From: Myxocyprinus asiaticus
Lineage: Eukaryota > Chordata > Actinopteri > Cypriniformes > Catostomidae
Length of the DNA stretch: 64,000 bases
Reading direction: 5' to 3'
Assembly: GCF_019703515.2 (NCBI RefSeq)
Contig: NC_059368.1
Coordinates: forward strand, 33,167,891 to 33,231,890
Shown: positions 1-64,000 of the stretch, piece by piece
Position numbering within the stretch: the stretch's first letter is position 1
How the letters are laid out: every line of letters starts with the position of its first letter
Translations under genes and position numbers: made by a program
The notes under the pieces: generated by a model
Told to the model about the DNA's origin: nothing
The model's database searches: none
What the model saw: the letters and a program-made list of their open reading frames with translations, nothing else

Positions 1-198
1 AACGTGTAAATAGCCAGAATAATTACATAAGGACACATGTACGTGTGAAAACTGATGCACAGTATGAAATACACAGAATGTACAGTATGATAGTCCTAAA
101 TGTAGAGAGCACATTCATTCATTTTCATTCATTTTATTTATAAAGCACTTTCCAACTACACTTCTAGACCAAAGTGCTGAACAGTAAAAGTTAAAATA

Positions 199-400
199 CA
201 GGTGCATCTCAATAAATTAGAATGTCGTGGAAAAGTTCATTTATTTCAGTAATTCAACTCAAATTGTGAAACTCGTGTATTAAATCAATTCAATGCACAC
301 AGACTGAAGTAGTTTATGTCTTTGGTTCTTTTAATTGTGGTGATTTTGGCTCACATTTAACAAAAACCCACCAATTCACTATCTCAACAAATTAGAATAC
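199..400 (+). repeat. Tc1 left terminal inverted repeat
   Basis: Reverse complement of 1538-1738; begins CAGGTGCATCTC directly after a TA dinucleotide. Mismatches are few and become frequent only at the inner edge near 390-400. Confidence 0.92.
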
Positions 401-523
401 ATCATAAGACCAATAAAAAAAACATTTTTAGTGAATTGTTGGCCTTCTGGAAAATATGTTAATTTACTGTATATGTACTCAATACTTGGTAGGGGCTCCT
501 TTTGCTTTAATTACTGCCTCAAT

Positions 524-1441
524 TCAGCGTGGCATGGAGGTGATCAGTTTGTAGCACTGCTGAGGTGGTATGGAAGCCCAGGTTTCTTTGACAGTGGCAT
601 TCAGCTCATCTGCATTTTTTGGTCTCTTGTTTCTCATTTTCCTCTTGACAATACCCCATAGATTCTCTATGGGGTTCAGGTCTGGTGAGTTTGCTGGCCA
701 GTCAAGCACACCAACACCATGGTCATTTAACCAACTTTTGGTGCTTTTGGCAGTGTAGGCAGGTGCCAAATCCTGCTGGAAAATGAAATCAGCATCTTTA
801 AAAAGCTGGTCAGCAGAAGGAAGCATGAAGTGCTCCAAAATTTCTTGGTAAACGGGTGTAGTGACTTTGGTTTTCAAAAAACACAATGGACCAACACCAG
901 CAGATGACATTGCACCCCAAATCATCACAGACTGTGGAAACTTAACACTGGACTTCAAGCAACTTGGGCTATGAGCTTCTCCACCCTTCCTCCAGACTCT
1001 AGGACCTTGGTTTCCAAATGAAATACAAACTCCAGTTCCTCTTCTCCTTAGCCCAGGTAAGACGCCTCTGACATTGTCTGTGGTTCAGGAGTGGCTTAAC
1101 AAGAGGAATACGACAACTGTAGCCAAATTTCTTGACATGTCTGTATGTGGTGGCTCTTGATGCCTTGACCCCAGCCTCAGTCCATTCCTTGTGAAGTTCA
1201 CCCAAATTCTTGAATCGATTTTGCTTGACAATCCTCATAAGGCTGCGGTTCTCTCGGTTGGTTGTGCATCTTTTTCTTCCACACTTTTTCCTTCCACTCA
1301 ACTTTCTGTTAACATGCTTGGATACAGAACTCTGTGAACAGCCATCTTCTTCTTTGCAATGAATGTTTGTGGCTTACCCTCCTTGTGAAGGGTGTCAATG
1401 ATTGTCTTCTGGACAACTGTCAGATCAGCAGTCTTCCCCAT
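524..1441 (-). pseudogene. Tc1 transposase, first catalytic Asp block deleted
   Basis: Cut-and-paste transposase gene of the Tc1 element. A start codon lies at 1441-1439 (MGKTADLTVV). The DNA-binding part follows in a second frame (1301-999, with KASRATTYRHVKKFGY, a paired-type helix-turn-helix). The catalytic part is at 958-524 and shows the second Asp in FQQDLAPAYT and the Glu in SPDLNPIENLW, consistent with DD34E. Near 1037-1045 the reading passes directly from KEKRNWS to a sequence resembling the region just after the usual WSDESKF motif, so roughly 50 bp holding the first catalytic Asp appear to be missing. With frameshifts and that deletion the product would be inactive. The intact family is about 340 residues. 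Confidence 0.9.
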
Positions 1442-1537
1442 GATTGTGTAGCCTAGTGAACCAAACTGAGAGACCATTTTGAAGGCTCAGGAAACCTTTG
1501 CAGGTGTTGATTTGATTAACTGATTGGCATGTCACCA

Positions 1538-1738
1538 TATTCTAAATTGATGAGATAGTGAATTGGTGGGTTTTTGTTAAATGTGAGCCAAAATCATCAC
1601 AATTAAAAGAACCAAAGACTTAAACTACTTCAGTCTGTGTGCACTGAATTGATTTAATACACGAGTTTCACAATTTGAGTTGAATTACTGAAATAAATGA
1701 ACTTTTCCACGACATTCTAATTTATTGAGATGCACCTG
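1538..1738 (-). repeat. Tc1 right terminal inverted repeat
   Basis: Mirror of 199-400; ends GAGATGCACCTG and is followed by the TA at 1739-1740. Confidence 0.92.
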
Positions 1739-1837
1739 TACATACAACATGCAACATAAAACAATGTACACTTAAAACACATCAAATCCAGCTATCTTAA
1801 TGAAAGGCCAAAGAAAGCAAATAAATATTTAAAGAGC

Positions 1838-4828
1838 TTAAAAAGTATCAATCGTCGAGGTGGTTCTAATTTCAATTGGCAAACCATTCCACAGTCTTGG
1901 ATCTGTGACAGAAAATGCTCGATCACCTTTAAGTTTCAAGCGCAACCGTGGAATGGTAAGAAGTGTTTTGTTCTCTGATCATAACAATCTAGACCACTGA
2001 TAAGGAACAATCAGATCAAAAAAAATAAGCTGGAGCTAGACCATTCACAGCCGCCGCATGCTGAAACAATTGCAACCTTGCAATCAAAGCTTGATTGGTT
2101 CCTGCACAAAGAATATTGCAATAATCTAAATGCAACTAAATAAAAGCATGTATGACTTTCACTAAGTCCTTAGCTGAGAGAATCGGTTTCAACTTAGCAA
2201 TGGATTTGAGTTGAAAGAAACAGCTTTTAAACACAGCATTAATCTGCTTATCAAATTTTAAATTTGAGTAAAAAATAACCCCCAGATTGCACACTTGTTT
2301 ACGCTGATAGACTGACCATTGATCTAGTCTGGAGGTTATATCCATACATCCTTCATTGGGACCAAAAATCATGATCTCAGTCTTTCCCTCATTCAACTGT
2401 TGAAGATTATGTCTCATCCAGTTTTTAACCTCCTCCAATCATGCTAAAAGTGATTTTAAAACACTATTATCCCTGGTTTTCAACGGGAGATAAATCTGTG
2501 TATCGTCAGTGTAAAAATGGTAAGAAATACAATATTTTAAAAAAATCAAACTTAGAGGAAGCATATACAATGAAAAAAGCAACAGGCCTATAATGGATCC
2601 TTGAGGGACCCCACATGTAATTGGAGCTGTGGAAGAGGAAAATGGGCCAATCCTCACTGAGAACAATCTGTCCTCAAGATAATAGGAGAACCATCTTAAG
2701 GCTGTACCTTGAATCCCCACGGCATGCGATAAATGATTAATAAGGATTGAATGGTCTATAGTGTCAAATTCTGCACTCAGATCTAATAAAATTAATGCAA
2801 CATGTTTACCTGAGTCTCTGATTAAAAGAAAATCATTAACCACCCTCAATAATGCAGACTCACCCTAAAACCTGATTGAAAATGATCTAAAATTCCATGC
2901 TCTTTTAAGAATGATGTCAATTGAGCAAGGACTACCTTCTCCAGAATTTTAGACAGACAAGGTAGTTTGGAAATGGGTCTATAGTTCAAGTCAAAATGGT
3001 CCAATCTAGGCTTCTTAAGAAGTGCCTGGACAAATGCTTGTTTAAAGCAAATTGGAACAATTCCATTGAGAAGACTACTATTAACAATGGAAGTAATACT
3101 CGGACCAGTAGTATCAGCTATGTCCCTGAGAAGGCGTGCAAGAACAACATCCAAACAACAGGAAGTGGGCTTTAATTTAATAATAATGTCTGTGATCTGA
3201 AGCAATGAAACTGGTGTAAACTTGTAAAAAATCATGACACTACCCAGTGTCACTTTGGAATCACTAACCTGTGCTGGGAAACTTGATCTAATCTCATTAA
3301 TTTTCTCCACATAATATTTCAAAAATCTTTCACATGTATCTGGAGAGGGATCTAAACCAACCTCTTCAGAAGGAAAGTGCAATCTGTTTATAGTGGAAAA
3401 CATGAATCTATGAGCATTGTAATTCTTCGAAATAATATTAGAGAAAGAATTTGCTCTTGCATACCTTACTGGGGGATCTATCTTTTCTTGACAAGATTTC
3501 CCTCAATATTTGAAGTGAGACATGTAACTTGTCTTTCTTCCATTTCTGCTCTGCCTTCCTGCAATCCTGTCTACGGTTGCGAGTGTGCTCATTAAGCCAT
3601 GGTTATGATTTAACTTTGCATTTCTTGACTTTGTATGGAGCACCAAAGTCAAGAATGTTTGTACAGACTGAGTTAAAGTGGCCAGCTCCTCTGGACCCAC
3701 AAAAGATGGAGAAGACTCAATAGCACTCATAAATGAAGAAGCTATGTCAGCTTCCAAAAAGTTAAATGCTGTAACTGATGTAATCAGTCGAGAACTAGAC
3801 AAAACAGGTAGCAGGGCAGGGGGTTTACATGGAAAACAAACATTAAAAACAACTGGAATGTGATCAGACAATCCATTAACAATGTTTATTTTGTAAATAG
3901 AAAGCCCTAAAGATAAAACCAAGTCCAAAGTATGGTCTTGCTCATGCGTGGGGTCAGTAACACAATGAAAGAAATTTAAAGAGTCCAACAAATCTAAAAA
4001 TTAAGAAGACATGGGCTTAGCAGGGCAGCACACACATATGTTAAAATCACCAAGAATTAAGATATTGTCACACATGGGAACAACATAAGACAAAAATTCT
4101 GAAAACTCCACAATAAAATCTTTGTTATATTAAAGCTGTCTATATATCAAGGCACACAAAACAGATCTATATGCATCAAACATCAGAAATTGTGCTTCAA
4201 AGCTGTTATAGCTCCCAGTCTGCACGAGACAGACTTTAAATTGTTTTTTTTTTAAAAAAACACATGCTAGTACCCCGCCCCCTCTAGCAGATCTTGGAGT
4301 ACTAAAAAATGTACATCACTGAGGAGAAAGTTCAATAAGGGGGCTCAACTCCCCGACATTGAGCCAAGTTTCTGAGATGAATAAAAAGTCCAGATTATAT
4401 GATACAAAAAAGTCATGTAAAATAAAAGTTTTATCTAAAATCGAACTTGCGTTAACCAGTGCCATTTTAACAGTGCCAGAATCATAAGAGTCCATCTGCA
4501 AATCTTCAATGGCAACTTTTGGCTTAAGATAGCGCAGATTGTTTAAATTAATACTGCTTGAATCCTTTGGCTTTTCAACAACAGTTCACACCTCTGGTAT
4601 CCATGAAGCAGGGAAGACCGACTGAAACCATGAGCATCTCAGACTCCATGCCCTTGTTGCGCTATGCTTAGCTGTGAACTCCTGTGCTGCCGTTGAAATT
4701 TCTGGCCAATCCCTTTCCAATTTCACAGAAGCTCTAAGTCTCACCGAAACTCCAGCTCGCCTGCCTCGCCTCCTCCTATGTTCATTTTGGTGATATGCAC
4801 ATTTTGAAGACCATAGTTCAGCTGACAT
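1838..4828 (-). pseudogene. L2 LINE ORF2: endonuclease and reverse transcriptase, decayed
   Basis: Remains of the single large L2 protein, which nicks target DNA with an APE-type endonuclease and copies its RNA at the nick. Blocks in order on the minus strand: an Arg-rich N-terminus (4828-4586); endonuclease start with ETWL (4501-4316); endonuclease end with HTLDLVLS and SDHIPVVF (3991-3503); RT fingers with YRPISKLP (3403-2846); RT palm with LDLSAEFDTID, GVPQGS and the catalytic box YTDD (2849-2439; YADD is usual, both aspartates present); thumb (2438-2136); and a C-terminal tail ending in TAA at 1838-1840. Adjacent blocks sit in different frames or are separated by stops, so no full-length protein can be made. 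The element is single-copy here and carries no visible promoter. Confidence 0.82.
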
Positions 4829-4905
4829 CGGAGAAGTGAACTGAGGGTGGAAAAAACATTTTCAACTGTAGGAAAGATCCGCCACAACCGAACGAATATG
4901 GAGTA

Positions 4906-5454
4906 AAGTTTGGCGATCGTAAATCCATTTAGAGTAGCTGGTGCAAGTGAAAATGCACAAAAACAACATCAAAACAAACAGAAAACAAAGGGAGAGCACG
5001 ACAGCCAGCCAACACATTACACTGCGTCATCTTTGTGACAATATGAAGGCAAAGCCAAATCCTGGACATCTAGCTGCAATTTTTAAATCCAGGCCGGATG
5101 CTTTTTCAGTCCATGAAAAAATTACATACAGTCACCCTGTAATAGATAGTCACATAATAATACATGTCGTAATAAATTATTTATTTTACCAGTCAATTTA
5201 TTTGTGAAAATGTGTTATCAAATATTTATGTATGATAAGAATTATTTATCTCACTGCTCCCAGTTACGCACAGATAATGAGAAACTAAATAAACATATTC
5301 AGAACAGAAAATAAATCCCTCAAAAGACAATAATACCTTACTGATTTTTATTTTTATTTTATTTTATATTTTTTTAGTAAAGAGAAGCTGTTGCATTGTC
5401 TATATTAAAAACAAAGTGTCTTGAACATTCTTTGTTTCATAGAATAGAATGGTG
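4906..5454. other. No recognisable gene; AT-rich flank of the L2 LINE
   Basis: AT-rich sequence with short A and T runs. Reading frames here are short, low-complexity and resemble nothing I know. Part of the right side (4906-about 5000) may still be L2 5' UTR. Confidence 0.5.
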
Positions 5455-5901
5455 TTCATCATTTTCAGATTTACCCGCCCCTGTATGTCTTGTCAAAAGT
5501 AAACAAACTGTGGTTGGTCAATTTACATAACCATCACCCTCTTATTATCCAAGTAAGACGTAATAAGTAGATGGCAGTGCACTATTTTAGTTTGTGATCT
5601 GTCATTACAAAAGAAGAAGACGCTGCCTGATTGTGAGCAGCAGCCAGAAATACTCTGCCAGTTCATCAGATGCTTTGCCGGCAGAAGTTTGGTTTCTACG
5701 CAATAAAGAAGGCTATCAGATATAATCTGACCAAAACATGATGTAGTGTTTGGTCACGCTACACCGCTACTTGTAGGAAAATGTGGTTCACTACAGGAAA
5801 AGCTACACTCTTTTAAAAGCAGCTGAGCTACAGTCAAGCTACTGAAAAATGTAGTTAAGTTAGTAGTGTTGCTACTTGTTGTTAGTTACTCCCCAACACT
5901 G
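5455..5901. mobile_element. hAT-like non-autonomous fragment (one end visible)
   Basis: The right edge is TTACTCCCCAACACTG; read on the other strand it is CAGTGTTGGGGAGTAA, the widespread fish hAT-type terminus. Inside are repeated GTAGC/CTAC motifs (for example gagctacagtcaagctactg) typical of this family. No matching left end was found, so the left limit is a guess. Confidence 0.4.
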
Positions 5902-6146
5902 ACAAGGAACAAATACAAGGACCATTACACCCTTGGCCCCTCCCACTGGTGGTCGGTCCCACAGCTGAAGAGTAGAGATATTGACCTGTTATGGGAGATT
6001 CATCTACATATGACATGGGCAATTTACGGCCCTCTACATGGTTTAACCGGGGGGGCTTATTTATCCTAAAAGCATTTTTTTATTGGATATTTCAGTTATC
6101 TTGCATTGGGACCTAAAGCACCTCCACAAGCATTTAACATGCCCTG

Positions 6147-6296
6147 GGTTGCCAGATAAGAGATGCAAATCTACCAATTAGAGAATTATAATTATATATA
6201 ATAATATATAATATATGTATAATATATTAATATATAATTGCGCAAATTGGTAATATTCCACCTAATGTTATACTTATTTTGTGCAATCTGGCAACC
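6147..6296. mobile_element. Small fold-back element with 11-bp perfect terminal inverted repeats
   Basis: GGTTGCCAGAT at 6147-6157 is exactly complementary to ATCTGGCAACC at 6286-6296. The next bases also pair loosely (caaat/accaat against attggt/atttg). The centre is a near-pure AT tract. No clear target duplication, so it is called a MITE-like or fold-back repeat only. Confidence 0.55.
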
Positions 6297-6690
6297 ATGT
6301 ATGGGAGTGCGCTCTTTCTAGCTCTCGCTTTCCACTTTGAACAAACTGAGCGATCTCTAGTGCGATATTCTGCTCAAGGAAAAGTGTTATACGGCCACTC
6401 CATCTCCATTCTTGAGGCTGCTTGTGCTGTTTGGTGCTTCTAAGTTTGCGAGCAAACCTTCTCAGTGATGAACTTTAATAAAATATAAACATAGATCTCA
6501 GCATCACTGAACACAGAGGGGTAATCATTGCCACGTGCGCAATAGCAAGTGAGAGATGAATATGTATTTTTTTATCTGTGCAATTTAGAAATGTTGAAGT
6601 CCCTCGCCAGCCGCACCTGCATTTTAATTTAACTCTTGTAGTAATCATTTATCATCGTCATGCAGCCTGTTTTATTCAGTTGTGTGCTGA
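6297..6690. other. No gene seen; probable 5' UTR of the adjoining LINE
   Basis: Unassigned mixed-composition sequence directly before the Rex/Babar-like LINE reading frame. No ORF or repeat structure is evident. Confidence 0.4.
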
Positions 6691-9595
6691 ATGGAAAGCC
6701 AAACCATTGGCAGACAAACTTTTGACGAGACCCACATCATGACCCTTTTAGCGCATAATTGGGATTATTATTATTCTGTATTCCTCATGATGACACCATG
6801 GATGGCCACCTCGGTGTGGAGCGCTCCTATTGTTTTGTTGTTTTTGTTTGTTTGTCCTGTGTTTAGTAATCTTTTTCCAGTCAGTTTTACCAGAGACGAA
6901 CTGCTGAACATTCGACAGCTTATATCAGACAGTCTTTTCCCGGTTTTTGAATATTCAGTAGTTTTGCTAGACATTTTAGTTGGAGGCGCGGCTTTGTTGT
7001 TCGGGAGATGCAGGCAAGGAAGATGAGCCTGTGCGCTGGTCAAACTCTGTCGGTGGGGCTTTCGAACAATGCTGCCGAGCATTCATCTTGCGAATCTCCG
7101 CTCTCTTCCTAACAACGAACTACATCTCCTCACCCGCACAAACAAAGACTTTTCAACCTCTGCTGCCTTGTGCTTCACAGAAATCTGGCTGAGTGAAGTC
7201 ATTCCGGACAGCGAGTTAAATCTGACGGGCTTCCAGCTGTTCAGAGCGGATCGCATCACAGAGTTAACGGGGAAAACGAGAGGCAGTGGAACATGCTTTT
7301 AGATCAATGAAAGTTGGTGTACATATGTAACAACGTTAAAGAGGATGTGCTGTCCTAATTTGGAAGTGCTCTTTATTAACTGTAAGCCTTTCTACTCGCC
7401 GCGGGAGTTTTCCTCGTTTATTCTGGTGAGTGTGTATATCGTGCCAAACGCGTGTTTGAATGTAGCGCTGCAACAGCTGGCTGATCAAATCACAGACATG
7501 GAACAACAATACCCGGACTCAGTTATTATTATTCTTGGGGATTTTAACAAAGCAAATCTCACATGTGAACTGCCCAAATACAAACAGCACATTACATGCC
7601 CCACCAGAGACAGGAACATACTGGATCATTGCTACACAACAATAAAGGATGCATATCACTCTGTCCCTAGAGCAGCTTTGGGACTCTCTGATCACTGTCT
7701 GGTTCATCTTCTTCCAACCTACAGGCAGAAATTAAAATCAACCAAGCCAGTAGTAAGGACTGTAAAGAGATGGACCAATGAAGCAGAGCGGGAACTACAA
7801 GCGTGTTTTTGAGGCTGCAGCCACAGACTTGGACGAGCTCACAGATACTGTTACATCATAAATCAGTTTCTGTGAGGATATGTGCATTCCTACTAGGACT
7901 TATTTAAAGTTCAACAACAACAAACCGTGGTTTACAGCAGAGCCCAGGCAGCTTTGACAGGCCAAAAAGGATGCTTACAGGGGAGGGGATAAAGTCTTGT
8001 ACAATCAGGCCAGGAACAAACTGAACAAGGAAATCAGAGTAGCTAAAAGAAGATACTCTGAGAAGCTGAAAAACAAGTTTTCAGCTAACAACCCTGGATC
8101 AGTGTGGAGTGGCATGTAACAACTCACAAATTACAGGACTCCTACCCCCAACCCTGTGGTGGACCAACAACTGGCTGACGACCTGAATGTGTTCTACTGC
8201 AGATTTGAAAGGCCCAATCTCACACCACACACCCACTCTGACCTTCACTTCACACAAACACCAACACCTCCTGCAACCCCCCTCCTGCTATTCAACCTGC
8301 ACTTAAGATCTGTGAAGATGATGTGATCCGTGTCTTTCGGAAACATAAGACGAGGAAAGCTTCAGGCCCAGATGGTGTCTCACCAGCGTGTCTTTGATCC
8401 TGTGCTAACCAGCTGGCCCCCATCTTCACACAGATCTTCAATAGATCACTGATGCTCAATCATTATTCCTGTCCCAAAGAAACCAAAAATCACAGGACTT
8501 AATGACCTGTCGCCCTGACGTCTGTAGTCATGAAATCATTTGAGAGACTGGTGTTGGCCCACCTGAAGAACATCACTGGACCCTTTCTAGATCCTCTTCA
8601 ATTTGCTTATCGAGCAAACAGGTCTGTGGATGATGCAGTCAAAATGGGATTGCATCATATCCTGCAACATATGGACAGACCAGGGACATATGCAAGGATC
8701 CTTTTTGTGGACTTCAGTTTGGCTTTCAACACCATCATCCCAGCTATACTCCAGAATAAATTACACCAGCTCTCTGTTCCCATGTCTATCTGTCAGTGGA
8801 TTACCAGCTTTCTGATGGACAGGCAGCAGCTTGTGAGACAGGGGAAACTCACATCCAGCACCTGTACAGTCAGCACTGGTGCCCCCCAGGGATATGTGCT
8901 CTCCCCACTACTCTTCTCCATCTACACCTCCTGAAGTTTGCAGCCTCATCCGAGATGATGATGAGTCTGCATACAGAAGGGAGGTTAAACAGCTGGCTGT
9001 CTGGTGCAGTCAAAACAACCTTGAGCTGAACACGCTCAAAACAGTGGAGATGATTGTGGACTTTAGGAGGAACACCCCAACACTGACCCCCCTCACCATT
9101 CTTAACAGCACTGTGGCAGCAGTGAAGTCATTCAGGTTCCTGGGCACTACCATCTCACAGGCCCTTAAGTGGGAGACACACATTGACTCCATTGTGAAAA
9201 AGGCCCAGCAGAGTTTGTACTTCCTTCACCAGCTGAGGGAGTTCAACCTGCCACAGGCGCTGCTGATACAGTTCTACTCAGCGGTCATTGAGTCTGTCCT
9301 CTGCACTTCAATAACTGTCTGGTTTGGTTCAGCTACGAAATCAGACATCAGAAGTCTACAAAGGACAATTCGGACTGCTGAGAGGATTATCGGTTGCCCC
9401 CTGCACCCCCTTCAAGAGCTATATACTTCCAGAGTGACGGAAAAGGCTGGAAAAATCACTCTGGACCCCACTCACCCTGCCCACTACCTTTTTGAACTGT
9501 TGCCTTCTGGCCGACGCTTCAGAGCTCTGAGCACCAGAACCATCAGTCATAGGAGCAGTTTTTTCCTTCAGGCAATCCATCTCATGAACAGTTAA
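6691..9595 (+). pseudogene. Rex/Babar-like LINE endonuclease-reverse transcriptase, decayed
   Basis: Blocks in order: N-terminal hydrophobic leader (6786-7026); endonuclease start with CFTEIWLSE (about 7172); endonuclease core with IILGDFNKAN (about 7534) and GLSDHCLVHLLP (about 7677); linker with stops (7810-8520); RT from FERLVLAHLKNITGP (8539) through LFVDFSLAFNTIIP and STGAPQGYVLSPLLF (8872-8916); and the C-terminal thumb/tail from RREVKQLAVWCSQNN (about 8970) to ILSTRT-like and HLMNS (9595). The FADD catalytic box expected after the PQG motif is missing: at about 8930-8960 the text runs from CTACACCTCCTGAAGTTTG straight into the region after the box. With that deletion, stops and frameshifts the protein is inactive. 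Confidence 0.85.
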
Positions 9596-9775
9596 ATTGC
9601 CCCATTGAGCAATAACTATGTGCAATACACAGTTTAGCCTTTTTTTATATTTATCCAACACATCCAACCTCTTCTGCCATTTCATTCCTCTGAAAAAAAA
9701 TAAAAATAAAAAATACAAATAATAATTGCACTGTACATAACAGGTAACAGATTTGTATTAGATTGCACTACGTAT

Positions 9776-9830
9776 ATGTATGTGTGTATGTATGTATGTG
9801 TGTGTCTGTGTGTGTATGTACGTATGTGCA
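9776..9830. repeat. GT/TATG-rich microsatellite
   Basis: Alternating tgtg and tatg units immediately left of the N run. The assembly gap probably arose at this simple repeat. Confidence 0.8.
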
Positions 9831-9844
9831 TAACTATTTTTTAT

Positions 9845-10344
9845 NNNNNNNNNNNNNNNNNNNNNNNNNNNNNNNNNNNNNNNNNNNNNNNNNNNNNNNN
9901 NNNNNNNNNNNNNNNNNNNNNNNNNNNNNNNNNNNNNNNNNNNNNNNNNNNNNNNNNNNNNNNNNNNNNNNNNNNNNNNNNNNNNNNNNNNNNNNNNNNN
10001 NNNNNNNNNNNNNNNNNNNNNNNNNNNNNNNNNNNNNNNNNNNNNNNNNNNNNNNNNNNNNNNNNNNNNNNNNNNNNNNNNNNNNNNNNNNNNNNNNNNN
10101 NNNNNNNNNNNNNNNNNNNNNNNNNNNNNNNNNNNNNNNNNNNNNNNNNNNNNNNNNNNNNNNNNNNNNNNNNNNNNNNNNNNNNNNNNNNNNNNNNNNN
10201 NNNNNNNNNNNNNNNNNNNNNNNNNNNNNNNNNNNNNNNNNNNNNNNNNNNNNNNNNNNNNNNNNNNNNNNNNNNNNNNNNNNNNNNNNNNNNNNNNNNN
10301 NNNNNNNNNNNNNNNNNNNNNNNNNNNNNNNNNNNNNNNNNNNN
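9845..10344. other. Assembly gap (500 N)
   Basis: Exactly 500 undetermined bases, which suggests a placeholder length and not a measured one. Reading frames spanning it are artefacts. Confidence 0.98.
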
Positions 10345-10493
10345 TTTTATTATTATCTAAATAATTTATTATTTATTATTACTTCTGTTTTTGTATTGTT
10401 TTTGTATTGTTGTACACTGGAAGCTGCTGTCACCAAGACAAGTTCCTTGTATGTGTAAGCATACTTGGCAATAAAGCTGATTCTGATTCTGAT

Positions 10494-11605
10494 AAACAGG
10501 TAATGTTTTGAGTAAAGTGGCCCACTTTGTGACAAACATTAAAAGTTCTATAATTTTCTTTTTTTCTTTTTTATTATTCAAACAGATCCTTGATGTAGAA
10601 AGTGTTAAATTGAATAATAAATTACCAGGGAAGTAGAGATGGTAAAATCAGTCATTTATAATTATGTTCAGAGTTTATTCATTTTGTTTTTTTTTTGTTG
10701 TTGTTTTTTTTAATGCCTGATAGAAAATTATCTACCTTTGTAGAGCAATAAAATACTTTAGGCAATTGCAGAATAGTCCTATCAGTCACATATATACTTC
10801 AGAAAATTGAGTACACAACTATTCTGGGCTTAAAAAAAACAAAAAACAATAACCAAATCAATACAGAACATAGTATATCAAAAGAGATGCAATGTGTGCC
10901 CCATTGAACTACTTTATGCCTGATGTGGCCCCTCTACCAAAATAGTTGCCCACCCCTGATCTACACTTTTAAGGGGACACAGGACATCTTCATGTGCCTA
11001 TCTGGATTTAAATGTTTTTCTGCATAAACATACACTAGATTTAAGGGTGTGTTTTAAGAGCAGTACAAGCACAACTTTTAAAAACGTGTCTCATTCTCAT
11101 TAAATTTTATAATGTTGTGGAGCTTGTTTTTCATTTTCTTCCAATTGAGTATAAAATATGGCTGAATTGGAGGGGCTGCATGATGTTAGCCAATCATAAC
11201 AGTGTGCATTGGCTGAAATCTTAAAGAGCCAGAAAGCTTAAAACCAAGCGTTTCAGACAAAGGGCCAGAAAAACAAAACAAAAAACACTTTACTCACATT
11301 ATAAGTGGACCTTGGGGAATATAATACAGTTATAAAAAAGAAAAAAAGACCCCTTTAATGCATAAAAAAAAATAAAAAAAATAATGTAGTATCTGCGGCT
11401 AAAATTGGCATATATACATTTTCAGGATGTATTTACATACATATATACGTGAACTATACATTGCCTACTGTATACTATACTCTGTAGGTTTTTTCTTTTT
11501 TACTGCATTTCAGCACACATTTACAAAGTATATTATAGAGTTGGAGAGCTTGTCATTGCAAAATAAATAAATAAATAAACAATCATTTTAAAACCATTAA
11601 CTTAA

Positions 11606-11641
<36 letters not shown>

Positions 11642-12170
11642 AAGTGACCCAAAGGAGCAGGTCACAATCAGAAAATTACAAATCAAAATTATGAAAATGG
11701 TTCTGGTGAATTTACAATGTAGCCTAATACATTTCTCTCAATGTTATTAATGTTATATTATAAATATTAGGATTTATTTCACTTTTACATTATGTGCTGT
11801 TATTACATTACTCACTGAATTGCTACAGTGAGTTCATAATGTAATGGATTTATTCAAATATTAAACTATTATTGCATTTTGCATAAAATATCATTACATT
11901 ATGTGCTCACAATTCTTTTACATTTTGAGGAAATTATAACAATGTACATTACGTTTAACTTATTACAGTAATTGCAGTAATTACAATACAGTATACTTCA
12001 TTACTACATGAGTTGCTACACACCCCCCTTTGGTCTGGCACCACTGGCTACCACATCAGCGTGGGGGGACTGAGTCTCGAGAGTGAATTTTGATGGAGGA
12101 CAGTGTTAAAAAGTAATTTTATTTCAAACGTAATTTATGTTTCTGTGACTGAAATTTAAATTATTGCCAG
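10494..12170. other. Unassigned AT-rich intergenic sequence with MITE-like scraps
   Basis: No coding region found. TTGCCCACCCCTG at about 10948-10960 is, on the other strand, CAGGGGTGGGCAA, a typical hAT terminus. The stretch 11160-11280 (ttggctgaaatcttaaagagccagaaagc) resembles a fish MITE. At 11780-11910 several copies of attacattatgtgct-like words occur in both orientations. Confidence 0.4.
11607..11639. repeat. Poly-A run, 33 bases
   Basis: Uninterrupted adenine homopolymer. It is not obviously attached to a recognisable retroelement 3' end. Confidence 0.95.
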
Positions 12171-12210
12171 CAGCCACATCACCCTGCAGCTCTCAACTGC
12201 TTTTCTACTG

Positions 12211-12250
12211 AAGCTAAGCAGGGTTGAGCCTGGTCAGTACCTGGTTGGTA
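12211..12250 (+). promoter_or_regulatory. 5S-type internal RNA polymerase III promoter remnant
   Basis: Box A-like AAGCTAAGCAGGG, then GCCTGGTCAGTACCTGG and the start of a box C-like region. In 5S genes this is the TFIIIA-binding control region. Several substitutions are present and the element is split 20 bases downstream, so activity is unlikely. Confidence 0.6.
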
Positions 12251-12270
12251 GACCTCCTGGGGAAAACTAA

Positions 12271-12911
12271 GGGGCCGTTTACACGACAAAGTTTTCAACT
12301 AAAAACGGAAATCTTTTTATGCGTTTTGGCTGTTTGTTTACACGACAACGGCGTTTTGGGGCCTGAAAATGCAAACTTTTGAAAACGGGTTTCAAAGTGC
12401 AAGTTTTTGAAAACAATGCCATTATCATCTCCGTGTAAACATACAAAAACACAAATTTGAGAAAACGTTGACGTCATGTGCACGTGTATTACGTGTTCAG
12501 TCTATAGGCATGCGCGCGAGTACTTCAAAACAACACGCGAGACATTCAAAACTACAATGGCGGACTACAGTACTGTGTTTGTGCTGCTCAAAATTTTGAG
12601 TTTATTGACACTTCTCCAGCAAAGTGCAGATTTACTGCATCACTACTACAACCAGCGATCGCCATCTTCATTGTTTGTATTCACTGCTCTGTGGAAGAAT
12701 GCTTATCTGCGCAGGCGTGTAGTGTATCTTTACAAAGTGACATCGCCAACTACTGGCCTGGCATGCATAATACAGCGTTTTGAGTAGTTTTCATGGATCC
12801 GTGTGAACGGGGATCGTTTTGACAACGTTGTCGTCTGTACGTGAAACTTTTCAAAAACGCAAAGGAAAAATTTTTCAGTTTTTAGTACATCGTTGTCGTG
12901 TAAACGTACCC
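12271..12911. mobile_element. 641-bp TIR transposon inserted in the 5S-SINE (PIF/Harbinger-like)
   Basis: The left end GGGGCCGTTTACACGACAA and the complement of the right end GGGTACGTTTACACGACAA form imperfect inverted repeats of about 40 bp (both continue with CTAAAAAC). TAA occurs on each side (12268-12270 and 12912-12914), a TWA-type duplication as in PIF/Harbinger; CTAAG is an alternative five-base duplication. Removing it joins the two halves of the SINE. An internal frame at 12476-12787 (with MADYSTVFVLLKILSLLTLL) could be a scrap of an accessory protein, but I do not recognise it. Confidence 0.75.
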
Positions 12912-13345
12912 TAAGGTTGCTGCTGGAAGAGGTGTTAGTGAGGCCAACCGAGGGTGATGGGGAAACTGTACTGTAAAAAAGCACCGTCCTTCGAATTAGA
13001 TGTTACACCAAGGTCCTGACTCTCTGTGGTCATTAAAATCCCAGTACACTTCAAGTAAAAGAGTAGGGGTGTCACCCCGGTGTCCTGGCCAAATTCCCCC
13101 CATTGGCCCTTATTAATCATAGCCTCCTAATAATCCCCATCCATTAATTGGCTGTATCACTCTACTCTCTCCTATCCAAGAATAGCTGACGTATGGTGGG
13201 TGTACTGGTGCACTATGGCTGTCATTGCATCATCCAGGTGGATGCTGCACACTGGTGGTGGTTGAGGAGAGTCCCCTGGTCACTATGTAAAGCGCTTTGA
13301 GTGTAGAGTCAGAAAAGTGCCATATATGTGGAACATTAATTCATT

Positions 13346-13546
13346 CAGGGGCGGACTGGGAAGAGAAATCGGTCGCTGTCCTTTTCTGCATATTGCTGCC
13401 CCCGTTTGGCATATCGTGGTACTGTTTTGTGGATTGTTCTGTATAACGCGGCAGCCCATTTCAGCTTATCGTGGCTCATTCGGCCCCGTTTCGCAGCCGG
13501 CCCTTCGGGAAAAGTCCCGGTTCTCCCGATGGCCAGTCCGCCCCTG
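13346..13546. mobile_element. 201-bp hAT-type MITE with 8-bp target duplication
   Basis: Ends CAGGGGCGGACTGG and CCAGTCCGCCCCTG are exact inverted repeats. The same eight bases, AATTCATT, lie at 13338-13345 and 13547-13554, which is the hAT signature. It landed in the ATTC repeat tail of the 5S-SINE. The interior is GC-rich compared with its surroundings and has no transposase. Confidence 0.88.
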
Positions 13547-13561
13547 AATTCATTCATTCAC

Positions 13562-14117
13562 ATATGATGAATAGTACAACACTGTCTGTGTGATTTTTTT
13601 ACCTCACATACTGTATGTAACATTAAAAAATATTTATCCACTATGGTCTAGACCAGCGGGTGACGTCATCAGCAGCACACAAAGAAAAAATGTATGTCTA
13701 ACTTAACTATTTTAAGTGCCCTCTAAAAAAACGAATAAACATATTTTATAATATAAATAAATATTTGCTATTTGTATGTTGCTTGCAAACAGAATATACG
13801 GCTACATTTGAATAGCCGTCAATGGAGAGAGATGTTTTTGGGACGCATATGGTATGGCATCTACCAACAGGCGTTAACTGGGCCATGCTAAACAGCCAAA
13901 CCTTGCTCCATTGGCTCCAAGTCATCAGTCATTGTTGCAGGATCCATTCTATGCATTTAAACTGCCCTGTCTCTACAAAGATGAGATTTCTCCAATCCAA
14001 AGACTCTGATGTAAAAAGGTAGGTACTATTCGGCCCTAGGTTGGCTTGTTTTCATTTACACACTCATATTCACAAAAAATTATATATATATATATATGTA
14101 AAGACAAAAATATATAT
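13562..14117. other. No gene seen; AT-rich spacer
   Basis: AT-rich sequence with a short TA repeat near 14078-14098. No coding or repeat assignment. Confidence 0.5.
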
Positions 14118-14856
14118 TAGGGCTGTCGATTTAACTCATTAATGTGCTTTTTTTGGGCAAAGCACAACAAAATACAGGAATCTTAAGACGCAATTTTCAA
14201 AGTTTCCACTACTTTTGACTTGACACAGTGTCCTAAAAATGCACCATTTATGATGCTGAATACCAGTGAGATGCTCCAAATGCGCCCATCTGAGGCACGC
14301 ACATATACATAGAGCGACAATTAAAAATAGCATAGACTGAACACAAGAATGTGCAATGTGAGAACTGGAGACATTTACGAACTCAATGCAAAACAGATTC
14401 CTGAATTTCCTCAACAGATTTCCTCAACTGTAGGCTTTTTTAATTATATGAGAATAAAACAAACAATATATTGAGTTTTTAAGCCACTTTTTGTATTGTC
14501 TAATCAATGCTTTATTCAACTGCCACAATAATGCAATTTATTTTAAACTGAATTTCAGTCTGTATTATATATTTATTATAGGCCCTACATATTATATTTA
14601 TAAATATTTGAATTATTATGCATTATTTGAATTATCTTTATTTGGTCACCATTCATGTTGACAATGTTGACAGATATAAAGATGAATAATTTGTCAACAT
14701 TATGAACAATTTTGAGCAGCGCGCTATATAGTAAATGTGAACTCATTTAAGCAAAGTAAAGTCAAACCCATGGGTGGGGTCAATGAGCATCAACAGGATT
14801 AATCGGCAGGTGATGCAACTAGTTTGATATAAAATTTTAATCGACAGATAGCCCTA
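14118..14856. mobile_element. TIR element, about 740 bp, ends TAGGGCTGTCGAT / ATAGCCCTA
   Basis: TAGGGCTGTCGATTTAA at the left is mirrored by TTAATCGACAGATAGCCCTA at the right; the right copy carries a small insertion. TAGGGCTGTCGATTAA-type ends are common on non-autonomous fish DNA transposons. Flanks are TA-rich, so a target duplication cannot be judged. No transposase motif inside. Confidence 0.6.
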
Positions 14857-16564
14857 CTATATAGATATAGAATTATAGGGTTTAGATTTCTTAATTATTA
14901 TTAATTATTATTATTATTATTATTATTTTTGTCTTTTGCAGGGCTTTCTGACTTTGAGAAGACCCTCTGCGTTATGTCATCTGCTGCAGTCAGAGCAGCC
15001 CATCCTTTTTATTTACATGAGGCACTTTATAATAGATAACCCTTGACTAGCAAATAAATTCAAAACAGTATGAAAACAGTATAACAGTATAATATGTTTT
15101 TTCAGCCGAATGATATGTAATTTTGAAACATAATCTATACTTTGAAATCAGGTAATATTCTGCTTTGGTGTTCACCCAAGATTTTAGCCTAACTCCACTT
15201 CGGTTATTTACTGTTGGATATATTTACGATGGTGGTCATCCATCTCACTGCCATGAGCATTCTAACCCAAATATGTATTTATTCTGTGTGGGTCAATACA
15301 CATTAAGCCAGCAGTAACTGTAGCATTTACAAATCTACAGAGTTGAGGGGATATAAATCAAAGTGTTTTAAACTGGAGTGTTTGCAGAGAGACTGCAAGT
15401 TTTATGTGGTTCAATTGTAAGTCAATACTTAGATGATCACATGATATGAAGCACAATAAGCCTTGAGACAAAATGCAGAGAGAAAATAAAGCCAGGGAAT
15501 TTGATTTAAAAAAGGAATGTGTGCTACATTTACACCGGCTACATTCACAAAGCAGCAGAATACGGTCATCAGAATATGGTTACTGGCATTATTTGTCATT
15601 ATTTGGCGAGAGTCACAAGAAGAGAAAAGGGGAATGAATTCACGTATGTATTCTTATGGTATTCAAGGCATACCTGTAAGCCGCTGAACAGGGCAGTTCA
15701 AGAGTCACGCCTGTTTTTAAATGGATTGTCAGTCCCAAACACTTACTGTGTGAACATAGCCTTAATTTTAGAGAGCTTTTAAAAACCTCCAAACTCATGT
15801 CAAAGCACACGTGCAACCATTAGACAGTGTGATTTAATTGATTCAAGCTCACAGATAATAAATAGGTGTATTATTGTCCTAGGTATACCATGCTGTTAAT
15901 TACATCAATAAACAAATCCATCATTGCTGAGCTTGTTCAGTCAAACTATGCTGAGCTCAGTGGCTTCACTGAGTGGCTTTGTTTGATCTCTGTGACTTTA
16001 TCTTGACAGATGAAGAGCCCCAAACACACAGATCACTGTCACTGGAGTAGAAAGAGTAAGCGACAGAAAGCTCACCTCTGCTTATCACTGCCAGCTCTTT
16101 CCACCCTCATGAGTCGGACTGTGACATTATAAACAGATCAGCTGTGGATGCAAGACTGACTTCCCATCACCACGGACTCTGCGTTTCTACAAAAAGACAG
16201 ACCTGGAATGTATTTTTCTTTTTTTCAAAAAGTGGTAACCTGCTATTGTTACCTTAAGAAGCTGTTTCTACTTGACCTAACCCTTAAAATTAGTGTTGTT
16301 GGTATAACCTAATGTATTCAGGTTGATTAAGAAATGTTAATTTTTATTTTTAATTAAACCAGTTAATTTAGATGTTACCACATTAAGCAAATTTTTAGGG
16401 GAGTGTGATTACACTTAAAGCATTTAAACCTAAATGCATTAAATGGAATGTGGTAAATAAGGTATTTAAAGAATTAAAAAGGCAAGGTAGTGTGGCTTTT
16501 GCTGTTACAACGTTACATTTGTATGAGAGAGATAATCCAAACACGTCTTATTAACTGAATTGCT
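14857..16564. other. No gene seen; AT-rich spacer with a TTA microsatellite
   Basis: A TTA repeat lies at about 14894-14927. The short frame at 15519-15782 has no recognisable motif. The stretch 15990-16200 is less AT-rich and not obviously repetitive, but nothing supports a function. Confidence 0.45.
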
Positions 16565-16880
16565 TAAAACCATAGGCAGCGTTAGGGGTGGGCTACACAA
16601 CTTCTTGTCCAGGCTCTTGTTACATTGAGACTGGACTACAGTAATGCTCTTCTGGCAAGACATCCTGTATGAATAGTCAAACCTCTGCAATTGTTCCAGA
16701 TTGTGGTGGCATGTGTGGTCTGAAACAACCCCAAGAGAGCACACGTCATGCCTTTCTTCATTGAACTGCACTGGCTGCCAGTGGCTGCTCGCATCAGATT
16801 CAAGGTATTGATTGTCATGTATAGAACATCCACTGGCTCCGCACCCCACATCTAAACTCACTACTTTTGTAGTACTCACT
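16565..16880 (+). pseudogene. LINE reverse transcriptase C-terminal scrap (CR1/L2 group)
   Basis: Translation on the plus strand gives the familiar C-terminal phrases ALVTLRLDYSNALLA, KPLQLFQ, NNPKRAHVMPFFIELHWLP and VAARIRFKVLIVMYRT, then TGSAPHI. In CR1/L2-type LINEs this block follows the RT thumb. Three in-frame stops occur (after HPV, after CVV and after APHI). It is an internal fragment of about 315 bp with neither end of the parent element. The minus-strand frame over the same bases is a shadow. Confidence 0.78.
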
Positions 16881-16889
16881 ACTACATAT

Positions 16890-17025
16890 TAATAGGCAGG
16901 TTTGGGCAGTAATGGAATACATGTAACAGCGTTAAGTATCCAGAATGTAAAAAATAACTGTAACTGTATTCAGCCCCCATTACGTTTAGCCCCTGTTATG
17001 TGTATTTAGTTACAGTCAGAGGTGG
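16890..17025. mobile_element. hAT-like terminus fragment
   Basis: TTTGGGCAGTAATGGAATACATGTAACAGCGTTA resembles the fish hAT end that normally begins CAGTGTTGGGCAGTAA; the first bases are altered here to GGCAGGTTTGGGCAG. No opposite end identified. Confidence 0.4.
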
Positions 17026-18491
17026 AGCTATGGGAGAGGCAAGGCAAGCAATTGCCTGGGCCCCAAGCTGGAAGGGGCCCCCAGCGGGTGACAATTACCG
17101 TAGTTCACAGCAATGACATTTGAAACCAATGATTGGCAATGCTTAGTAGACTATAATGACATTTTCAAAAGCCACCCTGGGGGCCCCCATCCCTTTAGCT
17201 ACGATCAAATTCAAGTAAGAGCAGGATGCAGGCATCATGAAGAGGATATCCGACGTACCAATCTGGAAGTCAGAAGAGGAAAAAAGAAAGAGGTGGAAAG
17301 GAAGAAGCATGACAGTGCTGACTGTTACAGAATAATATTTATTGAATTATCCCTTCTCACAAAAAGTTTGCCAATGGTCGCAATGGATATTTTTTACATT
17401 CATAGCATGTTATTCTCCATACAATTCTTATTTAATGATGACAAAATATAACTACATCATTAGAAAGGTGTAAACTCCAGCTTTGATATTTCACCTCTGT
17501 TTTATAGAGTAACTTCTTAATATATATCATGAGTACACCTCTGACATGCAAAATCAAAATGAGAGTTATGGACATAAACATGTAATAAAGATATGCATGC
17601 CCATTAAAGTGAGCTCTCTTCTTTTTGTCATTGCAAGGCTTTAGCAAACAACATCCATTAGTGCATTTAGAGACAATTTTATGGATTCTCATGTTTACTT
17701 CAAATTTCTTTAGAAAAGATTGGAATGTCATTCAGGGGCAGATTCACTAAGAAGTAATTACTTCCCGTAAAAGCGCTGTTTTTTGCATGCACTCTCAGTG
17801 CTGGTTTAGCGCCCGATTTACTAAATAAATTATGCAGATCAGGAAACAGTGCAAACGTGCCCACAAAATCACTGCTGAACGCAATTTGCATGAGCAAAAC
17901 GATGCTGCAGACCGCTGTATTTGACACACCCTGCCGGAACTGTACAGCATCACTGTGATACAGACACCTGAATCCTCTCTTAAACATGCAGAATGTGCAC
18001 TTCACTACACCGTGCATCTGGATATATGCCAGGTTATAATGCTCTTCTCCATTATTTGATCATTATCAGATTAATTACTGCTGATATGATCAGCTGAAAA
18101 TGTCCACAAACATCTATTAAATATTACAGTTACAGTTACATTTTATTAGAATAATTCTCTCATAATGAACACTTCTGTGTAAAGGCAGAGTAAAGATGGA
18201 AGGCTCTCAATAAACTTTTGGTGAACCACTTCCACATCAGAAATTGCAGAATGATGAACTGTTGAGAAATAGCAGTTATTAATGACAATAATACTATTAA
18301 AATGTAAAATATGGAAGAAAGTACTACAAAGATTGAAAGAGGGAAAAGGGCTTGAAGTAGATCAGTGTCCAAACGATGACAGAAAAACCTCATGTAAATA
18401 ACTACTGCAAAATCTGTGGCTTATAGATATGGGATGCTAGTTCAGTGTGACACATATTGTAACATACAGGCATATTAATATCTATATCTCA

Positions 18492-18523
<32 letters not shown>

Positions 18524-18792
18524 ATCTCATATGAAGTGATTCAGAAAAAAATATATAAAACAGCAATAAAAAACAAACAAAGGATGGGTAAAATAATCAA
18601 AAGCACTCAAAATGAAAGTGTTGGTGATAAAAGAGATAAAAAATGCAATTACTAAATAGGCCTTCATATGGAAATATGCAAGCAATCCTAGTTAACATCA
18701 TTAATATACTATATTGGTATCACATGACCTCACTATTTAGTTTAAGTTCTGCATGTGGCATCCAGTTATAATTTCGAAAATAAATACAGTTT
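17026..18792. other. Unassigned spacer, possible MITE remnants
   Basis: At 17050-17180 CTGGGCCCC and GGGGCCCCC words in both orientations suggest a decayed TIR element. At 17738-17780 GGGGCAGATTCACTAAGAAG resembles the end of a common fish MITE. No supported coding region. Confidence 0.35.
18495..18522. repeat. Poly-A run, 28 bases
   Basis: Uninterrupted adenine run with no identifiable retroelement immediately upstream. Confidence 0.95.
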
Positions 18793-19195
18793 TGTGGCAG
18801 CGGGGGCGTGCTCAAGCGTCCGTCCGGAGAGAGAGAAAGCGGTAAGGGCGCTTGCACCTGAGCTAGATTATGTTTAACACCTGTTTCTAATTCCAGTGAG
18901 CATGGGGAGAGCGGCATATAAGCAGCCACGCCACCAGCAGAAAGGGAGAGAGAGTCTGGCACAAGCAAGGCCACGGTGCTCCTGAAGCTGTTGCGTTCAT
19001 TCTGTTGTATTTGTTAAGCTGATGTGTTTAAGTAACTATGTGCCTGTAAAAGCTAATGTGTTTAAGTGACTATGTGCCTGTGAAGCTGATGAGTTTGTGA
19101 AGTTGAAAAGCACTGAAGTGGCCGATTAAAAGTCTTACCTGAGCCTGGAAAAACCTGCTTCCCTGTGTTCTCCTTCCCTTCTGCTGTGAAGTTTA
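18793..19195 (+). mobile_element. Solo LTR of the Gmr1-like Gypsy family
   Basis: Starts TGTGGCAGCGGGGGCGTG and tracks the LTRs of the element at 51415-56390 through GGAGAGAGAGAAAGCGGTAA, GCACCTGAGCTAGATTATGT and GGGGAGAGCGGCATA, then diverges in its 3' half. A TATA-like CATATAAG lies at about 18914-18921. No gag or pol sequence adjoins either side, so it is a solo LTR, the usual product of recombination between the two LTRs of a full element. The 3' limit is uncertain (19186-19200). AGTT before the left end and after about 19186 may be the target duplication. Confidence 0.82.
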
Positions 19196-19344
19196 TTACA
19201 GGTTTATTTGCATTTCTTATCTAATTATGTTTCAAAATGTAGCCTATTATTCTTTGTCAGTCCAATCAAAAAATGGGTTAAGAAAAAGATTAAAATATTG
19301 TTAATATATTAAAATATTGTAGTTGACCACAAATTGCCTTCTAT

Positions 19345-19345
19345 A

Positions 19346-19384
<39 letters not shown>
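19345..19384. repeat. TAA microsatellite
   Basis: About 13 tandem AAT/TAA units. Confidence 0.95.
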
Positions 19385-21567
19385 GTGTCAACTCCACATC
19401 TAATTTAAAGAAACTAGCCATTCAGATTCATTGAGATTAGTTAAAAGTGGAGGTTTAGCGGTCCAGATAAAATAATGACATAGCACACATAATTCTTCCA
19501 ATTGTGCCTTGCCTTTATAAATATGTATTCTAAAAGTATTCTTGTATTCTGAATATGTTACTTTTTATGTGATGTATTCAGAATAATTTACTGAAAACAT
19601 TTAATAAAGCATATTTAGTATACTTTCAAGTATTCAAGTTTGCATGTGACTGTTTTGCTTTAAAGATGGCATGCTCTTAAACTGGTATGTAGCCTACACT
19701 GCAAGTTGTTGCCTAACTTAATGTTCCATGTTATTCCAGCATGATTTGACAATGTTCCAATGAGTGTCTTGTGTGCTTCAGTGGAAGCAAGGAAATCTGG
19801 CCTTTTGCAAAAAGAGATAACATGGTCAATATTACAAATTTGCTTATTTGATTAGTGACCTAGAAATAGTGGGAAATCTTAAATAAGTGTCCTTCATTTT
19901 ACGTAGTAACATTTTGGTAACACGTTACATTAATGTTCCTTTTGCTAAGGGTTTATAAAGGGGTTAATTAATGACTTGTAAATAATTTACAAATGCGTTA
20001 CAAATCATTGATATGCAGTTATAAGAACATAAATAAAAAGGGCAACTTTCATGCATTACTTCCCAAATTGTACACATTTTAACTATTATGTTATAGATGC
20101 CTAATAAATGCACTTTTTCATTCTTATATCAAAGACATAGATGCCATAATTCATGATTCATGTCAAGAGATTAAAAGGTTGGCTTATGTCATTTTGTTAC
20201 AGTTTGCTTTGTGTTTACATTCATTATTATAATCTCTTGACTCACTTGTGCTGTCACTTTCTTTGTCATTTTGATCTCAGAAGAATAGTGCTACTCCCAG
20301 TGATGGTGCCCCAACTTACCGTGTCATAGTTATCGAAAGTACTCTGCAAAAACACTTTCCAGGTCTTCATGCACATTCACAGCATACAGTATATCATGTA
20401 ATATATCCTGATGATCATCAAAACATAATACTCTTTATGTACACAGATTTATAATTACTATAACTCATAAGTAAATTCATCATACAGTATGTGTCTGTAA
20501 ATTATGTCGATTAAGTGTTTTAAAGCATTTATAAAATCTGAGGTAAAAATGACTCACTATCTAGCAGGAATTGCATGAATGTCACCCTTTATATGGATGT
20601 TGTTATAATCACATATCAATTATTCATAATGCATTTGTATTTACAACTGAATTCTTTGTCAATAAAGAAACCCTTTATAAACTCTAACAAATGGAAAATT
20701 AATGTAAACTGTCAACAACATTTCCTTGTTTTAATGTGGACTCTAACTTTTGAACCCCACTGTATTTCAGGGGATGAAATGGCTGGTGACTGCAGGTGTC
20801 TAAAGTTAGGAAATCAATCTCAGTCTTCTCTAAGAACCATTTCTCCTGATTTCACTACAGAACTCAAGAGGTCATTTTGAGACAAAGGGGTTAAATCCCT
20901 GCCAGTTTTTAATTATTTATTTTTTTTTTTTATCATTTCACAATTTGTCAACTTAAAGCCTGGCTGTGTGTGAGTGGAAAACGCTGGTGTGCGAATACAG
21001 CTGGGGATCATTAGACAGGAAATGGAGACCCACAGAGGAGACAGCAATTCATCTTCTCACAGACCCGCTGCCTTTTTTTGCTCAAACATGGGAGGAAAAC
21101 TACAGAGTCCAGCTCAGCCTGAGACAGACTAACAAAGGGCCATCACCTCACAACTCAGGAGGAACCGTCTGCTCTTCATCAGAACACAACCACATCCTCT
21201 TCATCACTGTTACAGTCTTTCAGAACTCTTCAAATCACAGGGTTAGGGTTAGGGTCAGTGGAGACTCTGTAACGGTGTGGTTCTGGGGACTCACAGAAAG
21301 AGTGTTTTCCCTGAGCTCTACCCATCATTTGTCTTCCTCTTCTTCATCCTTCCTTTTCTCAATTATATGTGTTGACAGGGCTCACATAAGACCAGTGAAA
21401 GATATCATGCAATATGGAGAATATATGTGGAATATATCTGTTAATGAACATTTTTTTTTTTTTTTTTTTTTGTGGTGTGACAAATGCATTTTTACTAGTA
21501 CAATTCATTGTTCACACCACAGTCCTTTTCAACTTTCCAAAAGTATCCTATAAAGTACCCATACCAC

Positions 21568-21598
<31 letters not shown>

Positions 21599-21666
21599 AC
21601 AAAATATTATAAATGTATATATATAGTTAATATTCACATCAACTATAAGAATGTAGAAAAAAAATT
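19385..21666. other. No assigned gene; spacer with simple repeats
   Basis: GGTAACACGTTACATTAATG at about 19916 resembles the start of a common fish MITE. TTTTGAACCCCACTGTA at about 20749 is a possible transposon terminus. The frame at 20966-21553 (195 codons) has no domain I recognise and ends in low-complexity Ser and Phe runs. A short telomere-like GGGTTAGGGTTAGGGT lies at 21240-21255. A T run lies at 21450-21471. Confidence 0.4.
21567..21601. repeat. Poly-C run followed by CA microsatellite
   Basis: Eighteen cytosines then about eight CA units. Confidence 0.95.
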
Positions 21667-22153
21667 GATCTCAGTGATTTAGACTGTGGCATGATTTTTG
21701 GTGCCAGACGGGCTGATTTGAGTATTTCAATAACTGCTGATCTCCTGGGATTTTCCAAAAAAAAAAAAAAAAAAAAAAGAAAAAACCTCCAGTGAGCAGC
21801 AGATCGGCAGACAGAAACACCTTGTTGATGAGAGAGGTCAAAGAAGAATGGCCAGACTGGTTCGAGTTGACAGAAAGGCTACGGTAACTCAGATAATCAC
21901 TGTACAATTGTTGTGAGTAGAATAGCATCTCAAAATGCACAATGCGTTGAATCTTGAGGCGAATGGGCTACAACAAAAGAAGACCATGTCGGGTTTCACT
22001 TCTGTCAGCCAAGAACAGAGAGCTGAGGCTGCAGTGGGTGCAGGCTCACCAAAATTGGACAGTTAAAGACTGGAAAAACATTGCCTGGTCTGATGAATCT
22101 CGATTTCTGCTGAGGTACACAGATGGTAGGCCCACTGGAGCCTCATTACTATA
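21667..22153 (+). pseudogene. Tc1-like transposase N-terminal fragment
   Basis: The plus-strand translation begins DLSDFDCGMIFGARRADLS, the first helix-turn-helix typical of one Tc1 branch. It is then broken by a poly-A tract (21757-21786) and a frameshift, continues through VDERGQRRMARLVRVDRKATV, and after stops gives LRRMGYNKRRP and WSDESRF (about 22087), which contains the first catalytic Asp. The alignment stops soon after (GRPTGASLL), so the second Asp and the Glu are absent. It is a truncated relic, and no inverted repeats were found around it. It belongs to a different Tc1 branch from the elements at 199-1738 and 46283-47931. Confidence 0.8.
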
Positions 22154-22376
22154 AGGGGTACTATTCGCACCCCTAATTAAATACTACAATATGGTGTAAG
22201 ACATCAGTGCAGCATGTTTGTTGTGTTTATTTAGATTCCCACAGACACAGTAAACTATCCCCTACCCCTAAACCTAACCCTAACCTTCCCTTACAAAAAT
22301 AAACTATGTTTTATTACAGTAACCATTGTATCACCACGGTATTTTGTAGTAAAATAATAGTAACCACAAAATAAAA
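22154..22376. other. Short spacer flanking DIRS copy 1
   Basis: Contains CCCTACCCCTAAACCTAACC and ACAGTAACCATTG/CACGGTATTTTGTAG words, resembling a fish MITE that DIRS copy 1 may have entered. Similar words (actatagtaaaactatggtt) appear right of the element at 27183-27203. Confidence 0.4.
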
Positions 22377-22600
22377 TGTCCTGGTTACTTTCGTAACCTC
22401 CGTTCCCTGATGGAGGGAATGAGACGTTGTGTCGATGTAGTGACATTAGGGGTCACTCTTGGGAGCCACAAACACCTCTGATCTTTGAAAAAAGGCCAAT
22501 GGGAATTGGCGAGTGGAAATTGCATGCCACTCACCCGGACATACGGGTATAATAGGAGCTGGAATGCAATCACTCATTCAGGTTTTGTGCTAAGGAGCCG
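22377..22600. repeat. DIRS copy 1 inverted terminal repeat (3' end of the element)
   Basis: Inverted match to 26890-27083 over the segment with GTTGTGTCGATGTAGTGACA, GGCCAATGGGAATTGGCGAG and the CACTCATTCAG region. The outermost bases ggttactttcgtaacc form a small palindrome. Short frames translated from this repeat are not genes. Confidence 0.88.
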
Positions 22601-22644
22601 AGACCAGGTCCCGGCCATTTCAGCGGGTAGTTCAGTGTTGTGGC

Positions 22645-22775
22645 AAGAGGGACACAATGTCTCGTTCCCTCCATCAGGGAACGGAGGTTCCAAATGTAAC
22701 CAGGATGTTCTCTATCTGTCACTCACTCAACGTTGTGTCGATGTAGTGACATTAGGGGTCCCTATACAAAACGCC
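22645..22775. repeat. DIRS copy 1 internal complementary region
   Basis: CTCCATCAGGGAACGGAGG is inverted relative to CCTCCGTTCCCTGATGGAG at 22399-22417. It is followed by AACCAGGATGTTCTCTATC and TGTCACTCACTCAACGTTG, which correspond to the outer end of the opposite repeat at 27050-27083. A sequence joining both outer ends is the diagnostic internal complementary region of DIRS elements, thought to template end completion and circle formation. Confidence 0.8.
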
Positions 22776-23026
22776 ACAACTAGCTGAACTGTGTTACATG
22801 GACTGGCGGTGCGAGATGGGAAGACTGCTGTGTGCCTCATAGCCAGCACACCAGGCCATCACGTAACCTCCTCCAGTGCTCTTATGGGTGTCGAATGGTC
22901 CTTCGGGAACGAGTCGACTGCCCAAAACATAGGGACAGGCTAGCCCGGCCATGGCCTCTTTTCCTCTCTTTTCTCCCCCAAAAAAGTGGAATTTGTTAAC
23001 CGACTGGGAGCCCATAAATGTCTACG

Positions 23027-23061
23027 TTGGGGGGGGGGGGGTGTTGGGGGGAGGGGGGGGT
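23027..23061 (+). repeat. G-run tract in the DIRS 3' UTR (quadruplex-capable)
   Basis: Three or more long guanine runs separated by TGTT and A; a second G run lies at 23110-23122. Copy 2 has only shorter C/G runs at the matching place. Confidence 0.7.
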
Positions 23062-23560
23062 GTTACTCCCAAGGGGAAGACACCATGGAGAACACACCTC
23101 GCCCAGAGAAGGGGGGGGGGGGAATTTTGAGTAGAATTGCATCACATGGTCTTACCGAGTCTTGTCGGAAGAATGTCATGTGGAGAAGTCCCATGGTAGG
23201 TCCAACCCGAGAGGGAAGGAACTCTACAAACATGGTGGCCGGGGGCAGAGGAACCTCTGCCCAAGGAAGACGCAGTTTACCAACAGGGAAACAATTTAGC
23301 AGCAAATATACATCACATGGGGTCACCTATGGGGAACCAGCATATGTGGAGCACCTACCCCAGTACAGGGCTTAGTTAGCACATGTACTGGGCTGGCAGC
23401 GAGTTTCTCCGCAAACTAGTCTGTCACAGGGCTAAGGAGGAAAGTCATCCAGGGATCACCACTTTGTGAACACTACTGGGAGTCAACAGCGAAAGTCTTC
23501 ACCTCAAGGGAGGGAAAGGCGCTATGTGCAAGCGGTACACCTGGCCAGCTGTCCTGGAAC

Positions 23561-24415
23561 TTACCTGTTCATACCTGACAAAACACGGGACGAAACCGGC
23601 TCAACCCGGAGATTGTAGAACCTCGCAAAGGTGTTGGGTGTTGCCCAGCCTGCTGCTCTGCAAATGTCTGCTAGAGAGGTGCCATTGTTCAGGGCCCAGG
23701 AGGCCGCCACACCCCTGGTAGAGTGGGCTCGTGGCCCCGCAGGGGGCGGCACGTGCTGAGCGTGATATGCCATCACGATGGCGTCAATGACCCAATGGGC
23801 GATCCTCTTTTTGGAGACAGCGCTTCCTTTCCGCTGTCCGCCAAAGCAGACAAATAGCTGCTCGGAGTTTCTAAAGCTCTGCATGCGATCCAAATACATG
23901 CGAAACGCGCGCACCAGACACAGCAACACCAAGGCTGGGTATGCCTCCTCCTGGGGCAGTGCTTGCAGGTTCACGACCTGATCTCTAAATGGGGTCGTGG
24001 GAACATTGGGCACATAGCCCGGACGGGGTCTCAGGATCACATGAGAGTATCCCGGGCTGAACTCCAGGCATGTTTCGCTGACAGAGAATGCCTGCAGGTC
24101 CCCTACCCTCTTGATGGAAGTGAGCACAGTCAAGAGGGCAATCTTCAAAGAGAATGCCTTAAGCTCAACTGACTCCAAGGGCTCGAAGGGGGCTCCCTGT
24201 AGACCCCGAAGGACTACAGAGTGGTCCCATGAGGGGATGAGACGCGGCCTGGAGGGATTCAACCTCCTAGTGCCTCTCAGGAACCGGATGATCAGGTTGT
24301 GCTTCCCTAAGGACTTACTGTCCACTGTGTCATGGTGTGGTATAGCGGCTACATACACCTTCAAGGTGGAGGGGGACAGCTGCCCCTCCAACCTCTCATG
24401 CAGGAAGGAAAGCAC
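23561..24415 (-). CDS. DIRS tyrosine recombinase, catalytic core open (284 codons)
   Basis: Site-specific recombinase that would insert the circular DIRS DNA into chromosomes. From the first Met at 24415 the frame is uninterrupted for 284 residues. Catalytic positions are visible: Arg103 in SIKRVGDL, His231 and Arg234 in HSTRGVAAS, Trp257 in AAGWATPNTF and the nucleophile Tyr267 in FARFYNLR. Upstream, the same frame shows the N-terminal core-binding region (FAKWCSS) but is cut by a TGA at 24451-24449, so the natural N-terminus is lost. Downstream at 23560 the frame ends near the expected C-terminus. The parent element lacks RT. The His, Arg and Tyr here are intact, whereas copy 2 has Gln for the His. 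Confidence 0.82.
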   Translation of the reverse strand: MLSFLHERLEGQLSPSTLKVYVAAIPHHDTVDSKSLGKHNLIIRFLRGTRRLNPSRPRLIPSWDHSVVLRGLQGAPFEPLESVELKAFSLKIALLTVLTSIKRVGDLQAFSVSETCLEFSPGYSHVILRPRPGYVPNVPTTPFRDQVVNLQALPQEEAYPALVLLCLVRAFRMYLDRMQSFRNSEQLFVCFGGQRKGSAVSKKRIAHWVIDAIVMAYHAQHVPPPAGPRAHSTRGVAASWALNNGTSLADICRAAGWATPNTFARFYNLRVEPVSSRVLSGMNR

Positions 24416-24534
24416 CGATCCAACTGCGCATCTCTGGGGGTCTTTGCGTCAGGAAGAACACCACTTAGCGAACAAACGCCACTTCAAGGCATACAGGTGC
24501 CTTGTAGAGGGAGTCCTAGCCTAAGTGATCATGT

Positions 24535-25536
24535 CTACCACCACGGGTAGTCTACAATCGACTTGAGGTGCTGCTGACCCCAGAGGAGGAGACGGTGGGT
24601 GAGTTGTGACATGCAACGGGAGCGTAGGCTGCCTTGGTGGTTGATGTATGCCACCGTTGCTGTGTTGTCTGTCCGAACCAACACATGCTTGCCCTGGATC
24701 AACGGCTGAAGCCTCCGCAGGGCAAGCAGTACTGCCAACAACTCGAGGCAGTTGATGTTCCAACGTAGCCACGGGCCAGTCCAGGAGCCGGCAGCTGCAT
24801 GCCCATTGCATATGGCACCCCAGCCCGTTTTGGAGGCATCCTTCGGAACCACGACGCGCCTGGAGATCTGTTCTAGGGGAACCCCTGCCCGTAGAAATGT
24901 CATGTTGGTCCAAGGGCGTGAGCCACGCTTCCAAGCTCCAGGCGAGGGGAACCAAAGGCACAATCTCGTCGGACGTACCGGCAGGTGGGGCGGAGCCTGA
25001 GGTGCCACGTCGGGGGGGCTTGAGCCCCATGGCCATGCTGAGTCGAGGGACATCGAAGCACTTACCTGACTCCTGATACCCACCATAGGATTGGTCGGGG
25101 AGGGGGGAGGAAGTATATCATCCCCGCAGTCCGTTGTAACCATCCTGGTGTGAGCATGCTTGTGCCACAGCTGGGCGCGCAGGGGCGGGGGGGCTGCCGC
25201 TGGAGTGCCAAACTTGCCGAAATGGAATTTTGGATGGTGGTCGTGATGACAGCCGTGCGCACCGGATATGTGACCCAGGGAACAAGAAAACCGCTCTTTT
25301 GTTGAACTTTTGGGTACCACAGCCTCTTGGGCATTCGGCGAAATTAAATGAAAATGAAACAAAAAATTCTCCTCCCGGCCCTCCACCAGGGGATGGAGTG
25401 GTCTGTTCACCAGCTCCAGAGCAGCGGGTCTCCTCGTCCCTGGTTCGCCCGTCTCAGGGGCGCTTTGAAGCCTTTCTAGGGTTCTTGGCGGCCGGCCGTG
25501 AGACGAGTGGCATCTGCTTCCTGTGATGGGCTCCAC
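24535..25536 (-). pseudogene. DIRS RT-leader plus RNase H, RT core deleted
   Basis: One open frame of 333 codons, read leftwards. Residues 1-210 are Pro-rich linker matching the gag/RT junction of copy 2 (shared SQVSASMSLDSA). At about 24915 the text jumps to PWTNMTFLRAGVPLEQ and then RNase H: DASKTGWGAICNGH (first Asp), NCLELLAVLLALRR (Glu), VRTDNTATVAYIN (Asp) and a C-terminal helix. In copy 2 the stretch between these points holds the whole polymerase (LVPKKGGGLRPILDLR to YLDD), absent here. The deletion kept a reading frame open, which makes it look like one intact gene, but it cannot polymerise DNA. RNase H-like active-site residues remain. Confidence 0.85.
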
Positions 25537-26690
25537 GCCGAGGCCAGGCCGTGGGGGCGGGCTGCGGCGGAGCCCGTGCTGTTGCTGCAGGAGGACTCCT
25601 TGGGTGATGAGCAGATGGGGTGCGGGATCTTGAGCTGTGCCGAGGTAGGATATGTTGAATGGCCTCCGTCTGCTGCTTCACCGCTGAGACCTGCTGGGCA
25701 AAGTCCTCGACGGTGTCGCCGAACAGGCCAACCTGGGAGATGGAGGCGTCAAGGAACCGTGCCTTGTCAGCCTCTCTCATCTTGACCAGGTTGAGCAAAA
25801 GGTGGTGTTCCTGGACCACCAGGGTGGACATCGCCCGCTCGAGAGACTCTGCGGGCATAAGTGCACCGTGAGTGCCTTATCCACCTGGGGGATCCCCGAA
25901 TAACCCCTGGCTGCCCCACCATCGAGGGTAGTGAGGGCAGGGGAGCTGAGAGATCAGGATCGGGTCAAGTAAGGTGCCCTCCATGATCTTGTCAGCTTCT
26001 CATGCACCTCCGGGAAGAAAGGAACCGGGGCTGGGCGCGGCCGTGAGCGGCGCTCCGAACCGAGGAACCAATTGTCGAGCCGTGAGGGTTCAGGGGAGAG
26101 TGGAGTTTTCCACTCTAACCCGATGCTCACGGCTGCCCGGGAAAGCATGTCGTCCAGCTCCGTGTCGGCCTGCGACTGGGCAACCATACCCGAGGGAGGA
26201 AGCCCAGCTGAAGCCTCCACGTCAGACTGAACAAGCCCGCTCTCCGATGCTGCGCTCGAGAGCTCATTGTCTTCCTGGGCTCCGAATAAGAGGTCGATCT
26301 CACCTTGAGAGAGCCCGACTTGGGCAAGCGAGTGTGCTGAGGAATGGGATGTCCATGGGGGGATACCCAGCGGAGGTGCTCCCATTGAGGTCCCCAAATC
26401 ACCCCCAGTGCTAACCGTCGCAGCCTCATACCCGTAGGTAGAAGGACCAAGGCGGGGAGCCGCTGGGGTGGCTTGCTTTTTCACGAAGGCAAGCCGCGAC
26501 CGCAATTGTTGCCATTGTCACGTTCTCGCAGTGAGGACAAGACCCATCCACGAACGATGTCTCCGTGTTGGCAGTGCCCAGACACGTAGGACAGTGATCG
26601 TGGCCTTCAGAATCCGAGAGATAATGATCGCAACCAGGAATAACAAACAAACGGAAAGGCGTCTTTAAAAAGACGTTCCGTGTGTGCCGC
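25454..26690 (-). pseudogene. DIRS gag-like gene, copy 1, frameshifted
   Basis: Presumed structural protein of the DIRS element. The N-terminal part (about 26690-26520) has a Cys/His cluster, IPGCDHYLSDSEGHDHCPTC followed by CPHC. The middle (26505-25954) is Pro/Ser-rich and contains EIDLLFGAQEDNELSS and PVPFFPEVHEKLTRSWRAPY. The C-terminal part (25858-25454) has TLVVQEHHLLLNLVKMREAD and GLFGDTVEDFAQQVSAVKQQ, a likely capsid helix region. The three parts lie in different frames. The same order and phrases recur in copy 2, which supports the assignment. No DIRS gag structure is known well enough to name residues. Confidence 0.75.
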
Positions 26691-26889
26691 TCTTTTAGAA
26701 GAAAATATACTCTTTTAGAATATACTCTTTTTGTTTTAGTTATTTCTGCCGAAGTGCCCAGGGGCATTCTCTGCACTGCACCGGTGCAGAGGGGGAGAAG
26801 CCGCTGAAATGTGCCATAGAATCCAGCAGAGGAGGTGAATGAGAATCGCGAAGAAAGCTCAATGAATAGAATCACTCGGCTCCGAAGAG

Positions 26890-27083
26890 AAAATCTGAAT
26901 GAGTGGTTGCATACCAGCACCTTTTATACCCGTATGTCCAGGGGAAGTGGCATGCAAATTCCACTCGCCAATTCCCATTGGCCTTTTTTCAAAGATCAGA
27001 GGTGTTTGGGGCTCCCAAGAGTGACCCTTAGTGTCACTACATCGACACAACTTCGAGTGAGTGACAGATAGGGAACATGGTTA
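26890..27083. repeat. DIRS copy 1 inverted terminal repeat (5' end of the element)
   Basis: Contains ACTCGCCAATTCCCATTGGC and GTCACTACATCGACACAAC, the complement of the repeat at 22377-22600. It ends GAGTGAGTGACAGATAGGGA near 27075. Confidence 0.88.
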
Positions 27084-28652
27084 CTATATGAAGACCATAT
27101 TACTGTTTTAGCACCATGAATAAGTACATTAAAGCAATCGCTTCCACCCCAATAAACTAAAACAAAATATGCATACAACATTACTATAGTAAAACTATGG
27201 TTCATTTTACCTGGATCAAACCTTTCTCTCAACTCCCTGACCTTCACCATGATCAAATCACTGTGAGGAATAAAACCTTTTTTTTAATTTTTTTTTTTAT
27301 GAAAGTTTAAGAGTGGAGACAGGAAACAGAATGGGAAAAAATGGAACAAAAGGCGCAATTGAACCTCAGTCATCCACACAAAAGAAACACATTTTCACCA
27401 TCATAACACCCCACATAACTGAAGTGATACTAGTGGGCACAGTTTATCTTCTATTCCTTTGATTCCAGCAGACTATTTGAGTGCAAATAGCAGTGCTGTG
27501 TTTAGCTGTCCTTTGGCATCCTCTATTAACCAAAGTGCATTAATAAACCTCACAGTCTGACCTTTTTCCTCTATCTAATGTAAATCAGCCACTGGAACCA
27601 GCCATCATTCCTTGTGTGATTTATGTCATAAAAACTCTGGATTCACTTTATTACAGAATGTAATCTTGTTAAACTCATCCAATCTGGCATCGAGGTGTGC
27701 TGTGGTGGCCGATAAGATGTACTACAGGGCAAAGTCTATTTAATGGCTTAATGATGATCGGGTAATTGTGAAAAGTGCCTTCCTGTTATTACCATTTGGA
27801 TGATGAATGCTGGTCTGTGCTCGTGATAAAGATCACTGCATTCATCACCCAGGCAAAGAGGACATGGGTATACTTTGACACAGAAGATATATTGCTTTAT
27901 TTCTCTCTCACTTCTTTACTATGATTGTGCCTGGCATGAAAAATGTGGGTGAAACAAATGTATCTGTTCAAGCTGTACACTCCTCACCACAATCACACCA
28001 TCATTCAAACACCACAAGATTCGTATACATATAATTGTCAATGTTCTGAATATCAGGGTGGTTTCAAACCAGTGCCTGGGATGGAATATTTTTTTTTGGA
28101 ATAGGGGAGACACTTAAATACATTCTAGCAAGGGTCAGTTAGAGAATGACAGTATATTTTAGCAAAAAGGATCAAATAAACTGTTCTTGGGACTAGGGTA
28201 TGTTTCAGAAATGTCAGGTTGAGGCAAGTTGCCACATGTTTTATGTGGTATAAATGTATACAATTTATTAATAGCAATATAATTTGGTCAAATAGGTTGA
28301 TATTTTTTTTTTGTGTTACCTTGTACAATTTTGTTCTTTTGTTAATTGTTTTGTTTTTATTCATTGTTTCACAGTTTAAATTTGGCTATAAAGCAGTAAA
28401 TGATCTCAGAAATCAAATTAAAAGGACAGGTGCTTTGAGGTCATGCAATCTTAGTGGTTGATGCACAGATACCAAATTAAAAACCTCAACAATGTAAGTG
28501 CTATTACAATCTACAAGGTAGGCTAGGACTGACACCCAACTGCTTGAATTCAAGCACAGGGAGATGATGTTTGTTCATAGATTCCTTTTCAAGAGTCATA
28601 TTAGAAGTTACAGGACATATTATAGATTGCTCAGAATTAATCGAAAGGATAC
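27084..28652. other. No gene seen between DIRS copy 1 and the older Gmr1 copy
   Basis: AT-rich with T runs at 27280-27300 and 28302-28312. Short frames have no recognisable motif. Confidence 0.5.
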
Positions 28653-28917
28653 TGTGGAGGTGGGGGCGTGGTGGAGCGTTTGTCCGGAGAGAGAGAAAGC
28701 GGTAAGGGTGCACACACCTGAGCGCAATATATCTAACACCTGTTTCTGATTGCAGTGAGCAATGGGAAGAGCGATATAAGGAGGAACCACGCCAGAGACT
28801 GAGAGAGAGAGAGTCGCACAAAGCTGTCTGTGTGTTAAATTCTGGAAAGGTATTTTGAGTTGTTAATTAAAGACTGGCCTTTTTGAGTTGAAGTCACGCT
28901 TCCCGTTTCCTCCTTTA
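28653..28917 (+). repeat. 5' LTR of the decayed Gmr1-like copy (3' end deleted)
   Basis: Begins TGTGGAGGTGGGGGCGTGG and shares GGAGAGAGAGAAAGCGGTAA and TAACACCTGTTTCTGATTGCAG with the other LTRs of the family. It ends near CGTTTCCTCCTTTAATG, after which gag follows at once, so the LTR end, the tRNA primer site and the gag start have been deleted. Confidence 0.8.
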
Positions 28918-28918
28918 A

Positions 28919-29457
28919 TGGGGGCAGAAGATGATCTAGAGGCATTCCTAGACCTCTTCGAGAGAACGGCCGAGATCTGGAGCTGGCCACATGCTCAGTG
29001 GGTGGTCAGACTCAACCCACTGTTCTCCTACCGTATCCTGGTGTACGATGACCTGAAGAAGTCCATCTTGCAGCGGGTCGTTCACAGCCCTGAATAGCAC
29101 AGACAACTCTCCATTCGATGAAGATGGACGCGCGCGGCTGCCCGTTTACTTCACGCAACAGCTCCTTGCAGTGGGTCATTCACAGCCCCGAATAGCACAG
29201 ACAACTCTTCCATTCGATGAAGATGGACGCGCGGCTGCCTGTTTACCTTCATGCAACAGCTCCATGACACCTGCTACAAGTGGCTGCTGGCTGAGGACTG
29301 CGATGCTGAGGGAGTCATCGATCTCGTGGTTCTGGAACAGCTGATCTGTCATCTGCCAAAAGGAATGGTGGAGTGGGTCCAGTGCCACCACTCGGCATCT
29401 CTGGAGGAAGCCATCCAACTGGCTGAGGACTATTTGTCTGCGTATCCGAGGGCGTAA
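28919..29457 (+). pseudogene. Gmr1-like gag, decayed, with SCAN-like segment
   Basis: The first block, 28919-29096, has EAFLDLFERTAEIWSW and DDLKKSILQRVVHSPE before a TAG. A 98-bp duplication follows (29067-29263). The second block, 29251-29457, reads CYKWLLAEDCDAEGVIDLV, VLEQLICHLPKGMVEWVQCH and SLEEAIQLAEDY. That second block is the capsid C-terminal helix bundle related to the vertebrate SCAN domain, with its typical Trp-Leu, VLEQ, LP and WVQ landmarks. The zinc knuckle expected near 29660 has lost its cysteines. It sits between a truncated LTR and the protease and is not expressible as one protein. Confidence 0.82.
29067..29263 (+). repeat. 98-bp tandem duplication inside gag
   Basis: CTTGCAGCGGGTCGTTCACA at 29067 recurs as CTTGCAGTGGGTCATTCACA at 29165, and the two units stay alike to GCAACAGCTCC. 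There are small indels and a few substitutions, so the duplication is not brand new. Confidence 0.88.
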
Positions 29458-29814
29458 CCCTCCCACTCTCTCTCCCCTCCCTCTTGTTTTCCCCCTTCTC
29501 TTCTCTCTCACTCTGTCCCTGTCATACAGCCCGTCCTGGTACCCTGGAGGCAAGGGAAGGTACCGGCAAAGCCGGCTCCCCGTTCTCAGGGGGTTTCCCT
29601 GCTGCCGCTGTCCCTATTGTCTCTTCGCTCTCCCCCTCAGGTGGTTAAAACCGCTGTCACAAGTGCAGGTGTGACGCCTGGGCCTGCCAGTTGGAGTCAA
29701 GGGGTACCCAGGCATTTCCTAGACAATTCCCCATGATGAAGTGGGAACATTGGTCCGGGTTCCCGACACTCCACGGGTTTCCCCCGATCGAGCCGGAGTG
29801 TACAGTATACCTGT

Positions 29815-30024
29815 GAGTATCGAGGAAGTACATATCAAGCCTTGGTGGATACTGGCTGTAATCAGACCTCTATCCAACAATATTTGGTTCAAGATGAGGC
29901 TTTGAGCACAAATAAAAGGGTGAAGGTGAGGTGTGTGCATGGGGATATTCACAATTATCCTGTGGTGACACTCATTATTACATTTTGTGAGCAAAAGCAT
30001 AGAGACCCCCCACCCATCCACTAA
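29815..30024 (+). pseudogene. Gmr1-like aspartic protease, decayed
   Basis: Pepsin-like retroviral-type protease that would mature Gag-Pol. It shows the active-site turn LVDTGCNQTSIQQYL (about 29845) and the flap/C-terminal phrases VRCVHGDIHNYPVVTLII. The matching region of the fuller copy is at 52916-53158. The C-terminal part is lost after KHRDPPPIH. Confidence 0.8.
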
Positions 30025-30399
30025 TTTTGGGGACTTATTGGCCAAAATTTGAGACTCTATTAAAAGGAATATGTGTGGATGGGTCCTGCGAGAAAATTAT
30101 TAGATGTGAGATGCGCTGGCTGGGGAGGTGTAGCCTGGGCCATCAATGACAGCTCCATGTCAGGATTGCATAAGGGAGGTGGGAGTCTCTGCTTCCCCAG
30201 CCGTTAGAGGATTCCCGGCAGTGTATTTCCCTCTGGAGCAGTCACGAGACGAAACCCTTAGACACGCATTCGACCAAGTGAAAGTAATTGATGGTCATTG
30301 TCTTCAGTCAGACACTGTGCTCTCGTACCTGTATTTTTGTATTATAAATGATCGGTTGTATTAAGTGATGCAGGACACTCAGACAAAAGAAGATACAAC

Positions 30400-30798
30400 C
30401 CAGTTGTTGATACCGAAGAGCCGTCGGGAAATGCTATTCCAGACGGCTCATCATAAACCGTCTAATGGCCCATTTCTATTGGCCGGGCATTCACGGGGAT
30501 GTTCGCAGGTGGTGTGCGGCATGCCGTGAATGTCAGCTGGTGAATCCACTGGCCACCCCAAGAGCACCTTTGTGCCCAATTCCTTTGGTCGAGGTCCCCT
30601 TTGAAAGAACTGGTATGGACCTCATCGGGCCATTAGTGCGGACAGCATGCGGCCATCGCTTTGTGTTGGTTCTGGTGGAATATGCAACGCTATATCCAGA
30701 AGCAGTGCCCCTGCACAACATCTCAGCACGTAGTGTTGTGGAGGCAGTCTTCAGAATAATCTCCCGAGTGGGGATTCCGAAAGAAATCCTCACTGATC
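30400..30798 (+). pseudogene. Gmr1-like integrase, N-terminal half (before the L1)
   Basis: Integrase inserts the LTR-retrotransposon cDNA. The zinc-binding CxxC is visible in WCAACRECQLVNP; the first catalytic Asp in GMDLIGPL; then HRFVLVLVEYATLYPEAVPL. The frame runs into KEILTD, where the L1 interrupts it at the second catalytic Asp. The part before 30465 lies in another frame and carries the His pair less clearly. The gene resumes at 35846 after the LINE. Confidence 0.86.
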
Positions 30799-30935
30799 GG
30801 GAGTTATGTGATGCCATGCGAGGATCAGATGTGTGAATGGCGAGCTCTGCACACTTTGCTAGTTTTAACACTTTTAATGATATAAACCGGTGAGATTCGG
30901 TACACTCTGTTCCATAACTGTTCTAGGAGGACAAT

Positions 30936-31757
30936 ATGTCAAAGAATTCAAAATCCTTGGGCTCTGGAGACATTAAAAGACACTTACGTGCTCAAACTGA
31001 CACCCCCGAGCGGGCCGCGAACCTGGGAGTCGATTTGGTCAGAGAGATGCGGTGAGAGATGCTGGGCATGTCGGCAATGCTGACGAAGGTCGTTGCTGAC
31101 TTGGAGGATCTTGCTGTGATACATCGATCAATCACTGCCATGGAGGCGAAGTTCACTGAGGTGGTTACATGAGTGGGGGATGTCGAGAAACGGATTGATT
31201 ATCTGGAGTCATTGGAGAGGGAATTATCTGCTAATCCGCTAGCGATCAAGGTGGATTTGGAGTGTGTCTGGGAGAAGTTGGAGGACATGGAGAACTGTAG
31301 CCAGCGGAATAATGTCCGTATCGTCAGAGTTCCTGAGGGCGAAGAGGGACAGGATATGGTGAAATTCTTGGATGGGCTCCTTCTGAATCTGCTCGACATA
31401 GCAGGCCATAAGCTGGAAATCGAGCGAGCTCACAGTTCCTTCTCGGAGATCTGCGGAGGGAGACAGGCCCCGGTCAATTCTGGCCAAATTTCTGAGATCA
31501 TCCGATAAAGATCTTGTGTTACGTAAGTTGAGGAGTAAAGGAAGGCGTTTTGGTAAAACCACAGGATTTTCTTGTTCCCAGACTTCGCAGATTTGACGAG
31601 AGAAACGTGATCGATTCAAGGAATGCAAGAAACTTTTACAACAATGGAAGGTCGCTTTTACACTGATATTCCTGGCCAAATTGAGAATAGATGCTAAGGA
31701 TGGCCGTAAAACATTCACATGCCCACAGAAAGCGATGTCCTTCATAAAGTCAATGTA
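30936..31757 (+). pseudogene. L1 ORF1 (RNA-binding chaperone), decayed
   Basis: ORF1 protein coats the L1 RNA. The start ATG at 30936 (MSKNSKSLGSGD) follows GGAGGACAAT. The frame has a TGA at 31053 and a second stop before 31173. It then shows a coiled-coil stretch (VEKRIDYLESLERELS), the RRM-type phrase DMENCSQRNNVRIVRVPEGE and EIERAHS. A frameshift near 31430-31480 moves the C-terminal domain (LAKFLRSSDKDLVLRKLRS, FTCPQKAMSFIKSM) into another frame ending about 31757. The order coiled coil - RRM - C-terminal domain is the standard L1 ORF1p layout. Confidence 0.83.
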
Positions 31758-31859
31758 GTGAGTAAGTCATCTTGTGGTACCCACATTGCAGCCGAGTGGA
31801 CTGGCTCACTGAACATTCACTTGACTGTTCGAGGAAATTGAGCCTTTTATTTATTTATT

Positions 31860-32540
31860 TATTTTTTTTTTGCTGGATCCGCCTAGCGGCTGGAGTTTGT
31901 TTTGTGAGTAATACACCTTCAGGACAGCTTTATGGATGAATCTACATGCTCTTTGTACTTATTCCTCCTATTGGCTGGAGTTTGTTTTGTGGAGTATTTC
32001 TTGCAAGACATTGGAGTGTTTAAGTCATTTGTTGCACTCATGTTGCAGCTGAGTGGACCGGCTCACTGAACATCCATTTGACTGTTTGGGGAATTGGCGA
32101 GCTCTTCTTGTGCTGGTTCTGCCTAGCAGCTGGAGCTTATTTTGAAGAGTAACACACCTTCAGGACAGTTTTATGGATGAATCTACATGCTCTTTGTGTT
32201 TATTCCACCTATTGGCTGGATTTTGTTTTATAGATTATCTTTTGCCATGTAATTCTGTCTCACAAAATTTTTATAGAAACATCGGACTTGAATAATCCGA
32301 CTCAAAGTTGTCACGGGGGATCTCGTAGGCATACATGGACTGTTTGAGTTTGTATGGATGGACACCAGTTGGTGCTGTTGTGTGCGGGGTAAATGCGCAC
32401 ATTTTTCTTTTTTCTGTTTGTTTGGTTCTGGGGAATGTCCGGGGTTTGATGGAGGCACTAATGTTGGAATGTGGTCTTTATAATCTTGTTTTTGGCACAC
32501 TATCTATTTTTTCTTATATGTCAAAATTTCAAATGTTAAT
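31860..32540. other. Inter-ORF region of the L1, with an internal duplication
   Basis: CGGCTGGAGTTTGTTTTGTGAG, CAGGACAGCTTTATGGATGA and CATGCTCTTTGTACTTATTC at 31885-31975 recur as similar text at 32120-32215 (caggacagttttatggatga and catgctctttgtgtttattc). There is therefore a diverged direct repeat of about 240 bp between ORF1 and ORF2. No gene is seen. Confidence 0.7.
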
Positions 32541-35500
32541 ATGAGTGGATTGTCTCTCTCCACGTGGAATATGAATGGGTTGGGGCACATCATAAAAAGA
32601 AGGAAGGTTATTTCTCTTCTTAAGCAATAAGAAATATGATATAGTGTTTCTTCAAGAAATGCATCTTTCTCTGCAGGAAGCTGAAAAATTTGGGAGGATA
32701 TGGGGTGGGCATGCTTTCTTTAGTGCTGGCTCGAGTAAGAGCAGGGGAGTCATTACACTGATAAGTAAACATCTACAATTCAAATGTCTCAAACAGATTA
32801 AAGATAAATTAGGAAGGGTCATTATTGTTTTAGCTGAAATTCAGGGGCAAAGTCTTATTCTGGCTAATATTTATGCAACTAACATTGATGATCAGGGCTT
32901 TTTTATAGATCTTGAAGGGATGTTGCAAGCCGCTGGCACCCCTTATGATATTATACTGGGAGGAGACTTTAATCTTTTGATGGACTTAGTCCTTGGTCAT
33001 AGTGAAGCAAAAGTGTGTAAGCCCCCTAGAGTAACATTGACGCTTCACAGGAGCTTGGTCTTGGTCTTACAGATATTTGGAGACTTTTGAACCTATTTGG
33101 GAGGGACTATAAGTAAAACCCTAAAAAGTCCCTAATTTCATCTGATGTTGATTACTCATTGGAAATATTTTAGTTTCAGATCATGCCCTGGTGTGTTTTG
33201 AGGTGTTGCCACATATGGAGAAGAGGAAATCATATAGTTGCCGCTTTAATGTATCCCTTTTGCAAAATCCCTGAATTCCAACAAATGTTAAAGGCTGAAA
33301 TCAATGTCTATATGGAGACTAACTAGTCCTCAGTATCCTCTGTGGGCGTGGCTTGGGAGGCACTTAAGGCGGTTCTTAGGGGCCGGATCATAGAGTATGC
33401 CACATTCACCAAAAAATCCAAAGCATAAGAACTCTTGGAATTGGAAGGGAATATTAAAAGTGCTGAGGCAGAGCTGAAACAACAAATGTTGTTTAATGGC
33501 CTCAGAGAATTGACCCGTCTGAAATACAGATATAATACTATTTTGTCGCGGTAGGTGGAGTTTTGGCTATTCAGGGAAAGACAGTCATACTTTGAGTTGG
33601 GGGACAAAGCAGGGAAGCTACAGGCTAGATATATAAAACAGAGAGAGTATTTTTCTACCATTTCCTCAGTAAAATCTGCTGGTGGTGAAATATTTACCTC
33701 AGCCACTGATATTAATAATGCTTTTAAAGAATTCTATCTTGATCTTTATAGTTCCACATCTTCGTCTACTGAAGAGGATATTAGAAACTTTGTGGAACCA
33801 TTAGAACTTCCTAAACTGCCGGCTGAGCAAAAAAAGTCTCTTGATTCTGAGATAACCTTGGAGGAGCTTGGTGAGGTAATTAAGGCCTTTCCTACAGGCT
33901 CCGGGGCCAGATGGCTTTGCCGCTAAATTTTTTTTTATCTTATGCTACAGAACTGGCTCCACGTTTGCTAGAAGTTATACGGAATCATTAAAGAATTGAA
34001 AGCTTCAGCCAACCGTGACACAAGCCCGGATCAGTCTGATACTTAAAAAGGACAAAGATCCAAGCGAGTGTAAGAGTTACCATCCAATTTCCCTGATCAG
34101 GATAGATGTTAAAATATTGTCAGAAATTTTGGCTAACCGACTGAGTAAAGTTATGACATCTCTTATACATATAGATCAGGTGGGGTTTAATCAGGGCCTT
34201 AACTCTTCTGATAACATTAGGCGTTTCATTAATGTCATGTGGACAGTGGTGAATGATCAGATTCCGGTCGCTGCCATCTCGCTTGACGCCAAAAAAGCAT
34301 TTGATATGGTAGAATGGGATTATCTTTTTAAGAATTTTGGAAATGTACTGATTTGGGAATACTTTTATTGGGTGGATTAAGTTACTTTATAGACACCCAG
34401 TAGCGGCGGTTCAAATGAATGGATTCATTTCAGATTCTTTCACTCTGGATAGGGGCACCCGGCAGGGTTGCCCTCTTTCCCATTTATTGTTCTGTCTTGC
34501 CCTGGAACCATTAGCTGCCATGATAAGAAAAGAGGATGATTTTCCAGGGGTGGTGGCGGGAGGTGTGGCACATAAGCTTTTGCTTTACACAGAAGATATT
34601 TTATTATTCGTCTCCGACCCTACTAGATCTATGACTTGCCTCCACAGAATTATTTATTCATTTTCTGAGTTCTCAGGATACAGAGTTAATTGGTCTAAAT
34701 CCGAAGCTTTGGCACTGACAGCATACTGCCCGGTAATGGCTTTTCAGCTGGGCACCTTCCAGTGGCCCACACAGGGCATTTAGAATTTGAGTAGTTTATT
34801 TCCAGAAAATTTGTGTGATTTAGTTAGAGTTAATTTTGACCCTTTAATAAAAAAGGTTTTCGAGTGATGTTGGCAGGTGGGCTTCATTACATTTAACTAT
34901 GATTGGGAAGGTTAATGTTGTTAAAATGAATTGTATTCCAAAATTCAACTACCTGCTACAATCTCTCCCTGTAGATGTCCCCCTCTCTTATTTCAAGCAA
35001 TTTGATAGCATAGCGAAGTCCTTCATTTGGAATGGTATGCGGTAAGACGATTGACAAAGGTGGGCTAGGCCTACCCAAGATTTTGTTTTATTATTATGCA
35101 TTTTGTCTCGGACATTTGACTCACTGATCGCTTCCACTTGAGAGAGCCCCTCCCTGGTTTTGTATTGAATAGGAAGTTCTTGCCGCTATCTTGCCATCGC
35201 AAAACCTTTCTATCAAACTAACCGGAAAAGTTAGGTTACACCCCGTTATTTCGCATTTGCATGCGGTATAGACAAAAGTGTCCAGTATGTTTAATTTAGA
35301 CATTTATTTATATTTTGCTTCGAGCATATGGCTGAAGTCCCCTTTCTACTAGACAGAGTGGATTTCAATGGAGATTAATACGTTCGGTGACCTAAATGAG
35401 AGTGGAGTGTTGAGATCCTTTGAAAATATGGTTCAACATATTTTGATTCCCAGGTCTCAATTCTTTAGATATTTACAACTGTGCCATCTGCTCTGTACTA

Positions 35501-35825
35501 TTTTTGGGAGTAGCATACACCCCCCTAGAGTGGCAGACACTCTGGGAGTGGTGATTACTGCCTTTGGAAAAGGTCATGAGGCATCAGTGTATTACTCCCT
35601 GCTAATTCAGACTGAGGGGAATGGAGCTTCAACTTCTCACAAGAGATTATGGGAGAAAGATTTAAACTTGGTATTGGAGGAGGGAGTGTGGGCTAGGATT
35701 CTAAAAACCATCAAGTCTGCATCTAGAGGTGCAAGGGTGCACCTTATGCAATTTAAGATTTTACATCAATTCTATTGGACCCCCTCTATATATGTTTTGT
35801 TTTTCTGTTTCATTTTTTGGAGTCA
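32541..35825 (+). pseudogene. L1 ORF2 (endonuclease and reverse transcriptase), decayed
   Basis: The protein begins MSGLSLSTWNMNGLG at 32541. Endonuclease signs are VFLQEMHLSLQE (about 32645), IILGGDFNLLMD (about 32950) and VSDHALVCF (about 33176). The RT leader is at 33555-33926 and the fingers at 34015-34380, with KSYHPISLIRIDVKILS and ISLDAKKAFDMVEWDYLF. The palm at 34415-34783 has TRQGCPLSHLLFCLALEP and LLYTEDILLF, where YADD has become YTED, so the first catalytic Asp is Glu. C-terminal blocks lie at 34880-35760. Many frameshifts and stops are present. The end looks shortened just before the tail. Confidence 0.87.
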
Positions 35826-35845
35826 ATAAAAAGTGTTAATCGAAA

Positions 35846-36410
35846 AAAAGAAATCCTCACTGATTAAGGCACTACTTTTATGTCACGAACACTACGCAAA
35901 CTGTACGAATTATTGGGAATAAAATCGATTAGCACCCGTGTTTACCACCCACAAACAGATGGGTTGGTGGAATGGTTTAATAAAACCCTGAAGAATATGA
36001 TTCATAAGTTCGTAAACGAGGATGCTAGAAATTGGGATAAGAGGCTCGAACCCCAATTATTTGCAGTCCGAGAGGTTCCACAAGCTTCCATGGGGTTTTC
36101 CCCATTCAAGCTACTGTATGGGCATTGGCCGCACGGTGTGCTCGACATCATGCGGAAAGCTTGGGAGGAGGGACCTTCAAACAGCAAAAATGAAATTCAG
36201 TACATTCTTGATCTTAGAGCAAAACTCCACACTTTGGGTCAACTAACACAGGAAAATTTGCTCCAAGCACAAGAATGCCAAAGCCGGCTGTATGACAGGG
36301 GAGCTCGGCTATGGGAATTTGCACTGGGAGATAAAGTGCTTGTATTACTCCCAACATCGTGCTCCAAATTACTCGCCAAATGGCAAGGGCCCTTTGAGGT
36401 CACATGATGA
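35846..36410 (+). pseudogene. Gmr1-like integrase, C-terminal half (after the L1)
   Basis: Resumes with KEILTD, then a TAA where the other copy has CAA, then FMSRTLRKLYELLGIKSIST, YHPQTDGLVEWFNKTLKNMI, REVPQASMGFSPFKLLYG and LGDKVLVLLPTSCSKL. The catalytic Glu expected in DGLVERFN is present (GLVEWF). The last part is the SH3-like C-terminal domain. The copy leaves the family alignment at 36441 (ISIMRQNE). Confidence 0.85.
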
Positions 36411-36441
36411 GTGGGAGATCTCAATTATGAGGCAAAACGAG

Positions 36442-36576
36442 CCTGAGTTCCACTTCGTGGGCACCAAGCCTGAGTTCCACGTCATGGCCGCCAAGCCCAA
36501 GTTCCATGTCATGGCCGCCAAGCCCGAGTTAAACGTCATGGCCGTCAAGCATGAGTTCCACGTCATAGCATCCATT
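36442..36576 (+). repeat. 27-bp coding-type minisatellite, five units (gag-like PEFHVMAAK)
   Basis: Five 27-base units translate as nine-residue repeats of the type PEFHVMAAK; later units vary (PKFHVMAAK, PELNVMAVK). Such His-Val-Met-Ala-Ala repeats occur in gag proteins of fish LTR retrotransposons. It joins the Gmr1 copy directly at 36441. Confidence 0.8.
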
Positions 36577-36865
36577 GTTGTTTAGCATAGTAGGTCATCC
36601 AATAATTTATACTGTAAGTATTTTATAACTAAGGGGTAACTATTCTAATATTTTGTGGTATGTATGACCTACTATGCTAAACAACATGGAAAATTACAAA
36701 TTATTTATACTGTAAGCATTTTATAACTAAGGTGTAACTATTCTAATATTACGTGGTATGTATGACCTACTATGCTAAACAACAATCTTACATTTACGAG
36801 CAATTTAGCAAGAACATAAACTGCGTACCTTTTTTTAATAATACATAGATATTATATTATAATAC

Positions 36866-36930
<65 letters not shown>

Positions 36931-37058
36931 TATTATAATATAATACCTATGTATTATTACAAAAAGGTATGCAGTGTATGTTCTTGCTAAATTGCTCCTA
37001 AACGATTGTTGTTTAGCATAGTAGGTCACATACCACGTAATATCTCTATCATGTCAAG
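36577..37058. repeat. Fold-back repeat cluster with ~105-bp inverted arms
   Basis: Arms at about 36753-36865 and 36930-37033 are inverted copies (GACCTACTATGCTAAACAAC against GTTGTTTAGCATAGTAGGTC; GAGCAATTTAGCAAGAACAT against its mirror). The loop is an AT then GA microsatellite (36866-36929). To the left, two direct units at 36602-36684 and 36699-36783 share TTTATACTGTAAG, TTTTATAACTAAGG and GTATGACCTACTATGC. No coding content. Confidence 0.8.
36866..36929. repeat. AT and GA microsatellite in the fold-back loop
   Basis: Alternating TA followed by GA units with single interruptions. Confidence 0.92.
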
Positions 37059-37412
37059 TTAAGTCAAGTCAAATCACATTTATTTATAGAGCGCTTTATA
37101 CTATAGGCTACAGATTGTTTCAAAGCAGCTTCACAGTAATAAACAGAAAAATAACATTAATGTTTCAAAATGCATAAATTATGAAAAAATACTTCAATTT
37201 CAGCTATAAAGCAGCTCAAGACTGTAGTGTAATTATTCAGCTCAATTCAGTTCAAGTTTTGTGTTCTCATCCGATAGTGTCAATACAGTTAGTTCGATAA
37301 TATTTTCTGAATATTAATAGTCATTTAAGCCCCCAATGAGCAAGCTAAAGGCGACAATGGCAAGGAACCAAAACTCCATCAGATGACAGTAGTGAAGAAA
37401 AACAAAAACAAA
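37059..37412 (-). mobile_element. L2-tail-type dispersed repeat interrupting the fold-back array
   Basis: Starts with AAGTTAAGTCAAGTCAAATC, a short AAGTC repeat, then TTTATTTATAGAGCGCTTTATAC, which read on the minus strand is the usual LINE/SINE 3' end. It continues through TTTCAAAGCAGCTTCACAG and GGCGACAATGGCAAGGAACC, familiar from an abundant cyprinid repeat. The right limit (an A-rich tract at 37396-37416) is approximate. Confidence 0.6.
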
Positions 37413-37459
37413 AAAACAACTCATGTATCCTGTAATAATAGAGTATGTACCCCATTGTT

Positions 37460-37800
37460 AAAACATACCTACAGTAGCCTATATGTATAGGTACACTATT
37501 ATTACAAAAAGGTATGTTGTGTATGTTCTTGCTTAATTGCTCTCAAAGTAGATTGTTGTTTAGCATAGTATAAGGTCATATACCACGTAATATTAGAATA
37601 GTTACCCCTTAGTTATAAAATACTTAAAGTATAAATTATTTGTAATTTTCCAGGTTGTTACCCCTTTATTCCCCAAACTTTGCATAGTGTTCCGTTATAC
37701 GTACAAGTACGTACTTTGTAGTTACACTATTAATACAAAAAAGGTACGCTGTAAATTTGGTGTACTTACACTGTAAATTGTGGGCTGTAATCTAAAGCGT
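37460..37800. repeat. Second, inverted copy of the fold-back repeat arm
   Basis: ATTGTTGTTTAGCATAGTA at 37552 runs through CATATACCACGTAATATTAG, AATAGTTACCCCTTAG and TTTTATAA, the mirror of the units at 36602-36783. The outer part, GTAATCTAAAGCGTTACC at 37787-37804, looks like the end of a common fish MITE (GGTAACGCTTTA on the other strand). Confidence 0.7.
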
Positions 37801-39074
37801 TACCAAAAAAATCCATATTAAAATATATTAACTATAAACCGTTTTTGGTGGGGATAGACTTTATGGTTTATGGTTAGGTTTAAGGGTTAAATTTTATAAA
37901 AAATCATAATAACATTGTTAATGGTTAGTTTATTTTTTCTCTATGGGAGTTAAAGTCGTACGTTTGTGTTCAAGCAAACTTGCACAATTTCTTACAATTT
38001 TTCCCTCTCATACTATTTTTACAACTTGTCATGACAACGTCAGGGATACAGTGTCATAGCTACTGTATTACGCTTGACCAATCAGCATCCAGGTTATTGC
38101 TTTGATAAAACCTTGACAATAGCACTATGATAAAAGACAATATAGTTCAATAAACCGTTAAATGTATTAGTAAAATTTATTGGAATAAAAATTTCTTGGC
38201 ACATGAATATAGAATGTGCGGTCACAGGTATGCTTTTATATCCATTTTACAGCTTTGAATCCAGCTCATCCGATCAGAATATAGCATTCAAACTATCGTT
38301 TTTTTTAATTTATTTTTTTATTTATGACATCAAGACATCTCTATTATAGGCTACATGGATATAATGTTTACACTTTAACATAAAGGTAGTCACATGCCAA
38401 TCTTAGATGTGCCTGTGAATACGTTTGTGAACAAAAGTGTCCAGCATACAGTAATTAGACTCACAATGCACATAGGGAGAATTTTAGATTAGATATTGGA
38501 TCTACAGGAGAGTTTGAGCCTTATTTGTGCAGATGAGCTGTCATACCTACCCCCTAACACCATTGTAAATTTGCTTCCAAATCAGGCTTTATTTTGCATA
38601 GTGTAAGGAAGGAGCCCACATCTTAAGAAGGCAGAGTTTGGTGAAAAGTCCAGAGTTAATATGAATTATTCCATCCACTTAATGAAAGTCAACATAATAT
38701 CAATCCACACAATACATTTCTTTAATGAGGGAGCTCTGTGCAGGCTTGACTTGTTCCTCTGTGATTAAAAATACTGGCCAACAGAATGGCTTTCCAGCCT
38801 CCCACCCAGCATGGCAATGTTAATTCCAGTCACCAAACCAGCAGTCAGGCCATAATCTTCTTATGACAAAAATAAAAAATGTATGGTGAATTCTATGAGT
38901 TCATTGTCATGAGGCCTGTTGTCAGATTATATACAATATTCTATATTGCATTTGCTTGACAAATTATGTTTTAATTGGTTAAACCAATGGGGGGCATACC
39001 TGTCTCTTCATTACATTAAAGGGGGTAAAAAGTACACTTTTCAAGATCAGAAAATGGGAGTTAGTTCTAAAAAC
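37801..39074. other. No gene seen; AT-rich spacer
   Basis: No coding motif, inverted repeat or tandem repeat recognised. Confidence 0.5.
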
Positions 39075-39182
39075 TGGGCGCTTCGGCAGAAATAAGAGTA
39101 TATTTCTCTAAAAGAGTATATTTCTCTAAAAGAGCAGCACACACGGGACATCTTTTTAAAGACGCATCTTTTTAAAGATGTC

Positions 39183-40450
39183 TTTCCGATTGTGTGTTAT
39201 TCCTGGTTGCGCTCGTTATCTCTCGCCTTCTGACGGTCACGATCACTGTCTTTCGTGTCTGGGCACTGCTCACGTTGAGACAGCGTTCGTGGATGGTCAT
39301 GTACTCATTGCGAGGACATGTCCATGGCAACGATGCGGTCACGGCTCGCCTTCGTAAGAAAGCAAGCCACCCCAGAGGCTCCCCGCCTCAGTCCTTTTAC
39401 CCACGGGTATGAGGCCAGCGCGGCTAGCACTGGGGGCGATTTGGGGACCCCAATAGGACCACCTCCACCGGGTAACCCCCCGCGGACCTCCCATTCCCAG
39501 CACGCTCATCTGCCCCGATCGGGCTTCCGGATGAGTCTGCCGGCTCGTCTCATGGCGAGTTCGACCTCTTATTCGGAGCCCGCGAAAGTGATGAGCTCTC
39601 GAGCACAGCATCGGAGAGCGGGCTCGTCCAGTCGGACACGAAAGCCTCAGCTGGGCTCCTCCCTTCGGGGACGATTGCCCAGTAACAGGCTGATGCAGAG
39701 ATGACGACATGCTGTCCCGGGCAGCCACGAGCGTCGGCTAGAGTGGAACCCTCCGCTCTTCCCTGAACCCTCGCGGCTCGATGATTGGTTCCTGGGCTCG
39801 CGGTGCCGCTCATAGCCACACTCCGCCCCCATTCCTTTCTTCCCGGAAGTGCATGAAGAGCAGACGAGGTCGTGGGAGGTACTTTTTTACTGCCCGGTCC
39901 CGATCTTTTCAGTTTCCCCGCCCTCAATACCCTCGATGGTGGGGCAGCCAAGGGCTATTTGGCAATCCTCCGGTGGATAAAGGCGCTCGCGGTGCACCTA
40001 TGCCCACAGAGCGCCGCCACCTCGCGCGGGTGCCCAAAGCCCCCGTCCAAGGCCTGTAGGTTTACGTCGTCTCTGACGGCCAAGGCCTACGGTGCCGCTG
40101 GACAAGCCGCCTCCGCCCTGCATGCCATGGCTCTCCTGCAAGTCCACCAAGGCGCTAAAGGAACTGCACGAGGGTAGTTCCGCCCCGGGATTGATGCAGG
40201 AACTGTGCTCGGCAACGGAGGTCACTGCGCGGTCTCTCGGGCGGACGATTTCCACATTAGTGGTCCAGGAGCGCCACCTTTGGCTCAACCTGGTCGAGAT
40301 GGGTGAGGCCGACAGGACACAATTCCTTGCTGCCCCCATCTCCCAGGCTGGCCTATTCGGCGACACCGTCAAGGACTTTGCCCAGCAGTTCTCGACGGTG
40401 GAGCAGTAGACGGAGGCTATCAGGCATATCCTGCCCCGGCGTGGCTCAAG
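39183..40450 (+). pseudogene. DIRS gag-like gene, copy 2, frameshifted
   Basis: The first frame gives FRLCVIPGCARYLSPSDGHD, HCLSCLGTAHVETAFVDGH and a further Cys pair; a frameshift near 39318 follows, then MRSRLAFVRKQATPEAPRLS. Later comes FFPEVHEEQTRSW-like text near 39838 in another frame, then TLVVQERHLWLNLVEMGEAD and GLFGDTVKDFAQQFSTVEQ (40092-40409). These are the same landmarks as copy 1 at 25454-26690, so the assignment is consistent. The first block is the Cys/His cluster and the last a predicted helical capsid region. At least three frame changes are needed to read it, so it is a pseudogene. Confidence 0.75.
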
Positions 40451-41149
40451 ATCCCACACCCCATCTGCTCGTCGCCAAGGGCGTCCCCCTGCGGTAACTG
40501 CACCGGCTCCACCGCAGCCCGCCCCTTCAGCCCGGCCCCGGCGTGGAGCCCATTGCAGGAAGCAGATGCCACCCATCTCGTGGCCGCCAAGAACCCGTGA
40601 ACGGCTTTAAAGCACCCTTGAGACGGGCGACCCAGGGATGACGAAACCCGCTGCTCTGGAGCTGGTAAGCAGATCTCTCCATCTTTTTGTTACCTTTGCA
40701 TTTAATTGCGCTGCATGCCCAAGTGGCTGCAGTACTCAAGAGTTCAGCAAGAGCAGTTTCCTTGTTCCCTGGGTCACGTATCCAGTGTGCACGGCCGTCA
40801 TCACGACCACCGTCCACCACTCTATTTGGCAGGTTTGGCTCCGATGTGACAGTCTCCAGGGGTCACGAGGACAGGCCTCTTCCTCCCCCATCCCAGGCTG
40901 TTCCGGGGGTGGTCACAAGGAGCCAGGTAAGTGCTTCGATGTCCCTAGATTCAGCACGGCCACAACATGGTGTGGCACCTCGAGCTCCACCCCGCCGTGA
41001 AGCCCCAATTGCCGGTACGTCCGACGATGTTGTCCCTTTGGTCCCCCTTGCGCGGATCATGGACGTGTGGCTTGCACTTTCCAATCCGTCGCGATGGCTG
41101 GTCCGGACCGTCTGACTCGGCTATGCGATTCAGTTCGCCAGGCGTCCAC

Positions 41150-41892
41150 CCAGGTTCAGCGGTGTCCACTTCACCTTGGTGAAGGGCGAAAACGCTGCTA
41201 CCTTGTGCGGAGATTGCTAACCTCCTACGGAAGGGTGCGATTGAACCTGTCCCTCTGGCTGAGATGAAGAAGGGGTTTTACAGCCCCTACTTCCTCGTAC
41301 CGAAAAAAGGTGGTGGGTTGCGGCCAATCTTGGACCTGCGAGTACTGAACCGGTCTTTACACAGACTCCTGTTCAAGATGTGGATGCAAAAATGCATTCT
41401 GGTGAGCGTCCTGCGTCAAGATTGGTTCGCGGCGGTAGACCTGAAGGACGTCTCGATCCTTCCTCGACACAGACCCTTCCTGCGGTTTGCATTCGAGGGT
41501 CAGGCATATCAGTACAAGGTCCTCGCATCTTCATGAAGGTCGCAGAGGCAGCCCTTGCCCCGCTAAGGGAGGTGGGCATTCGCATTCTCAACTATCTCGA
41601 CGACTGGCTAATCTTAGCTCACTCTCGGGACATGTTGTGCGCAAACAGGGACTTGGTGCTCTCACACCTCAGCCGACTAGGGCTTCAGGTCAACTGGGAA
41701 AAGAGCAAGCTCCTCCCGGTTCAAAGCATCTCTTTTCTCGGTTTGGAGTTGGACTCAGTCTCTTTGACAGCGCGCCTCACGAACGAGCGCACTCAGTCAG
41801 TGTTGGTCTGTTTGAAGGCGTTCAAACAGAAAACAGCGGTTCCACTGAAACTTTTCAGAAACTCCTGGGGCATATGGCATCCTCAACGGTGA
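41150..41892 (+). pseudogene. DIRS reverse transcriptase, copy 2
   Basis: Read in pieces: KGENAATLCGEIANLL; RKGAIEPVPLAEMKKGFYSP; YFLVPKKGGGLRPILDLR; VLNRSLHRLLFKM; FAAVDLKDVSILPRHRPFLR with the first catalytic Asp; FAFEGQAYQYKVL. After a frame change come FMKVAEAALAPLREVGIRIL and NYLDDWLILAHS with the YLDD box at 41593-41604, then LGLQVNWEKSKLLP and ISFLGLELDS. A PFGL-like motif expected before the frame change appears to be deleted near 41525. The motif set is that of DIRS/Gypsy-type RTs. The enzyme would copy the element RNA, but frame breaks prevent one product. Confidence 0.87.
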
Positions 41893-41899
41893 CCACCCC

Positions 41900-42383
41900 G
41901 CTCGGGTTGATGCATATAAGACCGCTTCAGCACTGGCTTCAAACTCGAGTCCCGAGATGGGCATGGCGCCGCGGGACACATCGCATGGTCATCACGCCAG
42001 TCTAGCACCTTCTTTTCAGACCTTGGTCCAACCTCTCGTTTCTACTGTCAGGTGTTCCCCTAGAACTGGTCTCCAGGCACGTCATGGTCACAACGGACGC
42101 CTCCAAAACGGGCTGGAGCACTGTTTGCTATGGGCACACTTCCGCTGGCTTGTGGACGAGCCTGCGACTGCATTGGCACATCAACTGCCTCAAGTTATTG
42201 GCAATTCTGCTTGCCCTGCGGAGGTTTTGGCCGTTGATCCAGGGAAAGCGCGTGTTAGTTCAGACAGACAACACGGCAACGGTAGCATATGTCAACCGCC
42301 AACACGGTCTGCACTCTCGTTGTATGTCACAACTCGCCCGCCGTCTCCTCCTCTGGAGTCAGCAGCACTTCAAGTCGCTGTGA
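41900..42383 (+). pseudogene. DIRS RNase H, copy 2
   Basis: After MHIRPLQHWLQTRVPRWAW (41909 on) and a stop near 42003, the frame from 42084 reads VTTDASKTGWSTVCYGH (first Asp), NCLKLLAILLALRR (Lys where copy 1 has the Glu of NCLELLAV) and VQTDNTATVAYVN (Asp). The Glu-to-Lys change removes a likely metal ligand. It sits directly after RT, as in all DIRS elements. Confidence 0.82.
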
Positions 42384-42841
42384 GCCACCTGAATCCCGGG
42401 CAACCTCAACACTACAGCGGATGCACTGTCACGACAGGTTACCCTCAGGGGAGAGTGGAGACTCCACCCTCAGGTGGATTTGGAGTCGATTCAGACAGGC
42501 ACAGGTGCACAGTTCGCCTCCCAAGAATCCTCCACACTGCCTGCTCTGGTACGCCCTGACCGAGGCTCGGCATAAACGCGCTGGTACACATCTGGCCCCC
42601 TGGCATGTGCAAATATGCGTTTCCCCCAGTGAGCCTACTTGCAAGGTCAGGGAGGACGAGGAGCAGGTCGTCCTGGTAGCACCCTACTGGCCCACACAGA
42701 CATGGTTCTCGGACCTCACGCTCCTCACGACAGCCCCCCCCCCCAGCAAATTCCCCTGAGGAAGGACCTTCTTTCTCAGGGACGGGGCACTATCTGGCAC
42801 CCACGACCAGACCTCTGGAATCTCTATGTCTGGCCCCTGCG

Positions 42842-43828
42842 GTGGTAGACACGATCACTCAGGCTGGGGCCCCCTCTACGAGGTGCCTGTATGCCTTTAA
42901 GTGGCATCTGTTCGCTAAGTGGTGTTCTTCCCGACGGAAATTCCCCCAGAGATGCGCAGTTGGATCAGTGTTTTCCTTCCCGCAGGAGAGGTTGGAAGGG
43001 AGGCTTTCCCCATCCACCTTGAAGGTGTACGTTGCCGCCATAACAGCACACCACGACGCAGTTGACGGTAAGTCCTTATGAAAGCACGACCTGATCATCA
43101 GGTTCCTAAGAGGTGCCAGGAGGCTGAATCCCCCCACACCGTGCATCACTCCCTCATCGGACCTCTCTGTAGTTCTTCAAGATCTACAGAGAGCCCCCTT
43201 TTAGCATTTGCAGTCAGCCGAGCTTAAGGAACTCTCCTTGAATACTGCCCTCCTGACTGCGCTCACTTCCATCAAGAGGGTAGGAGACCTGCAAGTGTTC
43301 TCTGTCAGCAAAACGTGCCTGGAGTTTGGTCCGGGCTACTCTCAAGTGATCCTGAGACCCCGACTGGGCTATGTGCCCAAGGTTCCCACCACCCCTTTTA
43401 GGGACCAGGTGGTGAACCTGCAAGCAATGCCCCAGGAGGAGGCAGACCCAGCCCTGTCATTGCTCTGTACGGTGCGCGCTTTACACATCTATTTGGATCG
43501 CACGTAGAGCTTTAGGATCTCTGAGCAGCTCTTTGTCTGCTTTGTTGCACAGCGGAAAAGAAGTGCTGTCTCCAAGCAGAGGATCGCCCACTGGCTCATT
43601 GATGGCATAACTATGGCATATCACGCCCAGGACATGCTGCCCCCGGTAGGGCTACGAGCCCAGTCTACCAGGGGTGTAGTGTCCTCCTGGGCCCTGGCCA
43701 GGGGTGCCTCTCTAACAGACATTTGCAGTGCAGCAGGCTGGGAAACACCCAACACCTTTGCAAGGTTCTACAACCTCCGGATGGAACCGGTTCCGTCCCA
43801 GGTAGTGGCACTCAATACAAGTGGATAA
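42842..43828 (+). pseudogene. DIRS tyrosine recombinase, copy 2 (catalytic His lost)
   Basis: The N-terminal core-binding domain reads TRCLYAFKWHLFAKWCSSRR and LSPSTLKVYVAAITAHHDA, with a TGA at 43079. The catalytic domain has SIKRVGDLQVFSV (Arg), QSTRGVVSSWAL where His of HxxR is Gln, and AAGWETPNTFARFYNLR with the Trp and the Tyr nucleophile. Stops also occur at 43202 and 43505. Copy 1 at 23561-24415 is the better-preserved version. RNase H lies upstream and the 3' UTR downstream. Confidence 0.85.
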
Positions 43829-44564
43829 GCCTGGGATAGCCGGCCGGGTGTATCACTTGCATATAGCGCCTTCCACCTCCTTTTGAGCTGAAGACATGCG
43901 CCATTAATTCCCAGTAGGTTCACAAATTTTGTTCCCTGGTTGACTTCCTCCGAGCCCTATGGCAGTCGAGTTTTTGGAGAGACTCGCTACCGGCCCAGTA
44001 CATGTGCTAACTAAAAGCCCTGTTCTGGGGTAGGTGCTCCGCATGTGGCAGTTCCCTGTAAGGCTAACCCCATGTGATATATGTCTTCCACTAATTTGTT
44101 TCCCTGTTGGCAAACTGCGTCTTCCTTGGGCAGAGCCCCTCTGCCCCAGTCTCCATGTTTGTAATAACTCCTCCCCCATTGGGTAGGATCTAGCTTGAAG
44201 TTTCTCCACATGGTTGGAAAAACCATGTGACGTATTCTTCCACTTAAATACCCCCCCCCTTTGGGCGAGGTGTGGTCTCAGCGGTGTCTTCCCCTTGGGA
44301 GGGACACCCCCCGATTAGACCTGGCGGCCCAGTCGGATAATCCCCCTTCATTTTTAGGGAGTGGAAAATGAGAAGGGGAAAAGAGGCCACGACTGGGTTA
44401 AGCCTGTCTCTATCTCTTGAGTAGTCAACTTGTCCCCAAAGGGCCGTTCGACACTCATAACTATGTTGGGGGAGGTTACGTGTCGACCTGGTGTGCTGGC
44501 TATGAGGCACACAGTAGTCTGCCCACCACACACCGCCAGTTCATGTAACACAGTTCAGCCAATT

Positions 44565-44695
44565 GTGGCGTTTCGTATAGGGACCCCTAGTGTCACTACA
44601 TCGACACAACGTCGAGTGAGTGACAGATAGGGAATGTCATGTTTACTTGTGTAACCTCCGTTCCCTGATGGAGGGAACGAGACGTTGTGTCCCTC
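44565..44695. repeat. DIRS copy 2 internal complementary region
   Basis: Carries GTCACTACATCGACACAACG, GAGTGAGTGACAGATAGGGA and TGTGTAACCTCCGTTCCCTG, joining the sequence of one outer terminus to the other. The equivalent of 22645-22775 in copy 1. Confidence 0.8.
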
Positions 44696-44955
44696 CTGCC
44701 ACAATGCTGAACTACCCGCTGAAATTGCCGGACCTTATATTGGCTCCTCAGCATAAAACCTGAATGAGTGGTTGCATACCAGCTCCTTTTATACCCCGGG
44801 GGAGTGGCATGCAAATACCACTCGCCAATTTTCATTGGCCTTTTATCAAAGACCACAGGTGTCTCGGGCTCCCAAGAGTGACCCCTAGTGTCACTACATC
44901 GACACAACGTCTCGTTCCCTCCATCAGGGAATGGAGGCTACACAAGTAACCATGA
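44690..44955. repeat. DIRS copy 2 3' inverted terminal repeat
   Basis: Contains ACTCGCCAATTTTCATTGGC, GTCACTACATCGACACAACG and TCGTTCCCTCCATCAGGGAA, and ends near GCTACACAAGTAACC. It matches 22377-22600 in reverse orientation. The frame at 44764-44949 is a translation of this repeat and not a gene. Confidence 0.85.
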
Positions 44956-46282
44956 CGTTTCATTTAATATTTAGTATATTATATATTTAGTTTCCATCCA
45001 CTTTTTGCACTGTTCTGTTATCAACAAAGTGAAAATGCATAACAAATATTTTGCGAAAATTGCTGCCTCCTGCTCGTTTCCATTCAAATGGCTTTTTACT
45101 GATAAAATGGTGTGCGTCATGACGTCATTCTTAAAAAAAAAAAAAAAACACTTTGTCGCATGAGTTTTGGTTTAGCGCAAAATAAATCTGCCCTTGAGCC
45201 GTTTCCATACAGAATTTTGTGTATATCGCAAATTGTGTAGTCTACCTTTCACATCCCAGATATCCCCACATTTGTGCAAAATGTAGAGAATATTGAGAAT
45301 TGATTTAAATTGTCCAGCTTACTGTTTAATTTCGCATAACTGCAATAGCAGGAAATATCAGAAGACAACATAGAATTGGAGAAGCTGCTGGTCTGCATCT
45401 GGGATTATTAGAAGAAACTGATTGGAATACTTGGCAAAATACAACACAACTGGTGGCATTAATGAGCCTGTAATCCTATATTACACTCCGGAATTAAAAT
45501 ATGGACAATCCGCTCAAATTATGTAATTGTATTTGTCCCTGCAGAAAATATGTTGTGTTGTGAGGAGTGATAAAAACTTCAACACTCCTCTTCACTTTTC
45601 TCAAATCACAAAATAACATGCATATGTTCTTATCTAATCTAAAAACACGGCGTAATCTTTACCGGCTTGGGAATGTGTAGCCCATAAAAAGTCTGGAAAA
45701 GCTTCCATCAAGAATAAAGTTAATGTGTCTTTTAAAGAAACTGAGGAAAACTTGAGTCTCCTCACCAGTCCAAGTGTATGCTGCTTCTCCATTATGCTGT
45801 TTGTTTTAAGGACAAATCTGATGTAAATTCTGTCATGTGACTACATTTTTGCGTTAATGCAATTTTTTCACGACAATTGATGTGTCAGCATAGGATTTAT
45901 GTTAAACTTAAATGGAAAAATATTATGTCGACACTTGTGAAATTTTATCAATAATTTGCATTTACATCAACTTTATGCGCTAAAACTTTTTTTCACAAAA
46001 AAAATCCTTGAATTGAAATGTATTTATGTTTGAACAGTGGTGAAACACTTTCTTATGATGTGTTACATGTATATGAGCAGAGAGAGGGCATTTTCACACT
46101 GTTAAGAGGTGGTCATAAAACACTACGAGTTACTACAGCACGTTTGCACATCTAAACAGAAAACAGTTAGAAACACTTTGACAGTTGAAACACAATAAAT
46201 ACACGATTACGACAATATATGGTTTGTCAATTTTTTTCATGAAATTTAGGTATTTTTAGAAAAATAAATGAGAATGAGTACA
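44956..46282. other. Probable non-autonomous DNA element and spacer
   Basis: TTTCCATCCACTTTTTGCAC at 44992 and AAGTGAAAATGCATAAC near 45030 at the left, with TTTTTTTCACAAAAAAAATCC near 45988 at the right, resemble the ends of a fish Harbinger-like MITE (GTTTCCATCC type). TTTCCATTCAAATGG and CCGTTTCCATACAGAATTTT recur inside. No coding motif. Confidence 0.35.
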
Positions 46283-46356
46283 CAGTGCATTCATAAAGTA
46301 CCCAGACCCCTTCATTTTTTCACATTTTGTTATGTTGCAGCCTTATGCTAAAATGC

Positions 46357-46359
<3 letters not shown>

Positions 46360-46410
<51 letters not shown>
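46360..46410. repeat. TA microsatellite in the left Tc1 inverted repeat
   Basis: About 25 TA units at an A/T-rich point of the inverted repeat. Confidence 0.95.
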
Positions 46411-46413
<3 letters not shown>

Positions 46414-46695
46414 CATTAATCTACACTCCATACCCCATAATGACAAAGCAAAAACCAGACTTTTGATAACTTTGCAAATGTATTAAAAAGAAAAAAAACT
46501 GAAATATCACATTGACATAATATTCAGACCCTTTGCTATGACAATTGAAATTTAGCTCAGGTGCATCCCATTTCTACACTTTGATTGGAGTCCATCTGTG
46601 GCTAATTAAATTGACTGGATATGATTTGGAAAGGCACACACCTGTCTATATAAGGTCTCATAGCTGAAAATGCATATCAGAGCAAAAACCAAGCC

Positions 46696-47640
46696 ATGAG
46701 GTCAAAGGAACTGCCTACAGAGCTCAGAGACAGGATTATGTCGAGGCACAGATCTGGGGAAGGCTACAACATTTTTATGGCTGCATTAAAGGTTCCCAAG
46801 AGCACAGTGGCCTCCATAATTCTTAAATGGAAGAAGTTTGGAACAACCAGGACTCTTCCTAGAGCTGGCCACTTGGCCAAACTGAGCAATCAGGGGAGAA
46901 GGGCCTTGGTAAGAGAGGTGACCAAGAACCAGATGGTCACTCTGGTTGAGCTCCAGAGATCATGTGTGGAGATGAGACAACCATCACTGAAACTCCACCG
47001 ATCTGGACTTTATGGCAGAGTGGCCAGACGGAAGCCTCTCCTCAGTGCAAGACACATGAAATCCCACTTGAAATTTGCAAAAAAGCACATAAAATACTCT
47101 TAGACTGTGAGAAAAATGACTCTCTGGTCTGATAAAATGAAAATTGAACTCGTCTATAGGAAACCAGGCACCACCTTTCACCTGCGCAATACCATCCCAA
47201 CGGTGAAGCATGATGGTGGTAGCATCATGCTGTGGGGGGTGTTTTTCAGCAGCAGGGACTGGGAGACTGGTCAGGGTTGAAGGAAAGCTGAATGAAGCAA
47301 AATACAGAGATATCTTTAATGAAAACCTGGTCCAGAGCGCTCAGGACCTCAGACTGGGCCGAAGGTTCACCTTCCAACAATAGCACACAGCCAAAAAAAC
47401 ACAAAAGTGGCTGAGGGACAACTCTGTGAATGTCCTTGAGTGGCCCAGCCAGAACCTGCAAAAGACCTGCAAATACTGTCCACCAATGTTCCCCATCCAA
47501 CCTGACAGAGCTTGAGAGGATCTGCAGGGAAGAATGGCAGAAAATCCCCAAATCCAGGTGTGCAAAGCTTGTCGCATCATACCCAAAAAGACTTGAGGCT
47601 GTAATCACTACCAAAGGTGCTTCAACTAAGTACTGAGTTA
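46696..47640 (+). pseudogene. Tc1-like transposase with damaged catalytic residues
   Basis: The start Met at 46696 opens a 135-codon frame: MRSKELPTELRDRIMSRHRS, VPKSTVASIILKWKKFGTT (helix-turn-helix) and LSARHMKSHLKFAKKHIKYS, then TAG at 47101. Downstream, [11 protein letters not shown] has Lys in place of the Glu next to the first catalytic Asp. In the second-Asp region the text goes from FQQ through a stop straight to HTAKKTQKWL, so the second Asp is lost. The DD34E Glu block is scrambled (NVLEWPSQN then no PIENLW). Stops and frameshifts are frequent. The element is immobile by itself. Confidence 0.88.
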
Positions 47641-47708
47641 AGGGTTTAACGACCACGAGGACTTACTTATTTCAATGTGATGTTATTTTTTTTTTTTTAT
47701 TATTTATT

Positions 47709-47711
<3 letters not shown>

Positions 47712-47756
<45 letters not shown>
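47712..47756. repeat. TA microsatellite near the right Tc1 inverted repeat
   Basis: About 22 TA units after ATTATTTATTTATTA. Confidence 0.95.
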
Positions 47757-47759
<3 letters not shown>

Positions 47760-47933
47760 CAAAGTTATCAAATATCTGTTTTATGCTTTGCCATGATGGG
47801 GTATGGAGTGTAGATTGATGTGATTATTTTTTTTTTTTTTAAATAATTTAAAGCATTTTAGTATAAGGCTGCAACATAACAAAATGTGGAAAAAATAAAT
47901 GAAGGGATCTGAATACTTTTTGAATCCACTGTA

Positions 47934-50065
47934 TATGAGAAATTATAACAAATGTAGCATTTAGCATCATAAAGAAAGCTACAAATAATTTATGTTTTAC
48001 CTCACTCCATAAACAGAATCCACATATGACCAGAAAAAGATGTTGATGTATACACTGCAGGGTTTGAAGTTGAGCAGAAGAAATCGTTACACTTTATATT
48101 AAGTTAAAATGCTATTTCAAGCCCTACACATGTACCTGTTATCAGGTTACATTTTATAATGATTTATATCAAGAAAATCCATGTCAGGCCTTTTTTTTTT
48201 TTTTCTTTGGTAAAACCTTTGATATTAGGATTAAGATGTTCTTTACTTGAGAAGTAACTCTGATTACATAAGACTTTTATTCAGAGAATGTATGTTTAAT
48301 ACATATTGAGAAGTGTATTTTGTCTTTCTGTTCTGGTAGATATTTTCATTTGTTATTCAGTTGTTTATGGGCAAAACAATAAAGAAAATCTGCCAGTGCT
48401 GAAGAAGTAATCCAAAGTATTTAGATTATGTTACTGACCTTGAGCAATCTAACAGAATAAGTCACAAATTAAATTTTATAGCACGTACTACAGTATTAAT
48501 TCTGTAGTGGAATACATTTTTAAAGTACCCCTACCACATTACCCAGCCTCTGTTACTGTATTCAAATATTTTTTTGGGCCACAGTATGCACAACATGTAC
48601 TGATAAGAAATAACCATAAACCCATACTGTCACTCATTGATGTTTTAGTGATTTACCAGCGAGAACAGACAAACCTTGAGTAATTTGTCCTTAACATTAT
48701 ATTTATTCCTGTGTACATAGGTTGTCTCAGCTTCTGGTCTCAGGAGAGAATGCATTGTAGTGCACGTGCAGCAAATGGATTGGACTGTCTGCTGATTTTC
48801 TACCAGAAAAGCTTGTGATGTTATTGTGCTCTTCTCCAGTGAAAGTGTCTTTCTCTTATCTGGGCTGATAGAGGGAGATTGTAGGTGGGAAGGTTTCTCT
48901 ACTGGGTCTCTTTGCTCAGATGGAATTCCCCCATCTGCCATTATATCAATTACATGAGAACAAGATGTGTTCTTCTGTAATCAGTGGTGGAGCAGGTCCT
49001 GAACTAAAATCGAGGGTAAAGAAAATCCTGTAATAGTGGCTCTTCTATAATGGGGTGATGAGGGACTTAGTGGTAAATGTGACTTGATTTTAAGATGTGG
49101 ATGAGGATGTGTGGAAGAATAACCCACCCCTCCCTCTCGTTATCGTCGCCCAACCTCTGAGGTCTGTCCTTCAGCCAGGCTCACAGTGGGAGTGGGCAGG
49201 AGAGGTGAAATTTAATAAACCTCACATTTATTTTTAAGACACATTGCGAGAGTATAAGTTGGTTTGACTCATTCTGTGATGTGTGTCCAAACAAAGCTGA
49301 TATCCACACAATCCACTTGTATTGAAATGTTCAATTTAATGTCCTCTGTGTTCTTTAAAAATAATTGTTACTCAAAAATACCACACACACACAAAAAATA
49401 AATAAAAAATAAATAAAAAAAAATAAAAAGAAAAGAATATCTCACTACTCTCACATGCACAGATATGGTCAAGAAACCCTGAGAATCCACTCTTGTTATT
49501 ATGCACTTAACTCCAAACACATGTGAGCCCCGGTTGCTGAGCTGCAACTACTCTTAAAAGACCAGCACCATTTTCAGCACCTGATAAACAGTTCAAAGCA
49601 AAGTAATTGTAAATCTTGTAAATTGTACAGATCATGCAAAAAACAACTAACATATATCAAAATGTGTAAATGTGTTGTCAATTTAAAGGGAAAAGGGTAA
49701 ATTATGACATTTTTAAATAAAGAAAATACTGAATTATAATGAATTAACCTAGTAGGCTCCTACACCTCGTTTGGACAGGCAATGATGAGGTGCACCTGAT
49801 GCAAATATAGCCTCATCACCACTTCCATTAAAACATAGAGCATGCCTCTCCTATTTAGAGAGGAGAGATGCCGTTCTGCCTGAGAAACAACGCTGAGCCT
49901 TTTGAAGAAGCTGTCTGTCATGTTATATAATCAATCAGGTCAGAGTAATCTGGTCAATGAAAATCTCACTTGATTGGTTACACGATGCAAGACCCACCTC
50001 CCCCTTGTGCTTGCAAAACTCTTTTCAATGAGAAAGTTGTGCCAAAAGTGTGAGCGCAAAGAAAC
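47934..50065. other. No assigned gene; one candidate exon-like frame at 48645-48941 (minus)
   Basis: Mostly AT-rich single-copy-looking sequence. GTTACACTTTATATTAAG at 48087 and a later AGGTTACATTTTATAATG resemble MITE ends. The minus-strand frame from 48941 begins MADGGIPSEQRDPVEKPSHL and has a normal-looking residue mix for about 60 codons, unlike the low-complexity frames around it. I cannot match it to any protein. Confidence 0.35.
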
Positions 50066-50700
50066 TGGCAGTGCTGGGTAGTAATGGATTGCATGTAATC
50101 TTGATTATGTAATCAGATTACATCAATAAGTACTTGTAATTGTACATTACAAAACATACAAAAGTACATTACATTTTTAAAATACTCATAATTGGACTAC
50201 AGTTACTTATTATAGATTACATTATTACATATTAACCAGGCAACGGCAGTAAATTGTTAATAATTTATTGATCACCCTAATCATTCTTTTCTTTCAATCG
50301 TTTACATTTTTCATTTTAAAGAAGCACACTGCTGATATACATTCGGCAAGTCTTTGAGTGTTTTCAGAAGATAGGGGGAGGAGGGATTTGTGTATTGCAC
50401 TCAGAACTGAAACTTGCTACTAGCCAGCCAGGTGAAGATGGAGCGGTCTACCTCAGCATTTAACCACTGGATCTACAGAGATAATTTCATTTTTAAGAAT
50501 GAAATTACACCAATGGTGTGCAGCTCACACATTAAACTTAATTGCTTTGAAGGATCTAGTGGATGCTATCTCTAAGGGTCCTGCCCGCAGGGTACACAAT
50601 AGTTCAAAATGTGCAGCAATATGAAACAAAACCTATCGCTCTACTGCTGCTGCTGATGTAGTGGAGCCCACTGCATGAAACCTGACATAAAACTTGACAC
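50066..50700 (+). mobile_element. hAT-like remnant (terminus and possible BED-finger scrap)
   Basis: GCAGTGCTGGGTAGTAATGG at 50069 is a near match to the fish hAT end CAGTGTTGGGTAGTAA. About 370 bp later the plus strand reads MERSTSAFNHWIYRDNFIFK, reminiscent of the N-terminus of fish hAT transposases before their BED zinc finger, with stops following. The call rests on resemblance only. Confidence 0.4.
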
Positions 50701-50929
50701 AATTGTTCCTTGTGTCTCAGTGGAACTCTGCTGTTTTAAAATATCCTGCTCTTTTAGAACATTCTTGCTGTTCAAAAGATAATATTTTGCACCTCAGCTT
50801 TGGAATAGGTGATGGACTATCAGCAAACAGTAAGGGTTAAAAGTGTTTCAGTGTTTTTAGGTGAAAGTTTTGACTTAGCAATGTCATTGCTGTTGATTTT
50901 ATGGTCATTGATGTTCTTAATGTTGCTAT

Positions 50930-51366
50930 TGTAGCACCTGAGACTTTTGCCCTAGCGGCCACCAGAGGTCATTAAGAGTTTAGTGACTTTTAGTTTAAAA
51001 TTTTGTGTTTAGCTTCTTGTGTCTCTGTTCCTGGTTCCTGCCCTGATTGTTCCCAGCTGTCTCTCAAACGGGGAGACTTAACCATCGAGCAGTATACTGA
51101 GCGTTTCTGCCGTCTCACCCAGGATTTTAATTAGGGAGATATTCGTTTCAAGGACATCTATCGTTTTGGACTCAATGAGCCAGTGAAGTCCTGCCTGCCT
51201 AGAGGCAAGTGTGAACTTTCTTTAGTAGAATTAATTGACTATGCTTTGTGGCTCACATTCTCCCCTTACACTGTGGGATATGGTGGGAACCCCGTGCCGC
51301 TTTCAGCGCCCATGCCTGCCACAGTCCATGAGCCGGTGCCCATGCCTGCCATGGAATTTGCATGTC
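50930..51366 (+). mobile_element. Fragment of a different Gypsy-type LTR element (LTR piece and gag)
   Basis: TGTAGCACCTGAGACTTTTG at 50930 looks like an LTR start, followed by the T-rich and GTTCCTGGTTCCTGCCCTG text common in such LTRs. From 51063 the plus strand encodes gag-type phrases: RGDLTIEQYTERFCRLTQDF, a TAG, DIYRFGLNEPVKSCLPRGKC and YALWLTFSPYTVGYGG. It ends in a short PVPMPA repeat. The fragment stops 48 bp before the Gmr1-like element at 51415. No other part of it was found. Confidence 0.6.
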
Positions 51367-51414
51367 TACAAATGTATGAATACACTTTAACATTTGAGTT
51401 AAACACAATAACTG

Positions 51415-51758
51415 TGTGGCAGCGGGGGCGTGGTCAAGCGTCTCTCCGGAGAGAGAGAAAGCGGTAAGGGCGCTTGCACCTGAGCTAGATTATGTCTAAC
51501 ACCTGTCTCTAATTACAGTAAGCACGGGGAGAGCGGCATAAAAGAGCCACACTGCCAGCAGATGTGGAGAGAGACACTGGGTCCCCAGAGTTATGTTTGT
51601 GAAGTTAAGAGTTTATTATAGTTAAGTTGCAGAGACTGTTAATTTATCACGGAAAAAGTTATTATTGTAAAGTTGAGAGCAGTATGGTCATTAAAGAAAC
51701 CTAACCTGTGAGTAGAGCAACCTGCCTCCTGCCTCCTCCTTTCCACGGAACATTCACA
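51415..51758 (+). repeat. 5' LTR of the Gmr1-like element
   Basis: Starts TGTGGCAGCGGGGGCG and ends GGAACATTCACA. It has a TATA-like CATAAAAG at 51537-51544 and a polyadenylation-like ATTAAA at 51690-51695. Equal in length to the 3' LTR. Confidence 0.93.
51537..51544 (+). promoter_or_regulatory. TATA-like box of the LTR promoter
   Basis: CATAAAAG, conserved in both LTRs (and as CATATAAG in the solo LTR). Position about 120 bp into the LTR, reasonable for a U3 promoter. Confidence 0.5.
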
Positions 51759-51759
51759 C

Positions 51760-51777
51760 TGGTGCCGAAACCCAGGA
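51760..51777 (+). promoter_or_regulatory. Primer-binding site, tRNA-Phe type
   Basis: TGGTGCCGAAACCCAGG begins two bases after the 5' LTR. It is complementary to the 3' end of tRNA-Phe except for one base (CCCAGG for CCCGGG). Start of minus-strand DNA synthesis. Confidence 0.8.
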
Positions 51778-51793
51778 AAAATTTTGGTTGAAG

Positions 51794-52915
51794 ATGCACG
51801 GAAGTCACACCGTATAGTCCTCCCAGTTGGCTGAGATCCTCCAAGCCCCCGCTGGCCTACATCGGAACCATCAGCAAACCTTGCTTGAGCTCCAGCAAGA
51901 TCAAGATCACTGGTTTGTGGAGCTCCTACGTACTCAAACAGAGGACCGGCAGGTGATCCGGAGCCTCCTCAGCCAGGAGGCATCCCCAGCCGCGACCCCG
52001 GACACTCACACGCTGTTGCTCCCATCTGCGCTACAGAAGATGGGGATGGTGGATGACCCCTAGGCATTCCTGGATTTGTTTGAGCACACCGCCAAGATCT
52101 GGGGCTAGCCGCTCGGCCAGTGGGCGGCCCAACTTATTCCGCTGTTGTCCGGGGAATCCCAGCTCATGGCTCAACAACTGCCGGCGATGAGCCTCCTGGC
52201 TTATGGTGACCTGAAGAAAGCCATCTTGCAACGGGTTGGTCGGAGTCCAGAAGAGAATCGTCAACTCTTACGGAGCCTGAAGCTGGAGAACTCCGACTGC
52301 CCATTTGCCTTCGCCCAATGGCTCCGCGATGCCTACCGAAGATGGCTGCTAGCAGGGGACCGCGGTGTCGACGGGATCATCGACCAGGTGGTACTGGAGC
52401 AATTAATACTTCGACTGCCAAAAGGGATGGCGAAGTGGGTCCAGTGCCACCATCCGGCATCGCTGGAGGAAGCTGTCCGGCTTGCAGAGGACCACATGGC
52501 GGCGATCCAGAGGGTGGAAGAGCCCTCCTACTCTCTCTCCCCTCCCCCTGTGTTTTCCCCTGTCTCATCCCCTACCCCTCTCTCCTCTCGTTCTGCTCTC
52601 TCCCCAGGGCCCGTTCCTGCCCCACACAGGCGAGGAGGACTTCAGCCACCGAGACCAGCTCCCCGGGCGTGGGAGGCGACACCTCCCCCTACCCCGATGC
52701 CCAGCTGCTCTCCCTCTCAGGTGGGGGCGCCCGCCGACACAAGTGCGGGCATAGCGCCTGAGCCAGCCTGCTGGAGGTGCGGGGACCCAGGCCACTTCCA
52801 GGATCAGTGCCCTCTGATGGAGCTAGGGACGGTGGTGCAGGTCTCCAACCTCCTGCAGGCTGCCCCCGATGCTCCGGGAGACCGGGCCAGTATCCCGGCT
52901 ACCGGATACCGGTAA
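51794..52915 (+). pseudogene. Gmr1-like gag with SCAN-like capsid segment and zinc knuckle
   Basis: Structural protein of the retrotransposon particle. Stops occur at 51815, 52061 and near 52108; from 52145 the frame is open for 256 codons. In that open part, residues 38-120 (52256-52504) form the SCAN-like capsid helix bundle: ENRQLLRSLKLENSD, LRDAYRRWLLAGDRGVDGII, VVLEQLILRLPKGMAKWVQC and SLEEAVRLAEDH. A Pro/Ser-rich linker follows, then the CX2CX4HX4C zinc knuckle CWRCGDPGHFQDQC (52769-52810). Protease overlaps its end in the -1 frame. Without the early stops it would be a standard gag of about 370 residues. Confidence 0.88.
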
Positions 52916-53158
52916 GTGTCAAGGGGGGAACTCACCAAGTGTTGGTGGACACCGGGTGTAATCAAACCACTATCCACCAACACTTGGTTCAACCCGAGGC
53001 TTTGGGTACAGCTAAAACGGTGAGGGTGAAGTGTGTGCACGGGGATATTCACAAGTATCCTGTGGTGACTCTGACGATTAAATTCCAGGGGAAAAAGCAT
53101 AGAGTGGAGGCTAGGGTTAGTTCCCGCCTCACCCATCCGCTGATTTATGGGATGGATT
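52860..53158 (+). pseudogene. Gmr1-like aspartic protease
   Basis: Lies in the -1 frame relative to gag and overlaps its last codons. Active site LVDTGCNQTTIHQHL (Asp-Thr-Gly, about 52946); then VKCVHGDIHKYPVVTLTIKF and HPLIYGMD before TAG at 53158-53160. The -1 relation matches programmed frameshifting in many LTR elements, though decay could give the same picture. It cleaves the Gag-Pol precursor in intact relatives. The enzyme core is open here. Confidence 0.85.
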
Positions 53159-53411
53159 AGCCTGACTTTAGAGATTTATTAAAGGGAATTTGTGCGGATG
53201 TGTCCTGTACTAAATTAGAAAGATGTGCAATGTGCAATGCGCTGGCAGGGGAGGCGAAGCCGGGGCCATCCTCGACAGTTCCACGTCCTAATGGTGAGAG
53301 AGGGGGAGAGGCTGCAGCCACGCCTTCGACCAAGTAAGAGACATCGATGGTCAACGACTCCAGCTGGACATCGCCCTTTCATACCCCTATTTTGCAATTA
53401 TAAATGAGCGG

Positions 53412-54430
53412 TTGTATAGAGTGATGCAGGACGATCAGACTAAAGAAGATACACCCCAACTTTTGATAGCACGGAGCCGTCGGGAAATGGTATTCCAGGC
53501 GGCTCATTATAATCCCATGGCGGGTCACTTAAGAGAAAGGAAAACACTGAACCATCTAATAGCCTGCTTCTATTGGCTGGGCATTGGCGGCGATGTCTGC
53601 AGGTGGTGTGCGGCATGCCGCAAATGTCAGTTGGTTAACCCACCGACCACCCCAAATGCGCCGTTGCGCCCTCTTCCGTTGATCGAGGTCCCCTTTGAAA
53701 GAATTGGAATGGACCTTGTCGGGCCATTAGAACGGTCGGCACGCGGACATCGCTTTGTATTGGTCCTAGTGGACTATGCAATGCGATATCCCGAAGCAGT
53801 GCCTCTTCGCAACATCTCAGCATGCAGTGTTGTGGAGACACTCTTCAAAATAATCTCCCGGGTGGGGATTCTGAAAGAAATCCTCACTGATCAAGGCACA
53901 ATGTTTATGTCACGGACACTACGCAAGCTCTATGAATTATTGAGCATTAAATCGATTCGCACCAGTGTGTACCATCCACAAATGGATGGCCTGGTGGAAC
54001 GATTTAATAAAACCTTTAAAAACATGATTTGTAAGTTCGTGCACGACGATGCTAGAAACTGGGTAAATGGCTCGACCCCCTGTTATTTGCAGTACAAGAG
54101 GTCCCGCAAGCCTCCACTGGCTTCTCCCCATTTGAGCTGCTGTATGGGTGACACCCACGCAGTGTGCTTGATGTATTGCTAGAGGCCTGGGAGGAGGGAC
54201 CTTCAAATAGTAAAAATGAAATTCAATACGTTCTTGATCATAGAGCCAAACTCCACACTTTGGGACAACTAACACAGGAGAATTTGCTCCAAGATCAAGA
54301 ACAACAGTGCCGACTGTATGACAGGGGAACTCAGCTAAGGGAATTTGCACTGGGAGATAAAGTGCTTTTATTACTTCCCACATCAAGCTCTAAATTACTC
54401 GCCAGTGGCAAGGGTCCTTTGAGGTCACAC
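53412..54430 (+). pseudogene. Gmr1-like integrase, located upstream of RT
   Basis: The frame from 53412 has His32 and His39 (AAHYNPMAGHL) with Cys69 and Cys72 (CAACRKCQ) as the HHCC zinc site. The catalytic triad is Asp101 (GMDLVGPL), Asp160 (EILTDQGT) and Glu196 (DGLVERFNKT), spaced DD35E. After RNW at about 54060 a frameshift moves REVPQAS-like text to other frames, and a small deletion lies near 54150. The C-terminal SH3-like part (REFALGDKVLLLLPTSSSKL) is at 54164-54430. It sits between protease and RT, not after RNase H as in ordinary Gypsy elements. The zinc linker is shorter than in the older copy. Confidence 0.9.
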
Positions 54431-54435
54431 GACGA

Positions 54436-56003
54436 GTGGGAGATCTCGATTATGAGGTTAAACGAACTGATAGAGGGGGCACACGTCAAATATACCACCT
54501 CAACCTCCTGAAATTGTGGAGGGAGGTGGTCCCTGTGACGCTGGCTACGGTAGTTCCAGAGAAGGCAGAGCTCGGACCCGAGGTGAATTCAAAATATAAA
54601 CAGTTCACCCCGGTCACTTGCGGAGACCACCTCTCACCGAGTCAACTCGCGGAGGTTGCCAGGTTGCAACAGGAATTTGCGGATGTGTTCTCCCCTCTAC
54701 CGGGTCGTACAAACCTCATTCACCACCACATCGAGACCGAGCCGGGGGTCGTGGTACGTAGCCGCCCCTACCGATTACCTGAACACAAAAAGAAAATCGT
54801 TCGGGAAGAATTGGATGCAATGCTCGATATGGGGGTAATAGAAGAATCTCACAGCGATTGGTCCAGCCCAGTTGTTCTAGTGCCTAAGAGCGACGGGTCT
54901 GTACGGTTCTGTGTGGATTATACGAAAGTCAACGCGGTGTCTAAATTTGACGCGTATCCATTGCCTTACGTTGATGAGTTGCTCGATCGGTTGGGCACTG
55001 CTCGATTTTTTTCGACATTGGATTTGACTAAGGGTTATTGGCAAATCCCCTTGACACCAATTTCCCGTGAAAAAACGGACTTCTCCACACCGTTTGGATT
55101 ACACCAGTTTGTGACACATCCGTTCGGTTTGTTTGGGGACCCGGCTACATTTCAGCATCTCATGGACCAAATTCTCAGACCGCATTCATCTTACGCTGCT
55201 GCCTATTTAGATGACATCATCATTTACAGCACTGATTGGCAGCAGCACATGCAACGTCTGAGGGCTGTTCTGTGATCGCTGCGCCGAGCGGGACTCACAG
55301 CGAACCCAAAGAAGTGCGCAATTGGGTGGGTGGAGCTACGGTATCTGGGGTTTCACTTGGGCCACGGGCAGATGCATCCCCAAATTGATAAGACAGCGTG
55401 ACAGATTGTGACCTACCTGAGGCCCAAGACCAAAAAGGGGGTGAGACAGTTCCTGGGGCTGGCTGGCTATTATAGAAGGTTCATACCTAACTATTTGGAC
55501 GTCACCAGCCCGCTGACTGAGCTCCAGACCCGGTCCAGTGGACAGAGCAGTGTCAGCAGGCGTTCACTCAAGTTAAAGCTACACTTTACGGGGGGCCGCT
55601 TTTACATTCACCTGATTTCTCTATTCCTTTTGTTTTACAAACAGATGCTTCAGACAGGGGGCTGGGGGCCGTACTCTCGCAGGTGGTGGAGGGGGAGGAG
55701 CACCTGGTGCTGTACATTATCCGTAAGCTCTCGTTAAGGGAAACTAAGTACAGCACCATGGAAAAGGAGTGTCTCGCCATCAAGTGGGCAGCCCTCACTC
55801 TCCAATACTACCTGTTGGGGCGGGCCTTCACCCTCTGTTCGGATCACGCCCCGGTCCAATGGCTCCACCACATGAAAGACACCAACGCGCGTATCACCCA
55901 TTGGTATCTAGCTCTTCAGCCGTTTAAGTTCAAGGTGGTCCACAGACTGGGAGCGCAGATGGCTGTCGCCGATTTCCTTTCCAGAAATGGGGGGGAGTGG
56001 TAG
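54436..56003 (+). pseudogene. Gmr1-like reverse transcriptase and RNase H
   Basis: RT from about 54600: TNLIHHHIETEPGVVVRSRP, REELDAMLDMGVIEESHSDW, PVVLVPKSDGSVRFCVDYTK, FFSTLDLTKGYWQIPL (first Asp), FSTPFGLHQFVTHPFGLFG and AAYLDDIIIYS with YLDD at 55204-55215. A TGA at 55273-55275 stops the frame after RAVL; a further TGA follows before YLRPKTKKGVRQFLGLAGYY, and a frameshift near 55545. RNase H reads LQTDASDRGLGAVLS (Asp, about 55637), TKYSTMEKECLAIKW (Glu) and FTLCSDHAPVQWLHH (Asp), then ADFLSRNGGEW and TAG at 56001-56003. The enzyme motifs are of Ty3/Gypsy type, which makes the upstream integrase notable. Confidence 0.92.
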
Positions 56004-56029
56004 GCAGGCCGGATGCCTCCCCGGCCTGA

Positions 56030-56046
56030 GTCGGGCGGTGGGGATA
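56030..56046 (+). promoter_or_regulatory. Polypurine-rich tract before the 3' LTR
   Basis: CGGGCGGTGGGGATA directly precedes the TG of the 3' LTR. Its G-rich position fits the plus-strand primer site, although it is interrupted by C and T. Confidence 0.5.
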
Positions 56047-56390
56047 TGTGGCAGTGGGGGCGTGGTCAAGCGTTTCTCCGGAGACAGAGAGAGCGGTAAG
56101 GGCGCTTGCACCTGAGCTAGATTATGTCTAACACCTGTCTCTAATTACAGCAAGCACGGGGAGAGCGGCATAAAAGAGCCACACCGTCAGCAGACGTGGA
56201 GAGAGACACTGGGTCCCTAGAGTTATGTTTGTGAAGTTAAGAGTTTATTATAGTTAAGTTGCAGAGACTGTTAATTTATCACGGAAAAAGTTATTATTGT
56301 AAAGTTGAGAGCAGTGTGGTCATTAAAGAAACCCAACCTGTGAGTAGAGCAACCTGCCTCCTGCCTCCTCCTTTCCACGGAACATTCACA
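56047..56390 (+). repeat. 3' LTR of the Gmr1-like element
   Basis: Same 344-bp length as the 5' LTR, with 11 hand-counted differences, ten of them transitions. Ends GGAACATTCACA. Confidence 0.93.
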
Positions 56391-56614
56391 AACCGCTTTC
56401 ACCATAAATGGCCATTCTTATTTTCCTATATTTTGTCAAATGCTGGGCTTAATTTTTACCAAGGCATAGAAAATGTTCAAGTAAAGCTTAATATCTTACA
56501 CTGTGCACCAAAGCACGCCATTTTCATTCATAATTTATGTTATTTTAACTGTTCTTCAGTAATTTTTATACATTCATAAATTGGGGATTATGTTTTGTGC
56601 ATACCTATAAACTT

Positions 56615-57140
56615 GTCTTGGTAGCACTTTACTTTACAGTATGTGTACTTTCCTGGTACATATTTGGTAAACATGTTGTACCTGCAGACAAATGTATAGT
56701 AACAAGAGGTACTTACCTGAAGTGTTCATGAATAGTAACGAATTTGAAACATTACTATACTTACCAATAGTACTGTACATACATGGTAATTATGCTGTAC
56801 CTCCAGACATGTGTGAGGTTATAACAGGCACTTATTTATAGTATACACAAATGGTTACTTATATGAACCATTACAATACTTACTATATGTAACTGAATGT
56901 CCATTCAGTACATGGTAAATATGTTTTACCAACAGACTAATGTGGCATAACAATACCTAATATCTAAAGTGAACCTACATGGTAATTAATATGAAACTTT
57001 ACAGTACGTCTCAATGCTAGACATGGTAAATATGTAGTATTTACAGACAAGTATGGGGTAATAACAGGCACTTACTTACAGTGTACGTACAGTATGTTAA
57101 CTAATGTGAAATGTTACCATACTTACAATACATTAAAAAT
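56615..57140. repeat. Degenerate tandem repeat, about four units of ~120 bp
   Basis: The words CATGGTAAATATG/TTGTACC, CAGACAAGTATGG, TAACAGGCACTTAC and GAAACATTAC recur at near-regular spacing. GGTAA-ATATG anchors lie at 56666, 56785, 56914 and 57025 (spacing 119, 129 and 111). The array begins GGTAGCACTTTACTTTACAG, like the end of a fish MITE. No coding content. Confidence 0.7.
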
Positions 57141-59005
57141 GATAGATATATTAGTAAGTACAAGTCCTCAAGGTACATGCTTTGGAAGTTGGATGGGATC
57201 TTACATAGAACCTAATATGAAACACAGCAGTAACAGTACTTCACAGGGTTAGTACTTAGTAATTTTAAGCAAGGCAACTGGTAAAGTCAAGTGCAAATAT
57301 GAGTCTAGTAGCTACAGCGTATGTCCAAAATTACTGTAGGTGTGTCATCAAAAATCCCTTCATGAATTGCCAGAAATTACAAGGATGTAAGGAGGATAAT
57401 GTAATGGTACATAATAATCAGTTAAGACAATCAGTATTCAGTTAAAGATTGTTAGGTAAGGTGAACTGCAATGGTACTTACTGCGATAAGTATCTTTGTC
57501 CATGCTTGTACCTTGGGAAACTTTCAGTTACATAGATCCCTAGTTCACTCACCAAATGCAGCCCCTGTCTGTACTAGTGCACATTAAATCAGATATGTTG
57601 CGCTAAACAAATTTAAGCCAATTACATTGCCCTTGTATGTAATTGGTCTTGCCCTTGTGTTTAAATACCAAACTGCACCTCTGCATATGTTGGTTAGTTT
57701 ATCACATGTACTGTACCTTTATTCATCATTCCTGAATTGTGAGACAAGAGCCACACAGAACCTTGGTGATTTTGTCCTCCAAGTCAATCAGTGACCGCAC
57801 TTAGCTGTGTTGGCTTGTTTTCCTCTCTCGGACAGAAATAGTGCACTGTGTGTTTGTCGAGGTCTGTGCAAGAGTGATGAATTAATCTCATAAGACTCTC
57901 ATCCTCGCAGAAATGTTTGATAAGACTCCAATCCTACACTTCATCACAGACATAATTGCGATTTATGAAATGATTACATCAGTCAAGAGTGCAGACTGAT
58001 AGATTTTCCAAACGCAGGGACCTTGTTTATTTTCACAACTTCAGAGCAATGAAGTTAGGCATCATGCCATTAACTAAAGACTATAGTTAAGAGCAATATT
58101 ACCCTTAATTTCCCTGATGGTTGCCTCACTAATTCATCTGGGACAATAAGTAAACTAAAGGAATTAAATAATTGCACACTATAAATGTAAATATCTCAAG
58201 ACTATTACCTGTCTAAATGATATGTAACCTAGGCATAAGGAATGGTTGTGATATTGTTAGATTTCCAGAGCTTTAACCTCTAGATTACCACCCCATAATA
58301 AGCACACTACCACAATGTTTATTTATTTAGCTTTTGTATTGATTGTCTTGTCTTGTGCAAATATAATGTCTTGTCAGCTAAATAATTGACCACATACAAA
58401 GAAATATAACATTTTTAACAGATTGCATTCTATCCCTCACAGCATCATTTTAGTTCTTCTCAAATTGGCATCAACACTGACCATGCTCTATCTACTTTTT
58501 TCCTGACTGCAGAAGTGTTCCACGATTCATCTGTTTTCAAATCCAATTACCAATTGGTGTGTTTTGACATGCATCGGTGTATTTCTTTAGCGAATACTAT
58601 GATGTTTAAAGTATTACATTTTTAAAAATGGTCAAAAAACATGTGGCTCTATTGTGCCAACACTTCACAGAATTGAGATGACTGTTTTTTTTTTTTTTTG
58701 TGACAGTGCCTCACCTGAGTATGTGTATGTTTATGTGTAGCTCTCATGAAGCGATTGTCCAAGGTTAGTTATGTTGATATCATTTACTACTCTGGGTCTC
58801 GTTTCCCAAAATCATCATAAGCCTAAGTAGATCGTAGAATCAATCTTATGATTCATCTTAGTTTTGCGGCCCATTTCCCAAAAGCAACGTAACTTAAGTA
58901 AAACTTGAAAATGCTCATAAATTTATGAGTGCTCTGGAGTACTCGTACAGCACTTTAATATCAGGATACCTATATTTTATTTATTTTTATTTTAACAGAC
59001 AAGTC

Positions 59006-59036
<31 letters not shown>

Positions 59037-59749
59037 CTATAAAGAAATGTATAAAATAGACAGACTATATAAATGGATGAATAGATTGATTAGTAAACAA
59101 ATAAAGTTATTTGTGTGGATGAGTTGGTAACAGCAAAGTGGTGGCATGATCGATGCAGACAACTGTATAAATTAAAATCATAGAGAGAAGAACTGCATGA
59201 AAATCGTCAGTATATATTGAATCATCATCCTTGTCTTCTCTTCCTATCTGACACCCAAAAGCCCTCTTGCCAGAACTACAAGTTTTGTAGCACCGCACTT
59301 GCAGAATTGCTGTCACCGTTATCAATTTTGGGAGTAAAGAGCAGACCTCTGCTTTATTGGTGAATGTCCCTATAGCACATCTTCTAAATGTCTCCTTATT
59401 TTGCACTGCGTGATAACACGGTGTACCTCGTAATATTCATTGAATGCTTGTAATTAGCAGGATCATACACAGGGCCTCCACTGTCTTCACTAATCCTGGA
59501 AGCTTTCATATCAACAGAAATGTGTGAAAACTAAATATTACACATGCACACCTGATTATGGAAGCAGATTGCGTAAAATAAATAGATCGTTCTGCACAAA
59601 ATTATTGTAAAAGAATATGCAAATATGTAGTTAATTAGGTCAAATATTTAAGAAAATCTTTTAAACAAATATTAGCGAGGTAAATTACAAATGATTTTAA
59701 AGTTACGCACTGTACAGTCACATTTCAGCACTGTCACACGGACATCGAT
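57141..59749. other. No assigned gene; partly single-copy-looking spacer
   Basis: 57740-58080 is of mixed composition without repeat structure. CTCGTTTCCCAAAATCATC at about 58798 and CCCATTTCCCAAAAGCAACG at about 58871 resemble MITE ends. A TAA microsatellite lies at 59008-59034 and a T run at 58685-58699. The minus-strand frame at 59107-59406 has no recognisable domain. Confidence 0.4.
59008..59034. repeat. TAA microsatellite
   Basis: About nine AAT/TAA units. Confidence 0.95.
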
Positions 59750-59982
59750 TCTCTTAAGTAGCACTTAATGGGGTGCATGGAAAGTTGTGCGTGGATCACG
59801 GAGAGTAGCATGAGCCTCCACATGCAGAGTCTCTGCGGTGTCATGCACGACGAGCCACGTGATAAGACACGGATTGACTTGTCCTCCGCCACCCGGATTG
59901 AGGTGAGTAACTGTGCCACCATGATGACCTACTAAGTAGTGGGAATTGGGCATTCCAAATTGGGAGAAAATAATATGATAAT

Positions 59983-60013
<31 letters not shown>

Positions 60014-60015
60014 GC
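59750..60015 (+). mobile_element. A-tailed SINE-like dispersed repeat
   Basis: TGGGGTGCATGGAAAGTTGTGC, CACGACGAGCCACGTGATAAG, TTGTCCTCCGCCACCCGGATT and GGGAATTGGGCATTCCAAATTG are phrases I know from an abundant fish repeat that ends in an A-rich tail, as here (59987-60014, A runs broken by G). No clear tRNA-type box A or B is visible, so its class stays open. Confidence 0.6.
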
Positions 60016-62750
60016 CACAAAAGCAAATACAAATTATTCAAACCAAACCTATGGTACACTACAATTTATATGTCTGCTTGCAAGTAAACTGAATAAAATA
60101 ACTTAATAAAGGAAAGAATTAATAAAATGATGGACATTTTGCCATTCTGTGTATAAAGATGAACAGTATAGACACAACATTAACCAATCACAACCAAGTG
60201 TGCTGATAAAGATGAAGTGCACATGACTGCCCGCTGTTGTCCTTGAAGCAGCAATAATCTCAAAATTGCCATAGGACCCATAGATAACTTTATTTCCTTC
60301 ACAGAGGCGCTGCTGTCTCTCGTTGAAGAGACGAGGCCAATGTGATTGTCCAACGCGACCGCCCCCCTCGCGCCTCGCTCATGGAGGATGTGTGAACCCG
60401 GCGTAGCTGAAACATAGACAAAAAATTACATTCAATTAACAACATGTCACTCACTTTGTACATTGAACAGATGGTAATTTAAGTTGTTGTTCACTCTCAA
60501 ATCAAATTAAATATTCATTAAAGTATATAAAGAGCACTGCAATTTAGTATGGCGGCTTACATCAATAACATCAAACCTCATTGGTTCTTGCACGTCTCAT
60601 GACCAAACATCATGACATCATGACACAAGAGGTTGCAACATGACTTCATGATGTTTGCTTTTGAGAGATACAGTGTTTGGACTTTATTAATGATTTTGAT
60701 CTAAATATAGGCCCAAACATTCAAAAGCATACATACAATATATTAATTATAGGCTGTTGTAGCTTGTAATATTCCTAGTCCTAAATTGTTTTATGATCAG
60801 TTTAAGAAATTCATATTTAAGCACCCCATTGATGCATTAATCCATTTTGATCAACAGCAAATTATAGTGCCATATACATTATAGGTTATTTTCAAACTAG
60901 TCTCAGCCTCAGATACCACATATGTACAGCTTTAGAAACATAAAATACTGACAAATCAATTACAAATATATTTTAATATACTGATCTATTATACATATAC
61001 TGTATGTGTAGATATTTTAGATCCCTTAACCATAACCCAGCCTCTAAACATAACCACTTTTCAACAATATAAAACATGTAATGTATCAAGTAGATTTATG
61101 TACAGTAACAAAATCTTTTGTTACAATATATTAATTTATGTATATTATACAGCTGCTAATCCCACCCCTACTCCCAAACCTAACCATAACCATTTATTAA
61201 GCATATAAAAAAGTAACAGACAGATACATTAAATCATAATAATTTATTCAGAAAAATGGCAAAATTCAGTACAAAATTAGTCCAAAGGGTGATGTGCTGT
61301 ATCCAGTGTGCTCCCTGGTAGCATACAATAGCTTTGTGTGAGGTAGAGAGTGGAATCTAAGTTATTAATCACTGTAAGTCTTCTCATGATGAACTCCGTA
61401 ACGGCACTGTCATATCTCATTCAGACATATACATCACAGAATATTGTATGTCACAAACAGTCACGAGACAATTGAGAGCCAATGAGCATTCGACATCACT
61501 GCCGTAAAACCTGTTCATGCTTTGCTTTGGACTGGTTCATTAATTTGTCCAAAGCAAATAAATAAATAAATAAAAATGAATGTGTCAGTTTCATCTCTGT
61601 ATGGCCATCTGTTGATGGCTAGGAGGCCATTATAATAATTAGATAATGGAATTGGTTGTAAAATCTGTTGATTAGCAGATTAATATGATTAGCTCTAGTG
61701 CTAGCAAAAGGTGGTCTATATGAAACTAAACTGAAAATCATCTTTAAATGAATTTATGCCCAACAGGTTGCACAAGATGCCAAAAAGATAAGTCAACTGT
61801 CAAGTGTGTTGCTAAAGCAATGAAAGCTCTAATGTTTTATCACAGATTATTGATGCTTCTGGCCTGGGGGTGAAAAAAATCTGGTTGAAGGTCTTTATAT
61901 CATGATGTAAAATTGACTTTTTAGGTCAGTGGAATCTGATTAAAGTGAATAAATTAATATTAACTTTATATGATGTTGGGACTTGGGAAGTGATAAACCA
62001 ATCACATTCTTGTCACTTTTAGTCATTTTCTTTCAAAGTCAGTAAACTGCTAAATGGTAGAGGCTGTACTAATCTAATGCATGTCATCTTCCCTTCTTTT
62101 TTATCTTCTTTCCCAGCAATGGGTTTCTTCATTGCAGGCTGTGATTATTACCTCATGGTGCATTCAATACTTTAACAAATTAAATGTAATATCCCTATCG
62201 AGCTATTTGTTCAAGTGATGCAATTCACTTTTTTACCACATGAATATGTCCATAGAAGTCAGTGGACACATGCTGCAATGAGCCTTATTCAAGTGCTTAA
62301 ATGGGAGTCGATGGTGCATGCCTGTACCTTTAGAATTCAATGGAGCAAAGATCAATGTTAATTGGTCAAGAGGCTCTAAACACGTTGTTTTGGGCCCTGC
62401 CCAGATGATGTGCTTCTCTGGGAGATACTGTATCTGCTATTTGCATTGAGAAAAAAAGTATTTGATTGTTTATTGGACATTGCACTTTCAATCAATTTAT
62501 TTTGTCCTACCTGGAAGCCTGATTTCTCTAGATGAGGACTGGGCAAGTTATTTAGTGGGTGGAACTTTGCAACAAATGGCAGTGTTTGCATAGTTAAAGT
62601 ACTTCTCTTATTTAGATTGTAACAGTCTGATTCATAGATATAAATATTTTTTCTGCTATCTCATATGCCACTCTTTGAGAGAATGCTGTCATATTCAGTG
62701 AGTGGCTCAATGTAAATGAATAAGGCAATTTTGCCTATCTTGTTTGTAAT
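60016..62750. other. No gene seen; AT-rich spacer
   Basis: A GC-richer island of about 100 bp at 60300-60410 (gaccgcccccctcgcgcctcg) stands out. A small inverted pair, CATCATGACATCATGAC and TGACTTCATGATG, lies at 60610-60650. An AAATA repeat lies at 61555-61575. No coding motif found. Confidence 0.45.
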
Positions 62751-62891
62751 TACACTACAGGGGCAGTTTGTTCCTAAGGGCGATAGGGCGAATTTTTCTA
62801 TCACATTCTACCAAAGTGTTATGCTAGCTGTCACTGTTCTAGACAGTTTGTCCTGCCACTGGATATATTATAGTCCAATCAGCGTCAAGTC

Positions 62892-64000
62892 GTGTTCGGT
62901 AGAGTACCGCGCCCACCCCTTTTGAGACGCCCTGTTGGCGATAAGGACACCACATTGACAACCACTGGTGTCACCAACATGCATCATCTCTTGGAGAAGG
63001 TGAAAAAGCATGAAACATCGAAGATGCATATGGACAGTTGCCTGAAACTTACAGATTTCGGGAGGGTCAACATTGCCACACAGTTGGATGAGAGCTACTG
63101 GATAACTGTGCGTCATTACAACGATGAGGTGAGCAAGAACCGCCACATTTTAGCCCGTCTTATCGACTGTGTGAAGTTTTTTGGCGTGTTTGAGTTAGCT
63201 TTGAGAGGCAACCCTGGGATTTTCTGTGGAATGGTCGACTTAGTGGCGTCGCTAGACGAGGTGTTTGAAGAGCACTTGAAAACTGCCACAGTCTTCAAAG
63301 GCACATCAAAGACTGTCCAAAATTAGCTTTTGGATTGCATGCTATAAGTCATCAGGGAACATATTATGGAGGAGGTGAAGTCAGCTAGATTCGTAGAAAT
63401 CCAAGCAGATGAGACCACGGACGTTTCCACACAGACTCAGTTGGTGCTTGTGTTGAGATACATTGACAGGAACCATGCTGTGCAAGAACGTTTCTTTGAA
63501 TTAATTTTGGATGCAACAGCCGACTTGATTGCCAGTGTGATTTTGGAGGGAGTCTTTTCACTGATGATGACAAAGGTAAACTCATTGCACAAGCATACGA
63601 CGGTGCCAGTGTGATGAGGGGAGACCGGGCTTGTGTGCAGCAAAAGGTGCGTGAACATTATGAAAATGTCCATTATGTGCATTGCTATATACACCAGCTG
63701 AATTTGATTATGCAGCAAGTCACTTCTCACATCCCAGCAGTGAGAGTTTTCTTTTCTGATCTGGGTGGCATTACCAGTTTTTTTACCCGGTCGCCCAAAC
63801 ACACTACTATTCTCGACCAGATTGTTGCACAAAGGCTGCCAAGAGCCTTATCCACAAGATGGAACTTCAACAGCAGAATTGTGAACACTGTCTACGAAAA
63901 CCTAGATGATCTTATTGAGTGTTTCAGATCTATTGTGACAGCCAGCTCATTTGATAGCACCACAGTGAGGTCTAAAGCTCATTTCAAGAGCAGCAGCAAG
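62892..64000 (+). pseudogene. hAT-family transposase (ZMYM/DUF4371-like), decayed, runs off the edge
   Basis: The N-terminal block 62892-63323 has NMHHLLEKVKKHETSKMHMD, a zinc-finger-like segment, and ALRGNPGIFCGMVDLVASLD. TAG at 63324-63326 and a TAA near 63346 interrupt where the family has sense codons. The next block, 63366-63555, has ARFVEIQADETTDVSTQTQL, with the first catalytic Asp of hAT enzymes. A frameshift near 63555 leads to a frame open from 63565 to the window end: AQAYDGASVMRGDRACVQQK (second Asp region), YVHCYIHQLNLIMQQVTSHI and LSTRWNFNSRIV. The C-terminal Glu and dimerisation region lie beyond 64000. CAGGGGCAG at 62758 may mark the left terminus. Domesticated genes related to these transposases exist, but the stops argue against one here. 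Confidence 0.82.

Follow-up and report, generated by a model that had tools for sequence, protein, structure and literature searches.

Within a 64,000-nucleotide stretch of the Myxocyprinus asiaticus genome, which we call the window, an LTR retrotransposon carries its integrase ahead of a Gypsy-type reverse transcriptase (RT). This raises two questions: to which lineage the element belongs, and whether the domain order is a property of its family or of this copy. In the passages drawn on here, an integrase that follows protease is described for Ty1/Copia and the Gmr-1 Ty3/Gypsy elements by PMC2774666, and again for Gmr1 by PMC8220671. We conclude, with a probability of roughly 95%, that the element at 51415-56390 belongs to a multi-copy Gmr1-like family of Ty3/Gypsy LTR retrotransposons, of which it is a fairly young, broken copy. 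The integrase-first order among Gypsy elements is already described, and this element adds one member to a known clade.

Reading frames, Pfam matches, LTRs and motifs give the order Gag (a SCAN domain and a zinc knuckle), protease, integrase, Gypsy-type RT and RNase H, with all parts on the + strand. The 5' LTR (51415..51758, 344 bp, TG...CA) has 96.8% identity with the 3' LTR (56047..56390) over 344 bp; 333 of 344 positions are identical and 10 of the 11 mismatches are transitions. A probable 5-bp target duplication flanks the element, AACTG on the left (51410..51414) and AACCG on the right, alike in four of five bases. Immediately after the 5' LTR there is a primer-binding-site-like stretch, TGGTGCCGAAACCCAGGA (51760..51777), which is probably the complement of the 3' end of a tRNA-Phe. 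The Gag piece at 52109..52912 contains the SCAN domain (Pfam SCAN, 5.1e-15) and a CCHC zinc knuckle (zf-CCHC, 8.3e-5), while the N-terminal part of Gag lies upstream in other frames, with stops. The SCAN domain matches the structure of the ZNF24 SCAN (3lhr, E 2.7e-10); it is homologous to the domain of the vertebrate zinc-finger SCAN proteins, but in this element it belongs to a retrotransposon's Gag, and the SCAN domain is derived from a Gmr1-like Gag according to the portions of PMC3424704 and PMC4592553 that we draw on.

The aspartic protease (52762..53157; gag-asp_proteas, 2e-6) occupies a frame different from that of Gag in this copy, and the stop of its frame falls at 53158-53160, where a preliminary description made from the sequence had ended it (53158). 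The integrase at 53298..54179 joins a zinc-binding H2C2 domain (Integrase_H2C2, 1.1e-15) to a DD35E core (rve, 3.5e-8), with the D-D-E residues at DD35E spacing in GMDLVGP (53706), TDQG (53886) and MDGLVERFN (53982); it matches the structures of the Ty3-G polyprotein (7q5b, E 7.5e-16) and the PFV integrase (3l2q, E 4.3e-21). A C-terminal integrase stretch (54152..54508), which this copy carries in another frame, has no Pfam match, and tblastn gives colinear matches to it in all 20 of the genomic copies described below. A single open frame (54394..55272) then encodes the end of the integrase (Integrase_p58_C, 2.9e-7) followed by RT (RVT_1, 4.1e-19; YLDD at 55204). RNase H (55521..56003; RT_RNaseH 7.5e-33, RT_RNaseH_2 4.9e-31) terminates at a TAG at 56001-56003, 43 bp from the 3' LTR. 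The preliminary description had reported both this 43-bp interval and a DD35E integrase ahead of a Gypsy-type RT, and both hold. The Pfam E-values of the parts range from 7.5e-33 to 8.3e-5 (the zinc knuckle), which rules out chance for the domain set as a whole.

This copy is nevertheless dead, since its gag, integrase and RT, spread over several frames with stops, are broken by stops or frame changes. Of the marks of an autonomous element it retains the LTR pair, the TG...CA ends and the target duplication, but not intact coding frames. It is about 5 kb long, against 6.1-6.5 kb for the Gmr consensuses of Tetraodontiformes in the excerpted parts of PMC11117352, which describe Gmr families whose gag and pol share a frame. 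Elsewhere in the window, a fragment of an LTR start (18793..18959, + strand) is 90% identical to the 5' LTR over 161 bp and belongs to a related subfamily.

The preliminary description had also found the same domain order in a decayed copy at 28653-36441 and had taken it as evidence of an arrangement ancestral to the family. We find that this relative (28653..36443, + strand), recognized by blast matches, consists of an LTR start, Gag, protease and a split integrase, with matches to the element at 28987-30800 and 35826-36443. Its Gag is 39.6% and its protease 56.7% identical to those of the element, and its integrase is 61.9-77.1% identical in the main parts, with one 39-residue piece at 46%. 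The blast matches include no 3' LTR, and tblastn (E 0.01) detects neither the RT core nor the RNase H of the element in it; outside the element, the 64-kb window has no second match to either. The integrase is instead interrupted by an insertion (30798..35846, + strand), delimited by Pfam matches and a duplication, in which an endonuclease (Exo_endo_phos, 2.4e-8, within 32596-33087) lies upstream of an RT (34000-34780; RVT_1, 3.8e-13 and 2.9e-10) on a common strand. An exact 18-bp duplication (30780-30797 and 35847-35864) borders the insertion. LINEs are marked by an endonuclease ahead of RT and by a long target duplication, and on both grounds the insertion is LINE-like. The RT found in the decayed relative is therefore that of the insertion, so the copy is uninformative on the order of integrase and RT, and what it retains is protease followed by integrase. 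The lesson is a general one: an RT beside a split integrase may come from another element.

The order can be followed in other copies. Searching the 2.34-Gb assembly with the RT piece yielded 134 scored matches, the best of 31235 first-look candidates, and these best matches, the element itself aside, are 90-93% identical. We sampled 20 copies by taking roughly one in seven of the 134 rows. All 20, spread over many contigs, read LTR-Gag-protease-integrase-RT-RNase H-LTR on a single strand, as the genome search suggested in the preliminary description was expected to reveal. None of the 20 has a forward integrase match downstream of RNase H and ahead of the 3' LTR, the arrangement that would have spoken against that description. 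Two copies have complications of their own: in L028 the end of the integrase is partly duplicated, still upstream of RT, and L027 has a second copy alongside it, reversed and without an RT match. K2P between paired LTRs runs from 0 to 0.053 in the sample (median about 0.022), with the pairs of L027 and L028 partial and a few LTR borders off by some bases; the value of 0.033 between the two LTRs of our element exceeds that of 18 of the 20. Exact 5-bp target duplications were read by hand in the flanks of 12 of the 20 copies, with four of five bases alike in one more, and GGTGCCGAAACCC stands just 3' of the 5' LTR in 17.

Protein databases point the same way. There were 3836 hits to the RT piece and 658 to the integrase piece; the listing covers the best 120 for each query, 240 in all. 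Among these 240 best matches, the integrase piece stands ahead of RT in 76 of 76 proteins that have both (the integrase core is present in 20 of the 76), although the RT-piece query spans the integrase C-terminus together with RT, so that proteins of that order are favoured among its best 120. In the same 240 matches, integrase comes after protease in 29 of 29 cases and after Gag in 9 of 9. The named hosts among the matches listed are Solea, Megalobrama, Acipenser, Gadus morhua, Gasterosteus, Oreochromis, several turtles and the frog Leptobrachium, and the fusion of integrase C-terminus and RT recurs in proteins of fish, turtles and frogs. The sampled copies and the listed proteins thus support the reading that integrase before RT belongs to the family. 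The claim of an ancestral order in the preliminary description accordingly survives on this evidence, while the decayed copy drops out as an argument for it.

The same genome also holds Gypsy elements of the other order. A search with the Integrase_H2C2 family gave 150 scored matches, from which we chose eight loci (L029-L036) by hand, aiming at diversity and not at a random sample. Seven of the eight (L029-L033, L035 and L036) read RT-RNase H-integrase; their RT, RNase H and integrase are homologous to those of our element, with RT 33-50% identical. The eighth, L034, reads integrase, RT, RNase H and is more distant, at 33-45% identity. Both integrase orders are therefore present in the Myxocyprinus asiaticus genome.

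We built trees of RT and of integrase from the listed proteins together with loci of the genome. Among the 240 best matches listed, 67 rows for the RT piece and 84 for the integrase piece had at least 85% coverage, and clustering left 13 for the RT tree and 9 for the integrase tree. The relatives in both trees are unlabelled or named by species, none being labelled Gmr1, and Ty3, in the RT tree, is the only named outgroup. All protein rows were labelled integrase-first; in the RT tree 11 of the 13 have an upstream integrase of their own and the other labels are assumed, as is the label of the integrase tree proteins, 0 of 9 of which carry RT. The cod protein P0073 is outside the rows of the RT tree, and L036 (54% coverage) is outside the integrase tree. 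In the RT tree (26 rows), the 17 integrase-first rows other than L034 group together (support 95/93). Two integrase-last loci branch closer to this set than L034 does, with support of only 55/0, and a tree constrained to unite all integrase-first rows loses 0.11 log-likelihood units (AU p 0.305, not rejected). In the integrase tree (20 rows), a branch with support of only 82/66 has all 14 integrase-first rows on one side. The element joins the genome's own copies at 100/97 in the RT tree (6 rows) and 100/99 in the integrase tree (5 rows), and in both trees it groups with relatives from fish, turtles and frogs. Neither tree, then, puts the element outside the integrase-first set, which agrees with the preliminary description as far as trees that contain no labelled Gmr1 sequence and place L034 weakly can do so. 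We consider it improbable that L034 represents a second, independent origin of integrase-first order among Gypsy elements and not a deep relative of Gmr1.

With the Gmr1-like clade the element shares the position of integrase after protease and ahead of RT, the Gypsy type of all three enzymes (RT, RNase H and integrase), a SCAN-bearing Gag and a vertebrate host; we found no difference in the features tested, and the copy itself is degenerate. These features and its relatives, in trees whose rows include none labelled Gmr1, make it very probably a member of the clade. Domain order, the families of RT and integrase, the SCAN Gag, the genomic copies and the trees all favour the Gmr1-like reading offered in the preliminary description. 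Goodwin and Poulter reportedly described Gmr1 of cod in 2002. P0073, a protein of Gadus morhua, which we take to be the host of Gmr1, has both integrase and RT and is 64% identical across 73% of the query.

The reading that survives best beside this one is an integrase-first Gypsy lineage with an origin separate from Gmr1, which would fit trees in which no sequence is labelled Gmr1 and the weakly placed L034, a distant integrase-first lineage of the same genome. Against it stand the cod protein and the SCAN domain in Gag, a domain that, in frogs, the passages of PMC4131045 report in over 50% of Gmr elements and in Gmr elements only; we regard a separate origin as very unlikely. Assignment to Ty1/Copia, in which integrase-first is the normal order, fits the domain order alone. 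The element shares integrase before RT with Ty1/Copia, but its RT and integrase families are Gypsy-type and rule the assignment out: RT is matched by Pfam RVT_1 and integrase by Integrase_H2C2, with no Copia-type RT family reported at E 0.01; the best solved structure for the RT is that of Ty3 (4ol8, E 6e-42); the trees consist of Gypsy-type rows, Ty3 being the named reference; and Gag bears SCAN. The chance of a Copia element is accordingly negligible. Equally negligible is the chance that a foreign integrase came to lie before an ordinary Gypsy RT through local rearrangement or a nested insertion. Nested insertion has a precedent nearby in the LINE-like element within the decayed relative's integrase, but this reading is ruled out by the sampled copies, 20 of 20 of which share the order on many contigs, and is also disfavoured by the single open frame of integrase C-terminus and RT (54394-55272) and by the recurrence of that fusion in fish, turtle and frog proteins.

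As a Gmr1-like element, the family would be copied through a full-length RNA, like other LTR retrotransposons. From the general biology of these elements, a tRNA, probably tRNA-Phe, would prime reverse transcription next to the 5' LTR, and the protease would cut a Gag-Pol polyprotein. The DD35E integrase would then insert the DNA copy, presumably generating the 5-bp target duplications that are observed in the copies. Within Pol, integrase would be made between protease and RT, a Ty1/Copia-like order with Gypsy-type RT, RNase H and integrase, and its position N-terminal to RT would change the sequence in which the enzymes are released from the polyprotein.

The lineage is wider than the deuterostomes to which the preliminary description had confined it, since the passages of PMC8220671 include an annelid member of the Gmr1 family. 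In fish the clade is already counted, with 61 Osvaldo/Gmr families given for zebrafish in the sections of PMC4746887 consulted, and the element, as a Gmr1-like one, is one more fish family in it. With both Gypsy integrase orders side by side and young copies at hand, this genome could be used to study when the Pol domains were swapped, a use that we expect to be modest.

A distant Gypsy lineage with the integrase-first order is present in the same genome as the window, at a locus in the source assembly (L034, on contig C5; G000:C5:8319000-8323600). Its integrase and RT share 33-45% identity with those of the window element, and its position in the RT tree, outside two integrase-last loci, is weakly supported (55/0). 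A scan of small frames upstream in this locus gave no SCAN match. Among the sampled genome copies of the element's own family, L027 includes a neighbouring copy in reversed orientation (locus positions 800-3343), which matches Gag, protease, integrase and RNase H and is without an RT match, and in L028 (4541-6021) the end of the integrase is partially duplicated.

Within the window, the integrase of the decayed relative is interrupted by a LINE-like insertion (30798-35846) that carries an Exo_endo_phos match followed by RVT_1 and has an exact target duplication of 18 bp. The start of an LTR from a related subfamily lies at 18793-18959, with no matched coding region for it in the window. Just 3' of the integrase-first element at 51415-56390, at 56662-57086, there are four diverged direct repeats with a spacing of ~110-130 bp, and a frame with an ALKBH8_N match (3.1e-15) is found at 8837-9592.

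Inverted repeats of ~200 bp, 97.5% alike, flank a minus-strand DDE_3 frame (527-1084; match 2.3e-14), and this region (197-1740) is a Tc1-like DNA transposon. A large inverted pair (22369-27051 and 39167-44965; ~80-91% alike) has matches to RT_RNaseH (3.6e-7) and RVT_1 (1.5e-10), as well as a sub-threshold phage-integrase match (0.0017); the two halves may each be a DIRS-like element, one oriented opposite to the other.
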